Source: Thermothielavioides terrestris NRRL 8126 (lineage: Eukaryota > Ascomycota > Sordariomycetes > Sordariales > Chaetomiaceae). Taken from it: DNA of 64,000 bases. Shown piece after piece: positions 1 through 64,000 of this stretch. The notes under the pieces were generated by a model, which worked only from the letters and a program-made list of their open reading frames with translations, was not told the DNA's origin and made no database searches. The DNA lies in NCBI RefSeq assembly GCF_000226115.1, contig NC_016457.1, positions 9,548,001-9,612,000 of the forward strand. The letters run 5' to 3'. Numbering within the stretch: the first letter of the stretch is position 1; each line of letters begins with the position of its first letter. Made by a program: the position numbers and the translations under genes.

Positions 1-1890
1 TATCTTATACCTTAAGGCCTAGTTAGTAGAGCTTCGAAGCGTAGTAGCCCCCTTTACTATCCTAACCGACTATAAGAATCTTAAATACTTTACTTAGCTA
101 TATCCGATTAGCGAACAATAGGCTAGATAGGCAAAGATACTCTCCTTATTCAACTTTGAGCTAAAGTACTAGCTAAGATCCTAGGCCTTATACCCTAATA
201 CACTCTCCTAGTATAAATAGGACGAGCCTAAAGACAACTAGTATATCGCCTAGCTACTTTCCCTAATTAAGGTGTACTAGACTAGTATATAGGAGGAAGC
301 TAGGCTACCTATAGGAGAAACACTCTTCGAAGACAAATAGCTCGTTGCCCTATAGAACAAAGGTGTTATCGGAGACGAGCACTACACTTATCGACTCTAA
401 GCCGTCTACAACAAAGCTTAGAAGTTTCCTAAAGAGGCGAATATAGCGTAGACCTAGATTATAGACTACTCCTTTAATACGTAAAGCGCGCTCTAGTTCT
501 ATAGCCGTCTCTAGCTCCCTATATAGGAGCCTTTAACTACTACGATTATCTAGTAGATTTATAACTTAGCTATATTAAGATACCTAGGGCGTAATAGGCT
601 ATTTAAAATGCTTTAGAGAGATTATCACTAGGACCTTATATCGTCTAATATAAAGTGGTTTATTAGGAACTATAATTAGTGCTACTAGAGTAAGATCTCC
701 CAACAACTATATTAAAGGCTTCTATAGCCTTTGCCTATCCTTAATCGCTTCTAGAAATAGATCTCTATTAACTTTATAACCAACCTCCCTACAAAAGACG
801 AGGGAGCACCTAGCTACCTTATAGTAATTACTAACCATCTCTCTAAGTATATATAGCTCGAGGCAATGTACTCGATAAAAGTAGAAGAGTATACTCTTTG
901 ATTCTATAATATATAGTAGCATTTCTATAGGTTCCTAACCTAAATTATAACTAACTATAGGTCGGACTAGCTAAGTAGGTTCTAGACCGTGTTATATAAG
1001 GTGGTAGGGGTAGAGCAACTCCTATCGACTTCTTACTATCTTTAGACGAATAGAGGGATAGAGTAGGTCAACTAAGAGGTGTAGATAATCTTCTAGATCT
1101 TCGTCTCCTTTATATAGTACGACTAGCCTAAATATCTTTTAACTTATTAGTTTATACTTAATAACAAGGACTTGTCTATAATTAGAGTAAGTCTAAACTA
1201 CCTTCTCTATAGGTTTGATATAAGCTTTATATAGCTCATCACGATCTTAACGACGCCTATAGCATCCTTAGAAGGTCGTACTACTAGGTTCCTCTATTAC
1301 TTAAAGGAGGGGATAGAGTAGACCTAAGCAACTATCGTATATATATAGTAGTAGCAGTAGACAAATATAAACCGTTCTCGCTATTTAGCTAAGAGGTTCT
1401 AGGTAGAGGACGAGGTATAGCTCTCTCTATATAATATAAAGACGAACCACCCTAGTAAAAAGCTCGACTAGCTAAATGCTAAGTATAAGGTGATTACAAT
1501 ATCGACTTCGCTAACGGTAATGCTCAACGTACTAAATGGTCTATACCCAACCTTCTATATTAACTTGGTTAAATAAGTAGCTTCTAACCTACTCCCTTTA
1601 TAGAAAGTTATAGATAAGAGACTAGACCCTATATAGGTTATATCGGAGGAGGGTGTTCCCTAATAGGAATATAGAGTAAAGGCGATCTTTAAAGCTTAGA
1701 ATATAAGAGAGAGAGGGAACAACTATAATATATACGTCAAGTAGATAGGTTACAATAAACTAATGTAGAAGCCTTTAAAGAACTTTTTAGAGATTGCTAT
1801 ACTTAACGAGTTTAAATAGAAGTAGGGAGATACGTAATATAATGATAAGCTAGTATTAAACTAGAGGAGGAAGGGGAAACGTTGTATTTA
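1..1890 (+). pseudogene. Gypsy-1 pol 3' end (RNase H, integrase, chromodomain), RIP-inactivated
   Basis: Reading through RIP stops gives the RNase H tail, an integrase zinc-binding and catalytic core, and a C-terminal chromodomain at about 1665-1815 (EYRV-x-AI start, then a VK-W-x-GYN-x-P segment and PLENFL). The same order is seen in Gypsy-2 and Gypsy-3, so the assignment rests on three aligned copies. Trp codons of the chromodomain are now TAG. The end is approximate because true stops cannot be told from RIP stops. Confidence 0.85.
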
Positions 1891-2280
1891 TATATAGACT
1901 ACCCTATAAAGACTAGCTACTTAGACAAATACAACTATATAGGCGTAGGAAAACTATAATACGTCTAAGTCTAGTCATTCTCCTAAACCTAGATAGAATA
2001 GAACTGTATACGAAAAAAACAATAGGACGTACTAGTAGCGTTATTTATTTAAGGTCTATAATAGGACCTACGTCGGTAATCTCTTCCTTATTTTTAAACA
2101 GGTATATAGACGGAGTAGGCGTACAAGGGGGTAGAGCGGCGATGCGAGGGGTCTAAGGCGAGGGCTATATATATACTTAATAGGTACGTAGTACATCCTT
2201 TACTAGAGAGGAAGGGCATCGACTATAGTACGGGTTATAGGCGGGGGAATATATATAGGGAGAGTGGCGAGGGCGAGACC

Positions 2281-3148
2281 CTTAAGGGGTATAGATAGGC
2301 GAGGGGGTAGTAAGCGTAATAATATAGTTCGCGAAGTGTGAATTCGTCTCTAGGACAGTTGCCTAAGACTATACTATAGTGTAAATAGCCTCTACAATAT
2401 ACCGATTCTCTCACTAGGAGAAATCGAGATATTGCGCTATATACTTAACTAGGTAGCTATAATACTATATAGTAAGGTTGTCCTAAGGAGCCTAGTATAG
2501 AACTAGGGCTCTTTGCTAGCCTAAGGTCAAAGGAGATAAAGGGGGGGCTAGAAGTATATTGAGTACAAAGGTAGAGCGTACTAGAGACTAATGCTATAGG
2601 GCTATACTAATTACGTTATAGAAGCTATATACGAAAGTACTGAATTATAGCGTTAAAATAGTACGATAGGCTAGCTTAGTCTTGGTCTTCTTTTAGGTAG
2701 GCTTAGCGATAGCTTGGTTATTAGTATAAAACTTAACTAAGCGTTTTAGACTAGTATATAGAAAGACGTTTATTACCTAGAGTACTAGATCTTAATAGTA
2801 CTTAGTATAGGCTTTAGTATATTCTAAGCAGCTTTCTCCCTAGCCTTGAATATAATCTACTAAGTTACTATAAAAAAACTATTCGATATAATTAAGGTAG
2901 ACGTCTCCTTCCTCCTTTAGGAGGGCGTTATCCTTATCGTTAGAATCTCCCTCTACGATATAGCTACTAATAATATAACGAAAGGAGTTGCTATAGTTGT
3001 TATAGTTCTATCTAGGACACTATTAGCTTCTAGTCTAGGGCTAGAGTAGGCCCAATATAGGGTAATATACATTGCAATCTTAGTTGTCGTCCCCTCTAGG
3101 ACGACGTCCCTCGCCACTATCTCTAAGAGAAGCGATTGTTACCGACAT
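2281..3148 (-). pseudogene. Antisense gene of Gypsy-1 (two exons, RIPed)
   Basis: On the strand opposite to pol, an ATG at 3148 opens a 26-codon first exon (3071-3148). Its donor is damaged (GT to AT). A long second exon follows that aligns over its length with the antisense genes of Gypsy-2 and Gypsy-3. A conserved VEGDS-type motif lies near the start of exon 2. TAG and TAA stand for Gln. I know no family for it. The 3' end is set by analogy with Gypsy-2. Confidence 0.6.
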
Positions 3149-3963
3149 TATAGTAAGTAAGTCTTAGGAACGTATTAGAATCGTAAAAAAAATAGGAAGC
3201 TACTATAGAGGGCAAAGCAAATAGATAGAATATATATAAGCTATATATATAGAGGAGGTAGCTAAGGGACTAAGCAAGTACAAAGAGGAAGGATTATAGG
3301 ATAAGTCGAATATAAAATAGAAACGTAGTAGATATAGTTGGTAAAGTGGTTAGATATATAATAACAACGATAGGGTCGATACAATAGGAGTATAGACGTT
3401 GGACGACTATATAGCTTATATAAGAAGAGGTCGACAATACGCGAAGTGAACGCTCAATAGAGCGAATAGAAGGTAAGAAAAAACGCGAAAGGCGGAAGAT
3501 ATATATAGGATAGAAGTATAATAAACGAGGAATATATACGAAGTAGGATAAAGAGAGAAATGTCGATATACAAATAGGAAGAAGACAAAGTCGTAGAAGT
3601 AGAGAAAGGGTATATATTAGAAACGAGAAGAGAATATAGGGAGCGAGTTTATATAAGGGGAGGGGTTTTATTGGCAATAGATAAAGGGTTTATTGTACCT
3701 AATCAGTGGGTACGCTTTATACAATATAGCTACTATAGAAGAGAGTATAGGGCGAGGAAGGGGCTAATTAACGTCCTATAAAAGTAAGGTAAATAAATAA
3801 CCTATAGCTAGGCAGTAGGATTACAAGTAGTAGCGCTAAGCTACCTAAACACTAGGTTAGACACTGGCGTTTGCTATAATCGACCCTACACTACGCTAGA
3901 TCTACGTTTAGCGCTATACTATATATACCTTAAACTAGCTCCCTATCTAGGAAGGGGGGGGTA

Positions 3964-4223
3964 TATTACGGACTAGGCTATACCTAGGCTAGGTATATAG
4001 GGCTACGCCTAGGATCTATAGTGGTCCTATGACGGGCTTGCCATAGGCCCGAGGCGGACCCGCCTCGCGCTTGGAATAATATCGGCCCGAGCCCCCTATA
4101 CGCGAGCCCTTGAAAACTCTATATACAAGAACTGTAGCTTATACTTCTCCTTTTCTCTCCTTAAGGTAGTTGAATAGAACATTGTGCGCTTATCTATAGA
4201 CGCTATAAGGCTAGCACGTTACA
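3964..4223 (+). repeat. 3' LTR of Gypsy-1 (260 bp)
   Basis: It has the same length and order as the 260-bp LTRs of Gypsy-2, ending in ...GCACGTTACA. A G-run (PPT) precedes it. The LTR contains the 13-nt AAGGTAGTTGAAT segment that is complementary to the primer-binding site of the other copies. Confidence 0.92.
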
Positions 4224-4553
4224 CTAGGTTAGGAATACTAGCCTACTAAGCGTCACTGATAGCTGTATATAGTAACTAGGGGTTTTATATTTGATCGCCG
4301 CCTATATATTCTAGTCGCCTAGTAGCCATTTCTATAATAACTGTAGCCGTAGCTATAGACGCTTTATCGTATTTAGAACTTTCTCTTATAGGCTATATCT
4401 ATTGTATAGCGTACGCCTCGCTTCCTTTACTAAGGTTAGACTTCCTAGGATTCGCCTACTATAGCTACGGCCCGCTATTAGCTTATAATCATTGAGTGTA
4501 ATTATCGTGCCTACTATCGATATAATAAGGCTCCCTCGCCTATATCGCCGTTT
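4224..4553. other. AT-rich RIPed DNA, no gene seen
   Basis: TpA-rich sequence between the Gypsy-1 LTR and the Helitron open frame. It may be the Helitron 5' untranslated part. I could not find a convincing Helitron 5' terminus in it. Confidence 0.5.
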
Positions 4554-7500
4554 ATGGAGCTAGTCTACTGTGCCTAGGGTGAGGATCCGTTCTAGCTAAT
4601 GCCTAACACTCCTATCCTACTAATAGCTAGTACTCCGATCTAGCCGATAGCTAGCACTCCCTCCTAGCCTATAGATCCTAGCTCTACAGCTAGTACTCCT
4701 AGCTTGCCTATAGCTATAGGAGCCCTAGATAATAATCCTTATATTATTTATAACGCTTATAGTATAGTACGCTCTCTGTAGTTCGTTGATCTAGCTATTA
4801 GCTTCTGTTTTTACTATATTAGTACAAGCTAGGAGCGAGATCCGTTAGGTCAATATAAGGTCTATTTCCGCTATACGACCTCGTAGCTCTAGAGCAAATT
4901 CATTGATATATAAGGAGAGGAGCAGGAGATCTGCCAACAATGCCTTATAGAGATCTAGGATCTAAGGTAGGCGTTATAGGCGTCAACTAGCAGCCTAGGC
5001 TCACTACCTAAGATATTGTCTTCTAGCAATCTATTCGCTAGTAGTAGTTCTACGCCTATATTATCCTATAAGTTGCTAGCTCTTCGCTATAGCCTAGTTC
5101 GTCAAAGCTAAGCGCTATATCTAGCGAGAGCACTATTAGTAAGCTAGTTACTTAAGCCTATATCTACGCCTATACCTAAGCCTATACCTAAGCCAGTTCT
5201 AGATCCTACTTTCGATAGCAATCTAAAAGTAGATACATTGACGATAGAAGATCGTATTCTTCTTTAGAGGTTCAAAACCGAACTAGACAAGGATAATATA
5301 GTCGAATGCCCTATATATAAGGAGCGTTAGTTCGATATCAAGCTCTAAGATAGTGTCTATACCAGCTATATCTTGTACAACAAGGCAAAACGCCTTAAGA
5401 AGCCTCTTTTCTTTTTAGCTAACAACGATCTTAACTTTGGCAATGTCCTAGATAGCCTACTAGAGCTATTATAGGTTGAGGAGCAATTGATCGCCTATAT
5501 ATATGTCTATATAGAAGTCTTTCTTTACTGTAGCTAGCAATATAAGTATTGTAGCTATATTATCAACTTCCTTTACGATATTAGCAAGGTTTATAGCTAG
5601 CTCCCCCATCTTCTATATAAACTAGACATTATCATCTTATAGCTAGCCAACTTTAACCAGTAGCTATATATTATCTAGCAGTTCCAACGCAACTTTTATA
5701 TTAAGTAGTCTAATATCTAGGCGTAGCTAGACTTCCTAGTAGCGAATCACCCTGCCTATCGCGACATTGTTATAAGTAAGGAGTAGCTAAGCTAGCTACT
5801 GGAAGGCAAAAGTGTAATTAACGAGTTTCTAGTTGAAGATATTAACCTAGTAGATATCTAAGATATAGTTGACGAAGCTAACGACGAGTTACACCTTATT
5901 GACGAAGGCGCAATACCCAATATAATAGCGGAGGAAGCGAACTTAGATCAGTTGTATAAATAGATATATTTACAACAACTGTTACAATATCCTAAGCAGC
6001 TACCTCTATAGCTATATATCGAGATAGGCGATATTTGTCAAACGCTACTAAACAAGTTTAACTGATCGTAGCCGTTGCTATTGTAGGCGTTTCCTACCCT
6101 CTTCCCCTATAGGTAGGCTAAGTTCGTATCCCTATAGATAAGGTCCATTATATACAACGACTATATTCGGTATACTATATAGTACCAAGATAGCCGTTTT
6201 ATATAGCACCCTCGTTTCCGGTTTATAGCGTTCAACACATTGATATAGAGCATTGTCAACGTTAAGAGCTCCTACTTCGTCAAGTATACTAACTAGAACT
6301 ATATAGATCTCGAGGAGCTACGAGCCACGTTTAATTCCAATGCTCTAGAGGCGTAGTAGCTGCTTAACTCTATCGTCAAGTATATAGATATACTACGTGG
6401 TACCTAGGCGTTCTAGACCAGCTATAGCTACTAGCTAAATATATATATATATACGCTTAGTATATCTACGTTGTTTATAACCTTTAGCCTAGCCAACTTG
6501 CACTAGGATAGCCTAGCCTAGTATATACTACGTTACAACGAGTAGAAGTAGGCCTCTGACCTATAGCGGGTACGGATTGCTCGTAAAAACCTCTGCGACA
6601 ACCTATATATCGCCATATACCACTTCGCCTAGCAGTACAATCTGTTCTAGGAGTATATACTAATATTGAAATTCGGTATTGTCGACTACTAGGATCGCTA
6701 CGAGTGGCAGGCCTACGGTAGTTCTTACAACTATGGCCTATACTAGTATGCTAGTATCTGGGAGCTAGAGCTATAGACCGTAGAGGGTCGGCGAGCCTTT
6801 TATAAACGCTAGGGCTATTATATCACCGCTATCAACCCGGAGCTAGCCTATATTATAGCGTAGGGCGAGGCCAACGTTCTTACGGCTATACTATTCGAGA
6901 ACGAACAGCCCACCTTCGATATACTGTCTTAGATCGTCAACCGGGTACAGTGGTATACCTACTCTAAGGCCTACTATATACGGCGCTGTAGGCTACCTAA
7001 TAGCTAGCTCTCTAATTAGCCAGTATATCGCTTCTACTATCCTCGCCTACGCTACGAGGAGCCTATCGTTACAAAGGACTTCAATCCCAGTTTCTTTATA
7101 TTCAATGGCGTACGAAATGATATACAGTTGAATAGCTATAACCAAGCTATTTCGCTTAGCTAGCTAGCCAATATAGACGTTAGTCCTTATACTAGCGTTG
7201 ATATAGTGCTCAACTACGCTATTAAATACTGCTCTAAAGGCGAGACTAAGAGCAAGTCCTACCTAGAGCTATTATATAAGATTATACCTTGCTTCGCTAG
7301 CTATAACCTCGTCGTTTCCTTTACTACTAAGCTAATAAACAAGCTAATTTCTAAGTGGGACTAGTCTGTTTAGGAGGTAGTACACCTCCTAATATATCTC
7401 CTGCTTTAGGAAGGCTCCTATATAGTATATATAGTAGATTGCCGCTTATTCGACTATTAGTATATAGCTACTATTATTAACCTAGAGAACTAAGCTCTAT

Positions 7501-10088
7501 TAGTATATTCGTAGTATTAGAAGTATCTTAAGTATATCGAGGTATAAGAAGACCTAATATACTTCGACTTCCTTTATAATATCGACTAGAGTTAGGGCCT
7601 ATAGCACTAGCGGCGTTTTACCTAGGCTAAGCTATATATACTCAACTACTTCCCCTACTATAAGCCGGATCTAATAAACGACTAGTTCAAGGACTTTTAC
7701 TATATAAAGCTAATACTAAGCTATATACATCGTAACCCTAATAAACTTAAGACCGTAGATAATATAGCCTTCGAAATATACTGCGAAGCTTATATATACT
7801 ATCTCGAGGTTCAGTAGTATCTAGATAACTATTATAGTAAAGTATTTATTCCTAAGCTAGATAAAGAATTTGAGGAGCCTCTAAATAAGGAGCTCTAGCT
7901 ATACGATTAGGAGGAGCTAGCGGCTACGCTTCCTAACTGCCTAGTTGAAACGGAGGACATTAACATCCTTGGCAACCGCGATATCGATTTGCTATACTTG
8001 TAGGAGCTATACGTTGGCTAGTATCCTAAGCTTGAGGATACTACGACTAAGTTCTAGAAGCTTAAGAAGGCTAAGTAGCGTACTAGTGAGGATAACGATA
8101 TAGAGGAGCTCCTAGATATAGACCCAAATACCCTTAACACTAAGCAATGTATCATCTTCGATATATTTGTTAGCTACTACGAAACGTATTTGTATAGCGA
8201 GGATCCGGCTTCTATTCTTCTTTAGGTCGATAGCTATAGCAGCACCGGCAAGTCATATATTATCCGCCTCCTCTCTGCCTAGCTTAATCAACTAGTATAG
8301 GCTCGCGACAAGCTATCCCCAGTAGTCTACGCTACTCCTATAGATATAGCGGCAAACAATATTAACGGTAGTACGATCTATTCGTTACTATAGCTACTAG
8401 TCAATAGGAGGGGCGAGATCGATATACTCAATGCTACTGAGTTAAGTAACCTATAGGCTAATCTCAAGCACTTTAAGTACTTTATTATTAACGAGAAGTC
8501 TATAATCGGCTTATATATACTTATAGTGATCAGCTCTTAGATAGACAAGGTCTAGCCTCGCTATCGTAATAAGCTATTTAGTAGTCGGTATATAATACTG
8601 ATTAGCGACTTTTTCCAACTGCCCCCTATTGCTAAGAAGCTATTGTTTACCAATATAGCGAACCTAAGTGCTACTAAGGTAGTCGGCTATAACGTATATC
8701 TAGCGTTCGACTATACCGTTGAGCTCAAGGAGGTCGTAAAGTAGTAGAGTACCGAGTAGGCTAGGTTTAAGGATATATTAGAAGGTCTATAGTACAATAA
8801 CCCGACTATATAGCAATGGCGCTTACTTTCTACCTATATTTAGTTGGCTCTATTAATGTAAAAGGTAGTAAGCTTTAACGACGCCCTCTAAATCTATCTA
8901 TACAATGCTAGTGTCAACGATTATAACCTTATATACCTTAAGGGCTTAAAGCGCTTATACTACTCCGCTATTACCGACAATACTAGGCCCTAGGCGAACG
9001 AGGTAGAGGCTACCAACGCTAGCAACCTATATAAGAAGATCCTACTTATACTAGGCGTATAGGTTATATTGATAGAGAATATCTAGACTAGCGCTAGCCT
9101 TGTTAATAGTGCTATCGGTATAATCTATAACTTTATATAGAAGACTAGCACCAACCTAAGAGCCGAGCCCCCTTTTATTGTATTAGTCAAGTTCGACAGT
9201 TATACTAGCCCTCCCTACTTTAGAGGCTAGCCCAATCTTGCCAACGTAGTCCCCATCTTCTGGTCCTACTATAATTTCTTATATAGCTATTCTACCTACA
9301 TCTATATATAATTCCCTTTGACGATTATATATACTATTATAGTATATAAGTCTTAAAGCACTATACTCGACAAGGCGGTACTTAACATCTTAGATAAGGA
9401 TTTCTAGCCTAGGCTTACGTATATAGCGGTTAGCCGTATTAAGTCCTTGTAAGGCATTATATTCGATATCGCGTTTAACCTCTTAGCGCTAAGGGTAATA
9501 GCCAACGCTAACTATATCGCCTAAGCCGAGGATATCGCCTAGCGCCTGCCCTAGTATATCAAGCCGTAGGATCTTATATAGGCCGATTCTCCTATATAGG
9601 AAGATTTCGACGAGGATATCTATAGCGCTACGCTATAGCAAGGCTCGCTAGCCCTAGAGGCAGTGGCGGAGGAAGACATCTACAATGCCTAGATCCGTAG
9701 TAGCGGCTAGGCTACCCAGAGTGTATAAAGGGCCAGCTGGTATAGAAGTACAAAGATACGTTCCACTAGTGGGAGTAGGAGCGGGTGCCGGTATACGAGA
9801 TGGTGTAGAATAGGCAGTGCTAGTAGCGGCTAGGCTGCCTAGAGTGTATAAAGGGCCGGCTAGTATAGAAGTACAAAGATATGTTCTGCTAGTAGGAGCG
9901 GAAGCGGGTGCCGATGTACGAAATGGTGTAGAACGGGCAGTGCCGGTAGCGGCTAGGCTGCCTAGAGTATATAAAGGGCCGGCTAGTGCAGAAGTACAAG
10001 GATATATTCCGCTAGTAGGAGTAGGAGCGGGTACCGGTGTACGAGATAGTGTGGAATGGCCGGCTAGGCGGCCTCTTTGAAGTCCTAG
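4554..10088 (+). pseudogene. Helitron Rep-helicase (RepHel), RIP-inactivated but frame-intact
   Basis: One frame runs 1,845 codons from ATG 4554 to TAG 10088 with no shift, broken only by RIP-type stops (TAG/TAA for Gln, TGA for Arg or Trp). The N-terminal part is Thr/Pro-rich with C-x2-C motifs. A Helitron-like N domain follows (an HPRFRF-type motif near 6205-6225). The Rep HUH motif at 6726-6734 reads Tyr-Asn-Tyr where the family has His-x-His, a C-to-T change at each codon. The two catalytic Tyr codons (7215 and 7227) and the following Lys are intact. The PIF1-type helicase has a Walker A near 8235-8262, an NEKS segment near 8485 and DFFQLPP near 8604. The frame runs on into the 123-bp tandem repeats. 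The family role is rolling-circle transposition. This copy cannot be active. Confidence 0.88.
9700..10068 (+). repeat. 123-bp tandem repeat, about 3 units, coding in frame
   Basis: Units start at 9700, 9823 and 9946 with GTAGCGGCTAGGCT, a period of 123 bp or 41 codons. The third unit is slightly short. The repeats sit in the last part of the Helitron frame. They are GC-richer than the upstream frame and open over long stretches on both strands. Confidence 0.93.
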
Positions 10089-10128
10089 AGCATCCAACCC
10101 AACTGTGCTTCATCGCCGCTATATCGCG

Positions 10129-10215
10129 TTATATTTGAAGCCGCTATTTGTTCAATATAGCCGTTATATTTGAAGCCGCTATATATTCGACGTAGCCATC
10201 ATATTTGAAGCTGCT
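10129..10215. repeat. Short ~35-bp direct repeats (ATATTTGAAGCCGCTAT)
   Basis: Three near-identical copies of TATATTTGAAGC(C/T)GCTAT start near 10129, 10165 and 10199, just 3' of the Helitron frame. They could be part of the Helitron 3' end. No clear CTRR terminus was identified. Confidence 0.75.
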
Positions 10216-10339
10216 ATATATATTATATATTCGATAGCTCTGTTATACAAATGGATCTCTATTCTACGCAGTTTCGGCTCTATATTGCAGCTCTGTATAT
10301 ACGGTTTGTTTGGTTTAGTACAAGACACTGGACTACGAG

Positions 10340-10624
10340 ACAGGAAGTGGTGAGCGGGCGGGCGAGCCGAGCCGCTATACCATGCCGACGACCGGGCCGA
10401 GCCAGCCCAGACCGTGCCAACGCCGGAAGCAATCCGACCGAGCCAGCGCCGTAAGCCGAGACGGCGTCAGCCGTCGTAGGCTTCGGCGCGGCCGGTCGGA
10501 TTGCCCGGCGTAGCCGGTCGGATAGGCGGCTGGCTGGCTCGGGCGGTCGTCGGCTACGGTGGGCAGCGCTGGCGGCATCGGCTCCGGCCCCGGCCCTGCC
10601 AAGCTTCGCTTCACCACTTACTGT
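10340..10624. repeat. Long imperfect inverted repeat (foldback element)
   Basis: The ends are ACAGGAAGTGGTGAGCG at 10340 and the reverse complement of ACAGTAAGTGGTGAAGCG ending at 10624. Pairing continues inward through CCGACGACCG, GAGCCAGCC and CAATCCGACCG (10431-10441 with 10493-10503). It ends at a GACGGC/GCCGTC tip around a 4-nt loop. The whole 285 bp can therefore fold on itself. It is GC-rich and shows no RIP, unlike the DNA to its left. No target duplication was found. Confidence 0.75.
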
Positions 10625-10896
10625 GGCGCGGCACAGTCAAGGGTCTTGTAGCTCAGATTGCCTGCTCAGACGTCCTCAGCCTCAAGCGCGATGGTGCGCT
10701 ACTAAACGCAACCTCGAGCCTGTCGAGTCCAGGCCCGGCGCTCATGCTGCTCAGGGGCGAGACTGTCCTCTGTACATTGTGTAAGTGCAGGCTACACGTG
10801 AGCGCCCGCATGCTGCGATGGTGGGCGCCCCCATTTCACGTAATCCCTCGTTCCATGATTGGTTCGCTGGAGTAAACAGTTCATGGTGGGCCGTGG

Positions 10897-11277
10897 CTGA
10901 TGGCTAAAGAGGTCCCGCCAAGACTAATTTCGGCCAATTGTCGGCAATGTTTTTACAACGTTTTTACGCAGCCACGATCGCCAAGGCGTTTGCACTATCG
11001 CCAAGCAGTTAGTTCGCCGGGGGTACGGGGGGCGGCGCCAGCCCCCCGCTGGTTAGGGTTCGGGTTATAGTTAGGATGGGGGTTAAGGTTAGGGTGCGGG
11101 TTATCTTGGTTTTCTTGTTTTTCGATTTGGTTGAGGTTTCGTGAAGTTGTTGCGACGAGTCTTTGCGATTGTTCGTTGTTGATATTCCTCGAAGTTGTCA
11201 ACCCCTTGGCGATTTGTAAATACTTGTAAGCGGTAACCTCCGAAATTAGTCTTGGCGGGACCTCTTTAGCCATAACC
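10897..11277. mobile_element. Mutator-like MITE with 34-bp terminal inverted repeats
   Basis: A perfect 34-bp inverted repeat lies at 10900-10933 and 11240-11273 (outer end ATGGCTAAAGAGGTCCC). GGGCCGTGG occurs directly outside on each side, at 10888-10896 and 11278-11286, as a 9-bp direct repeat; this size is typical of Mutator-like elements. The interior is about 300 bp with no transposase frame, so it is non-autonomous. The outermost 3-4 bp of the TIRs match poorly, so the true TSD may be 7-9 bp. Confidence 0.8.
11050..11104 (+). repeat. Degenerate telomere-like (TTAGGG-type) repeats inside the MITE
   Basis: The stretch reads as GGTTAGGG, TTCGGG, TTATAG, TTAGGA, TGGGGG, TTAAGG, TTAGGG and TGCGGG, about eight imperfect hexamers of the fungal telomere motif. 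It is internal to the MITE, not at a chromosome end. Confidence 0.6.
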
Positions 11278-11286
11278 GGGCCGTGG

Positions 11287-12447
11287 GGGTCAGCGCGGCT
11301 CATCGACGTCCGTCCACCGAAGGGTTCGTTATGCATGAATGAGATTGTATAGCCAGGCTCGCCAGGCCCAAGGGGCGGCTCAAAAGTGACTGGCCGGCGG
11401 CATTGCTCAGTTTCCGCCATATCCAACGTAGCCATGCATCCAGTAGGGTACACTCAGATAGGAAGCTCCACGCAAGAACCCTCGTACAAGATCTACGAGG
11501 AAGGATATTGCGGTTGGTGCTTGACGGGAGAGTCGAAACCTCTCCAAGTATCCGTCCTTGGGGATCACGCCCAACGAGGGACGCTCGGACAAGTGCGGGG
11601 AACGCGGAAGTTCATGAGCTAATGCACATACACCGAAACGAGCGCCAATCGGATCGTGCAGTTGCCTTCGGAGAACATCCAACACAATCACACCCTGGAA
11701 GGTGGTGGCCTCGCCTTCACGACAACAATGAAGACCGGACAGAAGCAGTATACGAACACACGACAATGAATGTCTTGAGGAGGGCTGAATAGTACATCTG
11801 TACCAAGGTCGATGTTCATGATAACGTTATATGATCCATCAGATGATTTAACGTTATCTTCCCACGGTCCAGATCTTGTTGACGGACTGCCAAGGAAAAC
11901 ACTGCCCCACAGCCGCATGCAGCATCGTCACGCGGCATCCGCGGTGGCAAGCGCATGAGGCCGGACAAGGGTAAGGGCCTGGTCGAGCCGGTTTTCTCGC
12001 CGAAGCCGACGCAAGCTCTGCCTGCCGAGTTGCAGAGAGGTGAGTTTGGGAGTGTGAGAATGAAGGATATTGGAAGGACACTGCTGGCGTGATTGGGAGC
12101 AAAAATTGGGAGCCAATGAAAGGTCGACCGAGTACCGTTTTACGGTCAGGCGTTCTTTCGGGCGGCGGCAGGTGAAGGGCAGTCTTCCGGCCCTATCTCT
12201 AGCCGAGTCTCCACTCTTTCCTGCAGGTCAAACCCAAGGTCGCAGCGGCTTGTCGATCTGGCCCGTAGCAACTCAACTCTGCCGATGGCGGAGGGGCGCG
12301 GTGTCGTTTGGCCGCTCGGCCTCCCACTCTCACTCGGGTTCACCACTGGAGTCTCTCCACGCCGTCTCGGGGCGAGTCCACCGCTAAGGTTCAGAGGCCC
12401 ATCAAGTACAGCTTGTATCTCGGCCTTGCCGACTCAATTGAGACTCA
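11287..12447. other. Non-coding GC-rich stretch upstream of the MFS gene
   Basis: Only short overlapping frames on both strands; none resembles a known protein or has convincing exon structure. The part nearest 12448 is presumably the MFS promoter and 5' UTR. Confidence 0.5.
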
Positions 12448-14496
12448 ATGGCCCGTGACGGCGCAGAACACAGCCGTACCCAAAGTGCGACGGTCTCAGT
12501 CCAAGAGGTAGACGAGACAACTCCCCTCCTAGGGGCGGAGGCGCAGAAGCCTGCATACGTGACCTCACCCAATGCCGTGGACGACGACTTATGGCGACCG
12601 TCACCAGGCTTCTGGTGGATTGAAACAGGTATGTGGGCAGCAAGGACAGAGGAGAGGGCGGCATACTGTTCACCGTGCTGACATGTGCGGCTCGACAGCC
12701 CTGTGGGCCAACGTGTTCCTCTCGGGGTTCGACGGTACCATCACAGCCTCGACGTATGCCGCCATCAGCTCCGACTTCCACGCCGCCAACGACGCCGCAT
12801 GGCTGACGACGTCGTGCTTGATCACGAGCACGGCGTTCCAGCCGCTGTATGGCCGGTTCTCCGACATGTTCGGGCGGCGGATATGCTTCTTCATATCAAC
12901 AGTGACTTTCATGGTCGGCTGTTTCGGATGCTCGGTGGCTGAGAGCATGTTGGTGCTGAACATTATGCGAGCCGTCACTGGCTTCGGAGGCGGCGGGCTA
13001 ATCACGATGGGTGAGTGCAACTCGCAATCGGTCCTACCTTATATGCTGCTTGCTGAAAACGCAAAACAAATGTGCAGCGACCGTGATCAACTCGGACATG
13101 ATTCCCTTCAAGAAGAGGGGCATGTACCAGGCCATGCAGAACATCCTCGTCGGGTTCGGTGCTGTGTTGGGGGCGTCGCTTGGAGGTGTAATTGCGGAGA
13201 GCATCGGATGGCGTTTTTGTTTTCTGCTTCAGGTTCCGGTGTCAGTGCTTGCCCTTGTCGTCGGTTACCTTGTCCTGGAGAATCCCCCACGCATGGTCCC
13301 AACGCTGGAAGCGAAGCGTCCGCTTCTGTCTGCTCTGCGGCATCTAGATCTCGCAGGAGCTGTGGTTCTGGTCCTCGGTCTGGTCGCCCAGCTCCTGGGG
13401 CTGAGCCTGGGCGGCAATGACTTCCCCTGGGCAAGCCCGGTTGTGATCGGCTCGCTGATGGGGAGTGTGGTCTTGTTGCTCGTGTTCGTTGCGGTTGAAG
13501 CCACGACCAAGGCAATCCCCATGATCCCGCTGAGGATGCTGAGAGGCTGGCAGCCCACCGCTGTCCAGCTGACCAACGTGTTCTCCGGCATGGCAGCGTA
13601 CGCCGTGAGTGCCCCGCCACCCTCCTCTTCACGCGCAATGCCCAGTGCCCAGCTGACGCTTGTGCTCAGTATATGTTCATGGTGCCGCTGTACTTTCAGG
13701 CCGTCCGCGGCGACTCGCCATCCGAAGCAGGCTTTCGGTTGATCATTCCGTCACTCGCGACTCCGGTTGGTGGTGTTCTTGCCGGCACGCTCATGCATCG
13801 TGGTTACCCGCTGTGTCTGAACGTCCGCCTTGGCACCGCCACGATGCTGCTGGGCAATCTACTTGCCCTGACGATGGGAATGTCGGGGAGTCGGTGGAAG
13901 GAATTTGTATATCTGGTGCCAGCGAATCTGGGGCTTGGTCTGACAAATCCGAGCGTGCTCTTTAGCTTCGTGTCCCTCTTTGAGCACAGGGGTAGGGAGA
14001 CCCGAGAGACTGGAACGGAAAGAAAGGACACTGACGATTGAGCAGAGCAAGCGGTCGCCACCTCAACGGTGTACTTAATCCGGTCCATGGGCACCATCTA
14101 CGGCGTTACCATCACTTCGGCCATCGTTCAGAACGTGTTGCTCGCGAGGTTGCCCGAGACGCTTGGGGATGCAGCTACTGATGAGGTGAGTGCTCTGTGC
14201 GAGGAACCGTCAGCGGTGTCCCATTGCTTACTGGGCATTCTCAGCTTGTGGAGAGGTTGCGGAAGTCTCTTTTCTCGCTCGAGGAGCTCGCTCCCGAGCT
14301 GGAGTGGGCAGTACGGTCTTTGTACTGCGATGCACTCAGGATAGCGTTTGCGGCCTCGAGTGCCTTTGCCTTGTTGGCCTTCATGTTCTCGCTAGCGCAC
14401 AAGACAGGGTCGATGCAGAGGAAACGCGGTGATAATACCACTGAGGACGAGGTTGGCGATGCCAAGGACGGCCAGAGACCTGAAAGTGGTTGTTGA
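12448..14496 (+). CDS. MFS transporter, DHA2 / Fnx1-Vba-like (six exons, 577 aa)
   Basis: Exons are 12448-12628, 12699-13010, 13078-13604, 13670-13991, 14046-14185 and 14245-14496. All introns are GT-AG and the phases join to 578 codons including stop. The N-terminus carries an acidic ETTPLL segment common in vacuolar Fnx1/Vba-type transporters. Exon 2 holds TM1-TM3 with the MFS motif A (GRFSDMFGRR) and a GFGGGGLIT segment. Exon 3 has the antiporter-type motif C region (GAVLGASLGGVIAESIGWR). Exon 5 starts with the conserved EQAVATST. About 14 hydrophobic segments fit DHA2. The family exports drugs or moves basic amino acids into the vacuole by proton antiport; the substrate here cannot be read from sequence. 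The exon 4 donor and exon 5 acceptor were chosen by phase and homology. Confidence 0.9.
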
Positions 14497-15246
14497 TCTC
14501 TTGGATTCGGGAACCTGGGGCAATCTTGAGGAAGCCGAGATACTGTGTTCAACTCAGGGAAGGAGAGGAGTGAGGGAGCCCCCGGGGCAGACAGAGTCTC
14601 GGGAAACAAGACTCAGGTACTGTCAGGGTTGGGTTGTGATGGGCGGTCGCTTCCTGTTTAGCCGTGTTCGTCAGCCCTCCCAGAAATTGCGTGAGCGGCA
14701 GCTCCTTCCCAAAACACCACCATGCCTCCCCCACACGACCGGCCGGCCTGAGACATTTTCGGTGGCCCAGCAGATGCTTGGTCTTCAACGAATCTTCCTA
14801 CTATCTGTTAGTTACTGTGATAAAAGCCCTGAGTTGCGCCCCGACCGCACTCAAGTCACCTGAACAAGCGTGGCTGAAGCCTACCCTTGAATGGCTCCCT
14901 GACCGACGATTCTTCGAGGCGTCGTCTGTTTTCATGTAAACTCCCGAGTCAAATCCGCACAGGCCCAAGGGAACCGACCTGATTTCACCCTTGTTTTGTC
15001 CCCTTTACCATCTCCGAATTACATCTCCCTTGTGTCACTTGACCAACGTCCAAGTGAGGTTCAGTTATAGTTACAAGACACAACAGTCAGTCACAACGCC
15101 CCCTGTTCTCTCACCTCAGGAGCGTCCTTTGCTCCAACGGTAGCCTGCAGAGCGGAAAGACGGTCCTCAGGGCGATACTAATAGGCCCAGCTCTAAGCAA
15201 GCTACATCTCCTAGCTCCGAACCCTCCCTTTCTCCCCTTCAATCCC
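14497..15246. other. Intergenic, no gene seen
   Basis: Convergent 3' flanks of the MFS gene (+) and the ComA-like gene (-). Short frames only; nothing conserved was recognised. Confidence 0.5.
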
Positions 15247-16409
15247 TTATCGAAACGTGGCCACCTTCCCAAACGTGTCGCTCATTCCCCAGATCCCCTC
15301 CCTCAGGCAGCTCAGCTGCACAATCTGCGAGTGGTCCACAAACAGGTTCACATCGGCGCCGAACTCGCGCACATACCAATTGAACACCCTGGGCTCCGCC
15401 GCCTCGAACATGACCTTCTCCTGCGGCAGGCCGCGCAGCACCTGGCGGACGACGTCGGTGCGCCAGGCCCTGACGTTCTCCGTGATGCCCTCGCTCTCGA
15501 TCATGACGCGCTCGACGCCGAGCTGGTCGACGAAGCGGCGGCCCAGCTCGACCAGCTTGCTCGGGTCCGAGGTGCCGCCGCCGCCGCCGCCGCCGCTGCG
15601 GCTGAGGGCCTCGAGCTCGGCCGCGTCCGTGTCGCCGCCCGCGCCGAACTGGATGCCAATCTCCGGCTTGGCCGTCAGCCCCTCCGCCTGCACGCGCTCG
15701 ACCAGCCGCACGAAGTCGTCCGGCGGCAGCGACAGGAAGCCCGTCGAGACTTCGACTACGTCGAAGTGCAGGGCCTTGCACTTCTTGAGGTAGCGCGGGA
15801 TCGCCGTGGCCGGGTCCGACTGCGTCAGGAGGTGCTCGATCCAGCCGCCCTGGGGTTGGGGGTGGGGTGGGGTTAGGAGCTTGGTATACCTAACAGGCTG
15901 ACGTAGGGAGCAACGGGTAGAAGTTGAGCTTACCGTCGACACGTAGACACCGTGCTCGTGGGCCAGCTCGATCAGTTCGCGCAGTTTGTCCTCGGGGAAC
16001 AGCGCGAACGAGCCGCCGGCAAACTTGAGCCCGTCGATGTGGTGGCCCATGCTGGATGGTGTATGTGATCTGTCAGCGGTGTTCGGCTGCGTAGCGGTAT
16101 TTGTCTTCGGGGCACTCACGTCTCGAGCACGTCCTTCAGATAGTGCTTGCCCATGGCCGAGTAGTAGGGCCCTCTGATCTCGGTGACGCCGACTTTGCGC
16201 GGCTTGGGAGGGCGCGTGTTGTGTCGGACGAAGCCGAAGCCGTGGTCGTCCTCGAGCATGATCTTGGACTGCTCGGCCGGCACGCGGGGATGGGTCGCCT
16301 TGGTGAGCTGTCGAGCAGTTGTCGAGAAGGGCCTGAGCATGGACGGCCGGCTGCCGCGGGAGGCAGCGAATCCCCGCTGGAGCAGCGCTGGGAGATGTCG
16401 CGAAGCCAT
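15247..16409 (-). CDS. Phosphosulfolactate synthase-like (ComA family), predicted mitochondrial, 336 aa
   Basis: Exons on the minus strand are 16409-16120, 16051-15934 and 15849-15247, joining to 337 codons including stop. The first 35 residues form an Arg/Ser-rich presequence ending RPFSTTARQL, typical of mitochondrial import. The ComA-type barrel then runs from about RGPYYSAMGKHYLKD to the C-terminus. It includes HHIDGLKFAGGSFALF, STGGWIEH, FDVVEVSTGFLSLP, KPEIGIQFGAGGD and VMIESEGITEN. In archaea ComA joins PEP and sulfite in coenzyme M synthesis; fungi make no coenzyme M, so the reaction here is unknown. A (CCG)n tract near 15573-15596 encodes a Gly run in a loop. The start was set at the second in-frame ATG because it gives a clean presequence; an ATG at 16460 would add 17 residues. 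Confidence 0.88.
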
Positions 16410-17441
16410 TCTGGAGCTTAAGAGAAGAAAGATGCTGATTCGTGGAGGAGTGCCTCTCAACCGGACGTTGGTCTCAACCTGAGCCTGCCCCCTAACGGAG
16501 CCACGGGAATCGGTGCAATGAGGAGCGCAGACGAAACCGCTGATGCTTGCACAGGAAGCCGCGCAGCGACCCTAGGTATTTCGATGGCCGATTTGGGACT
16601 GTATTCGACCCGCCAAGATTCAAGAACCAGTTCAGGCACATACACAGCAACAATAACAGGCTCGAAAGCGGGATGTGGCAGCGGTGACATCACCGTTTGT
16701 CAATTCACCCCATCTACACCTCCGGAGTGCGCCAATCAGCAACCAAAGCGCGGCTCAAGATCAAGGCCTTGTGTGTAATCCGTACTCCATGGAATCTATC
16801 TGTTGCTTTCCACAACCCGGAAGATGAAGCTTATTGCTCGTGTTTTCCTCGTGTTTTGTCCCCAGATCGAAAACGCGGCCGGTCTGCCGCAGCCGATGGA
16901 GACGGCGTTAGTCCCATCATTCGTTGACACCAATTCACCGTTTCTTCAACTTTCTGCTCCATTTGCTTGTCAGAATCAGGATGCTGCGGCAGACTCAATA
17001 TCCAGCCCTGCACTTGACGTTCGAATAGCAGCATGGAAGGATACCATTAGGACCCTCTGTTCTTCGCGATTCGCCGTCGTGTTATACTCAAGTGTTTATC
17101 CTAGCTGCGGGCGCCGAGGGATGGCTGAGAAATAAAAACCTACAATGGCGACTCCGAGGGCCGCGGAACTTTGCAGTTCAAAAACCGATGGTGTTTGATG
17201 CGCTGTGAAACGATATCCCTCATTAAAATGTGTGCAAGCCCTTGTCCCCCTTCATGCTTCGCTGGTAACCTTCGTATCCTGCCAACCCTCGTCCCGACAG
17301 ACCCCTTTTGAACCACGAAGATGCCGACTCGCCCTAGGGCCCACAGCAGCAATCCTCCCTCTCAACTCTCGACGCCAGGAACCCAAACCTCCGAACCCGG
17401 CCGAGCACATGGTTGGCCAGGCTTCCCCGTCATGCCGCCTT
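16410..17441. other. Intergenic, no gene seen
   Basis: 5' flank of the ComA-like gene and 3' flank of the protease gene. Short overlapping frames only; none was recognised. Confidence 0.5.
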
Positions 17442-18062
17442 CTAAAGGGAAAAGGCTTGGTACACGGAATTGATCGGCACGAAGTCGACGAGTTGCCGTC
17501 CCTCAATCTCGACGATGGGCGCGGCGTAGAACGTCCGGACGCCGACCACGTCGGACGGCTGGACGGTCCAGGGCGGCCGCAGGATCCCGGAGCGGACCAT
17601 GATGCTGCGAGGGTTGGGGTTCATCCAGGTGGCCGACCAGTCCTCGACGAGCTCCTCCCCCGGGACGTTGAGCTCGTGGCGCAGGCCCATGATGTGGCCC
17701 AGCTCGTGGGCCATCAGGGAGGCCATGCTGTTGACGTGGGCCGGCTCGAAGGCTCTGCCGAAGACATAGAGCGTGCGGTTGGCGGGCGGCTCGTTGCTGG
17801 GGTAGAAGCTGCGCGCGATCGCGGTGTACGACGGCGTGGGCGGCTCGTCGAGGTAGACCACCCGGAACGTGGCGGGCCAGTCGCGCGTCACATGGTGGAA
17901 GGGGACCCCCGCGCCCCTCCACAGGGCGATGCCCTGGACGAGCCCCCAGCTCGCGTAGGCCGCGTGCTGCAGGGACGGGAATGTCTCGTGGCACACGACG
18001 TAGCTGAGCACCGAGCCGGGCGCCCATCGCGGGATGTGGTTGTTGCGGCCGATCTGGACCAT
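17442..18062 (-). CDS. Matrixin/astacin-like zinc metallopeptidase (206 aa, N-terminus uncertain)
   Basis: The catalytic motif HELGHIMGLRH (H-E-x-x-H-x-x-G-x-x-H) is complete. It is followed about 30 residues later by a PRSIMV Met-turn, so this is a metzincin-type protease. The region before it (RWAPGSVLSYVVCHETFP, then VPFHHV and ATFRVVY) matches the usual metallopeptidase N-terminal strand order. No signal peptide is present in this frame. An acceptor-like AG directly abuts the ATG, and a good donor (GTGAGT) lies about 70 nt upstream, so an upstream exon is possible. The obvious phase-0 join reads into TGA, and I could not place one. Substrate is unknown. Confidence 0.8.
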   Translation of the reverse strand: MVQIGRNNHIPRWAPGSVLSYVVCHETFPSLQHAAYASWGLVQGIALWRGAGVPFHHVTRDWPATFRVVYLDEPPTPSYTAIARSFYPSNEPPANRTLYVFGRAFEPAHVNSMASLMAHELGHIMGLRHELNVPGEELVEDWSATWMNPNPRSIMVRSGILRPPWTVQPSDVVGVRTFYAAPIVEIEGRQLVDFVPINSVYQAFSL

Positions 18063-18522
18063 CTGGATATACGGCGTGCCATAAAATCATACTTGGCGCT
18101 GTTGCTCGCTCTGCTACTCCCCGCGACTCACCGAGAGCGCTCAGGCGTTTTCTGTCTCTTGAGAATAATAAGACCTTGCTGATCGGGCTTCGGCGGCATG
18201 CCCACCCATGCCTGCCACAGAAAAAAACACACCTGCACGGCATCACCGGGCCGGGACAGGGACCGCCCAGTCGTTCCTGCATTCTATGTTCAACCGTACA
18301 TCAGCGACAGCGGTGAGCCGAAGGCCATTGCAGTCGCACGGGAACGCGGCAGGTGCGCGTGGGTAAGTCGCCAAAACTTGCAGACTGCCTCAGCAAGCTT
18401 CTATGCACATAGTATGCCACGCCTCGAACACCATGACGACCGACACAACATGCCCTGGAAGCCAACTCCGTGGATAATACATAGCCTTTTTGGTTTCCCT
18501 TACTCCTCTCGTCCGAACTGCT
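18063..18522. other. Intergenic, possible 5' exon of the protease gene
   Basis: Contains the GTGAGT...ATATCCAG intron-like stretch (minus strand) just upstream of 18062. Nothing else was recognised. Confidence 0.4.
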
Positions 18523-19506
18523 CTATAGCTCGTCCCGCTCGGCGCTCTTGGTCTCGGCCGCTGCTTCGGACTTGGCCGTCTCCGATTCTCCCGTCTTCTC
18601 GACTTTCTCCGCCGTGGCCGTGGTCGTCGCCGTCTCGGCGGCATCCTCGCCCTCCTCCTTCTTCTTCAGCACCTCAGCCTTGACGCGGAACTCGATATCC
18701 CGCTTGTTCCGCGCCCGCTGCGGAGTGCTGTGGTGCACCGGGTAGGCAACCACGCCGCCGTCGACCAGATCGGCGCTGTACTTGGTGAGATCGCGAAGCG
18801 ACTCTGCAAAGCCAGCACCGTTAGCAAACTCTCCTCTTCCAACCTCCGCTCCCCCAGAGGCCCGGCCCAGAAACGAAGATGAAAGCCACCTACCCTCGCA
18901 CTCACTCCCCTCGGCGACCCAGAGCGGCAGCACCTCATGCAGCGCGCCCGGCGCGAAGACCACGACCCGCCCATCGTCCCTCGCCCGCCACTCCTCGCTG
19001 ACGGGCACCTCCTCCGGCACCCGGATGGGCGAAAGGACATCATACCCCTCCTTGGGCCGGCGGAAGACGGCAAACAGGCCCTTTCCGGGCCCGCCGTCCC
19101 CGCGCTCCTGCGCCTCGATCCACTCGCGCACGGCCAGCGGCACGTCCGTGTACGCCATGAGCAGCAGGTTGCGGTCGTAGCCGTGCGGGTCGATGCCGTC
19201 CCAGCTGCCGGGGTACTCGCGCGAGGAGAAGACCTCCTTGAGCGCCTCGCGGTACGGCAGCAGGCCCCGCGGCGGGTGGTCGGACAGGTCGTCCAGGATG
19301 AACTCCTGCGCGGGGAAGGCGCGCTCGGCGGTGCACGCCGGCGCGAATTGGCTGTGCTTGGCCGAGGTGAAGGGGTTCGGCCAGCGCCAGTTGGCCAGCT
19401 TCTCCGGCTTGCCCTTGAGGCGCCGCCCTAGGGAGGGGCTGGCGGGCCCGATGGCGGCCGCGCCGGTGGCGAGGAGGGCTGTGCTGAGGAGGATTTGCGG
19501 CTTCAT
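18523..19506 (-). CDS. Signal-peptide protein ending in RDEL (putative ER-luminal, 297 aa)
   Basis: Exons are 19506-18894 and 18803-18523. The 90-nt intron (18804-18893) has GTAGGT, a GCTAAC branch site and TTTGCAG. It is a multiple of three and stop-free, so unspliced RNA would add 30 residues. The N-terminus MKPQILLSTALLATGAAAIG is a good signal peptide. The middle has an FPAQEFILDDLSDHPPRGLLPYREALKEVF segment that looks like a folded domain, unknown to me. The tail is Glu/Ala/Thr/Lys-rich and ends SAERDEL; RDEL is a plausible KDEL-type retrieval signal, which fits an ER-resident protein. Function is unknown. Confidence 0.83.
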   Translation of the reverse strand: MKPQILLSTALLATGAAAIGPASPSLGRRLKGKPEKLANWRWPNPFTSAKHSQFAPACTAERAFPAQEFILDDLSDHPPRGLLPYREALKEVFSSREYPGSWDGIDPHGYDRNLLLMAYTDVPLAVREWIEAQERGDGGPGKGLFAVFRRPKEGYDVLSPIRVPEEVPVSEEWRARDDGRVVVFAPGALHEVLPLWVAEGSECEGRWLSSSFLGRASGGAEVGRGEFANGAGFAESLRDLTKYSADLVDGGVVAYPVHHSTPQRARNKRDIEFRVKAEVLKKKEEGEDAAETATTTATAEKVEKTGESETAKSEAAAETKSAERDEL

Positions 19507-20332
19507 GGTGAGTTTGGGGTGGTGAGATGCGGCGGCGAGCCGGGAGGGAGGGAGGTGTGAGATTGAATGATGGTGCGCTCCCTGTCTTCAGTCGGTGTGG
19601 AGGCTCAGAGGGTAAGGGCAATGAAAAACAAATTAGAGTCTACCGAGAACTTGGGAAGGGATCACTGCATCGTGGACGAAAATTGGTCCGCCGTCACGGT
19701 TTATACCCCCTTACGCGACTCCATGCCGCGCAGGAAACTGCTGCGCTGTCCTCCGGAGTGGCCTTCCGCATTTCCGGATTCGTGTAGCTCCGGCCAGGGG
19801 CCGGACGGGGAATGAGGGCAACGGTCCCGGGACGATGGAGCAGCTCCGCAGCACCGTGCGGAGAAGCTGTCTTGGCTGGAATGGGGTTTGGGGTAAAGTC
19901 AGGGGATTGTCAGAGCCTTCGAAAGTCTCCACAGGTGATCAACCCGGCCCGGTGCCTCCTCCGCGCACAACCACAGCGATGAACTCACTCTTTCCAGGAG
20001 CCAAATACAGCCGATTAGGAGGCCTTTTCGGTTCCTTCATCCCTCTTGCTCGACATGTGGTACGCGGATTGGTCCCTCCCCGAGGGTGTCGGCCCAAGCG
20101 GCCAAAGACAGGGGCACCCAAGGTGGGAAAGATTACCAAATGGTGACCAGACTCGAGAAAGTGGTGTTGCCGTCAGATAAGGAGCGTTCCAACTGTAAAT
20201 GCATTAAAGAGCGTGTGATATATCTCACAACCTTCTTCATCACCCTCGATTCAAGAAGCAGCGCCAGTACTACCAGAGCCAAAAGACATATCCGAGATCC
20301 AGTGGCCCAACAAGACATCTAATCAGCCATCT
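19507..20332. other. Intergenic, 5' flank of the RDEL gene up to the Copia insertion
   Basis: GC-rich, not RIPed. Short frames only. The last five bases before the element (20333-20337, GCACT) are its target duplication. Confidence 0.5.
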
Positions 20333-20337
20333 GCACT

Positions 20338-20536
20338 TGTCACGTCAGGGGTAAGGGGCTCAGAGCTTGGCACAGCGCACTGGCCATAGCTTCTCCACTC
20401 CTAGATATATATATACCACGCTCTGTTCAGTCTTTAGCTCTCCTTTATACTGGAACAACGCACTCTCTTTGTATCCCGATGCTCTACTACGATCCTACCG
20501 TTGTATCTACACCTCGTAGCTCGCTATAGCATGTCA
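20338..20536 (+). repeat. Copia 5' LTR (199 bp)
   Basis: Differs from the 3' LTR at nine positions, all C/T or G/A. The seven sites toward the interior are in the mutated (T/A) state here, and the two outermost are not. Includes ATATATATATA and a CTTTAGCTCTCCTTT pyrimidine stretch. Confidence 0.95.
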
Positions 20537-20633
20537 ATTATAAGCCTAGGCGCTCTATAATTGTACGTAGCTAGTAACCTATAGTAAGCTCTCTCTCTCT
20601 CTCTCCTTTTCTTACGCTTTATACCTCAATATA

Positions 20634-22228
20634 ATGACTACCGAGAGTAGCTCAACCATTATACTCCAGTCCTATATAGATTGGACCAAGTAGTTTATAG
20701 AGCTTAAGCTTATAGCTACGAGCAATGGCATCTAAGACGAATATGATCTAGATGCTTCCAACGAGCTTTAAAATAAGCGACCGAAAGTTCCTTCGGAGGA
20801 TAAAGTAGTCGAAGAGCTTTATAAGAAGTACGCTAAGGAATTAGGTATCCTTATAGGCTAAGCCTTAGCTCCTACTAAATAAGAGGTTACTACTAAGCTT
20901 AAAGCTATATATAAGGAATACCTTATACTTATAGTTATCTAGGAGAGTAAAATAAAGTTATATTCATTTATCCTCTAGTGGATTATACGCTCTATTCACC
21001 GACCTCTACTTAACGCTATATATATCGTTATTTCGAATACTAGACTCAATAGTCTCTAAGCTCTTATTTACAAGCTTTGTAAATAGCTTATACCTTTTAA
21101 TACTCTCGTTAAAGATTTAGCTACTCGACAATATATAACGGTACTATAAGAGGTATATAGAGTAGATATCAACCTATATAAGTAGTACCACTCTTAGAAC
21201 AAAGTATATTTATATATAAAAAGCTTCGATATCCCTAAAGTAGTCGGACCTAGAGTATCTAAATACCTTATCGAGGTAGTCGGTCACTAGATCGCCCTAG
21301 ACTAGGCTCGTCACCAGCTCTCTAAGATCGAGGCACTCGAAGCCTAGAGGCGCCCAATTCCTACTCTTAAAGAGCTAGGCGCTCGCCTTAGCATTTAGAT
21401 CGACAACACCACCACTAAGGGGCTCGACTATAGCGCATTTACTTCTTTAAAAGTAGCTTAAGGTAATAGTTCTATAGATAATATAGGCTCTTATAGCTTA
21501 AAGCTCTATTTATACCTTTACAAGGCCAATGGCAAGTATAGGTAGAAGCTAATAGAGTATTAGTTTCTCTAGACGGTAATCACTAGGGTAGAGAAGGGCT
21601 ACTATAAGCTTTTAGAAGTATAGATTACTAAGATTAGAGAGCGCCTCAACGAACTAAAGTGGAATTCCCTTTAGGAGAGCCTCTAAAAGCGGTATAGCTC
21701 TAGCTCTATAGAGTAGAGGAACTCTAAGTCAGCTTCTTCTAACAAGGTCGTCTATACTGTTATCGACCTAAGCCTCCTAGACGAAGGAGCTTACTACTTG
21801 TTTATATTTTCGACTACTATTACCTACTAGCTCTCTTAGAGCATTCTCCTTGACAACTATACCGCTTTATATATCGTCAACGATAAGAAGCTCCTAGTTC
21901 CTAGTACCTTCGTACTATTAAGAGACAGTGACTATATAGAAGTAGGCACTACCACTTTTCTTATTTTAAGAAGAGGAGAGCGTATTATAAAAGGAGTATT
22001 AGATAGAGAGTAGGGGAAAGGAACTATAGACCTCTACTTAAAGAACATTACTATAGTAGAAGGCTTTTATACCAACATTATATCGAAGACCACTCTATAT
22101 ATAGTTGGCATCTAGTATTTAGGTCTAGACTACTCTCTATAGTACAAAACGCTTAAGAAGAGTATAAAGATTAAGTAGTTGGTTTATAAGTTTAATGTAG
22201 TTTTCCTCGAATCGAAGAACCTTTCCTC
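20634..22228 (+). pseudogene. Copia gag and protease segment, RIPed
   Basis: ATG 20634 opens a frame (MTTESSSTIILQSYIDW...) that stays in phase to the Gypsy-2 insertion. The front is a gag-like helical region. From about 21745 comes a protease plus gag-pre-integrase stretch (LLDN-x-TAL-x-IVNDKKLLVP; THTLY/SLQYKTLKKS-type). Stops are TAG/TAA in place of Gln/Trp codons. The reading continues at 29791. Confidence 0.85.
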
Positions 22229-22488
22229 TATTATAGACCGGGCTATACCCGGGCTAGGTATATAGGGCTACGCCTAGGATCTATAGCGGTCCTATGACGG
22301 GCCTGCCATAGGCCTAAGGCGGACCCGCCTCGCGCCCGGAATAATATCGGCCCGAGCCCCCTATACGCGAGCCCTTAAAAACTCTATACGCGAGAACCGT
22401 AGCCTGTACTTCTCCTTTTCTCTCCTTAAGGTAGTTGAATAGAACATCGTACGCTTATCTATAGACGCTATAAGGCTAGCATATTATA
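22229..22488 (+). repeat. Gypsy-2 5' LTR
   Basis: 260 bp. TG/CA ends are changed to TA/TA by RIP. Contains AAGGTAGTTGAAT, complementary to the sequence that follows the LTR at 22489. Confidence 0.92.
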
Positions 22489-22592
22489 GTTCAACTACCT
22501 TTAGGCAGATAGAGCAATTGTTGCTTCTAGACGTAGACGAGAGCAGTACACTAGGCGTTTCGATACTAGTATCGAGCGGACTAGACGCTACT

Positions 22593-23830
22593 ATAAACAA
22601 CCTAGGCGTCCTATAGGTTCTAGACCTAGACTAGGTCTACAAACACTTCTAAGTCTTGTAGAAAACGATCGTATAGTAGAATATAACTATCGAGGAACTC
22701 TATATAGCTTAGATCGCTATAGCTTAGACTATAAACACCCCTATAGTAGCCTACGCCCCGGCTTCGACGATTAACGCTATAGCTTTAGTAGCTCCTAGGA
22801 CGCAATAGAAGCGCCTCCCTATAGGACAACCCTTCGACGGTAAAAAGGAACTCTTTGCCGCCTAGAGGGCTACAATAGCGTATATCCTAGTAGTAGACTA
22901 GGACTTTATCGGAGGCCTCTACAACTAGTAGATGTTCATTTAGGGGAACCTTAGCTAAGGAGTTTAGGCTAAGGTTATAGCCTTCTATAAGTTAGGAAGG
23001 CTCTACTACAATTATAATCTAGGAGCGTTCCTCGAGTACTTTGCGACTATTTATATAGACCTCTATAAATAGATTATAGCCTTGACGAAGCTAGATATAT
23101 TTCGCTAGGGAGACAACGAGCTATTCTCCTCCTTCTTTATTCACTTTAAGGCGAAGCTATCGAAGGTTAGAGAACTCAATTAGAGCAACGAAGTACAACT
23201 TATCAGACTATAACGATGCCTTTCCCTAAAGTTGAAGTATATCGTAGTAGGACAAGGGGTTCTATAGAACGACTATACTATAGCTATTGCAAAATACTAT
23301 AAGATCGCTACCGACCTAGAGGCCCTTCGTCTAGAGGAACAATATTAGCGGTCCTAGGGTAAGCGACCTAGGCCCAATATAGATATAGAGAAGGATATAG
23401 ACAAAGATATACTAATAATCAAGATCAATGTAGCCTATATTGCCTCTATCTAGGGGGGAGCTAACAAGGGCTATAGAGGAAAATAGTAGTAGAATAGAGG
23501 AAAGCGAAGTATAAACGTACTATAGGCGAAGTAGGTAAGCAACGAAGTATATATAGCACGTCAATAGGCTAGAGCCTATATCCGTTATAGGCGCCAAGGT
23601 TATTTTATAGCCACCTATCCCTTTACCCTAGCTAAGAGGCTAGCTCCTTAGGTCGATATCAATAAGCTAGAGGCTAAGGAATAGGTAGAGGAGGACTCCT
23701 TCTCTAAAGAGAAGGAGGGAAAAGAGTAGCCCCTATACAAAGTCTTGTACAGGGGTCGAAAGGACCTAGCCGTTTATAGAACGAGTTTATAGAGATTAGA
23801 GAAAGAATAGATAAGCTACTTTTTCTAATC
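22593..23830 (+). pseudogene. Gypsy-2 gag, RIPed (start codon ATG to ATA)
   Basis: Collinear with the Gypsy-3 gag, but the start codon reads ATA at 22593. Contains the QPFDGKKELFAA capsid-like segment and a CCHC knuckle region near 23575-23620 in which Cys codons are mutated. The 3' end is approximate. Confidence 0.75.
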
Positions 23831-23879
23831 CCTATTTTCCTAAACTCCTTTGGTTTTATAAATATATAAATAAATAGTA

Positions 23880-26800
23880 GGTACTAGAGCTATAGAGCTA
23901 TTAGCGAAAGAGTATATTAGCGGTTAGAGATCAAGCAAATAAGCCTATCGACTCCCTATACCCTAGGCGTTGTAGTTAAAGGGGTATAAATTATAAAGAA
24001 AATTATATATATCGCCTAGGCCGTAATGGATATTAATAGGTGAATTAATACTACTATATTCTATATAGTCCTAGGACTAGCCTACAACGTTATTCTAAGG
24101 CTCCTTTAAATAAACTACTATAGGATTATACTAGACCTAGCTAACAAAGTCCTTACTATCAATTCGTAAAGCAGCTTATAGGTATATAAGTGCTTCTTAT
24201 AGTGGAAAGAAACTAATACTACCCTAATTATAGGCGCGATATTCGTAGGCTTAGCTTATAGAGTATAAAAGAAGAAGTCTAAAAGAGCTTAAGACACGTT
24301 CCTCGTCACTAGTATCCGTAAGATAACTACTATACTAGGGGTAGCCGTCTCTTAGCCTAACGCTGACCTAGACCCGAAGATCGCTCTACTAAAGGAGCTA
24401 CAAGACTTCGCCAACCTCTTCGATAAAGAAAAGGCGAACAGTCTACCTTCCTATTGGGGGGAGGCCGACCATTATATCCGTCTTAAGATAGGCCTAGACA
24501 AGAAACCTTCTAAGCTTCTATAGGGACCTTTGTACAATATGCTAAGGGACTACCTCCTAGAGATTTAGAAGTAGGTCGTAGACCTAATAGACAAGGGATA
24601 GATCTAGGTAAGCTCTTTATTAGTAGCTGCCCTAGTCCTCCTTATAAAGAAGCTAAAAGGGGGATAGAGGTTCTATATAGATTATTAGGCCCTAAACAAG
24701 ATCATTAAATAGGACTAGTACCTATTCCCTTTAATTAAGGAGACTCTTTGGTCCCTAGCTAGGGCCAAATAGTTTACAAAGCTAGACGTTAGAGCTACCT
24801 TCTATTGTATCCGGATAGCTAAGGGGGACGAGTACCTTATAGTGTTTTATACGAGGTTTAAGCTATTTAAGTGGCTAGTCTACCCTTTTAGGCTTATAGA
24901 TACTTCTATAACGTTCTAGAGATATATTAACAACGCCCTTGGCCTAATGCTAGAGGACTATATAACGGTGTACCTTGACGATGTCTTAGTGTATTTAAGT
25001 AGGAGCTAGAAGAACTATATAAAGAAGATATATAAGGTCCTCTAGAGGCTGAGGGATATAGGCCTCAACCTAGACCTTAAGAAGTATACGTTTATAGTAA
25101 AGGAAGTTAAGTACCTAGGGTATATTATAGAGGTAGGAGTCTATATTCGCCCCGACCCTAAGAAGATTAAGGCTATTCGCAAATAAAAGGTACCCTATAG
25201 AGTCTAAGGAGTATAGAGCTTCCTTAGGTTTACTAACTTCTATCACGACTTTATCCCTAACTTCTTCAAGAAGGTAGCCCTATTGATATGTCTTACCTAT
25301 AAAAATGTCCTATTCCACTAGGGCAAGGAGGAATAGGAGGCCTTCGATATACTTAAGGCTATATTTATATCGGAGCCGATCTTCGCCTAGTAGGATCTTA
25401 AGAGGAAGACAATCGTAGAAGTAGACTATTCTAGTATAGCACTTAGTAGGTACTTGTCTTAGTAGGGGGAGGATAGGGTCCTTTACCCTATAGCCTACCA
25501 CTCTATAAAACTGAGCTCTACTAAATGCAACTATACTATCTACAATAAAGAGCTATTAGCTATTATCTTATACCTTAAGGCCTAGTCGACAAAGCTTCGA
25601 AGCGTAGTAGCCCCCTTCACTATCTTAACCAACTATAAGAATCTTAAGTACTTTACTTAGCTATATCTAATTAGCGAACGATAGGCTAGATAGGCGGAGA
25701 CACTCTCTTTATTCAACTTTAAGCTAAAGTATTGGCTAGGATCCTAGGCCTCGTGCCCTAATACGCTCTCCTAGCGTAAGTAGGATAAGCCTAAAGACAA
25801 CTAGCGTATCGCCTAGCTACTTTCCCTAATTAAAGTATATTAGACTAATATATAGGAGGAGGCTAGGCTACCTATAGGAGAAACGCTCTTTGAGAATAAG
25901 TAGCTTACTACCTTATAAAACGAAGGTTTTGTCGAAGACAAGCACTATATTCACTAGCTCTAAGCCGTTTACAATAAAGCTCGGAAGTTTCCTAAGGAGA
26001 CGAATATAGTATAGACCTAGATCGTAGACTACTCCTTTAATATATAAAGCGCGCTCTAGTTCTATAGCCATCTCTAGCTCTTTATATAGGAGCCCTTAAC
26101 CACTACGATCATCTAGCAGATTTATAACTTAGCTATATCGGGATACCTAAGGTATAATAGGCTATTTAAAATGCTTTAGAGAAATTATTACTAGGACCTT
26201 ATATCGTCCAATGTAAAGCGGTTTATTAAGAACTACAATTAGTGCTACTAGAGTAAGATCTCTCGACAATTATATCAAAGGCTTCTATAACCCTTGCCTA
26301 TCCCTAATCGCTTTTGGAAACAGATCTCTATTAACTTTATAACTAACCTTCCTATAAGAGACGAAGGAGCGCCTAGCTACTTTATAATAATTATTAATCG
26401 TCTTTCTAAATATATATAGCTCAAAGCAATATACTCGATAGGAGTAGAAGAGTATACCCTTCGATTCTATAATATATAGTAGCGTTTCTATAGGTTCTCG
26501 ACCTAAATTATAACCGACTATAGGTCGGACTAGCTAAGTAGGTTCTAGACCGCGTTATATAAAGCGGTAGGGGTAAAGCAACTCTTGTCGACTTCTTACT
26601 ATCCCTAGATAGATAGAGGGACAGAGTAGGTCAACTAAGAGGTATAGGCAATCCTCCAAATCTTCGTCTCCTTTATATAGTACAACTAGCCTAAATATCT
26701 TCTAGTCTACTAGTTTATACTTAATAATAGGGACTTGTCTATAACCGGAGTAAGCTCGAACTACCTCCTCTATAGGTTTAATATAAGCCTTATATAGCTT

Positions 26801-27440
26801 ATTACGATCCTAATAGCGCCTATAGCATCTCTAGAAGATCGCGTCGCTAGGTTCCTCTATTATCTAAAGGAGAAGATAGAGTAGACCTAAGCAGCTATTA
26901 CATATATATAGTAGCGGTAGTAGACGAATGTAAACCGCTCTTGCCACCTAGCTAAGAGGTTCTAGATAGAGGACGAGGTATAGCTCTCTTTATATAATAT
27001 AAAGACGAACTACCTTAGTAAGAAGCTCGACTAGCTAAATACTAAGTATAAGGTAGTTGTAGTACCGACCTCGCTAACAGTGACGCTTGATATACTAAGC
27101 GGTTTATACTCGACCTTCTATATTGACTTAGTTGAGTAAGCGGCTTCCAACCTACTCCCTTTGTAGAAAGTTATAGATAAAAGACTAGACTCTATATAGG
27201 TTATATCGGAGGAGGGTATTCCCTAATAGGAATATAGGGTAGAGGCGATCCTTAAAGCTTAGAACGTAAAAGGGAGAGAGAACAACTATGATATATACGT
27301 TAAGTAGATAGGTTATAATAAACCAATGTAGGAGCCTTTAGAGAACTTCCTAGAGATTGCTATACTTAACGAGTTCGAATAGGAGTAGAGAGACGTATAA
27401 TACAATGATAGGCTAGTATTAAACTAGAGAAGGAAAAGGA
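23880..27440 (+). pseudogene. Gypsy-2 pol (PR-RT-RH-IN-chromodomain), RIPed
   Basis: Protease region, then RT with intact YLDD at 24971-24982, RNase H, integrase with H-x-C zinc-binding residues, and a chromodomain near 27235-27385. The distance from the gag start site to a fixed RT codon (2,102 nt) is the same as in Gypsy-3. Pol is therefore in the -1 frame relative to gag in both copies, which fits -1 frameshifting or a separate ORF. Confidence 0.85.
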
Positions 27441-27843
27441 AACGTTGTATTTATATATAGACTACCCTACAAAGACTAGCTACTTAGACAAATACAACTA
27501 TATAGACGTAGGAAAACTATAATACACCTAAGTCTAGTCATCCTCCTAAACTTAGATAGAACGGAACTATATACAAAAAAACAATGGGACGTACTAGCGG
27601 CGTCATTTATTTAGGGTCTATAATAGGACCTATATCGGTAATCTCTTCCTTATCTTCGAATAGGTATATAGGCGGAGTAGGTATATAAAAGGGTAGAGCG
27701 GCGACGTAAAGGGTCTAAGGCGAGGGCTATATATACGTTTGACAAGCGTATAGTACGTCCTCTACTAGGAAGGAAGGGCGTCGACTATAGTGTAGATTAT
27801 AGGCGGGGGAACGTATATAGGGAGAGTAGCGGGGATAGGACCT

Positions 27844-28710
27844 TCAAGGGGTATAGATAGGCAAGGGGGCAGTAAACGCAATAATATAGTTTATAAAGTG
27901 TAAATTCGTTTCTAGGACGGTTGCCTAAGACTATACTATAATGTAAATAGCCTCTGCGATATATCGATTCTCTTACTAGAAGGAATCGAGATATTATGCT
28001 ATATACTTAACTAGGCGGCTATAATGCTATATAGCGAGGTTGTCCTAAGGAGCCTAGTACAAAACCAAGGCTCCTCGTTGGCCTAGGGTCGAAGGAGATA
28101 AAGAGGGGGCTAGAAGCATGTTAGGTACAAAGGTAGAGTACGTCGGAGACCGATACTATAGGGCTATACCAATCGCATTATAGAAGCTATATATAAAAGT
28201 ACTAAATTATAGCGTTAAGATAGTATAATAGGCTAGCTTGGTCTTAGTCTTCTTCTAGGTAGGCTTAGCGACGACTTAGTTGTCGATATAAAACTTAACT
28301 AAATGTTTTAGACTAACGTATAGAGAGACGTTTGTCGCCTAGAGTATTAGATCCTAATGGCACTTAGTATAGGCTTTGGTATATTCTAAGTAGCTTTTTC
28401 CCTAGCTTTGAATATAATCTACTAAGTTACTACAAAGAAGTTGCTCAATACAATTGAGGTAGATATCTCTCTCCTCCTTTAGGAGAGCGTTATCCTTATT
28501 GTTAGAATCTCCTTCTACGATATAGCTACTAATAGTATAATAAGAGGAGTTACTACGGTTGTTACAGTTTTGTCTAGGATACTATTAGCTTCTAGTCCAA
28601 GGCCGAAGTAGGCCTAATATAGGGTAATGTATATTGCAATCTTAGTTGTCGTCCCCTCTAGGACGACGTCCTTCGCTACTATCTCTAAGAGAAGCGACTA
28701 CTACCGACAT
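27844..28710 (-). pseudogene. Antisense spliced gene of Gypsy-2 (about 265 aa when read through)
   Basis: Exon 1 is 28710-28633 (26 codons, starts MSVVVASLRD, ends in a DDN-x-DC segment). The donor is RIPed from GT to AT. The acceptor is CTAATAG...CCTAG at 28574. Exon 2 runs from 28573 to about 27844. It aligns with the Gypsy-3 antisense protein at many positions: VEGDS, KDN-x-LL, KSYLE-type, AYT, and the C-terminal INYII. TAG/TAA stand at Gln. No known domain was recognised. Opposite strand to pol and non-overlapping with it. Confidence 0.65.
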
Positions 28711-29525
28711 TATAGTAGGTAAGTCTTAAGAACGTATTAGAATCGTAAAGGAAATAGAAAGCTATTGTAGAGGGCGAAGTAAGTAGATAGAATATATATA
28801 AGCTATATATCTAAAGGAGGCGGCTAGGGGACTAAGCGAGTATAAAGAGAAAAGATTATAGGATAAGTCGAGTGTAAAATAGAAGTATAGCGAATACAGT
28901 TAGTAAAGTAGTTAGATATATAATAACGACGATAGGGCCAATACAATAGGAGTATAGACGCTAGACGACTATATAGCTTATATAAAAAGAGGCCGACAAT
29001 ATATAAGGTAAATACTCGACAAAGCGAATAGGAGGCAAGAAAAAATATAAAGGGCGGAAGATATATATAGGATAGAAGCGCAATAAATGAGGAACGTACG
29101 CGAAGTAGGATAAAGAGAGAAATGTCGATATACAAGTAGAAGGAAGACAAAGTCGTAGAAGTAGGGAGAAGGCGTACACTAGAAACGAGAAGAGAACATA
29201 GAGAGCGAGTTCGTATAAGGGGAGGGGTTTTATTGGCAATAGGTAGGGGGTCTGTCGTACTCGATTAGTAGGTATACCTTATACGATATAATTGCTATAG
29301 AGGAGAGTATAGAACGAAGAAGAGGCCAATTAGCGTTCTACAAGAGCGAGGTAAATAAATAACCTACGACTAGGCAGTAGGATTATAGGCAGTAGCGCTA
29401 AGCTACCTAAATACCAAGTTGGACATCGACGTTCGCTATAATCGACCCTACACTACGCTAGATCTACGCTTGGCGCTACGCTACGTATACCCTAAACTAG
29501 CTCCCTATCCGGGAAGGGGGGGGTA

Positions 29526-29785
29526 TGTTATAGACTGGGCTATACCTAGGCTAGATATATAGGGCTACGCCTAGGATCTATAGCGGTCCTATAACGGGCC
29601 TACCACGGGCCTAAGGCGGACCCGCCTCGCGCCTAGAATAACATCGGCCTAAGCCCCTTGTATACGAGCCCCTAAAAACTCTATACACGAGAACCGTAGC
29701 CTGTACTTCTCCTTTTCTCTCCTTAAAGTAGTTGAATAGAACATCGTACGCTTATCTGTAGACGCTATAAGGCTAGCACGTTATA
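29526..29785 (+). repeat. Gypsy-2 3' LTR
   Basis: Starts TGTTATAGACTGGGC directly after a G-rich PPT (GGGAAGGGGGGGG) and ends ...GCACGTTATA. Confidence 0.93.
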
Positions 29786-29790
29786 TCCTC

Positions 29791-31459
29791 TTACTTTTAT
29801 ACTCTCTAACCTTTATAGAGCTTTATAGGCCTAGTAACAATGAATATAGTTGTTTATAAAGATGATACGAGGTTATATACGTTATATACGCCTCGAGAGA
29901 GAGAAGATACCGAGGAGCTTTAGTATAAGAGATCTAGATATCTAGGTCAAAGAGCTCTTTAGGCATTAGTATAGAGCACAAAGAACATTAAGATCTAAGG
30001 AACGTCGACGATCGAATATAAGGTATACGCTCTATTATACATTAAGGAATATAATACGCTTTATAAGACAAAGTATCGTACCTTATAGCCGTTCTAGCGT
30101 ATCTCCTAGGACCTCTTCTCATTCCCTCCTAGGTTTAATAGATCCTAGTACCTCTTTATAATCAAGGACGAATTTAATGGACGGATCTAGGCTTTTACAC
30201 TCTCTAACAAAGGTTAAACCGAGCTCTTCAACACTATTAGAGCTTTTGAATACTAGGTTAAACGGCAATAAGGACTTAACGTCTATAAAATCTACTAGGA
30301 CAACGATATAGAAGTCATTACATTAGAAGATCGTTAACCAATAACTTACTAGCTCTAGGTATACAACGAAGGTATCGACTTAGAGCTTACGCCAATATAT
30401 ATACCGTAGCCAAATAGAACGTTAGAGCATATAGGACAAGTCTTATAACTAAAGAGTATAAAGATGCTTATTAACACGAACCTACCTACGAAGCTCTAGC
30501 CAAAGGGTATAAAGGTAGTAGCCTTCTTATATACTATTTCGCCTAGCTATACTTATAGTCTTTAGAGCTTTAACGAGATACTCTACTCTTAGTTTAAAAA
30601 TTACTTTCGTTAGTAGGAACCAACCTTCTACTAAACGCTAATAGCGAATCTATACCCCGACTAATCTAGGATCTTCGTATATAGCTATAGAGTATACCCC
30701 TTAGATAAGGAGTATAAAGCTAGGTATTGGAAGAGAGAATTTAAAGTACAGCTATATAGGCGAATTAGGTACCTAGTTAGGTATAGAGCATCCAACATTT
30801 ATCGTATCTAGATGCCTAAGCTCGACAAGGTTATAGTGATAAGGAACGTAACGTTTAATAAGAGGACCTTTTACTATCTAGGTAAGGAAGAGCTTCTAGC
30901 TTACAAAGTTACTATTATCAAGGATATAGCAGAGCACCTAGACAAGGGGGTTGAAGAGACCTAGGACGCTAGGTCGATTCTCTAAACGCTCTACGAACTT
31001 AAGTACAAAGGACCAACGCTAGAGTCCATCACTATTATAGTTCCTAAGTATAAAAGTATACTACTAAGTCAAGACTTAGGGGTAGGGGAAACATAGGCGT
31101 AGGGTAGACTCTTGACCCCTAAGATGTCATTGGAACTATAGGCTTAGCTATAGAAAGAGCTTATAAACAGAAGTGATAATAGAAACAGAGGTCTAGTCGA
31201 TAATTCTAGTGCTTTTCCAAAGACTAGTAGAGCATCTAGGGACCTTAGGCTAGCAATGGCTATCCTACGAAGTACCGCCTCTAGGAGCGAATATAAGGCT
31301 TCTCCGTCTATAGAGTACCTAGCTCTATAAAGCGAATATAAGGCTTCTCCGCCTATAGAGTACCTAGCTCTATAAAGCGACTATAAGGTATCTCTGCCTA
31401 TAGAGCCTCTAGCTCTATAAAGTAAAGAAGAGGATATATTCTATAATATAGTAGAATAT
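29791..31459 (+). pseudogene. Copia integrase segment, RIPed
   Basis: Continues the Copia frame in phase from 22228. Reads as an integrase core: QRISQDLFSFPP, RYLFIIKDEFNGRI-x-AF, then a QGLNVYKI-x-QDND segment. The latter part is the acidic linker toward RT with three ~55-bp direct repeats (GAATATAAGGCTTCTCCG-type) at about 31290-31420. Interrupted at 31459 by Gypsy-3. Confidence 0.8.
31288..31425 (+). repeat. Three ~55-bp direct repeats in the Copia linker
   Basis: AGCGAATATAAGGCTTCTCC...TATAGAGTACCTAGCTCTATAA occurs twice nearly identically, and a third time diverged. In frame, so it encodes a small repeated acidic/Pro motif between integrase and RT. Confidence 0.7.
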
Positions 31460-31708
31460 TGTTACAGACCGGGCTGTACCCAGGCTAGGTATGTGGGGGC
31501 TGCGCCCAGGATCCGCGGCGGCCCTAGGGCGGACCCGTGGCGGGCCCGCCTCGCGCCCGGAATAACGTCGGCCCGAACCCACTCCGCGAGCCCCTGAAAA
31601 CTCTGTGTACAAGGACCGTAGCCTGTACTTCTCCTTTTCCTTTCCTTAAGGTAGTTGAATAGAACATCGTACGCTTATCTACAAACGCTATAAGGCCAGC
31701 ACATTACA
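31460..31708 (+). repeat. Gypsy-3 5' LTR (249 bp)
   Basis: Retains TG...CA ends (TGTTACAG...CATTACA). Contains AAGGTAGTTGAAT at 31648-31660. Confidence 0.94.
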
Positions 31709-31721
31709 ATTCAACTACCTT
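31709..31721 (+). other. Self-primer binding site of Gypsy-3
   Basis: ATTCAACTACCTT directly follows the LTR and is a perfect 13-nt reverse complement of AAGGTAGTTGAAT at 31648-31660 in the LTR. This is the Tf1/sushi arrangement in which the RNA 5' end primes reverse transcription. It predicts the transcript start at about 31648. Confidence 0.75.
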
Positions 31722-31812
31722 CACACAAATAGAGCAGCTATTACTTTCAGGTATAGACGAGAGTAGTACGCTAAGCGTTTCGACGTCGGCACCGAGCAGG
31801 CCGGACGCTACT

Positions 31813-33040
31813 ATGAACAACCTAGGCGTCCCGTAGGTCCCGGACCTGGATTGGGTCCGCGAGCACTTCCAACTCTTATAGGAGACGATCGTACGTTAGA
31901 ACGCAACCATTGAGGAACTTCGTATAGCCTAGATTGCTGTAGCTTAGACTATGAACGCCCCCACGGTAGTAAACGCCTAGGCTCCAACGACTGATACCGC
32001 GGCTCTAGCAGCTCCCTAGACGTAGCGGAAGCGTCTCCCTATAGGACAACCCTTCGACGGTAAAAAGGAGCTCTTTGCCGCCTAGAGGGCCACGATAGCG
32101 TACGTCCTAGTAGCGGACTAGGACTTTATTGGGGGTCCCTACGACCAATGGGTATTCATTTGGGGGAACCTTAGCTAGGGGGTCTAGGCCAAGGTCGCGG
32201 CCTTCTACGAATCGGGAGGACCTAGCTGCAACTACGACCTAGGAGCGTTTCTCAAGTATCTTACGACAATCTACATAGACCCCTACGAGCAGGTTATAGC
32301 CTTGACGGAGCTAGATATACTCCGCTAAGGAGATAACGAGCTGTTCTCCTCCTTTATTGTTTACTTCGAGGCGAAGCTATCGAAGGCTAGAGGACTCAAT
32401 TAGAGCGACGAGGTACAACTTATCAGACTGCAACGATGCCTTTCCCCGAAGTTAAAGCATATCTTAGTGGGATAGGGGGTCCTGTAGAACGACTATACTA
32501 CGGCTATTACGAAGTACTGCGAGATCGCTATCGACCTAGAGGCCCTCCGCCTAGAGGAACAATACTAGCGGTCCTAGGGTAAGCGACCTAGGCCCAATGT
32601 AGACGTAGAGAAGGATATAGATAGAGATATACCGATAACCAGGATTAATACGACCTACACTGCCCTAGCCTAGGGGGGAGCCAATAGGGGTCGTAGAGGA
32701 AAGCAATAGCGGAATAGAGGAAAACAAAGCGTAAATGCGCTATAGGCGAAGTAGATAAGCAATAAAGTATATATAGCGCGCTAATAGGCTAGAGCCTATA
32801 TCCGTTGCAAGCGCCAAGGCCACTTCGTAGCCACCTGTCCCTTCGCCTTAGCTAAGAGACTAGCTCCTCAGGTCGATATCAACAAGTTGGAGGCCGAGGA
32901 ATAGGTGGAGGAGGACTCCCCCTCTAAAGAGGAAGAGGGAAAAGAGTAGCCCCTATACAAAGTCTTGTACAGGGGCTAAAAGGACCTAGCCACTTATAGA
33001 ACAAGTTCGTAGAGATTAGAGAGAGAATAGATAAGCCTCT
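31813..33040 (+). pseudogene. Gypsy-3 gag, RIPed
   Basis: ATG at 31813 opens the frame. It has an N-terminal coiled-coil-like segment, then QPFDGKKELFAAQ and a capsid-type region. A nucleocapsid knuckle at 32797-32838 reads Y-x2-C-x4-H-x4-C, the first Cys codon TGT having become TAT. Many Gln codons are TAG. The frame ends in an acidic stretch. The 3' limit is approximate. Confidence 0.82.
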
Positions 33041-33074
33041 CTTTTTTATCCCTATTTTTCTAAACTCCTTTAGT

Positions 33075-36000
33075 TTTATAAATGTATAAGTGGATAGTAG
33101 GTGCTAGAGCTATAGAGCTATTAGCGAGAGAGTATATCAGAGGTTAGGGATCGAGCAGATAAGCCTACCGACTCCCTATACCCTAGATGTTGTAGTCAAG
33201 GGGGTACAAATCATAAAGAAAATTATATATATTGCCTACGTTACAATGGACGTCGATAGGTAGATCAATACCGCTATATTCTACGTAGTACTAGGGCTAG
33301 CCTACAACGTTATATTGGGGCTCCCCTAGATAAACCACTGCGGGATTGTACTGGACCTAGCCAACGGGGTCCTTACCGTTAATTCGCAAGGCGGCCTATA
33401 GGTATATAAGTGCTCCTCGTAGCGAAAAGAAGCCAACGCCACCCTAATTATAGGCATAGTGTTTATAGGCTTGGCCTATAGGGTACAAAGGAAGAAGTCT
33501 AAAGGGGTACGAGACATGTTCCTCGTCACTAATATCCACGAGATAACTACTATACTAGGAGCGGCTATCTCCTAGCCTAATACCAACCTAGACCTGAAGG
33601 TCGCTCTGCCGGAGGAGCTATATAACTTCGTCAACCTCTTCGACAAGGAGAAGGCGAACGACCTCCCCCTTTATCGAAGGGAGGCCGACTATTATATCTA
33701 TCTCAAGACGGGCCTAGACGGAAAACCTCCTAAGCTCCTATAGAGACCCTTATATAATATACCAAGGGACTATCTCCTAGAGATTCGGAAGTAGGTTATA
33801 GACCTATTGGATAAGGGATAGATCTAGGTAAGCTCCTTATTAGTAGCTACCCTAGTCTTCCTCGTAAAAAAGCTAGGAGGAGGATAGAGGTTCTATATAG
33901 ACTACCGAGCCTTGAACAAGATTACTAAGCAGGACTGGTACCCGCTCCCCCTAATTAAGGAGACTCTTTGGTCCTTAGCTAAGGCCAAATGGCTTATAAA
34001 GCTAGACGTTAGGGCTACGTTCTACCGTATTTGGATAGCTAAGGGGGACGAGCACCTTATAGCGTTTCGTATAAGGTTTAGACTATTCGAGTGGCTAGTC
34101 TGCCCCTTTGGACTTGTAGATACTCCTATAACGTTCTAGAGATACATTAACAACGCCCTTGGTCTAACGCTAGGAGACTATATAACGGTATACCTTAACG
34201 ACGTCTTAGTATACTTGAGTGGAAGCCGAAAGGACTATATAAAGAAGGTATACGAGGTCCTCCGAAGACTGAGAGACGTAGGCCTCAACCTAGACCTTAA
34301 GAAATACGTATTCGTAGTAAAGGAAGTCAAGTACCTAGGGTATATTGTAGAGGCTAGGGTCTATATCCGCCCCGACCCTAAGAAGATCAAGGCCATCTAT
34401 AAGTAGGAGGTACCCTATAAGGTCCGAGGAGTATAGAGCTTCCTAGGATTCGTTAATTTCTATCGCGACTTTATCCTCAACTTCTTTGAGAAGGCGGCCC
34501 CATTAATACGCCTTATCTATAAGAACATCCCCTTCCACTAGGGCAAAGAGGAATAGGACGCCTTCGACACGCTTAAGGCCACGTTTATATTAGAGCCGAT
34601 CCTTGCCTAATAGGATCCTAAAAGAGAGACGATCGTAGAAGCAGACTATTCTAGTATAGTACTTAGTAGATACTTGTCTTAGCGAGGAGAGGACGGGGTT
34701 CTTTACCCTATAGCCTACTACTCCGCGAAACTAAGCCCTATCGAACGTAACTACACTATTTATAACAAAGAGCTATTAGCTATTATCTCGTGTCTTAAGG
34801 CCTAGTCAACGGAGCTTCGGAGTGTAGTGGCCCCCTTCACTATCTTGACCGACTATAAGAACCTCGAGTACTTTACCTAGCCACGTCCGATCAATGAACA
34901 GTAGGCCTAATAGGTAGAGACGCTCTCCCTATTTAACTTCGAGCTGAAGTACTGGCTAGGATCCTAGGCCTTGCGCCCCAATACGCTCTCTCGGCGTAAA
35001 TAAGACGAGCCTGAAGATAGCTAGTATATCGCCTAGCTACTCCCTCCGATCAAGGTATACTAGACCAACGTATAGGAGGAGGCTAGGTTGCCTATAGGAG
35101 AGACGCTCTTCGAAGATAAGTAGCTCGTAGCCCTATAGGACGAGGGTATTGTCGGAGACGAGCACTACGCTCACCAGCTCTAGGCCATTTACAACGGAGC
35201 TCGGAAGTTTCTAAAGGAGGCGAACATAGTGTAAACCTAGATCGTAGACTGCTCCCTCAACGTATAAGGCGCGCTCCAGTTCTATAGCCGTCTCTAGCTC
35301 CCTACGTAGGAGCCCTTGACTACTACGATCATCTAGCAGATCTATAACTCGGCTATATCGGGATACCCAAGGTGTAACGAGCTATTCAAAATGCTCTAAA
35401 GAGATTACTACTAGGACCTTATATCGTCCAACGTAAAGCGGTTCATTAGGAACTGCAACTAGTACCGCCGAAGCAAGATCTTCTAGCAGCTACGTTAAAG
35501 GCTTTTACAACCCTTGCCTATCCCTAATCGCTTCTAGAAACAGATCTCTATTGACTTTATAACCGACTTCCCTACGAGAGACGAGGGGGCGCCTAGCTAC
35601 CTTATAGTGATTACCAACTACCTCTCCAAGTATATATAGCTCGAGGCAATGTATTCGATAGGAGTAGAAGAGTATGTTCTCTAGTTCTATAACGTATAGT
35701 AGCGCTTCTATAGGTTCCCGACTCAAATTATAACCGACTATAGGTCAGACTGGTTGAGTAAGTTCTAGACCGCGCTATATAAGGCGGTAGGGGTAGAGCA
35801 GCTCCTGTCGACTTCTTACTATCCCTAGACGGATAGGGGAATAGAGCGGGTCAACCAAGAGGTATAGGCTATCCTCTGGATCTTCGTCTCCTTTATATAG
35901 TACGACTAGCCTAAATACCTCCTAGCCTACTAGTTCGCACTCAACAATAGGGACTCGTCTATGACTAGGGTAAGCCCGAACTACCTTCTCCACAGGTTCG

Positions 36001-36690
36001 ACATAAGCCCTATACAACTTATCACGATCCCGACGGCGCCTATAGCGACCTTAGAGGGCCGTATTGCCAGGTTCCTCCGCCATCTGAAGGAGGGAATAGA
36101 GTAGACCTAAGTAGCTATCGTATATATATAGCAGTGGTAGTAGGCGAATACGAACCGCTCCCGCCGCCTAGCCAAGAGGTTCAAGGTAGGGGACGAGGTA
36201 TAGCTCTCTCTATACAATATAAAGACGAACCGCCCTAGTAAGAAACTCGACTAGCTGAATGCCAAGTATAAGGTGGTCGTAGTACCTACCCCCTTGACAG
36301 TGACGCTCGATGTACTAAGTGGTCTATACCCAACCTTCTATATCGATCTAGTCGAGCGAGTAGCCTCTGATCCGCTCCCTTCGTAGAAAGTCACAGATAA
36401 GCGGCTAGACCCTATATAGGTTATATCGGAGGAGGGTATTCCTTAGTAGGAGTATAGGGTAGAAGCGATCTTCAAAGCTCGGAACGCTAGGGGGAGGGGA
36501 AACAACCGCGATATATACGTCAAGTAGGTAGGTTACAACAAACCAACGTAGGAGCCCCTAGAGAACTTCTTAGATACTGCTACGCTCGACGAGTTCGAAT
36601 AGGAATAGGGAGATACGCGATACAACGACAGGCTGGCGTCGAACCGGAGGAGGAAGAGAAAACGTAATGTTTGTATATAGACTACCCTAT
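33075..36690 (+). pseudogene. Gypsy-3 pol (PR-RT-RH-IN-chromodomain), RIPed
   Basis: Protease region near 33240-33420. RT runs from about 33830 (YRALNKITKQDWYPLPLI), with the active site reading YLND near 34189, a G-to-A loss of one Asp. RNase H and integrase (H-x-C motifs; D-x-D-E region) follow. A C-terminal chromodomain lies at about 36450-36600 (EYRVEAIFKAR... GYNKP... PLENFLD) with its Trp codons as TAG. Chromodomains of this type bind H3K9me in other fungal chromoviruses. Confidence 0.9.
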
Positions 36691-37363
36691 AAGAAACGAC
36701 AACGATAAAACGAATATAGCTCAGTAGCACTACTGGGTACATGGTCACCCTAATACGTCTAGCTATAGCCTTATCACGAAAAGACAATAAAAGAAATATA
36801 GGCGTAGAGAGATCCTAATATACCAACTAAGTCTATTTCCTCAAATGTGGGTAGTCCTCTAGCCTTACCCTAGCGTCAACCCTACAGTACCGTAGGATAC
36901 CTAGGTATAAGCTGAGGGGAGGTGGGGTCGGCGGCTAATGTATAACCTACTTCGGGATCTCCGAGGTAGGACGGGGGCGGATATTAAAATTGCTGTAACT
37001 ACTTTAGTCGATAGGTTGGTTCGACAGAGGATTAAGGCGTAGGATAAAACGGGGACAGGGCTACGATAGAAGACAGGGCTATCTCTAGCCCTACTCTATA
37101 GCCTCTTTATCTCTAGATAGCACTAGGTCGCTAGTAGGCGAGTATATAGCACCCTTATCCGACGACGAGAGCACCTCTATAATCGGCTACCTGTTGGACC
37201 CACTAGGGGTCTAGGGAGGAGGATCAGCGCGTTTACGACGGATATATACGAGGTCCTTGGTAAGCGAAGACGAGTAGCGCTAGGGATATAGGGTGAAGGG
37301 GACTAGGGCAATGTTACGCTTAGTAGGAGTCGAACTGTAGCCACCCCGTAGAGAGGGGCTAGA

Positions 37364-38220
37364 CTATAGCGAACTTAAAATATAGTCGATAAGACGGTTG
37401 TTAGTATTAACAACGGTCGTAATAGTGTCGACTAGGTAGCGTATTTCACGTTGATAGGCTTCCTTATTACTCATTAGGCGATAAGTCAAGTAGGTGGCTA
37501 GCTGAGCAGAGGCGTTTAGGGAGGAAGCGGGTGGATTATAGGGCACTAGAGCCCTATAGCGGCTTAGCGTAGCGGAGGAGGCAACCAGGGTCCAAGGGAC
37601 AGTGCGAGTCGGAGTTCGCTCGGTAGTAGACGGGGGAAGCAGTGCTAGCTGAGCGGGGATATAGCGCGCCTATACGTTGTTAAAAGTAGTCTAGAAAGAC
37701 TGAGCTAGCTTCTAGAATTCGCGTTTAAGGACTATACAGTAGGCGGGCTACAAGCTCATCTTCTTCTAGGCAGGGGTCTCGATAGCCTAGCCTATATTGT
37801 ACACCTTAAGAATTTTCTTTAGACTAGACCGAAGGCGGAGGTTTATTGCCTATAACGCGAAGTCCTACTTATACATTGTATAGGCCCTACGACATTCCTT
37901 ATAAGATTTGCTATAGCTAGGGGTGTATTCGACCTTAGTGCCATTGAGGAGGCGAGCAACGTACTATATATAGAACTCTCCTTTGTCGGAGAGCAGTTCG
38001 TTTTCCTTGTCGTCGGAGTCTCCCTCGACAACGAACCTACCGATCGATAGCTTATCATTCTTCTAGCGATTGTTTCAATTCTATAATATCGCGGTTAGCG
38101 AGCGACTCAGGTCTACGACGGGATCATCCTAGAGGTACTCACGTTACAGTCTTCGTTATCATCGCTACTAGGATAGCGGCCTACGCCCCTACCTCTAAGA
38201 GTGGTAGCGGCGACTAACAT
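37364..38220 (-). pseudogene. Antisense spliced gene of Gypsy-3
   Basis: Exon 1 is 38220-38143, 26 codons (MLVAATTLRGRG..., ending SSDDNEDCN). The intron is 38142-38081, 62 nt, with GTGAGT, a GCTAAC branch and TATAG. Exon 2 runs from 38080 to a TAG at 37364, or beyond it to about 37090 if that TAG is a RIPed Gln. It encodes a VVEGDSDDKENELL segment, a KSYKECRRAYTMYKQDF-type region and a C-terminal helical part ending in RLIDYIL. Exon-1 length, intron position and motifs match Gypsy-2 despite strong nucleotide divergence. No known domain was recognised; the protein is charged and probably helical. Confidence 0.72.
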
Positions 38221-38779
38221 TTTGGCAATCCTACACGTAAATGCGATGGGCGAGTTTTAGGAACTATATCGCTATCGGGGCGGGGGACGAAAAGACTTTG
38301 GCCAGAGCCGAGGTGGAAATAAGCAGTACGCTCGAGGATGTGGGCAGATATACGGAGAGAATATAGGAGGAGGGGAACGTGTGTAAGGCGGGATAGGGGG
38401 ACGTTGTCGGCGTACGAAGAGGGAAGAAACCAGATCGTAAGAGAGGAGGGGGATATATACGTTAAGTATGGGAGGGAAACGCGAGAAAGTCGGGTTGTAC
38501 GAGAAGAGGGGCTTTTGATGGCGACGAGCAGGGTCGAATCGTATATAATCAGTAGGTATACCCAATACGGCGCGGTTGCTCTGTGTAAACGTACAAGGAG
38601 AGGAGGGGGCTAATCAGCGGCTTACTAGGGCGACGTAAATAAACAACTCGAGCCTAGGCAGTAGGACGGCCACGAATGGCAAGACCTCAGCGGGCAACCA
38701 CCCCGAACTCGACTACGCCGATGCTCGATATAGCGTCGTATATGCCTCAACTCGACCGCCTAGCGGGGCGGGGGGGGTA

Positions 38780-39028
38780 TATTATAGACCGGGCTATACC
38801 TGGGCTAGGTATGTGGGGGCTACGCCTAGGATCCGCGGTGGCCCCAGGGCGGACCCGTAGTGGGCCCGCCTCGCGCCCGGAATAACGTTGGCCCGAACCT
38901 ACTCCGCGAGCCCCTGAAAACTCTGTGTACAAGGACCGTAGCCTGTACTTCTCCTTTTCCTTTCCTTAAGGTAGTTGAATAGAACATCGTACGCTTATCT
39001 GCAGACGCCATAAGGCTAGCACGTTACA
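38780..39028 (+). repeat. Gypsy-3 3' LTR (249 bp)
   Basis: Preceded by a G-rich PPT (GGGGCGGGGGGGG). Its interior side carries more C-to-T/G-to-A changes than the matching side of the 5' LTR (e.g. TATTATAG for TGTTACAG). Confidence 0.94.
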
Positions 39029-39033
39029 AATAT

Positions 39034-41013
39034 ATAGCAAAGTAGGAAGCTTAGCCTATAGGGTATAAAGCTCTATAAACGTAACCTTCGACTAATAAAC
39101 TAGTACTAAACGTACTAAAACCGTAATATAAACCTAAGGAGCCTCTTATACCTATAAGAAGGAGTATATAAATTTAAAAGCCTTCTACGAAAGCGTATAA
39201 GAATATAGCTCTAAATATAGCTTTAGAGCATATATATATTTTCTTTATTAGGTTGTTGGAAATATAGGAGAACCTAGGGTTGAGGTTCTAGACTGATTAC
39301 CTAGATCCTACTCCCTAGGAAGCCTACAATAGTAACAAAACGCTCTTCTCTATATCTTAGAAGGGTATTGAGACGCTTTTCCTAGAGTCGTTCCAAACCC
39401 TATATATAGTGTTTACTGCTACTACTAGCTAGATACCAACGATATATTACAATACTAAGCTCCCCCCTCTCCTAAAGAGCTAGAGAGACTTAGAGAACTA
39501 CGAGTATAGGAAGGAGTTCAAAGCGGCTATATACAAGGAGATCTATAATCTAATGAACAAGGGAATATAGCGAGAGATTAAGCGAGAGTATACGAAAATA
39601 TAGCCTCTACCTTTAAAATAGATATTCGATTACAAGCTCGATAAGGATAGTAACCTTAAGAAGTGCAAAGTATATATCTACGTATAAGGCGATCTATAAG
39701 ATACTACTAACATCGTAAATATATATATAGCTACCCTTGCTATACGCTCTTTTTATACCGTTATAGCGCTTACAACGTACTTCGACTTCAAAGTAAAGTA
39801 GTTCGATGTCAAATAGACGTTCCTAAATATAAGGAGGCTAGACGTAGAGTAGATGACTTATAAGCTTCTAGATAGATTTAAGAAACTAAGGATCTATATA
39901 GAGCTTCTAAAGGCTCTCTATAGGCTAAAGGACTCGCTACTCTTATAGTACAATGAGTTTTACAATACTCTTAAAGAGCTTAGCTTACAACCCTCTACGA
40001 AAGAACCTTACCTATTCCTTAACCCTAAGAAGAAGATAATCCTTATCTTCTATATCGACGACTTCTTAGTAGTTTACTATCGAAATAACACTATAGCTAT
40101 AGAGCACATTATAAAGGGCATTAAGGCGAAGTACAAGGTATATAAGCAAGGCGATATCGAGCACTTCCTTAGGATTAGGGTCATCTATAACTATAGAGTG
40201 TATAAGATCTAGCTCGTATACAACCAATATATCGAAAAGATCGTAAAGAAGTATAGTCTCTCCGATATTATAAGCGCTCTAGCTATTCCTCTTCTTACTA
40301 AGGAGCTTCGTAAGTTCGAAAGAGAGGCGTCCCTTAAGTAGGTTAAACTATACTAAAAGCTTATAGGCTTGATCCTCTACTCTATAGTTATAATCCGACT
40401 AGACGTTGCGTTCGTAGCTACGAAGCTCTCCTAGTTCCTAACGAATCTAGGACTAGAGTATATTAAAGTAGCGAAACGAGTTATTCAATATCTATATACT
40501 ATACGCTTCCTTAGTATATAGTATAGAGGTAAAGGCATTTACTAAGTGCTTTAGATTATATCCAATATATCGTATAGCGATAATCTAGATATACGATACT
40601 CTTTATAGGGCTATATTATAATGCTCTTTGGAGGGTTGATCTCCTAGAAGGCTATATAGTAAGATACTGTTACTACATCTTCTACTAAGGTAGAGTTGAA
40701 AGCTCTATCGCTTACCGTAGCTAAGATAATTGCCCTAAAGCGCTTATTTAGGGACTTTACGTTCGAGATTAAAGAGCCTTAGAGGATCTTCTATAATAAT
40801 TAGCAAACGATTCAACTTATAGTAGAAGAGTATACGAAGATCAATACTTGTCTACGCTATATAGATATTTATAATATATAGCTTCGCTAAGAGTATTAGA
40901 ATAAGTAGTTCGATATACTCTACCTCTCTACTACGTAGATGCCTATAGACGGTTTAACGAAATAGCTCTCGAGGCAGAAGTTCGAGTACTTCTATACTCT
41001 GTTGAACCTTTAA
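39034..41013 (+). pseudogene. Copia reverse transcriptase and RNase H, RIPed
   Basis: In phase with 31459. Contains the Copia RT start region (W-RDLENYEYRKEF... VYI-x-V-x-GD), FDVK-type block, LLKALYRLKDS, and an intact YIDD at about 40051-40062. Then come KYSLSD-type, an RNase H block with STKVELKALSL, and the DGLTK-type tail. Ends TTG AAC CTT TAA at 41013. Confidence 0.88.
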
Positions 41014-41080
41014 GATATATATTAGGCAAAAAAAGAGTAGAGGAGTCAACTATCTTCTTTATAAAGACTATCTACTACTA

Positions 41081-41739
41081 CTATTCTATGCTCTCGCCCT
41101 ATATATTCTAGCGATTGATAAGCTCTATTATCGCCACCTTTCTCTAAAGCTAAAGGATCCTCGCCTATATCTCTAACTGCTCTACTAGCTCTATTGTCTA
41201 TACAACGACCCGCTCTAGTTCCCAGTTATCAACCAATTTGTCGCTCTCTATCTACTTAGAGAGCACCTTCTACGCTTTACTCTTTGTCAATGCTATAGGT
41301 ATAAAACTAAAGGGGTTATCTAAGGCTCTACCCTAGACGGCTATAGGGACCTTCTACGTCTACTACTAAGGCTACTCCTCTACCGGCTCTACTATATTCG
41401 TATCCTCTTACTCTCTCTCCTCCTCGACCTCTTAGAGATCGTTCAAAAGTGTATAAAGCGTAGGACGAATCTTCTTTATAGCCTATTCGATATTAGATAA
41501 GGGGTATAGAGTAGCGGATAGTAGAGACTTACCTTCTAATCGAAGTCGTTAATAGCTATAGTTAGAGCTTATACCTTCTCTATAGTAGTAGGTAGGATCG
41601 GCTTATAGCTATAGTTAAAGCGTTTACAGTGCTAGTAGTATACGCTATAGCTATTATAGTTGTAGTAGGTTCTATTGTAGAAGCCTACGAAAGTAGTATA
41701 TATACAACCTAGGTATAGGATCTTACGCTCTATAGTCAT
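41081..41739 (-). pseudogene. Antisense spliced gene of the Copia element (about 200 aa)
   Basis: Exon 1 is 41739-41533 (69 codons, starts MTIERKILYLG and is rich in Cys, Tyr and Asn). The intron is 41532-41483, 50 nt, with GTAAGT, a CTAAT branch and AATAG, phase 0. Exon 2 is 41482-41081 (about 133 codons): acidic, Gln-rich in the inferred ancestor, ending in a Leu-heptad-like helix. Exon 2 stops are nearly all TAG/TAA. The frame ends 67 nt from the sense pol stop, so the two genes converge. Many Tyr codons in exon 1 could be RIPed Cys or His codons; a zinc-binding fold is possible but unproven. No family recognised. Confidence 0.6.
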
Positions 41740-42226
41740 TTATAGCGTATAACTAGGGGGTATATTAGGGCGATATAGCAGTGAGCTAGAAGGAAGAGCG
41801 TATAACTTATTCGACTAGGGGACTATAGCGCCGGTTAGAAGAAGGTGTAGCAAGCTCTTTAGAAGCGGTATATAGGGTGGTAGATTCTACTATAAGCTCT
41901 TTGGCACTGTTACCCTCCTCTAAAGGAGTAGGCGAAAATATAGGCAATTCGTCTAAGAAAATATCGAAGTACAGGGGTATAGTGGTCTTATACGCTCTAG
42001 GGAGCTAGGAATAGTAGTGGTAGTAGCTACTATACGTATAAACAAGAGGATATATATAGGAAGAAGGAAGCTTAAGCTCCTATAGGTAGGAATTTATACT
42101 TCCCCTAGATCTAAGCGCTCTAATTAGCTAGAATCGTACTTCAGAATTTCTTATAGCTTTATACAACCTACTCCTATACAACCTACTGTTCATAAAGATT
42201 TCCTATATTCTAGTTTTTCGTAGTTC
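41740..42226. other. Copia 3' internal non-coding stretch
   Basis: RIPed, AT-rich. No frame recognised. By position it would hold the promoter of the antisense gene and the 3' UTR of the sense transcript. Confidence 0.4.
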
Positions 42227-42277
42227 AGTTGTTCAACCTATATATATTTAGGCGCTCTATTGAACAACTGGGGGGTG
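42227..42277 (+). other. Stem-loop and polypurine tract before the Copia 3' LTR
   Basis: CAGTTGTTCAA (42227-42237) pairs perfectly with TTGAACAACTG (42260-42270) around a 22-nt loop. GGGGGTG follows and abuts the LTR, as a PPT would. The loop shares TAGGCGCTCTAT with the sequence just after the 5' LTR. Confidence 0.7.
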
Positions 42278-42476
42278 TGTTACGTCAGGGGTAAGGGGCT
42301 TAGAGCTTGGCACAGCGCACTGGCCATAGCTTCTCCACTCCTGGATATATATATACCACGCTCTGTTCAGTCTTTAGCTCTCCTTTGTACTGGAACAACG
42401 CACTCTCTTTGCATCCCGATGCTCTACTACGATCCCACCGTTGTATCCACACCTCGTAGCTCGCTGTAGCGTGTCA
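42278..42476 (+). repeat. Copia 3' LTR (199 bp)
   Basis: Mutated only at the two sites nearest the interior (TGTTACG, GGCTTAG). The outer seven variable sites are in the unmutated state. GCACT follows as the target duplication. Confidence 0.95.
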
Positions 42477-42527
42477 GCACTCCCCAGCCTTCAGGCATCC
42501 CAGCTCCCAGACTTGCCAGCCCGCAGC

Positions 42528-43179
42528 TCAAGGCAGGCGGCCGAGCAGGCGGTTGGCGATGTCGCTGACGTAGCTGGCGGTGGCGCCTATGCCGTCGCTG
42601 AGGTCGTTGGCGTTGACCGAGCCCGAGTTGTACGCGCGCAGGGCCTTGTAGATGGTGTCGGCGTTGTCGCCGTTGCCGAACTGGATCAGGTTCTGCTTGA
42701 AGTGCTGCGTGCCGGCGCGGACCATGCTGGTGATTTGGTCCTGCAGATGGAACGAGAGAAAGGTAGTTAGTTAGCATCTCCCGAGGGTTGGATCCATCGC
42801 GTAGAGTGCGCAGGTAGCAATGGGGAGGGACGGGACGGGACGGGGCTCATCGCACCTGCGACAGCCCATGCTGTCCCGGAAAGCCGGGCGAGCCATCGGC
42901 CTGCATCAGGCCGGCGGTGGCGTGGCCGTCGCCGTTGTAGGTCGTCTGCACGCCGACGTTGCCCGTGCTCTCCTGCATGATGATGCAGAAGATGACGCGC
43001 TCCTCGACACCTATCTTGGCGCACTCGAGCACCGCGTTCCAGATCCGGCCGATGTCCTCGCCCGTGTCGCCCGTCGCGAACATCTGCGGCTTGTTGATGT
43101 TGAAGATCTCCTCGAACGACTTCCACTCGCTCATCGGCGGGAAGTTGGACGACGGGCCCGAGTACCAGGTGAAACCCAT
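42528..43179 (-). CDS. Transglycosylase SLT / lysozyme-like protein (178 aa)
   Basis: Exons are 43179-42856 and 42740-42528; the 115-nt intron ends CTGCAG. They join in phase 0 to 179 codons. Residues from about 60 (GVEERVIFCIIMQESTGNVG) carry the lysozyme-like Glu in a QEST context. Then come GHATAGLMQADGSPGFPGQHGLSQ and the C-terminal ALRAYNSGSVN-x-NDLSDG helix set. This matches a fungal SLT-domain family; such folds cleave or bind peptidoglycan or chitin-like glycans. No signal peptide is seen at MGFTWYSGP; an upstream in-frame ATG at 43302 gives no better leader. The Copia target duplication lies only 46-50 bp past the stop, so the element probably sits in this gene's 3' UTR. Confidence 0.85.
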
Positions 43180-44416
43180 GTTGGAGGTTGCTGGAAGGCT
43201 GGAGTGGGAAGTGGTGAGATGCTGTGCTGGTGAGATGAACTGCTGAGTGAATCGAGTGTCTGTGGGATCTGGGAAGTGAAGCCATGGACGGTCGTGGTCC
43301 AACGCCTAATTTATACTTTTTCGTCGGCCACACCGGCCTTCTTGACAATGCGTGTATACCATCAGCCTGTCCGGTGTACATCCCATCCGGCGCGTCCATC
43401 GTGACGTCGTGTATGAGTGAGCATCCCCGAGCACATCGTCGGTTTAGACTATTGCTGACCGGGGCGACGGCGATAACCAATCCTTTCCATCGTCTTCGAT
43501 GTCTTTTCGTGGTGTTCATGATCGTCTGACCTCAGTTTGGCGTCGCTTCCAGGCGGGCCTCGAGGCTGAGCCTAGAAGTGAGTCCGCTCTGAGTGTCCCA
43601 ACCTCAACCATGTCACAAGCCTGATGGACAACGGCCCTGCCTGAGCGGCCATCTGCTGTCAGCGGAAAGTCGTATCCAAGCCCAGTTTTGGGACTCATCA
43701 CCACCCGACAACCATCTCACGATCTCGTGTTCATCAACGAGTGAGCACCGTTTACGAGCCGACCTATAGTGAGGGTTTCTCCGGCTACCGCATGCCAGTC
43801 TCCAAGCGGTCTAGAGGACACGCCACCGGCAGGTAAGCATCCGAAATCGGTAGTTGAAGCGACCGGAGTCAGCAGCGTACTAATCACGGAGTAAGCTGCG
43901 GCTATGTCAGCAGTCTCATCCGGTAAGCCGTGAGTTGGACCCAATGAGGAGACCCAACCTTGAGGTTGAATGTTACGTATGACTGAACGGAATTATGTCC
44001 AATCGTCTTACACCGCGACAACTCGAAGCGTAGTGTCGTTGTCCAGAAGAAGGGTCATCTCTAGGCGCTTAGGGTACCAGGGGGCTTGGGCTGCACGTTG
44101 CTTGGCCTTATTTTTGCTCAACCCTCACATGGATACAGACAAACTAGGATGCGACGTCACCGTTTCCTTTCAGGAGAATGACCATGTACCGGCGCAAAAT
44201 ACGGAGCGCGAAGGGCAAGAATACGGTAGCTGCGGCCCTCCTCGTCGGGCACGGTAATATTCCGTATTAGGCATCTCCGCCACTTCAAGAGCCTAACTAC
44301 GTACCTATGTGGCGTTTTCACAGCATCGAACTTCTCCAAATCGGAAAGCTCCGACTCATCACCGGCTGATCCCCCTGGGTGAAGAACGAAGAGGCACATG
44401 CACGCTGAGCCGGAGC
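43180..44416. other. Intergenic, no gene seen
   Basis: About 1.2 kb between two minus-strand genes. Only short frames; no motif or splice structure supports a gene. Confidence 0.5.
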
Positions 44417-45342
44417 CTAGTCGGCAAACATCTGCGCCTCAGCCACCCCTCCCTCCCCGAGCGTCTCCCCCAGCTTGACTAGCGTGTTCTCGTACACGCG
44501 CGCAACATCCATGAACAGCCGCTCCTCGTCCTCGTTCCAGGCAGGCCCGTCCTCTCCACCTGGCCCCTCCGGGCCGCTCTCGGCTTCATCGAGCGTGTCG
44601 TCCCCCTCCCTGTCGCCCTTCTCATCATCTGCCCGGTCGTCGCCATCGTCGTCCTCGCCGGGCGTTTTGCCCATGACCTCCACCATCACGAAGCGGGCCT
44701 GCTCGACCAGGCTCTTGCAGCGCACCATGTCGGTCCTGCTCATGCCGGCCCGGAGGCCGTTCTCGAACCCCGGCAGCGGCTCGCCGGTCTCCATGTCCGC
44801 GCCCGAGAGCAGGCTGGCGAAGCAGTGGTCGAGCTTGTGCAGGATCGGGAAGGTCGCGGCCGGCGCCGGCGGGAAGCCCTTCACCCAGGTGTTGAACTCG
44901 CTGGCGATGTTGAGCAGGTAGGGGATTTGTAGGTTGGCTGTGGGAGACGACGCGTTAACAGGAGATGGATTGTGTAGAGCGACGAAGAGATTGGAAAACG
45001 CATACGTGTGCCGGACAGCCAGACAATGTTAATCAGCCCGTCGAGGTCCTTGCACAGCTCGGTCATGGACCTGTAGCCCTCGATCTCGTCGCCGCCGGGC
45101 GGGGCCTTGCCCGCTTTCTTGAGGAAGCGGCGGGTCATATGCATCAGGCGCTCCGAGACGAAGTGTCGCACCTGGTCCTCCTTCGCGGACCCGGGCCGCA
45201 GGGCGCGGGCGCGGGGATGCGGCAGGCCGGCGACGGAGCGAATGGTCGACGTTGTGCTTGCGGTGGTCGGCGCGGGCGACGGCAGAGTATTTACCATGAA
45301 GCCGCCCGCGCTGGCGGACGGCGAGCCCGGGGTCTCAGCCAT
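44417..45342 (-). CDS. Conserved ascomycete protein of unknown function, acidic C-terminus (285 aa)
   Basis: Exons are 45342-45006 and 44937-44417. The 68-nt intron (GTATGC, TGTTAAC branch, CCCACAG) joins in phase to 286 codons. Start AAAATGGC has good context. After a Ser/Thr-rich leader comes a helical domain (EDQVRHFVSERLMHMTRRFLKK, ELCKDLDGLINIVWLSGT, NLQIPYLLNIASEFNTW). It continues with FPILHKLDHCFASLLSG, a TDMVRCKSLVEQARFVMVEVMGK helix, an Asp/Glu-rich linker and a conserved DVARVYENTLVKLGETL end. The pattern is that of a single-copy conserved protein; I do not assign a function. Confidence 0.82.
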
Positions 45343-45722
45343 TTTCGATTTCGGGTATGCGTAGGTTCTTTGATTGGTCATTTGGACATTGCATTGTCGT
45401 GTTCGCGGGGTCGGCTGGAGGTCGGGCGATGGGCAGCTTCCAGTCGAAAGCGGGGGAAGTTCCTGGTTCAGGAATGCGAAGCTCTCGGCGGGCGGCGGGG
45501 TGATGCAAAATGCCATGCCACTGGGCGCTCTCGCAAAGGCCACCGTTAACTACCAGGTAACCTTATCGATAAGATCGCGGTGCTTGAGCACCCCTGCCAG
45601 TTGCGGCCTGTGCATCTGTCGCCCCGAAAATTCGGCTGCTTGCATGATCAAGGCCGACAATCCGTCCTCTCAAGCATTCCTTGCGAACACAATCCTCCCA
45701 CATAAACGCTAAACCCACCGCC

Positions 45723-46004
45723 ATGCCACCTAAGCGCATCAGCGGCTCGCGCCGCTCCTATAACCCGATTACCAGCGCTTACAATGCCCTATTCGTGTCC
45801 GAGAATGCTCCCATTGTGCGGAGCGTGGCCTTCTTCGGCGTGAGTTGCCGCCCGGCGTCGCCGTAGCAAACACATCATTCACTGACAGCCGAATAGATCG
45901 CCGTCACGTTCCTTGCCAGCGGCTGGGCCGAGGCCGTCCTTTGGTTTGTTGTCCCTCGCTCCGCTCGTCCAATTCGCGCACTGACTCCTGGCAGCCCCCA
46001 GTAA
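45723..46004 (+). CDS. tom6: Tom6-like small subunit of the mitochondrial TOM complex
   Basis: Exon 1 is 45723-45839 ([13 protein letters not shown]..., [14 protein letters not shown]). The intron 45840-45896 has GTGAGT, a CACTGAC branch and AATAG. Exon 2 starts 45897 ([15 protein letters not shown]). The soluble basic N-terminus, [15 protein letters not shown] and a single C-terminal TM are the pattern I associate with fungal Tom6, which steadies the TOM40 pore. Read straight through, exon 2 gives 74 aa with a 20-residue tail not usual in the family. A second intron-like stretch (GTTTGT... CTGAC... CCCCAG just before the TAA) may remove it, so the C-terminus is uncertain. Confidence 0.65.
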
Positions 46005-46680
46005 CCGCTTGACGGCTTGCCATAGACGAGAAGCGGAAGGAACATCCACGCTTGGGCGAATCCCTGTATGACATCGCGAAGGACCTCTGTACGATACGGA
46101 TAGAAGGAAGAGCCGCTCGGTTGCCCGGGAATATCGAGCGGTCTCCATGGGCGGCGTTTGGGGGGATGCAATCTCAATGCTAATACCGATAAACTTATTG
46201 GCCTCTGCCTTCTACGTCCGGTGCAGCGACTGCCTTTGGGTGAACCTACAGGAAAGGAGTACAGCACTGTTGGCCACGAGCCTGGGCTGTCGGGCGTCCA
46301 GGGGGGAGGTCAGAACAATCACAGCCTCTACAGCTCGGGGGACCTCATTATATGCGAGTGATGCAGAGCACAGGTCGAACGAAGACCAGTTCTGCATGGC
46401 ACCTTCAGGACTCAATCACACAGTGCCGCTCTGTGCTGTCGCATTGATGCCCTCTAATTTCCAGGTGACACAGGCCATTGCCAATGTGCAGAGCATTGTT
46501 CGGGCCGTCGATTTGCTGCCCCTTTGTGACGCGGCCGCCGCTCAACCCGCCGTGTGTTCTCGAACAATGGAGGCGGCCGGGGACAAGCCAGACAAGCACC
46601 CATTGTCCACACAGGTACAACAACTCACCGATAACAACTTTATTGTCTTGTCACTCTGCCGAGGTCGATAAAAAAGCGTC
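46005..46680. other. Intergenic, no supported gene
   Basis: One 174-codon frame (46147-46671) has no recognisable motif and ends against the next gene. It is treated as chance. Confidence 0.45.
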
Positions 46681-47607
46681 ATGGCCTCCCTGCACCGACT
46701 CTCCAGTCCATCTACCCCAAACCGCGACCCCTTAGATCGCACCACAACAACCCCAAACACCCAAGTCCCACCCCAACAAGCACGCACCATGCCGCTCAAC
46801 CGCAAACGCCCCTCGCCTCTCCCCTCCCTCGCACCCCCCTCCTCCATCTACTCCCAGCCGGACCCGAGCACTGTCTCGGTCCCAGTCTCTCACCTCCCCA
46901 ACGACACAGCAGGCGCCGCCGGCGGCCCCTCCGCCCGCCGCCCGACCTCCTCCGCCTTTTTCCACCCCCTTTCCACATCAGCTAACCCGAGCCACCCCTC
47001 CCTCAACCCCTTCGCCGGCTACTACCAGCAGCAGCAGCCGGATCAAGCCGACGCGCTAGGCGGCTACGACGGCGCGTACGACCGCGCCGGCGCCGGTCCT
47101 GCCCCTATTAACCTCCACCCTCCCCCTGGCAGCAACTGGTTCAAAAGCAAGACCAGCAAGACCAGCAGCAGCAGCAGCGGTAAGTCGCACAGCAGCAGCA
47201 GCAGCAAGTCAAGCAGCAGCAGCGGAAGCAGCAGCAAGCGCAAGCCGCAGCGGCACGACGTGCTCAAGGTGGACGCGAGCTCGCTCTCGCTGGCCGCGCG
47301 GATGGGCATCTACCTGATGGGGACGACGCCGGAGAAGCTGGAGCGGGCGGCGCGGCGGCAGGCGGAGAAGCGGCGGGCGGCGAGGCGGGAGGCGCGGAGG
47401 GAGCGGAGGGAGAGGGAGCGGGTGGTCGGGGGGAAAGAGAAGAAGAAGAAGGAGAAGGAGGACTGGGAGAGCAAGAGTGGGGTGATTGAGGAGGAGGAGG
47501 AGGAGGAGGATAGCGGGGACGATGACCTCGACCCCGCGCCTGAGGGTGCTGAGCATGAGGAGGAGAAGGTCGGTGCCGTGGAGGGCACTGAGGGGCCTCG
47601 TGTGTGA
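46681..47607 (+). CDS. Ser-rich, low-complexity protein of unknown function (308 aa)
   Basis: Single exon. Pro/Ser-rich N-terminal half, a short SNWFKSK segment, a poly-Ser tract coded by AGC repeats (about 47168-47240), then KPQRHDVLKVDASSLSLAARMGIYLMG. The latter looks like the one conserved, foldable piece. It is followed by an Arg/Glu coiled-coil region (residues about 215-265) and a Glu-run acidic tail. Start is at GTCATGG; a second ATG at 46789 (MPLNRKRPSP) is a real alternative. Nuclear location is possible from the basic tract. Not recognised. Confidence 0.6.
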   Translation: MASLHRLSSPSTPNRDPLDRTTTTPNTQVPPQQARTMPLNRKRPSPLPSLAPPSSIYSQPDPSTVSVPVSHLPNDTAGAAGGPSARRPTSSAFFHPLSTSANPSHPSLNPFAGYYQQQQPDQADALGGYDGAYDRAGAGPAPINLHPPPGSNWFKSKTSKTSSSSSGKSHSSSSSKSSSSSGSSSKRKPQRHDVLKVDASSLSLAARMGIYLMGTTPEKLERAARRQAEKRRAARREARRERRERERVVGGKEKKKKEKEDWESKSGVIEEEEEEEDSGDDDLDPAPEGAEHEEEKVGAVEGTEGPRV

Positions 47608-47926
47608 GACACGCTCACTGTTCTTAGAGTGAGCGGTCAAGAGTGGTCGGTGCTGGCGTTGGTGTTGACTTGACCGCTAGATTTCATCGCCGTCTCTTTC
47701 TTTGCATCTCATAGAGTGGTTAGCAGGAAAATAGATTGGCCATGCTCTCTTTATTGTATTGCTTGCTATCATTGTTGATTGTGACTGTATGACGCTCAAA
47801 CACAGACACGGATGCCAAACAGCACTTGGCTCCGTGACCAACCCTCCTCTATGATACCGTGATACCGCTAGTACGACAACGCAGGCCCAACGCCCCGCTG
47901 CTCGCTCGGCGAACTCGCTTTCATGA

Positions 47927-49450
47927 CTAGTAATTGCAAATGCCACCGACTTCGTCATCCATCGTCCACGTGCCCGCCAAGCCGGGCACGGAAACCTCCT
48001 CGGTCTGGCCCTGGACCTGCAGGCCAGCCCCTTCGTCAGCCTTACCGGCAAAGAAGTCGCCCTGGCCCTCAGTCCTTGGCGCCCGGCTCATGAACCGCTT
48101 GGTCCACTCCTCGATGGCGGGCTCGCCCGTCTCGTCGCGCGCTTGCTTCAGAAACGAGATAAGCGCGGTGCCGCCGGTCCCCTTGAGGTTGGCGCCCTTC
48201 TTGCCGCCGGCGTCCCCATCCGCGTCGAAAGCCATGCCCTGCGGCTGCCGGCGCGAGGCGGTGGCCAGATTGACCTTGCGCCGCGTAGCCTCGGGGCTGC
48301 GGCTGCGGGCGCGCACCTCGCGGCTCGGCAGGACGATGTACCGGGTGACAATGGCGATGTGCTTATCGCGGAGCGCACGGAGCATCGACAGGCATGCGTC
48401 GTAGGCGACGCACAGCTCGCGGTTGTCTCGGTTCAGCTCGACATAATCGCGGATGTTGGCGACGGCCTGCACGTCACTGAGGAACCGCGCGTGCGGTCCC
48501 GGCATGTAGCGGCGCATTTCCATGATGAAGTTGTGCTTGGGCGCCGGGCCGCGGCCCTCGCGCTCCGCCTCGGGGCGGCTCGGCCCCTTGTCGCCAGTGG
48601 GACGATGCTCAATCCCCAGAACGATGTCGAAGAACTGTATCAGGCTGCTCTGGGCGTTGCTCCCGCCGGCGTACTGCCGGAAGGTCCCGTTGCCGGATTC
48701 GTCCTCATAGAGCACGCCGTTGGGCAGGCCAGCCTCGGCCATATTCTTACTGCCGGCGAGGAAGGGGCGGATGCGGTGGTAGAAGATGTGCGGGTCGCAG
48801 CTCTCGTGCAAGCGCCCCAGCAGGGCAGTGAGGTCGTCCAGGCGCTCGGCAAAAGCATGGAGGCAGCGCGCCACGGTTGGCGCATCGTCCTCACGTGCCG
48901 CGGCGATGGCGGTCAGCATCAGGGGGATGATGGGCGCGCCGCGGGCTTCCATGGCGACCGACACGAGGTAGAACCACGACTCGTCGAGACTGCCTGTGAA
49001 CGTGGTCAGGGTGGCCAAGTTCTCGAGGTTGTCAACGTCCTCGTCCATGAATAGCGGCTTGAAGTTCCACAGACAGACGGCTGCGTAGGTGGCGACGGGC
49101 GGCACCTCGAGGTGTTCCGACACCTGCAGCAGCGGGATCGAGATGGAGGCCGGCAGGCGCTCGCTGGGGCTGTCACCGCCCCAGATGTAGCCGTGGGCCA
49201 TGAAGCACAGCAGCACGTAGGCTCGGCGCCATTCTGCGTCGTGTTCCAGACCGATGGTGGAGAGCACAGGGAGCCGGTCGATGACTCCGCGCAGCCGCTT
49301 GCTGAGGATGAGGGCCTGCAGGTTGGCAACGATGGCCTCCCATTTGTTGTAGTACGGATCCGGCAGTCTCGTCAGCGGCAGGACATCCGGGAGGAAGCCG
49401 TGGGTTGGGGAGATTCCATAGTCGGCGAGGACCGGGATCGGAGGGAGCAT
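47927..49450 (-). CDS. Indoleamine 2,3-dioxygenase (507 aa)
   Basis: Single exon. Heme enzyme that opens the indole ring of tryptophan to N-formylkynurenine, the first step toward kynurenine and NAD. Family marks are GFLPDVLPLTRLPDPYYNKWE near the start, LCFMAHGYIWGG, CLWNFKPLFMDE, the GGSNAQSSLIQFFDIVLGIEH substrate-side segment, RRYMPGPHARFL, and RDKHIAIVTRYIVLP with the proximal heme His. After about residue 400 there is a variable insert, then GTGGTALISFLKQARDET, also conserved. The acidic C-terminal extension is longer than in mammals, as is common in fungi. Divergent to the Vps23 gene. Confidence 0.95.
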   Translation of the reverse strand: MLPPIPVLADYGISPTHGFLPDVLPLTRLPDPYYNKWEAIVANLQALILSKRLRGVIDRLPVLSTIGLEHDAEWRRAYVLLCFMAHGYIWGGDSPSERLPASISIPLLQVSEHLEVPPVATYAAVCLWNFKPLFMDEDVDNLENLATLTTFTGSLDESWFYLVSVAMEARGAPIIPLMLTAIAAAREDDAPTVARCLHAFAERLDDLTALLGRLHESCDPHIFYHRIRPFLAGSKNMAEAGLPNGVLYEDESGNGTFRQYAGGSNAQSSLIQFFDIVLGIEHRPTGDKGPSRPEAEREGRGPAPKHNFIMEMRRYMPGPHARFLSDVQAVANIRDYVELNRDNRELCVAYDACLSMLRALRDKHIAIVTRYIVLPSREVRARSRSPEATRRKVNLATASRRQPQGMAFDADGDAGGKKGANLKGTGGTALISFLKQARDETGEPAIEEWTKRFMSRAPRTEGQGDFFAGKADEGAGLQVQGQTEEVSVPGLAGTWTMDDEVGGICNY

Positions 49451-50515
49451 GCTTCTGATGTTGCAAACGCTTGTGTTGATGGCTGTTGACCTGACCTCCT
49501 TGCCTTGGTACTACCAAGCCGAAGTTGTGCGTGTGAATTGGGCCAATGGAAAGTTCCAAATCGCTCAATTGTCAAACAAAGAAGTCCTGACGCAAGGAGT
49601 ATACAGCATATGCTCTGTAATACTCCTCAGCCGTGCGAGAACTCGGTTGTGGCGTGGACATGCAGGGACAGTTAGGCTGTTTTGGAAAGAGGGAAAGAGG
49701 AGAGGGAAAGAGGAAAACTCTGGGCAGAGTCTTGTCTGGACAGGAGACCGTCCTGATGAGTCGAAGTGCTCCTGCGTCGGTTGCAGGGTCTCCTCGGGAG
49801 GGGCCGGTCTTTGTAATCGCCAACATCAGACGACCAGAAAAGTTCGCCCCATCCTGGTTTCCCAGCGAACTTCCCAGCAGCTGACTTCTGCGACATCGGT
49901 TAACTAGAAAAACCAAAATACCAAATTGGCCTCTTTGGTGCGTGACCTAGTGGGGAACGGGGAACGGGGAAAATATCGCAGACACTGAGTGTTGCTGTTG
50001 GCCATTCAGTTGCCTTGGCCGTCTTGTGCCAGTTCCGACTGCGGCACGAAGGTCCAAGTTGAAACTTTCCACGGGGCGATGCCGGCGTTTCCGTTCAGAT
50101 CCGACTGATGACGAAAGGTAACGTTAGCTAGGTGGCGGCAGACTGTGCGCTAGTTTCTGCGCCAGTTGCCGCGCCCGGCTTGCACGGGTGATCAAGGGAA
50201 GAGGGAGGTGGTCTCGAACCCCTGGCATGTCGAGAAGGAAAGTGCGGCGAACATTTCACCTTGAGGACCCTGGCCAGGTGACACGAGATCGGCCCCGCGA
50301 TTAACCGAAACAACAGGCATGAACCCGGCAGGCTGTGAGATGTGGGCTGCAGAAAGAAGCTTGGGCCACCACCCCGCCAACCCAGCAGTGTCATCAATTG
50401 ATTCGTAGTGTAGTGAGCTTGGCGCCACGTCGCTTGGCACCCCGCTGCCGCTCCTCAACAGCGAGGAAGCAACAAACGGTTCCTGGCCATGCGACGCCGA
50501 TAAGACCAGATCAAC
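49451..50515. other. Divergent intergenic region between IDO and VPS23
   Basis: Shared promoter region of two divergent genes. Includes a short GGGGAAC tandem near 49953-49970. No gene seen. Confidence 0.5.
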
Positions 50516-52333
50516 ATGGTGGTGCAACAACACGTCCTGAACTGGCTCTACAGTGTTCTGACAAGTGTGCGCCGCCCGTCTTGACCCCGAACCTCCAAAA
50601 TGGCATGATTGGAGCTAACTCCTCCCCTCTCGCGCGCCCAGGAGTACCACGACGTCAACCGCACCTACAACGACGTGGCCCAGGCGCTGTCTCAGTATCC
50701 GTCCCTCTCTCCTCGGACTGATGTGTACAGTACGCAACCAAGCCCGGCTCTTGCCCTGCGAGCGCAGCTGACAACACCCGCGACCGCAGCCTTCCCTAAT
50801 GGCACCTCTGCCCTGCTCCTCCATCTCTCGGGCACGATCCCGGTCCTCTTCCGCGGCGCGACCTACCGCTTTCCCATCTCACTATGGGTGCCCCACGCCT
50901 ACCCGCGCGAACCCCCGCTAGTCTACGTGACGCCGACCGAGACCATGATGGTGCGTCCAGGGCAGCACGTTGATCCGCAGGGCCAGGTGTACCATCCTTA
51001 CCTCGTCGGCTGGCCGACCTTCTGGGATGTAAGCTGGGATGCCGTACGACTGTGAAGGTGGTCCAAGACTGATCCAGTGCTCCAGAAATCCACCATCCTG
51101 GACTTCCTCGCGATCCTCCGAGATGTCTTTGCCAAGGAGCCGCCGGTTGTCTCTCGCCAGCAAGCGCCTCCACTTCCAAGCCAACAGACTCCTACTCCTC
51201 CTCCTGTGCCCCCGCTGCCGCCAGATCTTGCCCCGAAACCAGCCAGCCGCGCTCAAACAACCGCCCCGGAAGCTGTGAGGCCGCCGCCCCCGCCGCCGAA
51301 ACCCGGGACGCAAAACCAGCCTCCGCAGCAGCCATCCCCCTCCCCGGCTCAGGCCGCTGGGCCCAGGGTTCCTCCTCCACCGCCAAAGGTCGGGGGGCCA
51401 GCAATCAGTCAAGCACCTGAAGGTGCACCGGCATCACAGCAGCAGCCCATAAGCAGCGGGCCTTCGCGTTACGAGACAGCTCCGCCACTCCCGACACAGG
51501 CGACACCCGCATCATCCGAGTCTCGACAGCCACCATTGCCTCCGCCGGCGGAGCAACCACAACCCCAAATCCCTCAATACTATGGACACCCACAACCTGC
51601 CGGATTTCCGCCTGGCCCGCCACAACCGCCATTCCCCCCAGCCGACCCCCGACGGACGTCGACTTTGACACATCCCCTACCATACGGCACCCCCCCGCCC
51701 ACCTGGCAGCAACCGCCGCCTCCGGTCCAAGCGCAGCCGAAGCCCAAACCGCCCCCTCCGCCCGACCTCATGGACGACGACCTCACCCTCACCATCCCCT
51801 CCCCTTCCTCCGTGCCCCCGCCTCCGATCCCCCCGAACCCAGAGAAAGACCTCCTCCTGCAGCGTCTCGCCCAAGCGCTGCACGCGCACCGCCAGAAGGC
51901 CCGCGCACAAAACGAAGCCTCCCTGCGCGGCCTCCAGGCCCAGCACGCGGCGCTGCTCAACGCGCTGGCGACGCTGCAGTCCGAGTCGGCGCAGCTGAAC
52001 CAGCTGTCGGCGCTGCTGGCGGCCGACGCGGCGATCCTGCAGGACAGCCTGCGCAAGGCGGACGCCGTGATCGAGTCCTCGGCGAACCACCCGCGCCCGG
52101 ACATCGACGAGCTGCTGGTCGCCCCCACCGTCGTCGGCAACCAGCTGTACGAGCTGGTCGCCGAGGAGCGCGCCCTGGCCGACGCCATCTTCGTGCTCGG
52201 GCGCGCGGTCGAGCGCGGCCGCGTCGCGCCGCAGACTTTTGCCAAGATGACGAGGAGCTTGGCCAGGGAGTGGTATTTGAAGAAGGCTCTGGTGAAGAAG
52301 ATCGGGAGGGGGATGGGGTTGGCCGAGGGTTGA
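50516..52333 (+). CDS. vps23: ESCRT-I subunit Vps23 / Tsg101 (541 aa)
   Basis: Exons are 50516-50566, 50642-50729, 50790-51028 and 51086-52333, all GT-AG and in phase (542 codons). Exon 1 encodes MVVQQHVLNWLYSVLTS, the first UEV helix. The UEV domain runs to about residue 130 (YHDVNRTYNDVAQAL, HLSGTIPVLFRGATYRFPISLWVP, HPYLVGWPTFWD) and lacks a catalytic Cys as expected. A Pro-rich linker follows (about 160-370), then a coiled coil (LLQRLAQALHAHRQKAR... LSALLAADAAIL). Last comes the steadiness box (PTVVGNQLYELVAEERALADAIFVLGRAVERG... WYLKKALVKKIG). It binds ubiquitinated cargo and joins Vps28/Vps37 at endosomes, and by family knowledge also serves Rim-pathway pH signalling. Confidence 0.95.
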
Positions 52334-52989
52334 GCGGAGTATGTTGGGTTTGGTTGAACCCTCGGTCGTTACATCAGACGGAATCCGGAGGACAAGAGAG
52401 GGACCAGGCGAGCGTGAGGCCATCTGTCGCGGGGCACGGCTGCAATGGGTCTGCTGATATGATTTGGGGATCTCACGATCATGATAGAGTTGCGATCTTA
52501 TCGCTAGGTAGTTAGGTAGATGGGCAGACGTAGAGGATGCTGCTAGAAGCCTTCAGCAACTCCAGGTCGACCCTTGCTAAACTAATCGAGTTACGCGCGA
52601 TTCTGAAGTTCCATCCAGCGCGTCTCAACCTCAGCCATGGGTAGGTGTGTCGTACAATATTGGCTACTGTCCAGTATACGATGCAACAAGACTGGAGGAC
52701 AGAACAACAAAACGACAAAACAGATACACATGATACCATCAATCCCCAAAACAATGCCCAGTCAACGTGAACGATACTTTTCACCCTTCCACCAATTCAC
52801 CTCTGCCATTGATTCTTCTTCTCAACCTCAACCCGAGACGGCTGCCATCCCCAATCACCCCGGAATCCGCTTCCCCCTCACACCACCACCACCACCACCA
52901 AACCTCTCCAACAACCCCAAGTCCAGCACCCGTGCCGGCCGCGGATGCCGCAGTATGCAATCGGGCGTCGCCACCGGCACAGCAGGGTC
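52334..52989. other. Intergenic between convergent genes; (CAC)n microsatellite
   Basis: 3' flanks of VPS23 and the minus-strand large gene. A CAC trinucleotide run lies near 52881-52900. No gene seen. Confidence 0.5.
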
Positions 52990-55900
52990 CTACTCCCCGC
53001 GACGGCCCGCCTCTGCCGGCGGCCCCTCCTGCACCTGTGTCGCCCACTGTCTCGGCCCCTGACCGCCCGTTCCCGCTCTAGCCCCATCACCACCGCTTTC
53101 ACGACTCGTACCGTTTTCTTCAATGGCAGTACCAGTTTCGTAGCCCCCGCGCGACCCCGAACTCGCCTTCCGCCCCCTCTCTCTCCATCGCCGACCGATA
53201 TCCAGCGCCGCGGCCGCCGCGCGCCGGCCCCAGCTCTGGCTGCTGCTGCTCATGTTTTGGCTCTGGCTCTGGCTCACGCCGTCGCTGCGGCTGCGGCTGC
53301 GGTTGTGATTGGCGGGAAAGACGCGCCCTGAGCGGGTGATATCGCGCGCGTGCGCGGGCGCGGGGCTGACGACGGGCTGGGCGGCGGTTTTGCTCCAGGA
53401 TGTTCTGCCCCATGTCTGGGAGTCCGTGTAGCAGGGCGGTTGGCGGTGTCTGGATGGGGTTGCGGCGTGGCCGGCTTGGTTCGCGCGGGATATGCTGCTC
53501 TGGGGGTCAAGCTGGGCGTAGCTTCGCTCCAGCTCGCCATCGCTTTTGTGGTTGATGAGGAGACGTCCGCTCGCGGTGTGGACGACATGGGAAGGGCGGG
53601 GTGCGAGGCGGGCGGTTTTGTTCAGGCGCTCTACTGATGGAGAGGTCTTCGGTGCCAGTGATGTCCGGGGGTAGATTGCCTCCTCCCGGGTGTGGTTCGA
53701 TCTGGACACCTTGCGGAGCGTGGCCCGAATCGAGAAGCCCGCGTCTCGTCTGCCGGTCCTAGCGGGAAGGCGTGCCTCAGCTGCCCCCTCGACGTTGACC
53801 AGGCTGCGTCTCTTCAACACCGGAAGCTTAGGTTGACAGGGCCCTTCCTGTTCTTTCTTCTGGTTGCTTCTGTCCAAAGCCTTGCTTAGCATGCAGGTGC
53901 TGCATGGAATTTCCTTCCCTGGCCGGCCATGGTCGCCGAGGTCCCGAGGTGAGGGCCTGTTCCCATCTGGGCATCGGCCCGACTCGCTGGAGGACATGGC
54001 GAGTCTTTTGTGGGACACCGATATACCGATTGCCTCCCCAGCTGCAGAAAGGGCTATCTCCTCGAATAAGTGTATCCTGGTTTTGACTGGCCACCCTTTG
54101 GCTCGTGGCATCTCGCTTCCGGTAACCCTTGCGGCGTCCTTCGCACAGATGTCCCGACGGCTCTCCCGGGGTAGAGATCCGTGCATTCGTTCTTCTCGAT
54201 ACTCGCGGACCTGATTGCGGCGAGTTGTCACGGAGCATGAAGACGAACTTCGGCGCAAGCAACTTGGTGTGCTGGCCTCGATCGTTCGGGAAACAATGAT
54301 GGGGAGGCTGGGACTCGACTTCAGTGGACGCGTATCCCTCCGTGCCTGCCAGTGTTTCAGATACGAGGGGACAGCCGGCTCAGGCAGGGCTTCCTGGGCC
54401 GTCGTGGAGTTAGATGCCCGTGAGAACCCATCCTTGGTGTGTGTTGGGTTCCCACTGGCCGAGTCTCCCTGATCCCTCTCTGCTGACAGCGAGCGAATGG
54501 TGCGAATCTTGGCTGAGGGTGTATCCCGAAGTAAAGCGAATCGTTGGCCAGAGGAGATCGAGCCAGAGTACGATGATGTTCCCTGTGTATGATGCTCAGT
54601 TATTTGACGCTTCGGCGTTCCTCGCCCTCCGCTCCTGACGTTGATGGTTCGAGACAGTTCATCAAGAAGGCTAGCCCTGAGATCCGCCCCTTCTCGTCGT
54701 CTAATCGTGCAGGCACCGATTTTCTGATGGGCAGCAAATTTGTGACTCGACCCAGGGGAACCGCAATCCGGATCGATTGGACAGTCCAGCGCAGTCTGAC
54801 CCGGCGAATCCAGGTTGCCGCGGTCCCAAACTTCTCCGGCCAATTTCCTTCTTCTCACGGTCTGCGTTCTCCTGGTGCTGTGAGGAAGGGTCGTGCTCAA
54901 AACCTGTTGTCCGGTACAATCTGAAATGTCCTCGAAAGCTTTACGCAAGTCCGCGACACTGTGGCGTTTTCGTTGGAGCCAATTACGCCCTGACTCCATA
55001 CCACCGCTGCTGGAACTGAATCCAGTGCTGTGCTCAGATACTTGAGGCAGGGCTTCCCGAGGGCAGGTGCTTGTCGGGTTGGTCGGACGGGTCGTGGAAG
55101 CCCGAAGTGCTGCCAACAGCTCTCCTCGATGCACTGTCGAGGGTTTAGTGGAATTCGCAGCCGCATACGTGACCACGGGGGACGCAAATGGCGTGCTCCC
55201 TTTGTACGTCAGTGTTGGTATTCCAAAAGCCCAGCTTCCATGTAAGTAACGGGCACCACACTGACCTGACAGGCGTTCAAATATTTTCCTTGTTTCAGCC
55301 ACGGTGGATGGCGTCCACGGGTTCCTGACGTTGCTGCTGAGACTGCTGTTCTTCTTATTGGCTTCGTGTCGCCACTCTGGACTTGGCATACGGGGACGCG
55401 GGTGTGTCTGCCCTGGAGACGCCTAGTCCTCGCTGTTGTTGGGGCTGTGACCGCCAATACTTGGTGCAACGTTGGTTGCCTCATTCCGACCCTCACCGGA
55501 GTGGTTGTCGAGATTCTGGCTGACTTCAACGAGGTGTCCGCCAACAGTTGCCAAGGACGTAACCGCTGCTCCTGCCCTGACATCCTGCGTGGTGCTGGTG
55601 TTGTCCGATGGAGGTACGCCTCTGGAGGGAGATGGTGCAGCCTTGGTGTCTGACGAAGCTTCGGGGCGGTCAAGCTCCATTGAGAGAGTCCGGCCGGGAT
55701 CTTTGATCGTACGAGGATCGCAGGGCTGTCGCCGGCTCTTCCATTGCGCATCGACGGTACCAGGAGTCTCGAACTTCGACACAAGGGCTGCAAGGTTCGG
55801 TGTTATTGTCCGGACTGGGGGTGATGAACCGCGAATGGAGGCCGTAGTCTGGACTCGAGTCGGGCTTTGCGGCTGTGATATTTCTGTGGCAGTTGCGTCG

Positions 55901-56019
55901 GTGAGGACGTGTTTGCGCGCCGGCCGCTGGGTATCGCTGCAACTGGTCTCCCTCTTGTTGGCGAGGCGCAACCGTGCTGGCTTCAAGTCACGGGCGGGCT
56001 GTTGCTTCAGGAAGTCCAT
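52990..56019 (-). CDS. Large basic, disordered protein of unknown function (about 993 aa)
   Basis: Two long frames join by a 48-nt intron (55460-55413, GTATTGG...CTCCAG), giving exons 56019-55461 and 55412-52990 in phase (994 codons). Without it, the first frame stops after 198 codons and a 799-codon frame remains. The protein is rich in Ser, Arg, Thr and Pro with no folded domain recognised. Short conserved-looking spots are NLAALVSKFETPG in exon 1 and STVAETRKIFERLSG in exon 2. Both resemble linear motifs of fungal cytoskeletal or polarity scaffolds; I infer this only loosely. The tail near 53110-53300 is Ser/Arg-rich. The very short intron lacks a clear branch site, so the join is the weak point. 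Confidence 0.6.
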
Positions 56020-56808
56020 GACAGCCGACTTGGAAAATACAAAGCGAATTAGGGAGAATCTGAGGCAATCGTGTGATCTCGTAAATGGAGCTCAGAAAGC
56101 GGCAAGTCCCAAAGACAGCTGAGCCCGGAGCCATGGATGGCCTAACGGGAAGGGCTCGGCCGGGCGAGCGGCGGATTGGGAGGAAAGCAGAAACGTGACC
56201 AAAGCCTGTGCATGTGTGGGAAGGCATTTTCAAGACACCCTCAATCAGCGGAGAGGAAGGAGGCACCGGGTTTCCCGGCCCCTGATTAACGCTACCTGGT
56301 GCCGGGAAGCATCGAACTAAGAACCAGTTGACCAAGCCAACACCCGGCAACTGCCTTCTGTCGCTGTTTCCCACCCATACCTGCTCAGGTCGTCTCACAA
56401 CCCGGTCGTCAATGAATGTAGCAGAAAACTCCATCAGGCAGCGCTCCAAGCAATCTGAATTTCCCACGGCCTGCACCACAACTCGGGCAGCGAAAACTAA
56501 ATAATGAGCGCTTGGGAAGGCTAAATATAACCGCCATCCTGGAATTCAACCACAGACCAATCTGAAAGGTTCCCAACGCCACCCGCCCGAATTCCCCAGC
56601 ACCGCGATAAACCATGCTTCTCTCCAGGGCACTCCATCAAAGCATTTCCAGCTCACAAAAATCAAGAAGAAATCCCCAACCTCGGTCCAATCTGAGAGCA
56701 GTCCCCAATACCACTCGTGTGCATCCCCCACCCCGATGAACCACGATCCCCTCCATTCCGTCAAACCACTTCCACCCCCCGGGTGGCGCACCCGAACAGC
56801 AGCTCACC
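56020..56808. other. Intergenic with a degenerate ~130-bp tandem duplication
   Basis: A unit starting CCAATCTGA and ending near ATTTCC/ACTTCC occurs at about 56557-56650 and 56687-56775. The shared internal order is CCCCAGCACCGCGATAAACCATG versus CCCCACCCCGATGAACCACG. It lies just 3' of the pheromone receptor gene. No gene seen. Confidence 0.5.
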
Positions 56809-58273
56809 CTAGGAGCCATCAGTCCGCACGCGCTCCTCCCTGCGCTCAATACCATAATCGACCCTCACTCCACCACCGCCACCATGACGACCCAGATGCC
56901 CGCGCTCCAAATCCCCGTCCGCGATCCTAGCCAGCTCCAGATCCACGTACGCGTCATCCTCCCTGCTGCGCCCAGCCCTGTGGCTTTTCTCCGACTCAGC
57001 CAACCCGTCACTCGCGATATGCGTCGTCACCGCCCCGCCGCCGCGGTGCACCCCGCCACCAAACCCACCACCACTCCTCACCTTCTTCAAAAGCGGCCTC
57101 TTGGCAGCGCTGCTGTTAATAGTCGACACGGCGGAGCCCGGCCCGCCGCCGCCGGCGGTGGTGGTGGTGATGGTGGTGGTGCCGCTGCTGAGCGAGTTGG
57201 GGCCGCCGCCGCCGATGCCGCTGCCGCTGCAACCGCTGCCGCCGGGGCCGGACGACGAGGCGGCTCCGGTGCCGAACCAGGCCGGGTTGGCCAGGCGCTG
57301 GGCCACGAGGGTGCCGAGCGGCAGCACGATGATCACGGAGGTCTGCGTCAGCGAGGCGGATTCGAAGTTGTCCCATTGCTGGAACTCGAGGGCGGAGAAG
57401 ACGACTGCGCGGACCAGCGGGTTAGTTCATCTGTTTGGAGGAGAAAAAGGATTGGGGAAGGGGGAGGGGACGCAAAGGGCTGGGTGGCGTACCGGGCACA
57501 AACATCAGGATGCCGTTGGTGATGACCAGCACGTCCATGGCCTTGAGGCCGCGGAGCGAGGGCAGGATGCTGCGGTTGGTCCACATGTGCATGACGAGGC
57601 GGACGTTGAAGAGGAAGCAGAACCAGCAGATGGACGCGGTGATCAGGCCGAGGTAGGCCTGGCGGACCCAGACGAGGTGGACGAGGCGGGGTTCGAAGCT
57701 GGGGTCGAGGATACCGCGCGTCTGCAGGACGGTGACGGCGAAGTTGAAGGCGATGGTGGCCAGCACCAGCGCCAGCGAGAGCAGCGCGGCCGGCAGCTTG
57801 TACAGCGCCGGCCAGAGGCTGAGCATCGACCAGGCCTGCACCATAAGCGCGGCCAGGATCAGGATGGTGGCGGGGATGCTGAGCACGGTGCCGGCCGCGC
57901 TGGCGTTGTAGTCGGACCGCGACACGGGGCTGGGGTCGCCCGACACCAGCGTGTAAAAGTTGACCCACGTCGAGGTGGTGAACCAGGCCAGGAAGACCAT
58001 GCGCAGCATGTTGACGACCAGCGCCGCGATGCTGATGATGGTCGGCAGGCGCCGGAACCGCGTGCGCGGCGTCATGGCCAGCACCACGGCCAGCATGACG
58101 ATGCAGGCGCCGATCTGGGTGCCGTACAGGATGGCCAGGGAGCTCCCAACGGTGATGATCTTGGTCACGGCCGCCGCGTTGACGGGGATCCGCGTCTTGC
58201 CGTCTGCCGCGAGGACGAAGAATGTTTGCGTGGTGGGGTCGAAGGGGCCCGGCGAGCTGGTGTTGGATTCCAT
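56809..58273 (-). CDS. pre-2: Ste2-type alpha-factor pheromone receptor (PRE-2 homologue, 458 aa)
   Basis: Exons are 58273-57493 and 57404-56809. The 88-nt intron (GTACGC, GAACTAAC branch, GCGCAG) joins in phase to 459 codons. Seven hydrophobic helices lie between residues about 35 and 310 (class D GPCR). Ste2 signatures include the N-terminal NTSSPGPFDP...FFVLAADG stretch. ASLTQTSVIIVLPLGTLVAQR in TM6-TM7 holds the conserved Pro-Leu-Gly. The C-tail is a long Gly/Ser/Thr-rich stretch, then an acidic/Arg region, where desensitising phosphorylation usually occurs. It would sense the peptide pheromone of the opposite mating type via a heterotrimeric G protein. An in-frame ATG five codons upstream (58288) is an alternative start. 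Confidence 0.92.
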
Positions 58274-60098
58274 CTTGACGGAATTCAAAGTGAGAAGAAA
58301 GGGATGTGTCGGGAGGCTAAGAAGGTGTCCCGTGGCAAAGCTTCGAGCTTCGTCGGCTGCCCTGGTATGGCCAAGGCTGGTGTTGTTGTGATCCCTCCGG
58401 CGAGATGGCTGTCACTGAGCGGATGTGGTCAGTTAAATGCTGGATCAAGACAAGGTATAAGCTCCAGAGCCATGTCATGAGCGTTTCGATGAGAGATGAC
58501 AGTCCAGCCGCCTGAAATTAAGATGGCTGAGCTGGAGATGATGGAGAGTGGCTCTGGAAACCGCCCCCTATTTTGACTCTCAAAGAACAATCCCAAGGGG
58601 GCCCATCTCGCTCCCCTCTGGTCACTTTTCAGAGGGCGGATTCCCTGAAAGAATGCCATCACGGTGAGGAGGTGAGCGTATTTGCAGGGGACAATGGTGC
58701 GTAGGTGAGCTGTGTGCCATTCTTGTGCGTAAGCGCGTTCCGCAATAGTCTAGCTTTCCTTACGATTGTGCTTGCCGCGCTCTTAGTATTGTTCTTAAGA
58801 CAGACCCACAATTCGCTGCACTCAGTGCACTGCCGATCTCGACGCAACTGACAAGTCGCGACTCTGCGTCTGGCGCCCTGGATCACTGGCGATTTCGATT
58901 CGGCATGAAAGAGGGGAAAGAGGCACCAAAGCCGTTTGCGAGGTTCTCCGACGCAACGGTGTGCGACCGTCCCGGGCAAGTTCCACGTCGCCGCCTGCCA
59001 CAGGCCAGGTGTCACTCGAGATCACCATCTGCCAGCCGTTGCACCAACATGTCCCTTAACTTGTCATGTCATGTCACTGTGATGTTTTGTTTGCTCGCTG
59101 TTGGGTTTGGCGCCCTTGGGGCTGTGGTGATGCTGAGAGTCACGTCCGGGGAGAAACGATCTAAATAAGGGAGTGATGCCTATTTCAGACACCCGGCAAG
59201 CACACCTCCTCTCACCGTCCCTCATGGCTCGGCTACAGGGATCCGTAGCACCAGACGGACCACAGGCATGATTGATCCTTGTAGGACTGGCTTGGGTGAA
59301 CGAGCTGCAGCCGACTCCCACCGATCTTCCTGCCGCTGATGCCCGATCGCTCACGAGTCCCAAGGACCCGAGGTCGTCCCCCCGCAACCGGCCGCCTAGC
59401 AGTCACCCGTCCCACTCGTGGATGTCTGATCAGGCGGTGTGCAGTTGCGTGTTTTTCATGAGACTCACTCGTTCCTTTCCAACAAGTTGGCTGGTACCCG
59501 AGGGCGAAAGGAAACGTAGGGATTGTAGGACAATCTCCTCCGCACACAAAACTTGCACCGAAACTTGCACCAAATCTACCCGTCAGCTGTAAGATTTACA
59601 TACCTTCCATGACAAGTACGGTAAATGAAGCGAACCTTAGCTTCGCTCCTACAGTGCATACCTAGGTACCTACACTATGTGTGTGTAGCCATTGTTACCG
59701 AGCTTCATCTTTAGCCTTCGCTTCAGTTGGGGTCAGGGTTAGTGATGCTGTCCTCTTTGCAGAGAGCTGTCTTAGGATTTCGTGCCCCTCTTGTTCTGAA
59801 GAACAGAGACGCAGAGGGCAGCGAAAATACCTCCTTTTTCTATTCGCCCACGTGTAGTTACCTGGTAGGTAGTTGTCGTTACATCAGTACGCAATCTTCG
59901 GAGTCATCAGATTATTCCCGAAATCCGATGAATCCGATGGCTTTGTCAGATTGCTTCCGTCCCACTCTGCCGCCTCGCGAGGATTTATGGGGTCGTCGGG
60001 CCTGGGCTTCACGGGGCCCTCCTTGACACTCTTGATACCCAGCTCTCGGCCCTGCACAACAACACCACTGGAGTCTGTTCGAACTCACCAGATCCGCC
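58274..60098. other. Divergent promoter region between pre-2 and the AKR gene
   Basis: About 1.8 kb with no supported gene. Near 59630-59690 are GAAGCGAACCTTAGCTTCGC (a short hairpin) and TACCTAGGTACCTACA, palindromic patches often seen in fungal promoters. AATCCGATG is repeated near 59920-59940. Confidence 0.5.
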
Positions 60099-61197
60099 AT
60101 GTCTCATCCAATCCTTATTTTCGGTGGCGGCTGGATCGGAAAAGAGTTTGGCTCGCGCGAAGAAGTCTCGGATTTGCTCAAGACACTTCAAGCGCGAGGC
60201 ATCACCCGGCTTGACACGGCAGCTCGCTATCCGCCGACGGACCCGGGGGCTTCCGAGCGCCTGTTGGGAGAGGCTGGAGCCCCCAGCCGCGGGTTTACTA
60301 TCGACACCAAGGTGTTGTGCTCTGGAGACGGTTCCGGGTCTCTCGAGCCCGCGGCTATCGAGGAGTCCGTGAAAGCGAGCCATGAGAGATTGCAGCTGCA
60401 CGATGGCAAGATCAATGTCCTCTATGCGCATAGGCCGGATCCCAAGACCCCCCTGGAAGAGCAGGCTGCCGGCTTGAATGCGCAGTACGAGAAAGGCCTG
60501 GTCAATAAGGTAAGACCGTCCCCCTTCGAACAAGAATCACTTGAAAAAAGGCGCTGAGCTTGGATCCTTGCAATAGATCGGCTTGTCCAACTTTCCTCCG
60601 TCCATGCTAGCGGAGTTTCTGGAGATTTGTGACAAGAAAGGTTATGTCAAACCGAGTGTGTATCAGGGACAGTACAACCTGGTACGCCGCGAAGCCGAGA
60701 CGACGCTGTTTCCCATCCTTCGGAAGCATGGGATGACTTTCATTGCCTACAGGTAATACCCCCTGGAATAAGGGTGACTCTTGATCTAAGTAGTGGGTCT
60801 CTGACCGATGTATCCCTAACCGATGGGGGGCCACAGTCCTCTGGCTGGAGGCTTCCTCAGTGGTCGGTTCACTGCAGGGGAGACGGAGGGCACTCGCTTC
60901 GCCGAGGGCCACATCGCGGCCCAGATCCTCAAGGCACAGTTCGACAAGAAGGAGATGCATGACGCTCTCAACCACCTCGGTGAGGTCATCAAGCCCCTAG
61001 GCATCTCCAAGGCGGAGGCCAGTCTGCGCTGGCTCTGCTATCACTCTGCTCTTGGGCCTGATGATGGCGTCATCCTCGGTGCGAGTAAGCTATCCCAGCT
61101 TACGGAAAACGTGGAGGCAATCTCCCGGGGTCCGCTCCCTGACTCTGTCGTCTCTGCTGTGGACAATATTTGGCGTACCATCTCTGAGCAGAAGTGA
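60099..61197 (+). CDS. Aldo-keto reductase, AKR7-like (315 aa)
   Basis: Exons are 60099-60509, 60577-60752 and 60837-61197, in phase for 316 codons. NADPH-dependent carbonyl reductase barrel. The catalytic tetrad is visible: Asp and Tyr in RLDTAARYPP, Lys in TIDTKV, His in NVLYAHRPD. Further marks are KIGLSNFPPSMLAEFLEIC, SVYQGQYNLVRREAETTLFPILRKHGM, YSPLAGGFLSGRF, and the C-terminal GVILGASKLSQLTENVEA cofactor clamp. AKR7 relatives reduce aflatoxin dialdehyde and succinic semialdehyde; the substrate here is unknown. Same direction as the amidase gene 330 bp downstream. Confidence 0.93.
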
Positions 61198-61527
61198 GTT
61201 GCGTTTGGCGGGTTCCTCCGCTTCGTAGCTGGGGAAAAGGAGGGAAAACTTCCGTCCGAAGGGTTGTTACTTGTAGGTTAGTGGTCTCAACGGTGGAGCT
61301 TTTCTGGAGAAAGAGCGCGACCCCACAGGCCAGCAGACAGTGCCTCCATTAGTGTTAGGTGCGGGGCTAGTAACAGTGTTATGTCCGTCCTCTTCCGCAC
61401 TTCACCTTACGATACATCACCACCCCCCCTGTGGCCCAGCCAAGACGGGAAAATAGCGAGTGCGGCTGAAACAAATGTCAGTTTGAACGGCGATTCAATA
61501 TTGACGGATCACTTCCCACCCGAGATG
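61198..61527. other. Intergenic between AKR and amidase genes
   Basis: Short spacer with no gene. Probably 3' UTR and promoter. Confidence 0.5.
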
Positions 61528-62767
61528 ATGGCGCGCATTGTAGGTAGAACGAGACCGAGTGGCGCACCCTCTTTCGATCCGGTCCTCCTTCAACCTTTGC
61601 CCCTGCAGCTGACGGTTTCCACCCTGACTTGACAAGGCCGTGGGCCAGTTGACCTCCACGGCCAACATCACGCACAACCTCGCCCAGTGCCGAGTCCTCG
61701 TCAAGAAAGCACTCCAAGCAGGCGCCAAGGTAAGCGTGCTCCAAAAGTCCAGACAGCCCACCAAGCGCCCGCGTCCAATTCTTGACGCCCCATGGCCAGG
61801 CCCTCTTCCTCCCCGAGGCGAGCGACTACATCGCCAACTCCGGCGAGGAGACCGTGCGTCTCGCGCGGCCGGTGCACGAGAGCGAGTTCGTCCGCGGCCT
61901 GCGCGAGGAGGCCCGCCGCGAGCGGCTGCCCATCCACGTGGGCGTCCACGAGCCGGGCCTCGACACCCAGCGCGTCAAGAACACGGTCCTGTGGATCGAC
62001 GAGCGCGGCGAGATCGCCCACCGGTACCAGAAGATCCACCTCTTTGATGTCGAGATCAAGGACGGGCCCGTGCTGAGGGAGAGCAAGTAAGCCGCCCTTG
62101 CCGCTCACTGTCTTTTGTTTGCCTACGGGGCAGGCTGATTCTGGGCTGTGATGATTGTGATGCAGGTCCGTCGAGCCAGGCAGCGAGATCGTGCCTCCGT
62201 TTGAGACGCCGATTGGCAGAGTTGGCTCGGCGATATGTTTTGATGTGAGTCGGCTATTCTTCTCTCGCCCGCTTCGTGGGTTGACGGCGTCCAGCTCCGG
62301 TTCCCCGAGATCGGCCTCGCACTGAGACGCCAGGGGGCCGACCTGATCACGTTCCCGTCCGCATTCACCGTCCCCACGGGGAAAGCCCACTGGGAGACAC
62401 TCCTGCGAGCGCGAGCGATCGAGACGCAGTGCTACGTTGTTGCTGCTGCGCAGGTATGTAGCCGGGGCCCCATCGTGAATCCTGGGATGCAGACAGGCGA
62501 CTGACGACATTCATAGGTGGGGAGACACAGCGAGAAGCGCGTGAGCTATGGCCACAGCATGATTGTCGACCCATGGGGCGCGGTCTTGGCCGAGCTGGGA
62601 GACAAGAGCGACGAGCCCGAGGTCGCTACCGCCGAGATAGATACCGACCTCTTGCGCAAGGTCAGGAGGGAAATGCCGCTCCACAGACGCACGTACGTGG
62701 CGCCAACACACGCACGCTCGTTGTTCTGTTCTAACGATTGCGCAGTGACGTGTATCCGGAGGTTTAG
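61528..62767 (+). CDS. Nitrilase-superfamily amidase, Nit1/Nit2-like (275 aa, seven exons)
   Basis: Exons are 61528-61539, 61637-61729, 61800-62086, 62166-62244, 62295-62453, 62517-62692 and 62746-62767, all GT-AG, joining to 276 codons. The first exon is only MARI and the last only the DVYPEV end. The triad is visible: Glu in [10 protein letters not shown], Lys in [12 protein letters not shown], Cys in GSAICFDLRFPE. Other marks are AVGQLTST at the start, [29 protein letters not shown], and [16 protein letters not shown]. The family member Nit1 (yeast Nit2) hydrolyses deaminated glutathione; this is the best guess here. An ATG directly before (61525) could add one Met. Confidence 0.92.
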
Positions 62768-63844
62768 GTCCAGGTCTCTGAGAGATCATTCGCGAGTTGG
62801 ATCAGCATCCCGAATCTACCTTCAGAAGCTTATGCACTCTACCCACACGCTGCTACCTCCCCAAGGCCTACCGTGATACGATGGATGGACAAGCTCGCGC
62901 ATCGACATCGACAGTCGGATTCCTGTCTCTATCGTCTTTCGAGTCTACCATTCGTCAAAAGCTGATTCTGTGACGGTTGAGCCTGGGTCGCATCGCGTTT
63001 TCGCTGCAGGCGTCAAGTTCCATTCCGAGGTGGTCAAGAGGAAGTTTCGGACGCCGAGCTTCTCTTCCACCGACGCCGTTTTATTGCACTTTCTGCCTCC
63101 TCAAGCGCGCCTATTACGTCTCGTCGTCTGAATGCCGCTCCCCCGAGGGTTGGGGTTCAACCGCGACCCTACATACATCTTGGTTTCCGCTCGGACTTGA
63201 ATCGTCGTTGCATAGATCTTGTGTCTCCGGCACGGACCCCGCAGCGGGCTCTCTTGCGGGTTACGGCCTCCGTGGTCCGGTTCCGGGATAAATACGGGAT
63301 ATTATTACATCCAGCCACTGATGCCGTGTTTCATTTAATTCCCCCGGTTGACCATTGGTTGTCAAATTAGAATACCAGTCGGGCGGTCGCCGCGGCGTAA
63401 GATGTCCCTCAAACTGTCACCACGCCCATCCGGCCGCGTGCCGTGGGCCTCTCCCTAAGCCCGAGGAAGGACCCCGGTTTAGACTCCGGCAGCGAAACTC
63501 GGCAACGCCCTGCCTCCGCAGGGTTGCATCCGGCGTTGATGGATCTCTTCTTCAACCCCTTCCGCGCTAGATCGCGTGGATAATGATGCGGCTCCTGCTC
63601 TTCCTATCTAGGCACTTTCCCGGTATTCGGCCGTCGAGTGGGCAATGATTCGCTAACGCGTTTGTCTTCAATATGCCTGTATCTCGAGAGGATCCGTTCG
63701 GCCGGGCCCGACATTGACCGGCCGGATGGCTGGTGACAGCCCATGGACTATATCTCAACAACCACGGTTCCCCGGAATCTTCGACTCGGACAAGGCAGTT
63801 TCCACGACCGAAGTTGAACTCTCTCAGCTCACTCATTCTCAGCC
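62768..63844. other. Intergenic, promoter of the terminal gene
   Basis: About 1.1 kb with short frames only. No motif supports a gene. Confidence 0.5.
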
Positions 63845-64000
63845 ATGCTTGTCTCTAGCGTTCTCTCAGCCCTCGGCCTGGCCAGCCTGGCCATGGCTGG
63901 ACAGGGGGAGGTCGCTGAGCGTCAAACGCAGAAACTAAGGATCAGTAAGCCCTCATTAACACCTGAACCGCGGCGGCCGAGGCAGTCCCGTATGCTGAGC
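63845..64000 (+). CDS. 5' end of a secreted protein gene (partial, cut by window end)
   Basis: ATG at 63845 starts MLVSSVLSALGLASLAMAG, a clear signal peptide with an Ala-x-Ala-type cleavage site near residue 18-19, followed by QGEVAERQTQKLRI. A GTAAGC donor follows at about 63946, so exon 1 is about 100 nt and the rest lies beyond the window. Function cannot be told. Confidence 0.6.
   Translation, partial: MLVSSVLSALGLASLAMAGQGEVAERQTQKLRISKPSLTPEPRRPRQSRMLS

What the first reader, a model, noticed from the sequence alone, without database searches (positions are those of the whole stretch)
27844..28710. Conserved spliced antisense gene in a fungal Gypsy chromovirus family (three copies)
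All three Gypsy copies carry, opposite to pol and between the chromodomain and 3' LTR, a frame of the same design: a 26-codon first exon, an intron at the same site, and a second exon of roughly 240 codons. The copies lie at 2281-3148, 27844-28710 and 37364-38220. Gypsy-3 belongs to a diverged subfamily, yet its protein aligns (MxV..xLR...DDN-x-DC | VEGDS-x-x-K-x-N-x-LL ... KSY ... AYT ... K-x-D ... YI). RIP cannot make such conservation on the non-pol strand; it suggests past selection on a protein. Antisense ORFs are known in some plant LTR elements, but I know of none like this in fungi. Possible roles: silencing suppressor, export or targeting factor.
Basis: partly seen in the sequence, partly recalled or inferred. 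Interest (0 to 1): 0.87.

Follow-up and report, generated by a model that had tools for sequence, protein, structure and literature searches.

The report
Spliced antisense gene in fungal retrotransposon
A family of virus-like jumping genes in a fungus carries an extra gene written backwards behind its copying enzymes; the pattern of changes between subfamilies shows that its protein sequence was preserved while they diverged, and it is predicted to be spliced and to act, likely through a zinc-binding domain, as a regulator of the element.

Summary
The 106 copies fetched (subfamilies A and B, window copies included) carry on the minus strand, between the chromodomain-like end of pol and the 3' LTR, a predicted two-exon frame: 26 codons, a phase-0 intron (63 nt in A, 62 nt in B), then 320 (A) or 329 (B) codons. 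Transversions, which RIP does not make, fall 14:5:40 on codon positions 1:2:3 between A1 and A2. A and B match far better as antisense proteins than in the mirror sense frame with the same wobble sites (profile scores 245.6 and 86.1). An un-RIPed partial relative shows six cysteines, C-x2-C-x11-C-x7-C-x2-C-x6-C; there every copy has a Cys codon or the Tyr codon that RIP makes of it. I infer an accessory gene for a zinc-cluster-like, probably nuclear, regulator. Precedent: Boty elements of Botrytis carry an antisense gene, brtn, in the same place; homology could not be tested. Two searches of a protein database rich in fungi found no relative.

The parts
22229..29785 (+). Element 2 (subfamily A), with both LTRs (260 bp, 22229-22488 and 29526-29785) and a 5-bp target-site duplication TCCTC at 22224-22228 and 29786-29790
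   Evidence: 258 nt of the LTR pair differ by 24 transitions and 0 transversions
31460..39028 (+). Element 3 (subfamily B), with both LTRs (31460-31708 and 38780-39028) and target-site duplication AATAT at 31455-31459 and 39029-39033
   Evidence: 248 nt of the LTR pair differ by 17 transitions, 0 transversions
24644..25708 (+). Element 2 reverse transcriptase and RNase H region, which fixes the sense strand
   Evidence: RVT_1 E 7.8e-18, RT_RNaseH_2 1.3e-18, RT_RNaseH 8.7e-16 (piece scanned with X at stops)
27230..27388 (+). Element 2 chromodomain-like end of pol (counterparts from 1667 and from 36450); the name rests on the motif, recalled
   Evidence: sequence; no Pfam match; weak PDB profile matches for the B counterpart: 6 of 9 rows are chromodomains (Rhino E 0.042, CBX8, CBX6), the other 3 beta-lactamases at another part
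28633..28710 (-). Element 2 antisense gene, exon 1 (26 codons)
   Evidence: 4 of 4 A1/A2 transversions at codon position 3
28570..28632 (-). Element 2 antisense intron, predicted, 63 nt, phase 0, with a CTRAY-like branch site
27607..28569 (-). Element 2 antisense exon 2, 320 codons plus stop
28360..28461 (-). Six-cysteine stretch, exon-2 codons 37-70
2045..3148 (-). Element 1 (subfamily A) antisense gene: exon 1 3071-3148, intron 3008-3070, exon 2 2045-3007
37091..38220 (-). Element 3 (subfamily B) antisense gene: exon 1 38143-38220, predicted intron 38081-38142 (GTGAGT...GCTAAC...TATTATAG), exon 2 37091-38080 (329 codons plus stop; stops at codons 239 and 267 in all 40 B copies)
28824..29525 (.). 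Stretch between the antisense ATG region and the 3' LTR, indel-rich and without codon periodicity as far as read (to 29210); candidate place of the antisense promoter (inferred)

Best explanation
The element carries, antisense between pol and the 3' LTR, a predicted two-exon gene whose reading frame shows purifying selection, and its product is likely a zinc-cluster-like regulator of the element. Shown by the sequences: strand, reading frame, intron-like signals at one place in both subfamilies, codon-position constraint, the six cysteine columns, and RIP damage. Inferred: an antisense promoter in the roughly 0.8 kb before the 3' LTR makes a minus-strand mRNA, and splicing joins exon 1 to exon 2. 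The sense genomic RNA, which is the one reverse-transcribed, shows these splice signals only in reverse complement, so the intron would survive each round of retrotransposition. The protein would have a six-cysteine zinc domain in its first third and a C-terminal part of unknown fold, bind nucleic acid in the nucleus, and control transcription or integration of the element, a job like that proposed for other antisense accessory proteins. Its amplification probably ended in bursts that RIP then inactivated.
For: In the 106 fetched copies the block has no gap relative to its reference in 98 (34 of 35 A1, 25 of 31 A2, 16 of 16 B1, 23 of 24 B2; insertions not counted), while the upstream flank is indel-rich. 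Transversions by codon position: A1/A2 14:5:40 (p 6.7e-8), B1/B2 4:3:12 (p 0.0074); relative L107 against B1 4:2:20, sum of codons 7-71 and 73-104. On a pol piece the same test picks the pol strand (284 and 242). Intron: same phase and place in both subfamilies; acceptor AG in 89 and AA in 17 of 106; donor GT or its RIP product AT in the 105 of 106 shown; CTRAY-like site in 106 of 106. Six Cys columns: TGY or TAY in 636 of 636 cells, all six Cys in L107. L107 has host-like RIP indices (TpA/ApT 0.51 in the matching part, host 0.54, element 2 1.85).
Against: No transcript, splicing or protein was observed. Codon 72 of exon 2 is a stop in 106 of 106 copies and TAG also in L107; B has further stops in 40 of 40 copies at codons 77, 239 and 267, and 111. 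Between A1 and A2 the codon pattern is weak in codons 73-148 (4:4:5), and antisense hardly beats sense in codons 149-320; between B1 and B2 sense is slightly ahead in codons 268-329 (BLOSUM 2.93 and 2.81). In A a nearer AG (CTAG) precedes the in-frame acceptor. The cysteine spacing is not that of Gal4-type clusters, no Pfam family matches, and the 65-residue model has pLDDT 45.8. In B codon 37 is TAY in 40 of 40 copies, so that cysteine is seen for B only through L107. Nuclear and regulatory action is by analogy.
Confidence: 0.6

Rival explanations
1. Sense-strand gene: the block encodes a C-terminal extension of pol or an env-like sense ORF, and the antisense frame is its mirror image with shared wobble sites.
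For: In both subfamilies the pol frame shares its wobble phase with antisense exon 2 (frames). Stop counts do not separate the two frames. The sense frame is open over 204 codons in L107. Between B1 and B2 sense is slightly ahead in codons 268-329.
Against: Antisense protein similarity exceeds sense in all A/B and L107 comparisons (for example L107 against B1 codons 73-104, BLOSUM 2.86 and 0.83 per codon). The method picks the sense strand for pol. Start, intron signals and end of frame fit the antisense strand.
Confidence: 0.05
2. Antisense non-coding RNA: the minus-strand transcript itself (dsRNA or interference) is the functional product and the frame is incidental.
For: Review passages describe antisense transcription and dsRNA as a possible mode (PMC7264820, passages). 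The intron shows few transversions, 1 of 63 and 0 of 62.
Against: Codon-periodic transversions and protein-level conservation across subfamilies. The dsRNA mode could act besides the protein.
Confidence: 0.1
3. A host gene, or a gene fragment, captured by the ancestral element; L107 is its host source or the remnant of another capture, and the copy is cargo rather than a working part of the element.
For: L107 lies in normal-GC, un-RIPed sequence, and of the 2.5 kb only 293 bp match elements 2 and 3 by blastn.
Against: Constraint persisted while A1/A2, B1/B2 and A/B diverged, which cargo would not show. Two searches of a fungus-rich protein database found no host family (control). Origin by capture stays possible.
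Confidence: 0.15
4. Zinc domain without a regulatory role: the protein is a nucleocapsid-like or packaging helper that binds genomic RNA.
For: Six cysteines beside an acidic stretch do not distinguish DNA from RNA binding.
Against: No CCHC pattern seen by eye in the stretch; an antisense accessory place is more typical of regulators (by analogy only).
Confidence: 0.1

Closest known systems
brtn of Boty-like elements (Botrytis cinerea, Sclerotinia sclerotiorum; Zhao et al. 2011, paper not held, known from passages or sections of PMC7264820, PMC8365987, PMC4227169 and PMC5987419)
   Same: Fungal gypsy element with a CHROMO domain in gag-pol (PMC4227169); an extra gene, antisense, between pol and 3' LTR (PMC7264820)
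   Different: Sequence not available here, so homology, intron and cysteines of BRTN could not be compared; other fungal class (recalled)
Antisense aORF-3R of plant gypsy elements (Grande gene23, RIRE2, Retand TRP28, PvRetro13)
   Same: Place, orientation, presence in most copies, proposed nuclear or DNA-binding role (PMC7264820 and PMC11963269, passages and sections)
   Different: No TRP28 (PF04195) or SMC match here; the words intron and zinc do not occur in those two main texts
HTLV-1 HBZ (details recalled; HBZ is named, the HTLV antisense promoter)
   Same: Antisense gene near the 3' LTR, spliced with a small first exon (recalled); nuclear regulator
   Different: No bZIP match here; independent origin likely; other host kingdom
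Gal4-type Zn2Cys6 clusters (PF00172; spacing recalled as C-x2-C-x6-C-x5-12-C-x2-C-x6-8-C)
   Same: Six cysteines in two halves, second half spacing compatible
   Different: First loop is x11 instead of x6; no Pfam match

Membership tests
Antisense accessory ORF of Ty3/gypsy elements (aORF-3R) | Lies between pol and 3' LTR | tested here: met
   RT frame, chromodomain-like stretch, 3' LTR
Antisense accessory ORF of Ty3/gypsy elements (aORF-3R) | Antisense and protein-coding | tested here: met
   with pol control
Antisense accessory ORF of Ty3/gypsy elements (aORF-3R) | Present in most or all copies of the family | tested here: inconclusive
   106 copies fetched, but all were found by this very block, so elements without it would be missed
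Antisense accessory ORF of Ty3/gypsy elements (aORF-3R) | Antisense transcript | not testable with these tools
   no RNA data; the fetched copies are RIP-damaged
brtn / BRTN family | Sequence homology to BRTN | not testable with these tools
   paper not held; BRTN sequence not seen
Gal4-type Zn2Cys6 (PF00172) | Spacing C-x2-C-x6-C-x5-12-C-x2-C-x6-8-C (recalled) | tested here: not met
   C-x2-C-x11-C-x7-C-x2-C-x6-C in L107; no Pfam match
Retand TRP28 (PF04195) | Match to PF04195 | tested here: not met
   (RIP lowers sensitivity)
Chromovirus (fungal Ty3/gypsy) | Chromodomain at the end of pol | tested here: inconclusive
   characteristic stretch read; 6 of 9 weak PDB rows are chromodomains, best E 0.042; no Pfam match

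The most novel reading that the evidence does not exclude
A fungal chromovirus encodes its own antisense, spliced zinc-cluster transcription regulator, an HBZ-like layout evolved in a retrotransposon, and makes it in two forms: a conserved in-frame UAG just after the zinc domain (stop in 106 of 106 copies and in the un-RIPed relative, with codon constraint continuing beyond it) would give a short 97-residue zinc protein and a read-through form of about 350 residues.
Probability: 0.1. Interest if true: 0.85.

Novelty: new variant of a known kind. Interest (0 to 1): 0.62.

Why it matters
Copies of such elements in RIP-proficient fungi are often wrecked, so accessory genes are easily missed. Here transversions and a mirror-frame control reveal a hidden gene without mending any copy; the approach can be applied to other RIPed genomes. 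A conserved antisense gene with a predicted intron and a zinc-cluster-like domain in a fungal chromovirus, besides brtn in Boty, would suggest that antisense regulators are a recurrent solution in plants, fungi and retroviruses. It also makes a testable point: an intron on the antisense strand would be shielded from loss during retrotransposition.

Tried and rejected
Homology searches: profile of 9 copies (none at E 0.001) and of L107 plus 5 copies (none at E 1). A control with a window gene showed that the database holds many fungal proteins, so the null says something, although the word filter and RIP limit it. PDB: five designed coiled-coil constructs at E 0.26 or worse, and two weak hits for L107, E 1.6 and 9.7. 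Pfam: best E 0.087, 0.1 and 0.28, each in one member, none. Structure prediction of the 65-residue zinc stretch: pLDDT 45.8, dropped, no fold search made. Stop-codon counts over six frames do not decide the strand. One L107 translation was out of frame (and the second protein); the in-frame ones are the first protein and the fifth. Two of six rows of alignment A3 were out of frame and were left out in A5. Rows dropped in scripts: one search used 32 of 35 A1 and 25 of 31 A2 copies; the last two comparisons used 62 of 66 A copies. From three partial places were not fetched, and those not already fetched, except L107. A second intron at codon 72 was considered and rejected because codons 73-104 are constrained in the same frame. 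Literature searches: (listings, of which five papers were opened for passages or sections); they led to brtn, and I saw no spliced antisense zinc gene of a fungal gypsy element in what was listed or read. This library lacks most subscription journals.

Full report
Setting. The window lies in a 36.9-Mb genome of six contigs. Size and contig number fit Thermothielavioides (Thielavia) terrestris, a thermophilic saprobe; this is recalled, not from a call. The window holds three related LTR elements in AT-rich, RIP-damaged stretches. Elements 2 and 3 have both LTRs and 5-bp target-site duplications, and the LTRs of each differ by transitions only (24 and 17 transitions, 0 transversions). The sense strand is fixed by reverse transcriptase and RNase H matches in both. 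A chromodomain-like stretch closes pol (motif recalled), with weak PDB support (6 of 9 rows chromodomains, best E 0.042) and no Pfam match.

Copies. Genome searches with the two block types gave 40 rows each, a third with a diverged A copy 41 rows, and a protein search 124 places, some partial; the tool says that such counts are lower bounds. I fetched and aligned 106 copies, the three window copies included: 66 of type A (35 A1, 31 A2) and 40 of type B (16 B1, 24 B2). Because copies were found by the block itself, elements that lack it would not be seen. Of the 35 A1 copies, 28, the window copy included, show no transversion against that window copy, so they probably stem from one burst and differ by RIP-type transitions. 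In the 70 copies counted the A frame holds at least 11 stops and the frame of B exon 2 at least 15; codon 77, Trp in the un-RIPed relative L107, is a stop in 106 of 106.

Gene model. Exon 1 has 26 codons; the start is ATG or its RIP product ATA in 105 of 106 copies. The predicted intron is phase 0 at the same place: 62 nt in B (GTRAGT, GCTAAC, TATAG) and 63 nt in A (GTACGT-like, CTRAY, YAG); acceptors are AG in 89 and AA in 17 of 106. In A the intron keeps the frame, but the branch-site triplet reads as a stop in the 40 A copies shown. Exon 2 starts with N-x-N-N-R in both.

Selection and strand. RIP makes transitions, so I used purine/pyrimidine classes only. Over the coding part, A1 against A2 differ by 14, 5 and 40 transversions at codon positions 1, 2 and 3 (p 6.7e-8, binomial against one third), and B1 against B2 by 4, 3 and 12 (p 0.0074). 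The flank upstream of the gene has 41 transversions in 304 columns without periodicity, and many indels. Codon phase alone cannot tell the strand, because the mirror sense frame shares the wobble sites; stop counts do not tell it either. Protein similarity does: antisense exceeds sense in all A/B and L107 comparisons. On a pol piece the same procedure prefers the pol strand, 284 against 242. The E-values of this procedure are not calibrated; the mirror frame is the control. Against: within A1/A2, codons 73-148 show only 4:4:5 and antisense hardly exceeds sense in codons 149-320; within B1/B2, sense is slightly ahead in codons 268-329 (2.93 and 2.81).

L107. One place, C3:3961111-3961416, lies in normal-GC sequence with host-like RIP indices. 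It matches codons 7-104 of exon 2. Against B1 its transversions are 3:2:10 in codons 7-71 and 1:0:10 in codons 73-104. It shows six cysteines, C-x2-C-x11-C-x7-C-x2-C-x6-C. At these six columns all 106 copies have TGY or TAY, the latter being what RIP makes of TGY; codon 67, by contrast, is TAY in all 106. In B codon 37 is TAY in 40 of 40. Only 293 bp of the 2.5 kb match elements 2 and 3 by blastn, so L107 is either a host gene sharing the domain or a fragment of another element; I could not decide.

Codon 72. Two codons after the sixth cysteine, codon 72 is a stop in 106 of 106 copies and TAG in L107; codon 77 is also a stop in 106 of 106 but TGG in L107. Constraint continues after codon 72. 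A RIPed Trp or Gln in the elements plus an independent mutation in L107 is the plain reading; conserved read-through is the bold one.

Function. No relative was found among proteins, with a positive control showing that the database holds many fungal proteins; Pfam and PDB gave weak, chance-level matches, and the one structure model was too poor to use. From anatomy I infer an antisense-transcribed, spliced accessory gene whose protein binds nucleic acid through a zinc-cluster-like domain and regulates the element. The splice signals on the minus strand would spare the intron during retrotransposition of the sense RNA (inference).

Known ground. [quoted passage not shown] PMC8365987 (passages) names brtn as the additional ORF of BcGypsy1 and cites the title that calls it antisense; PMC4227169 (passages) places brtn-106 in an element with a CHROMO domain; PMC5987419 (passage) reports a BRTN-like transcript in Monilinia. 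Whether this gene is homologous to brtn is open. Verdict: real, conserved, corrected in its borders, a new variant of a known kind.

Noticed in passing
L107:1200-1514 (about G000 C3:3961111-3961416, minus strand): Un-RIPed relative of the antisense exon 2 in normal-GC sequence, with all six cysteines; could be a host gene or an element fragment.
   Followed up: partly
window 28354-28356 (exon-2 codon 72) and all fetched copies: In-frame stop in 106 of 106 copies and in un-RIPed L107, although codon constraint continues after it.
   Followed up: partly
window 28570-28632 and 38081-38142: The predicted introns show fewer transversions (1 of 63 in A1/A2, 0 of 62 in B1/B2) than the upstream flank (41 of 304 in A1/A2); unexplained.
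   Followed up: no
28 of 35 A1 copies; LTR pairs of elements 2 and 3: No transversions against the window copy in 28 of 35 A1 copies (itself included) or within the two LTR pairs: a recent burst before RIP.
   Followed up: yes
window 47930-49450, minus strand: Open host gene matching indoleamine 2,3-dioxygenase (PF01231), 99% identical to a database protein; used as search control.
   Followed up: yes
window 20338-20536 and 42278-42476: 199-nt direct repeat, 95% identical, near the borders of the AT-rich island.
   Followed up: no
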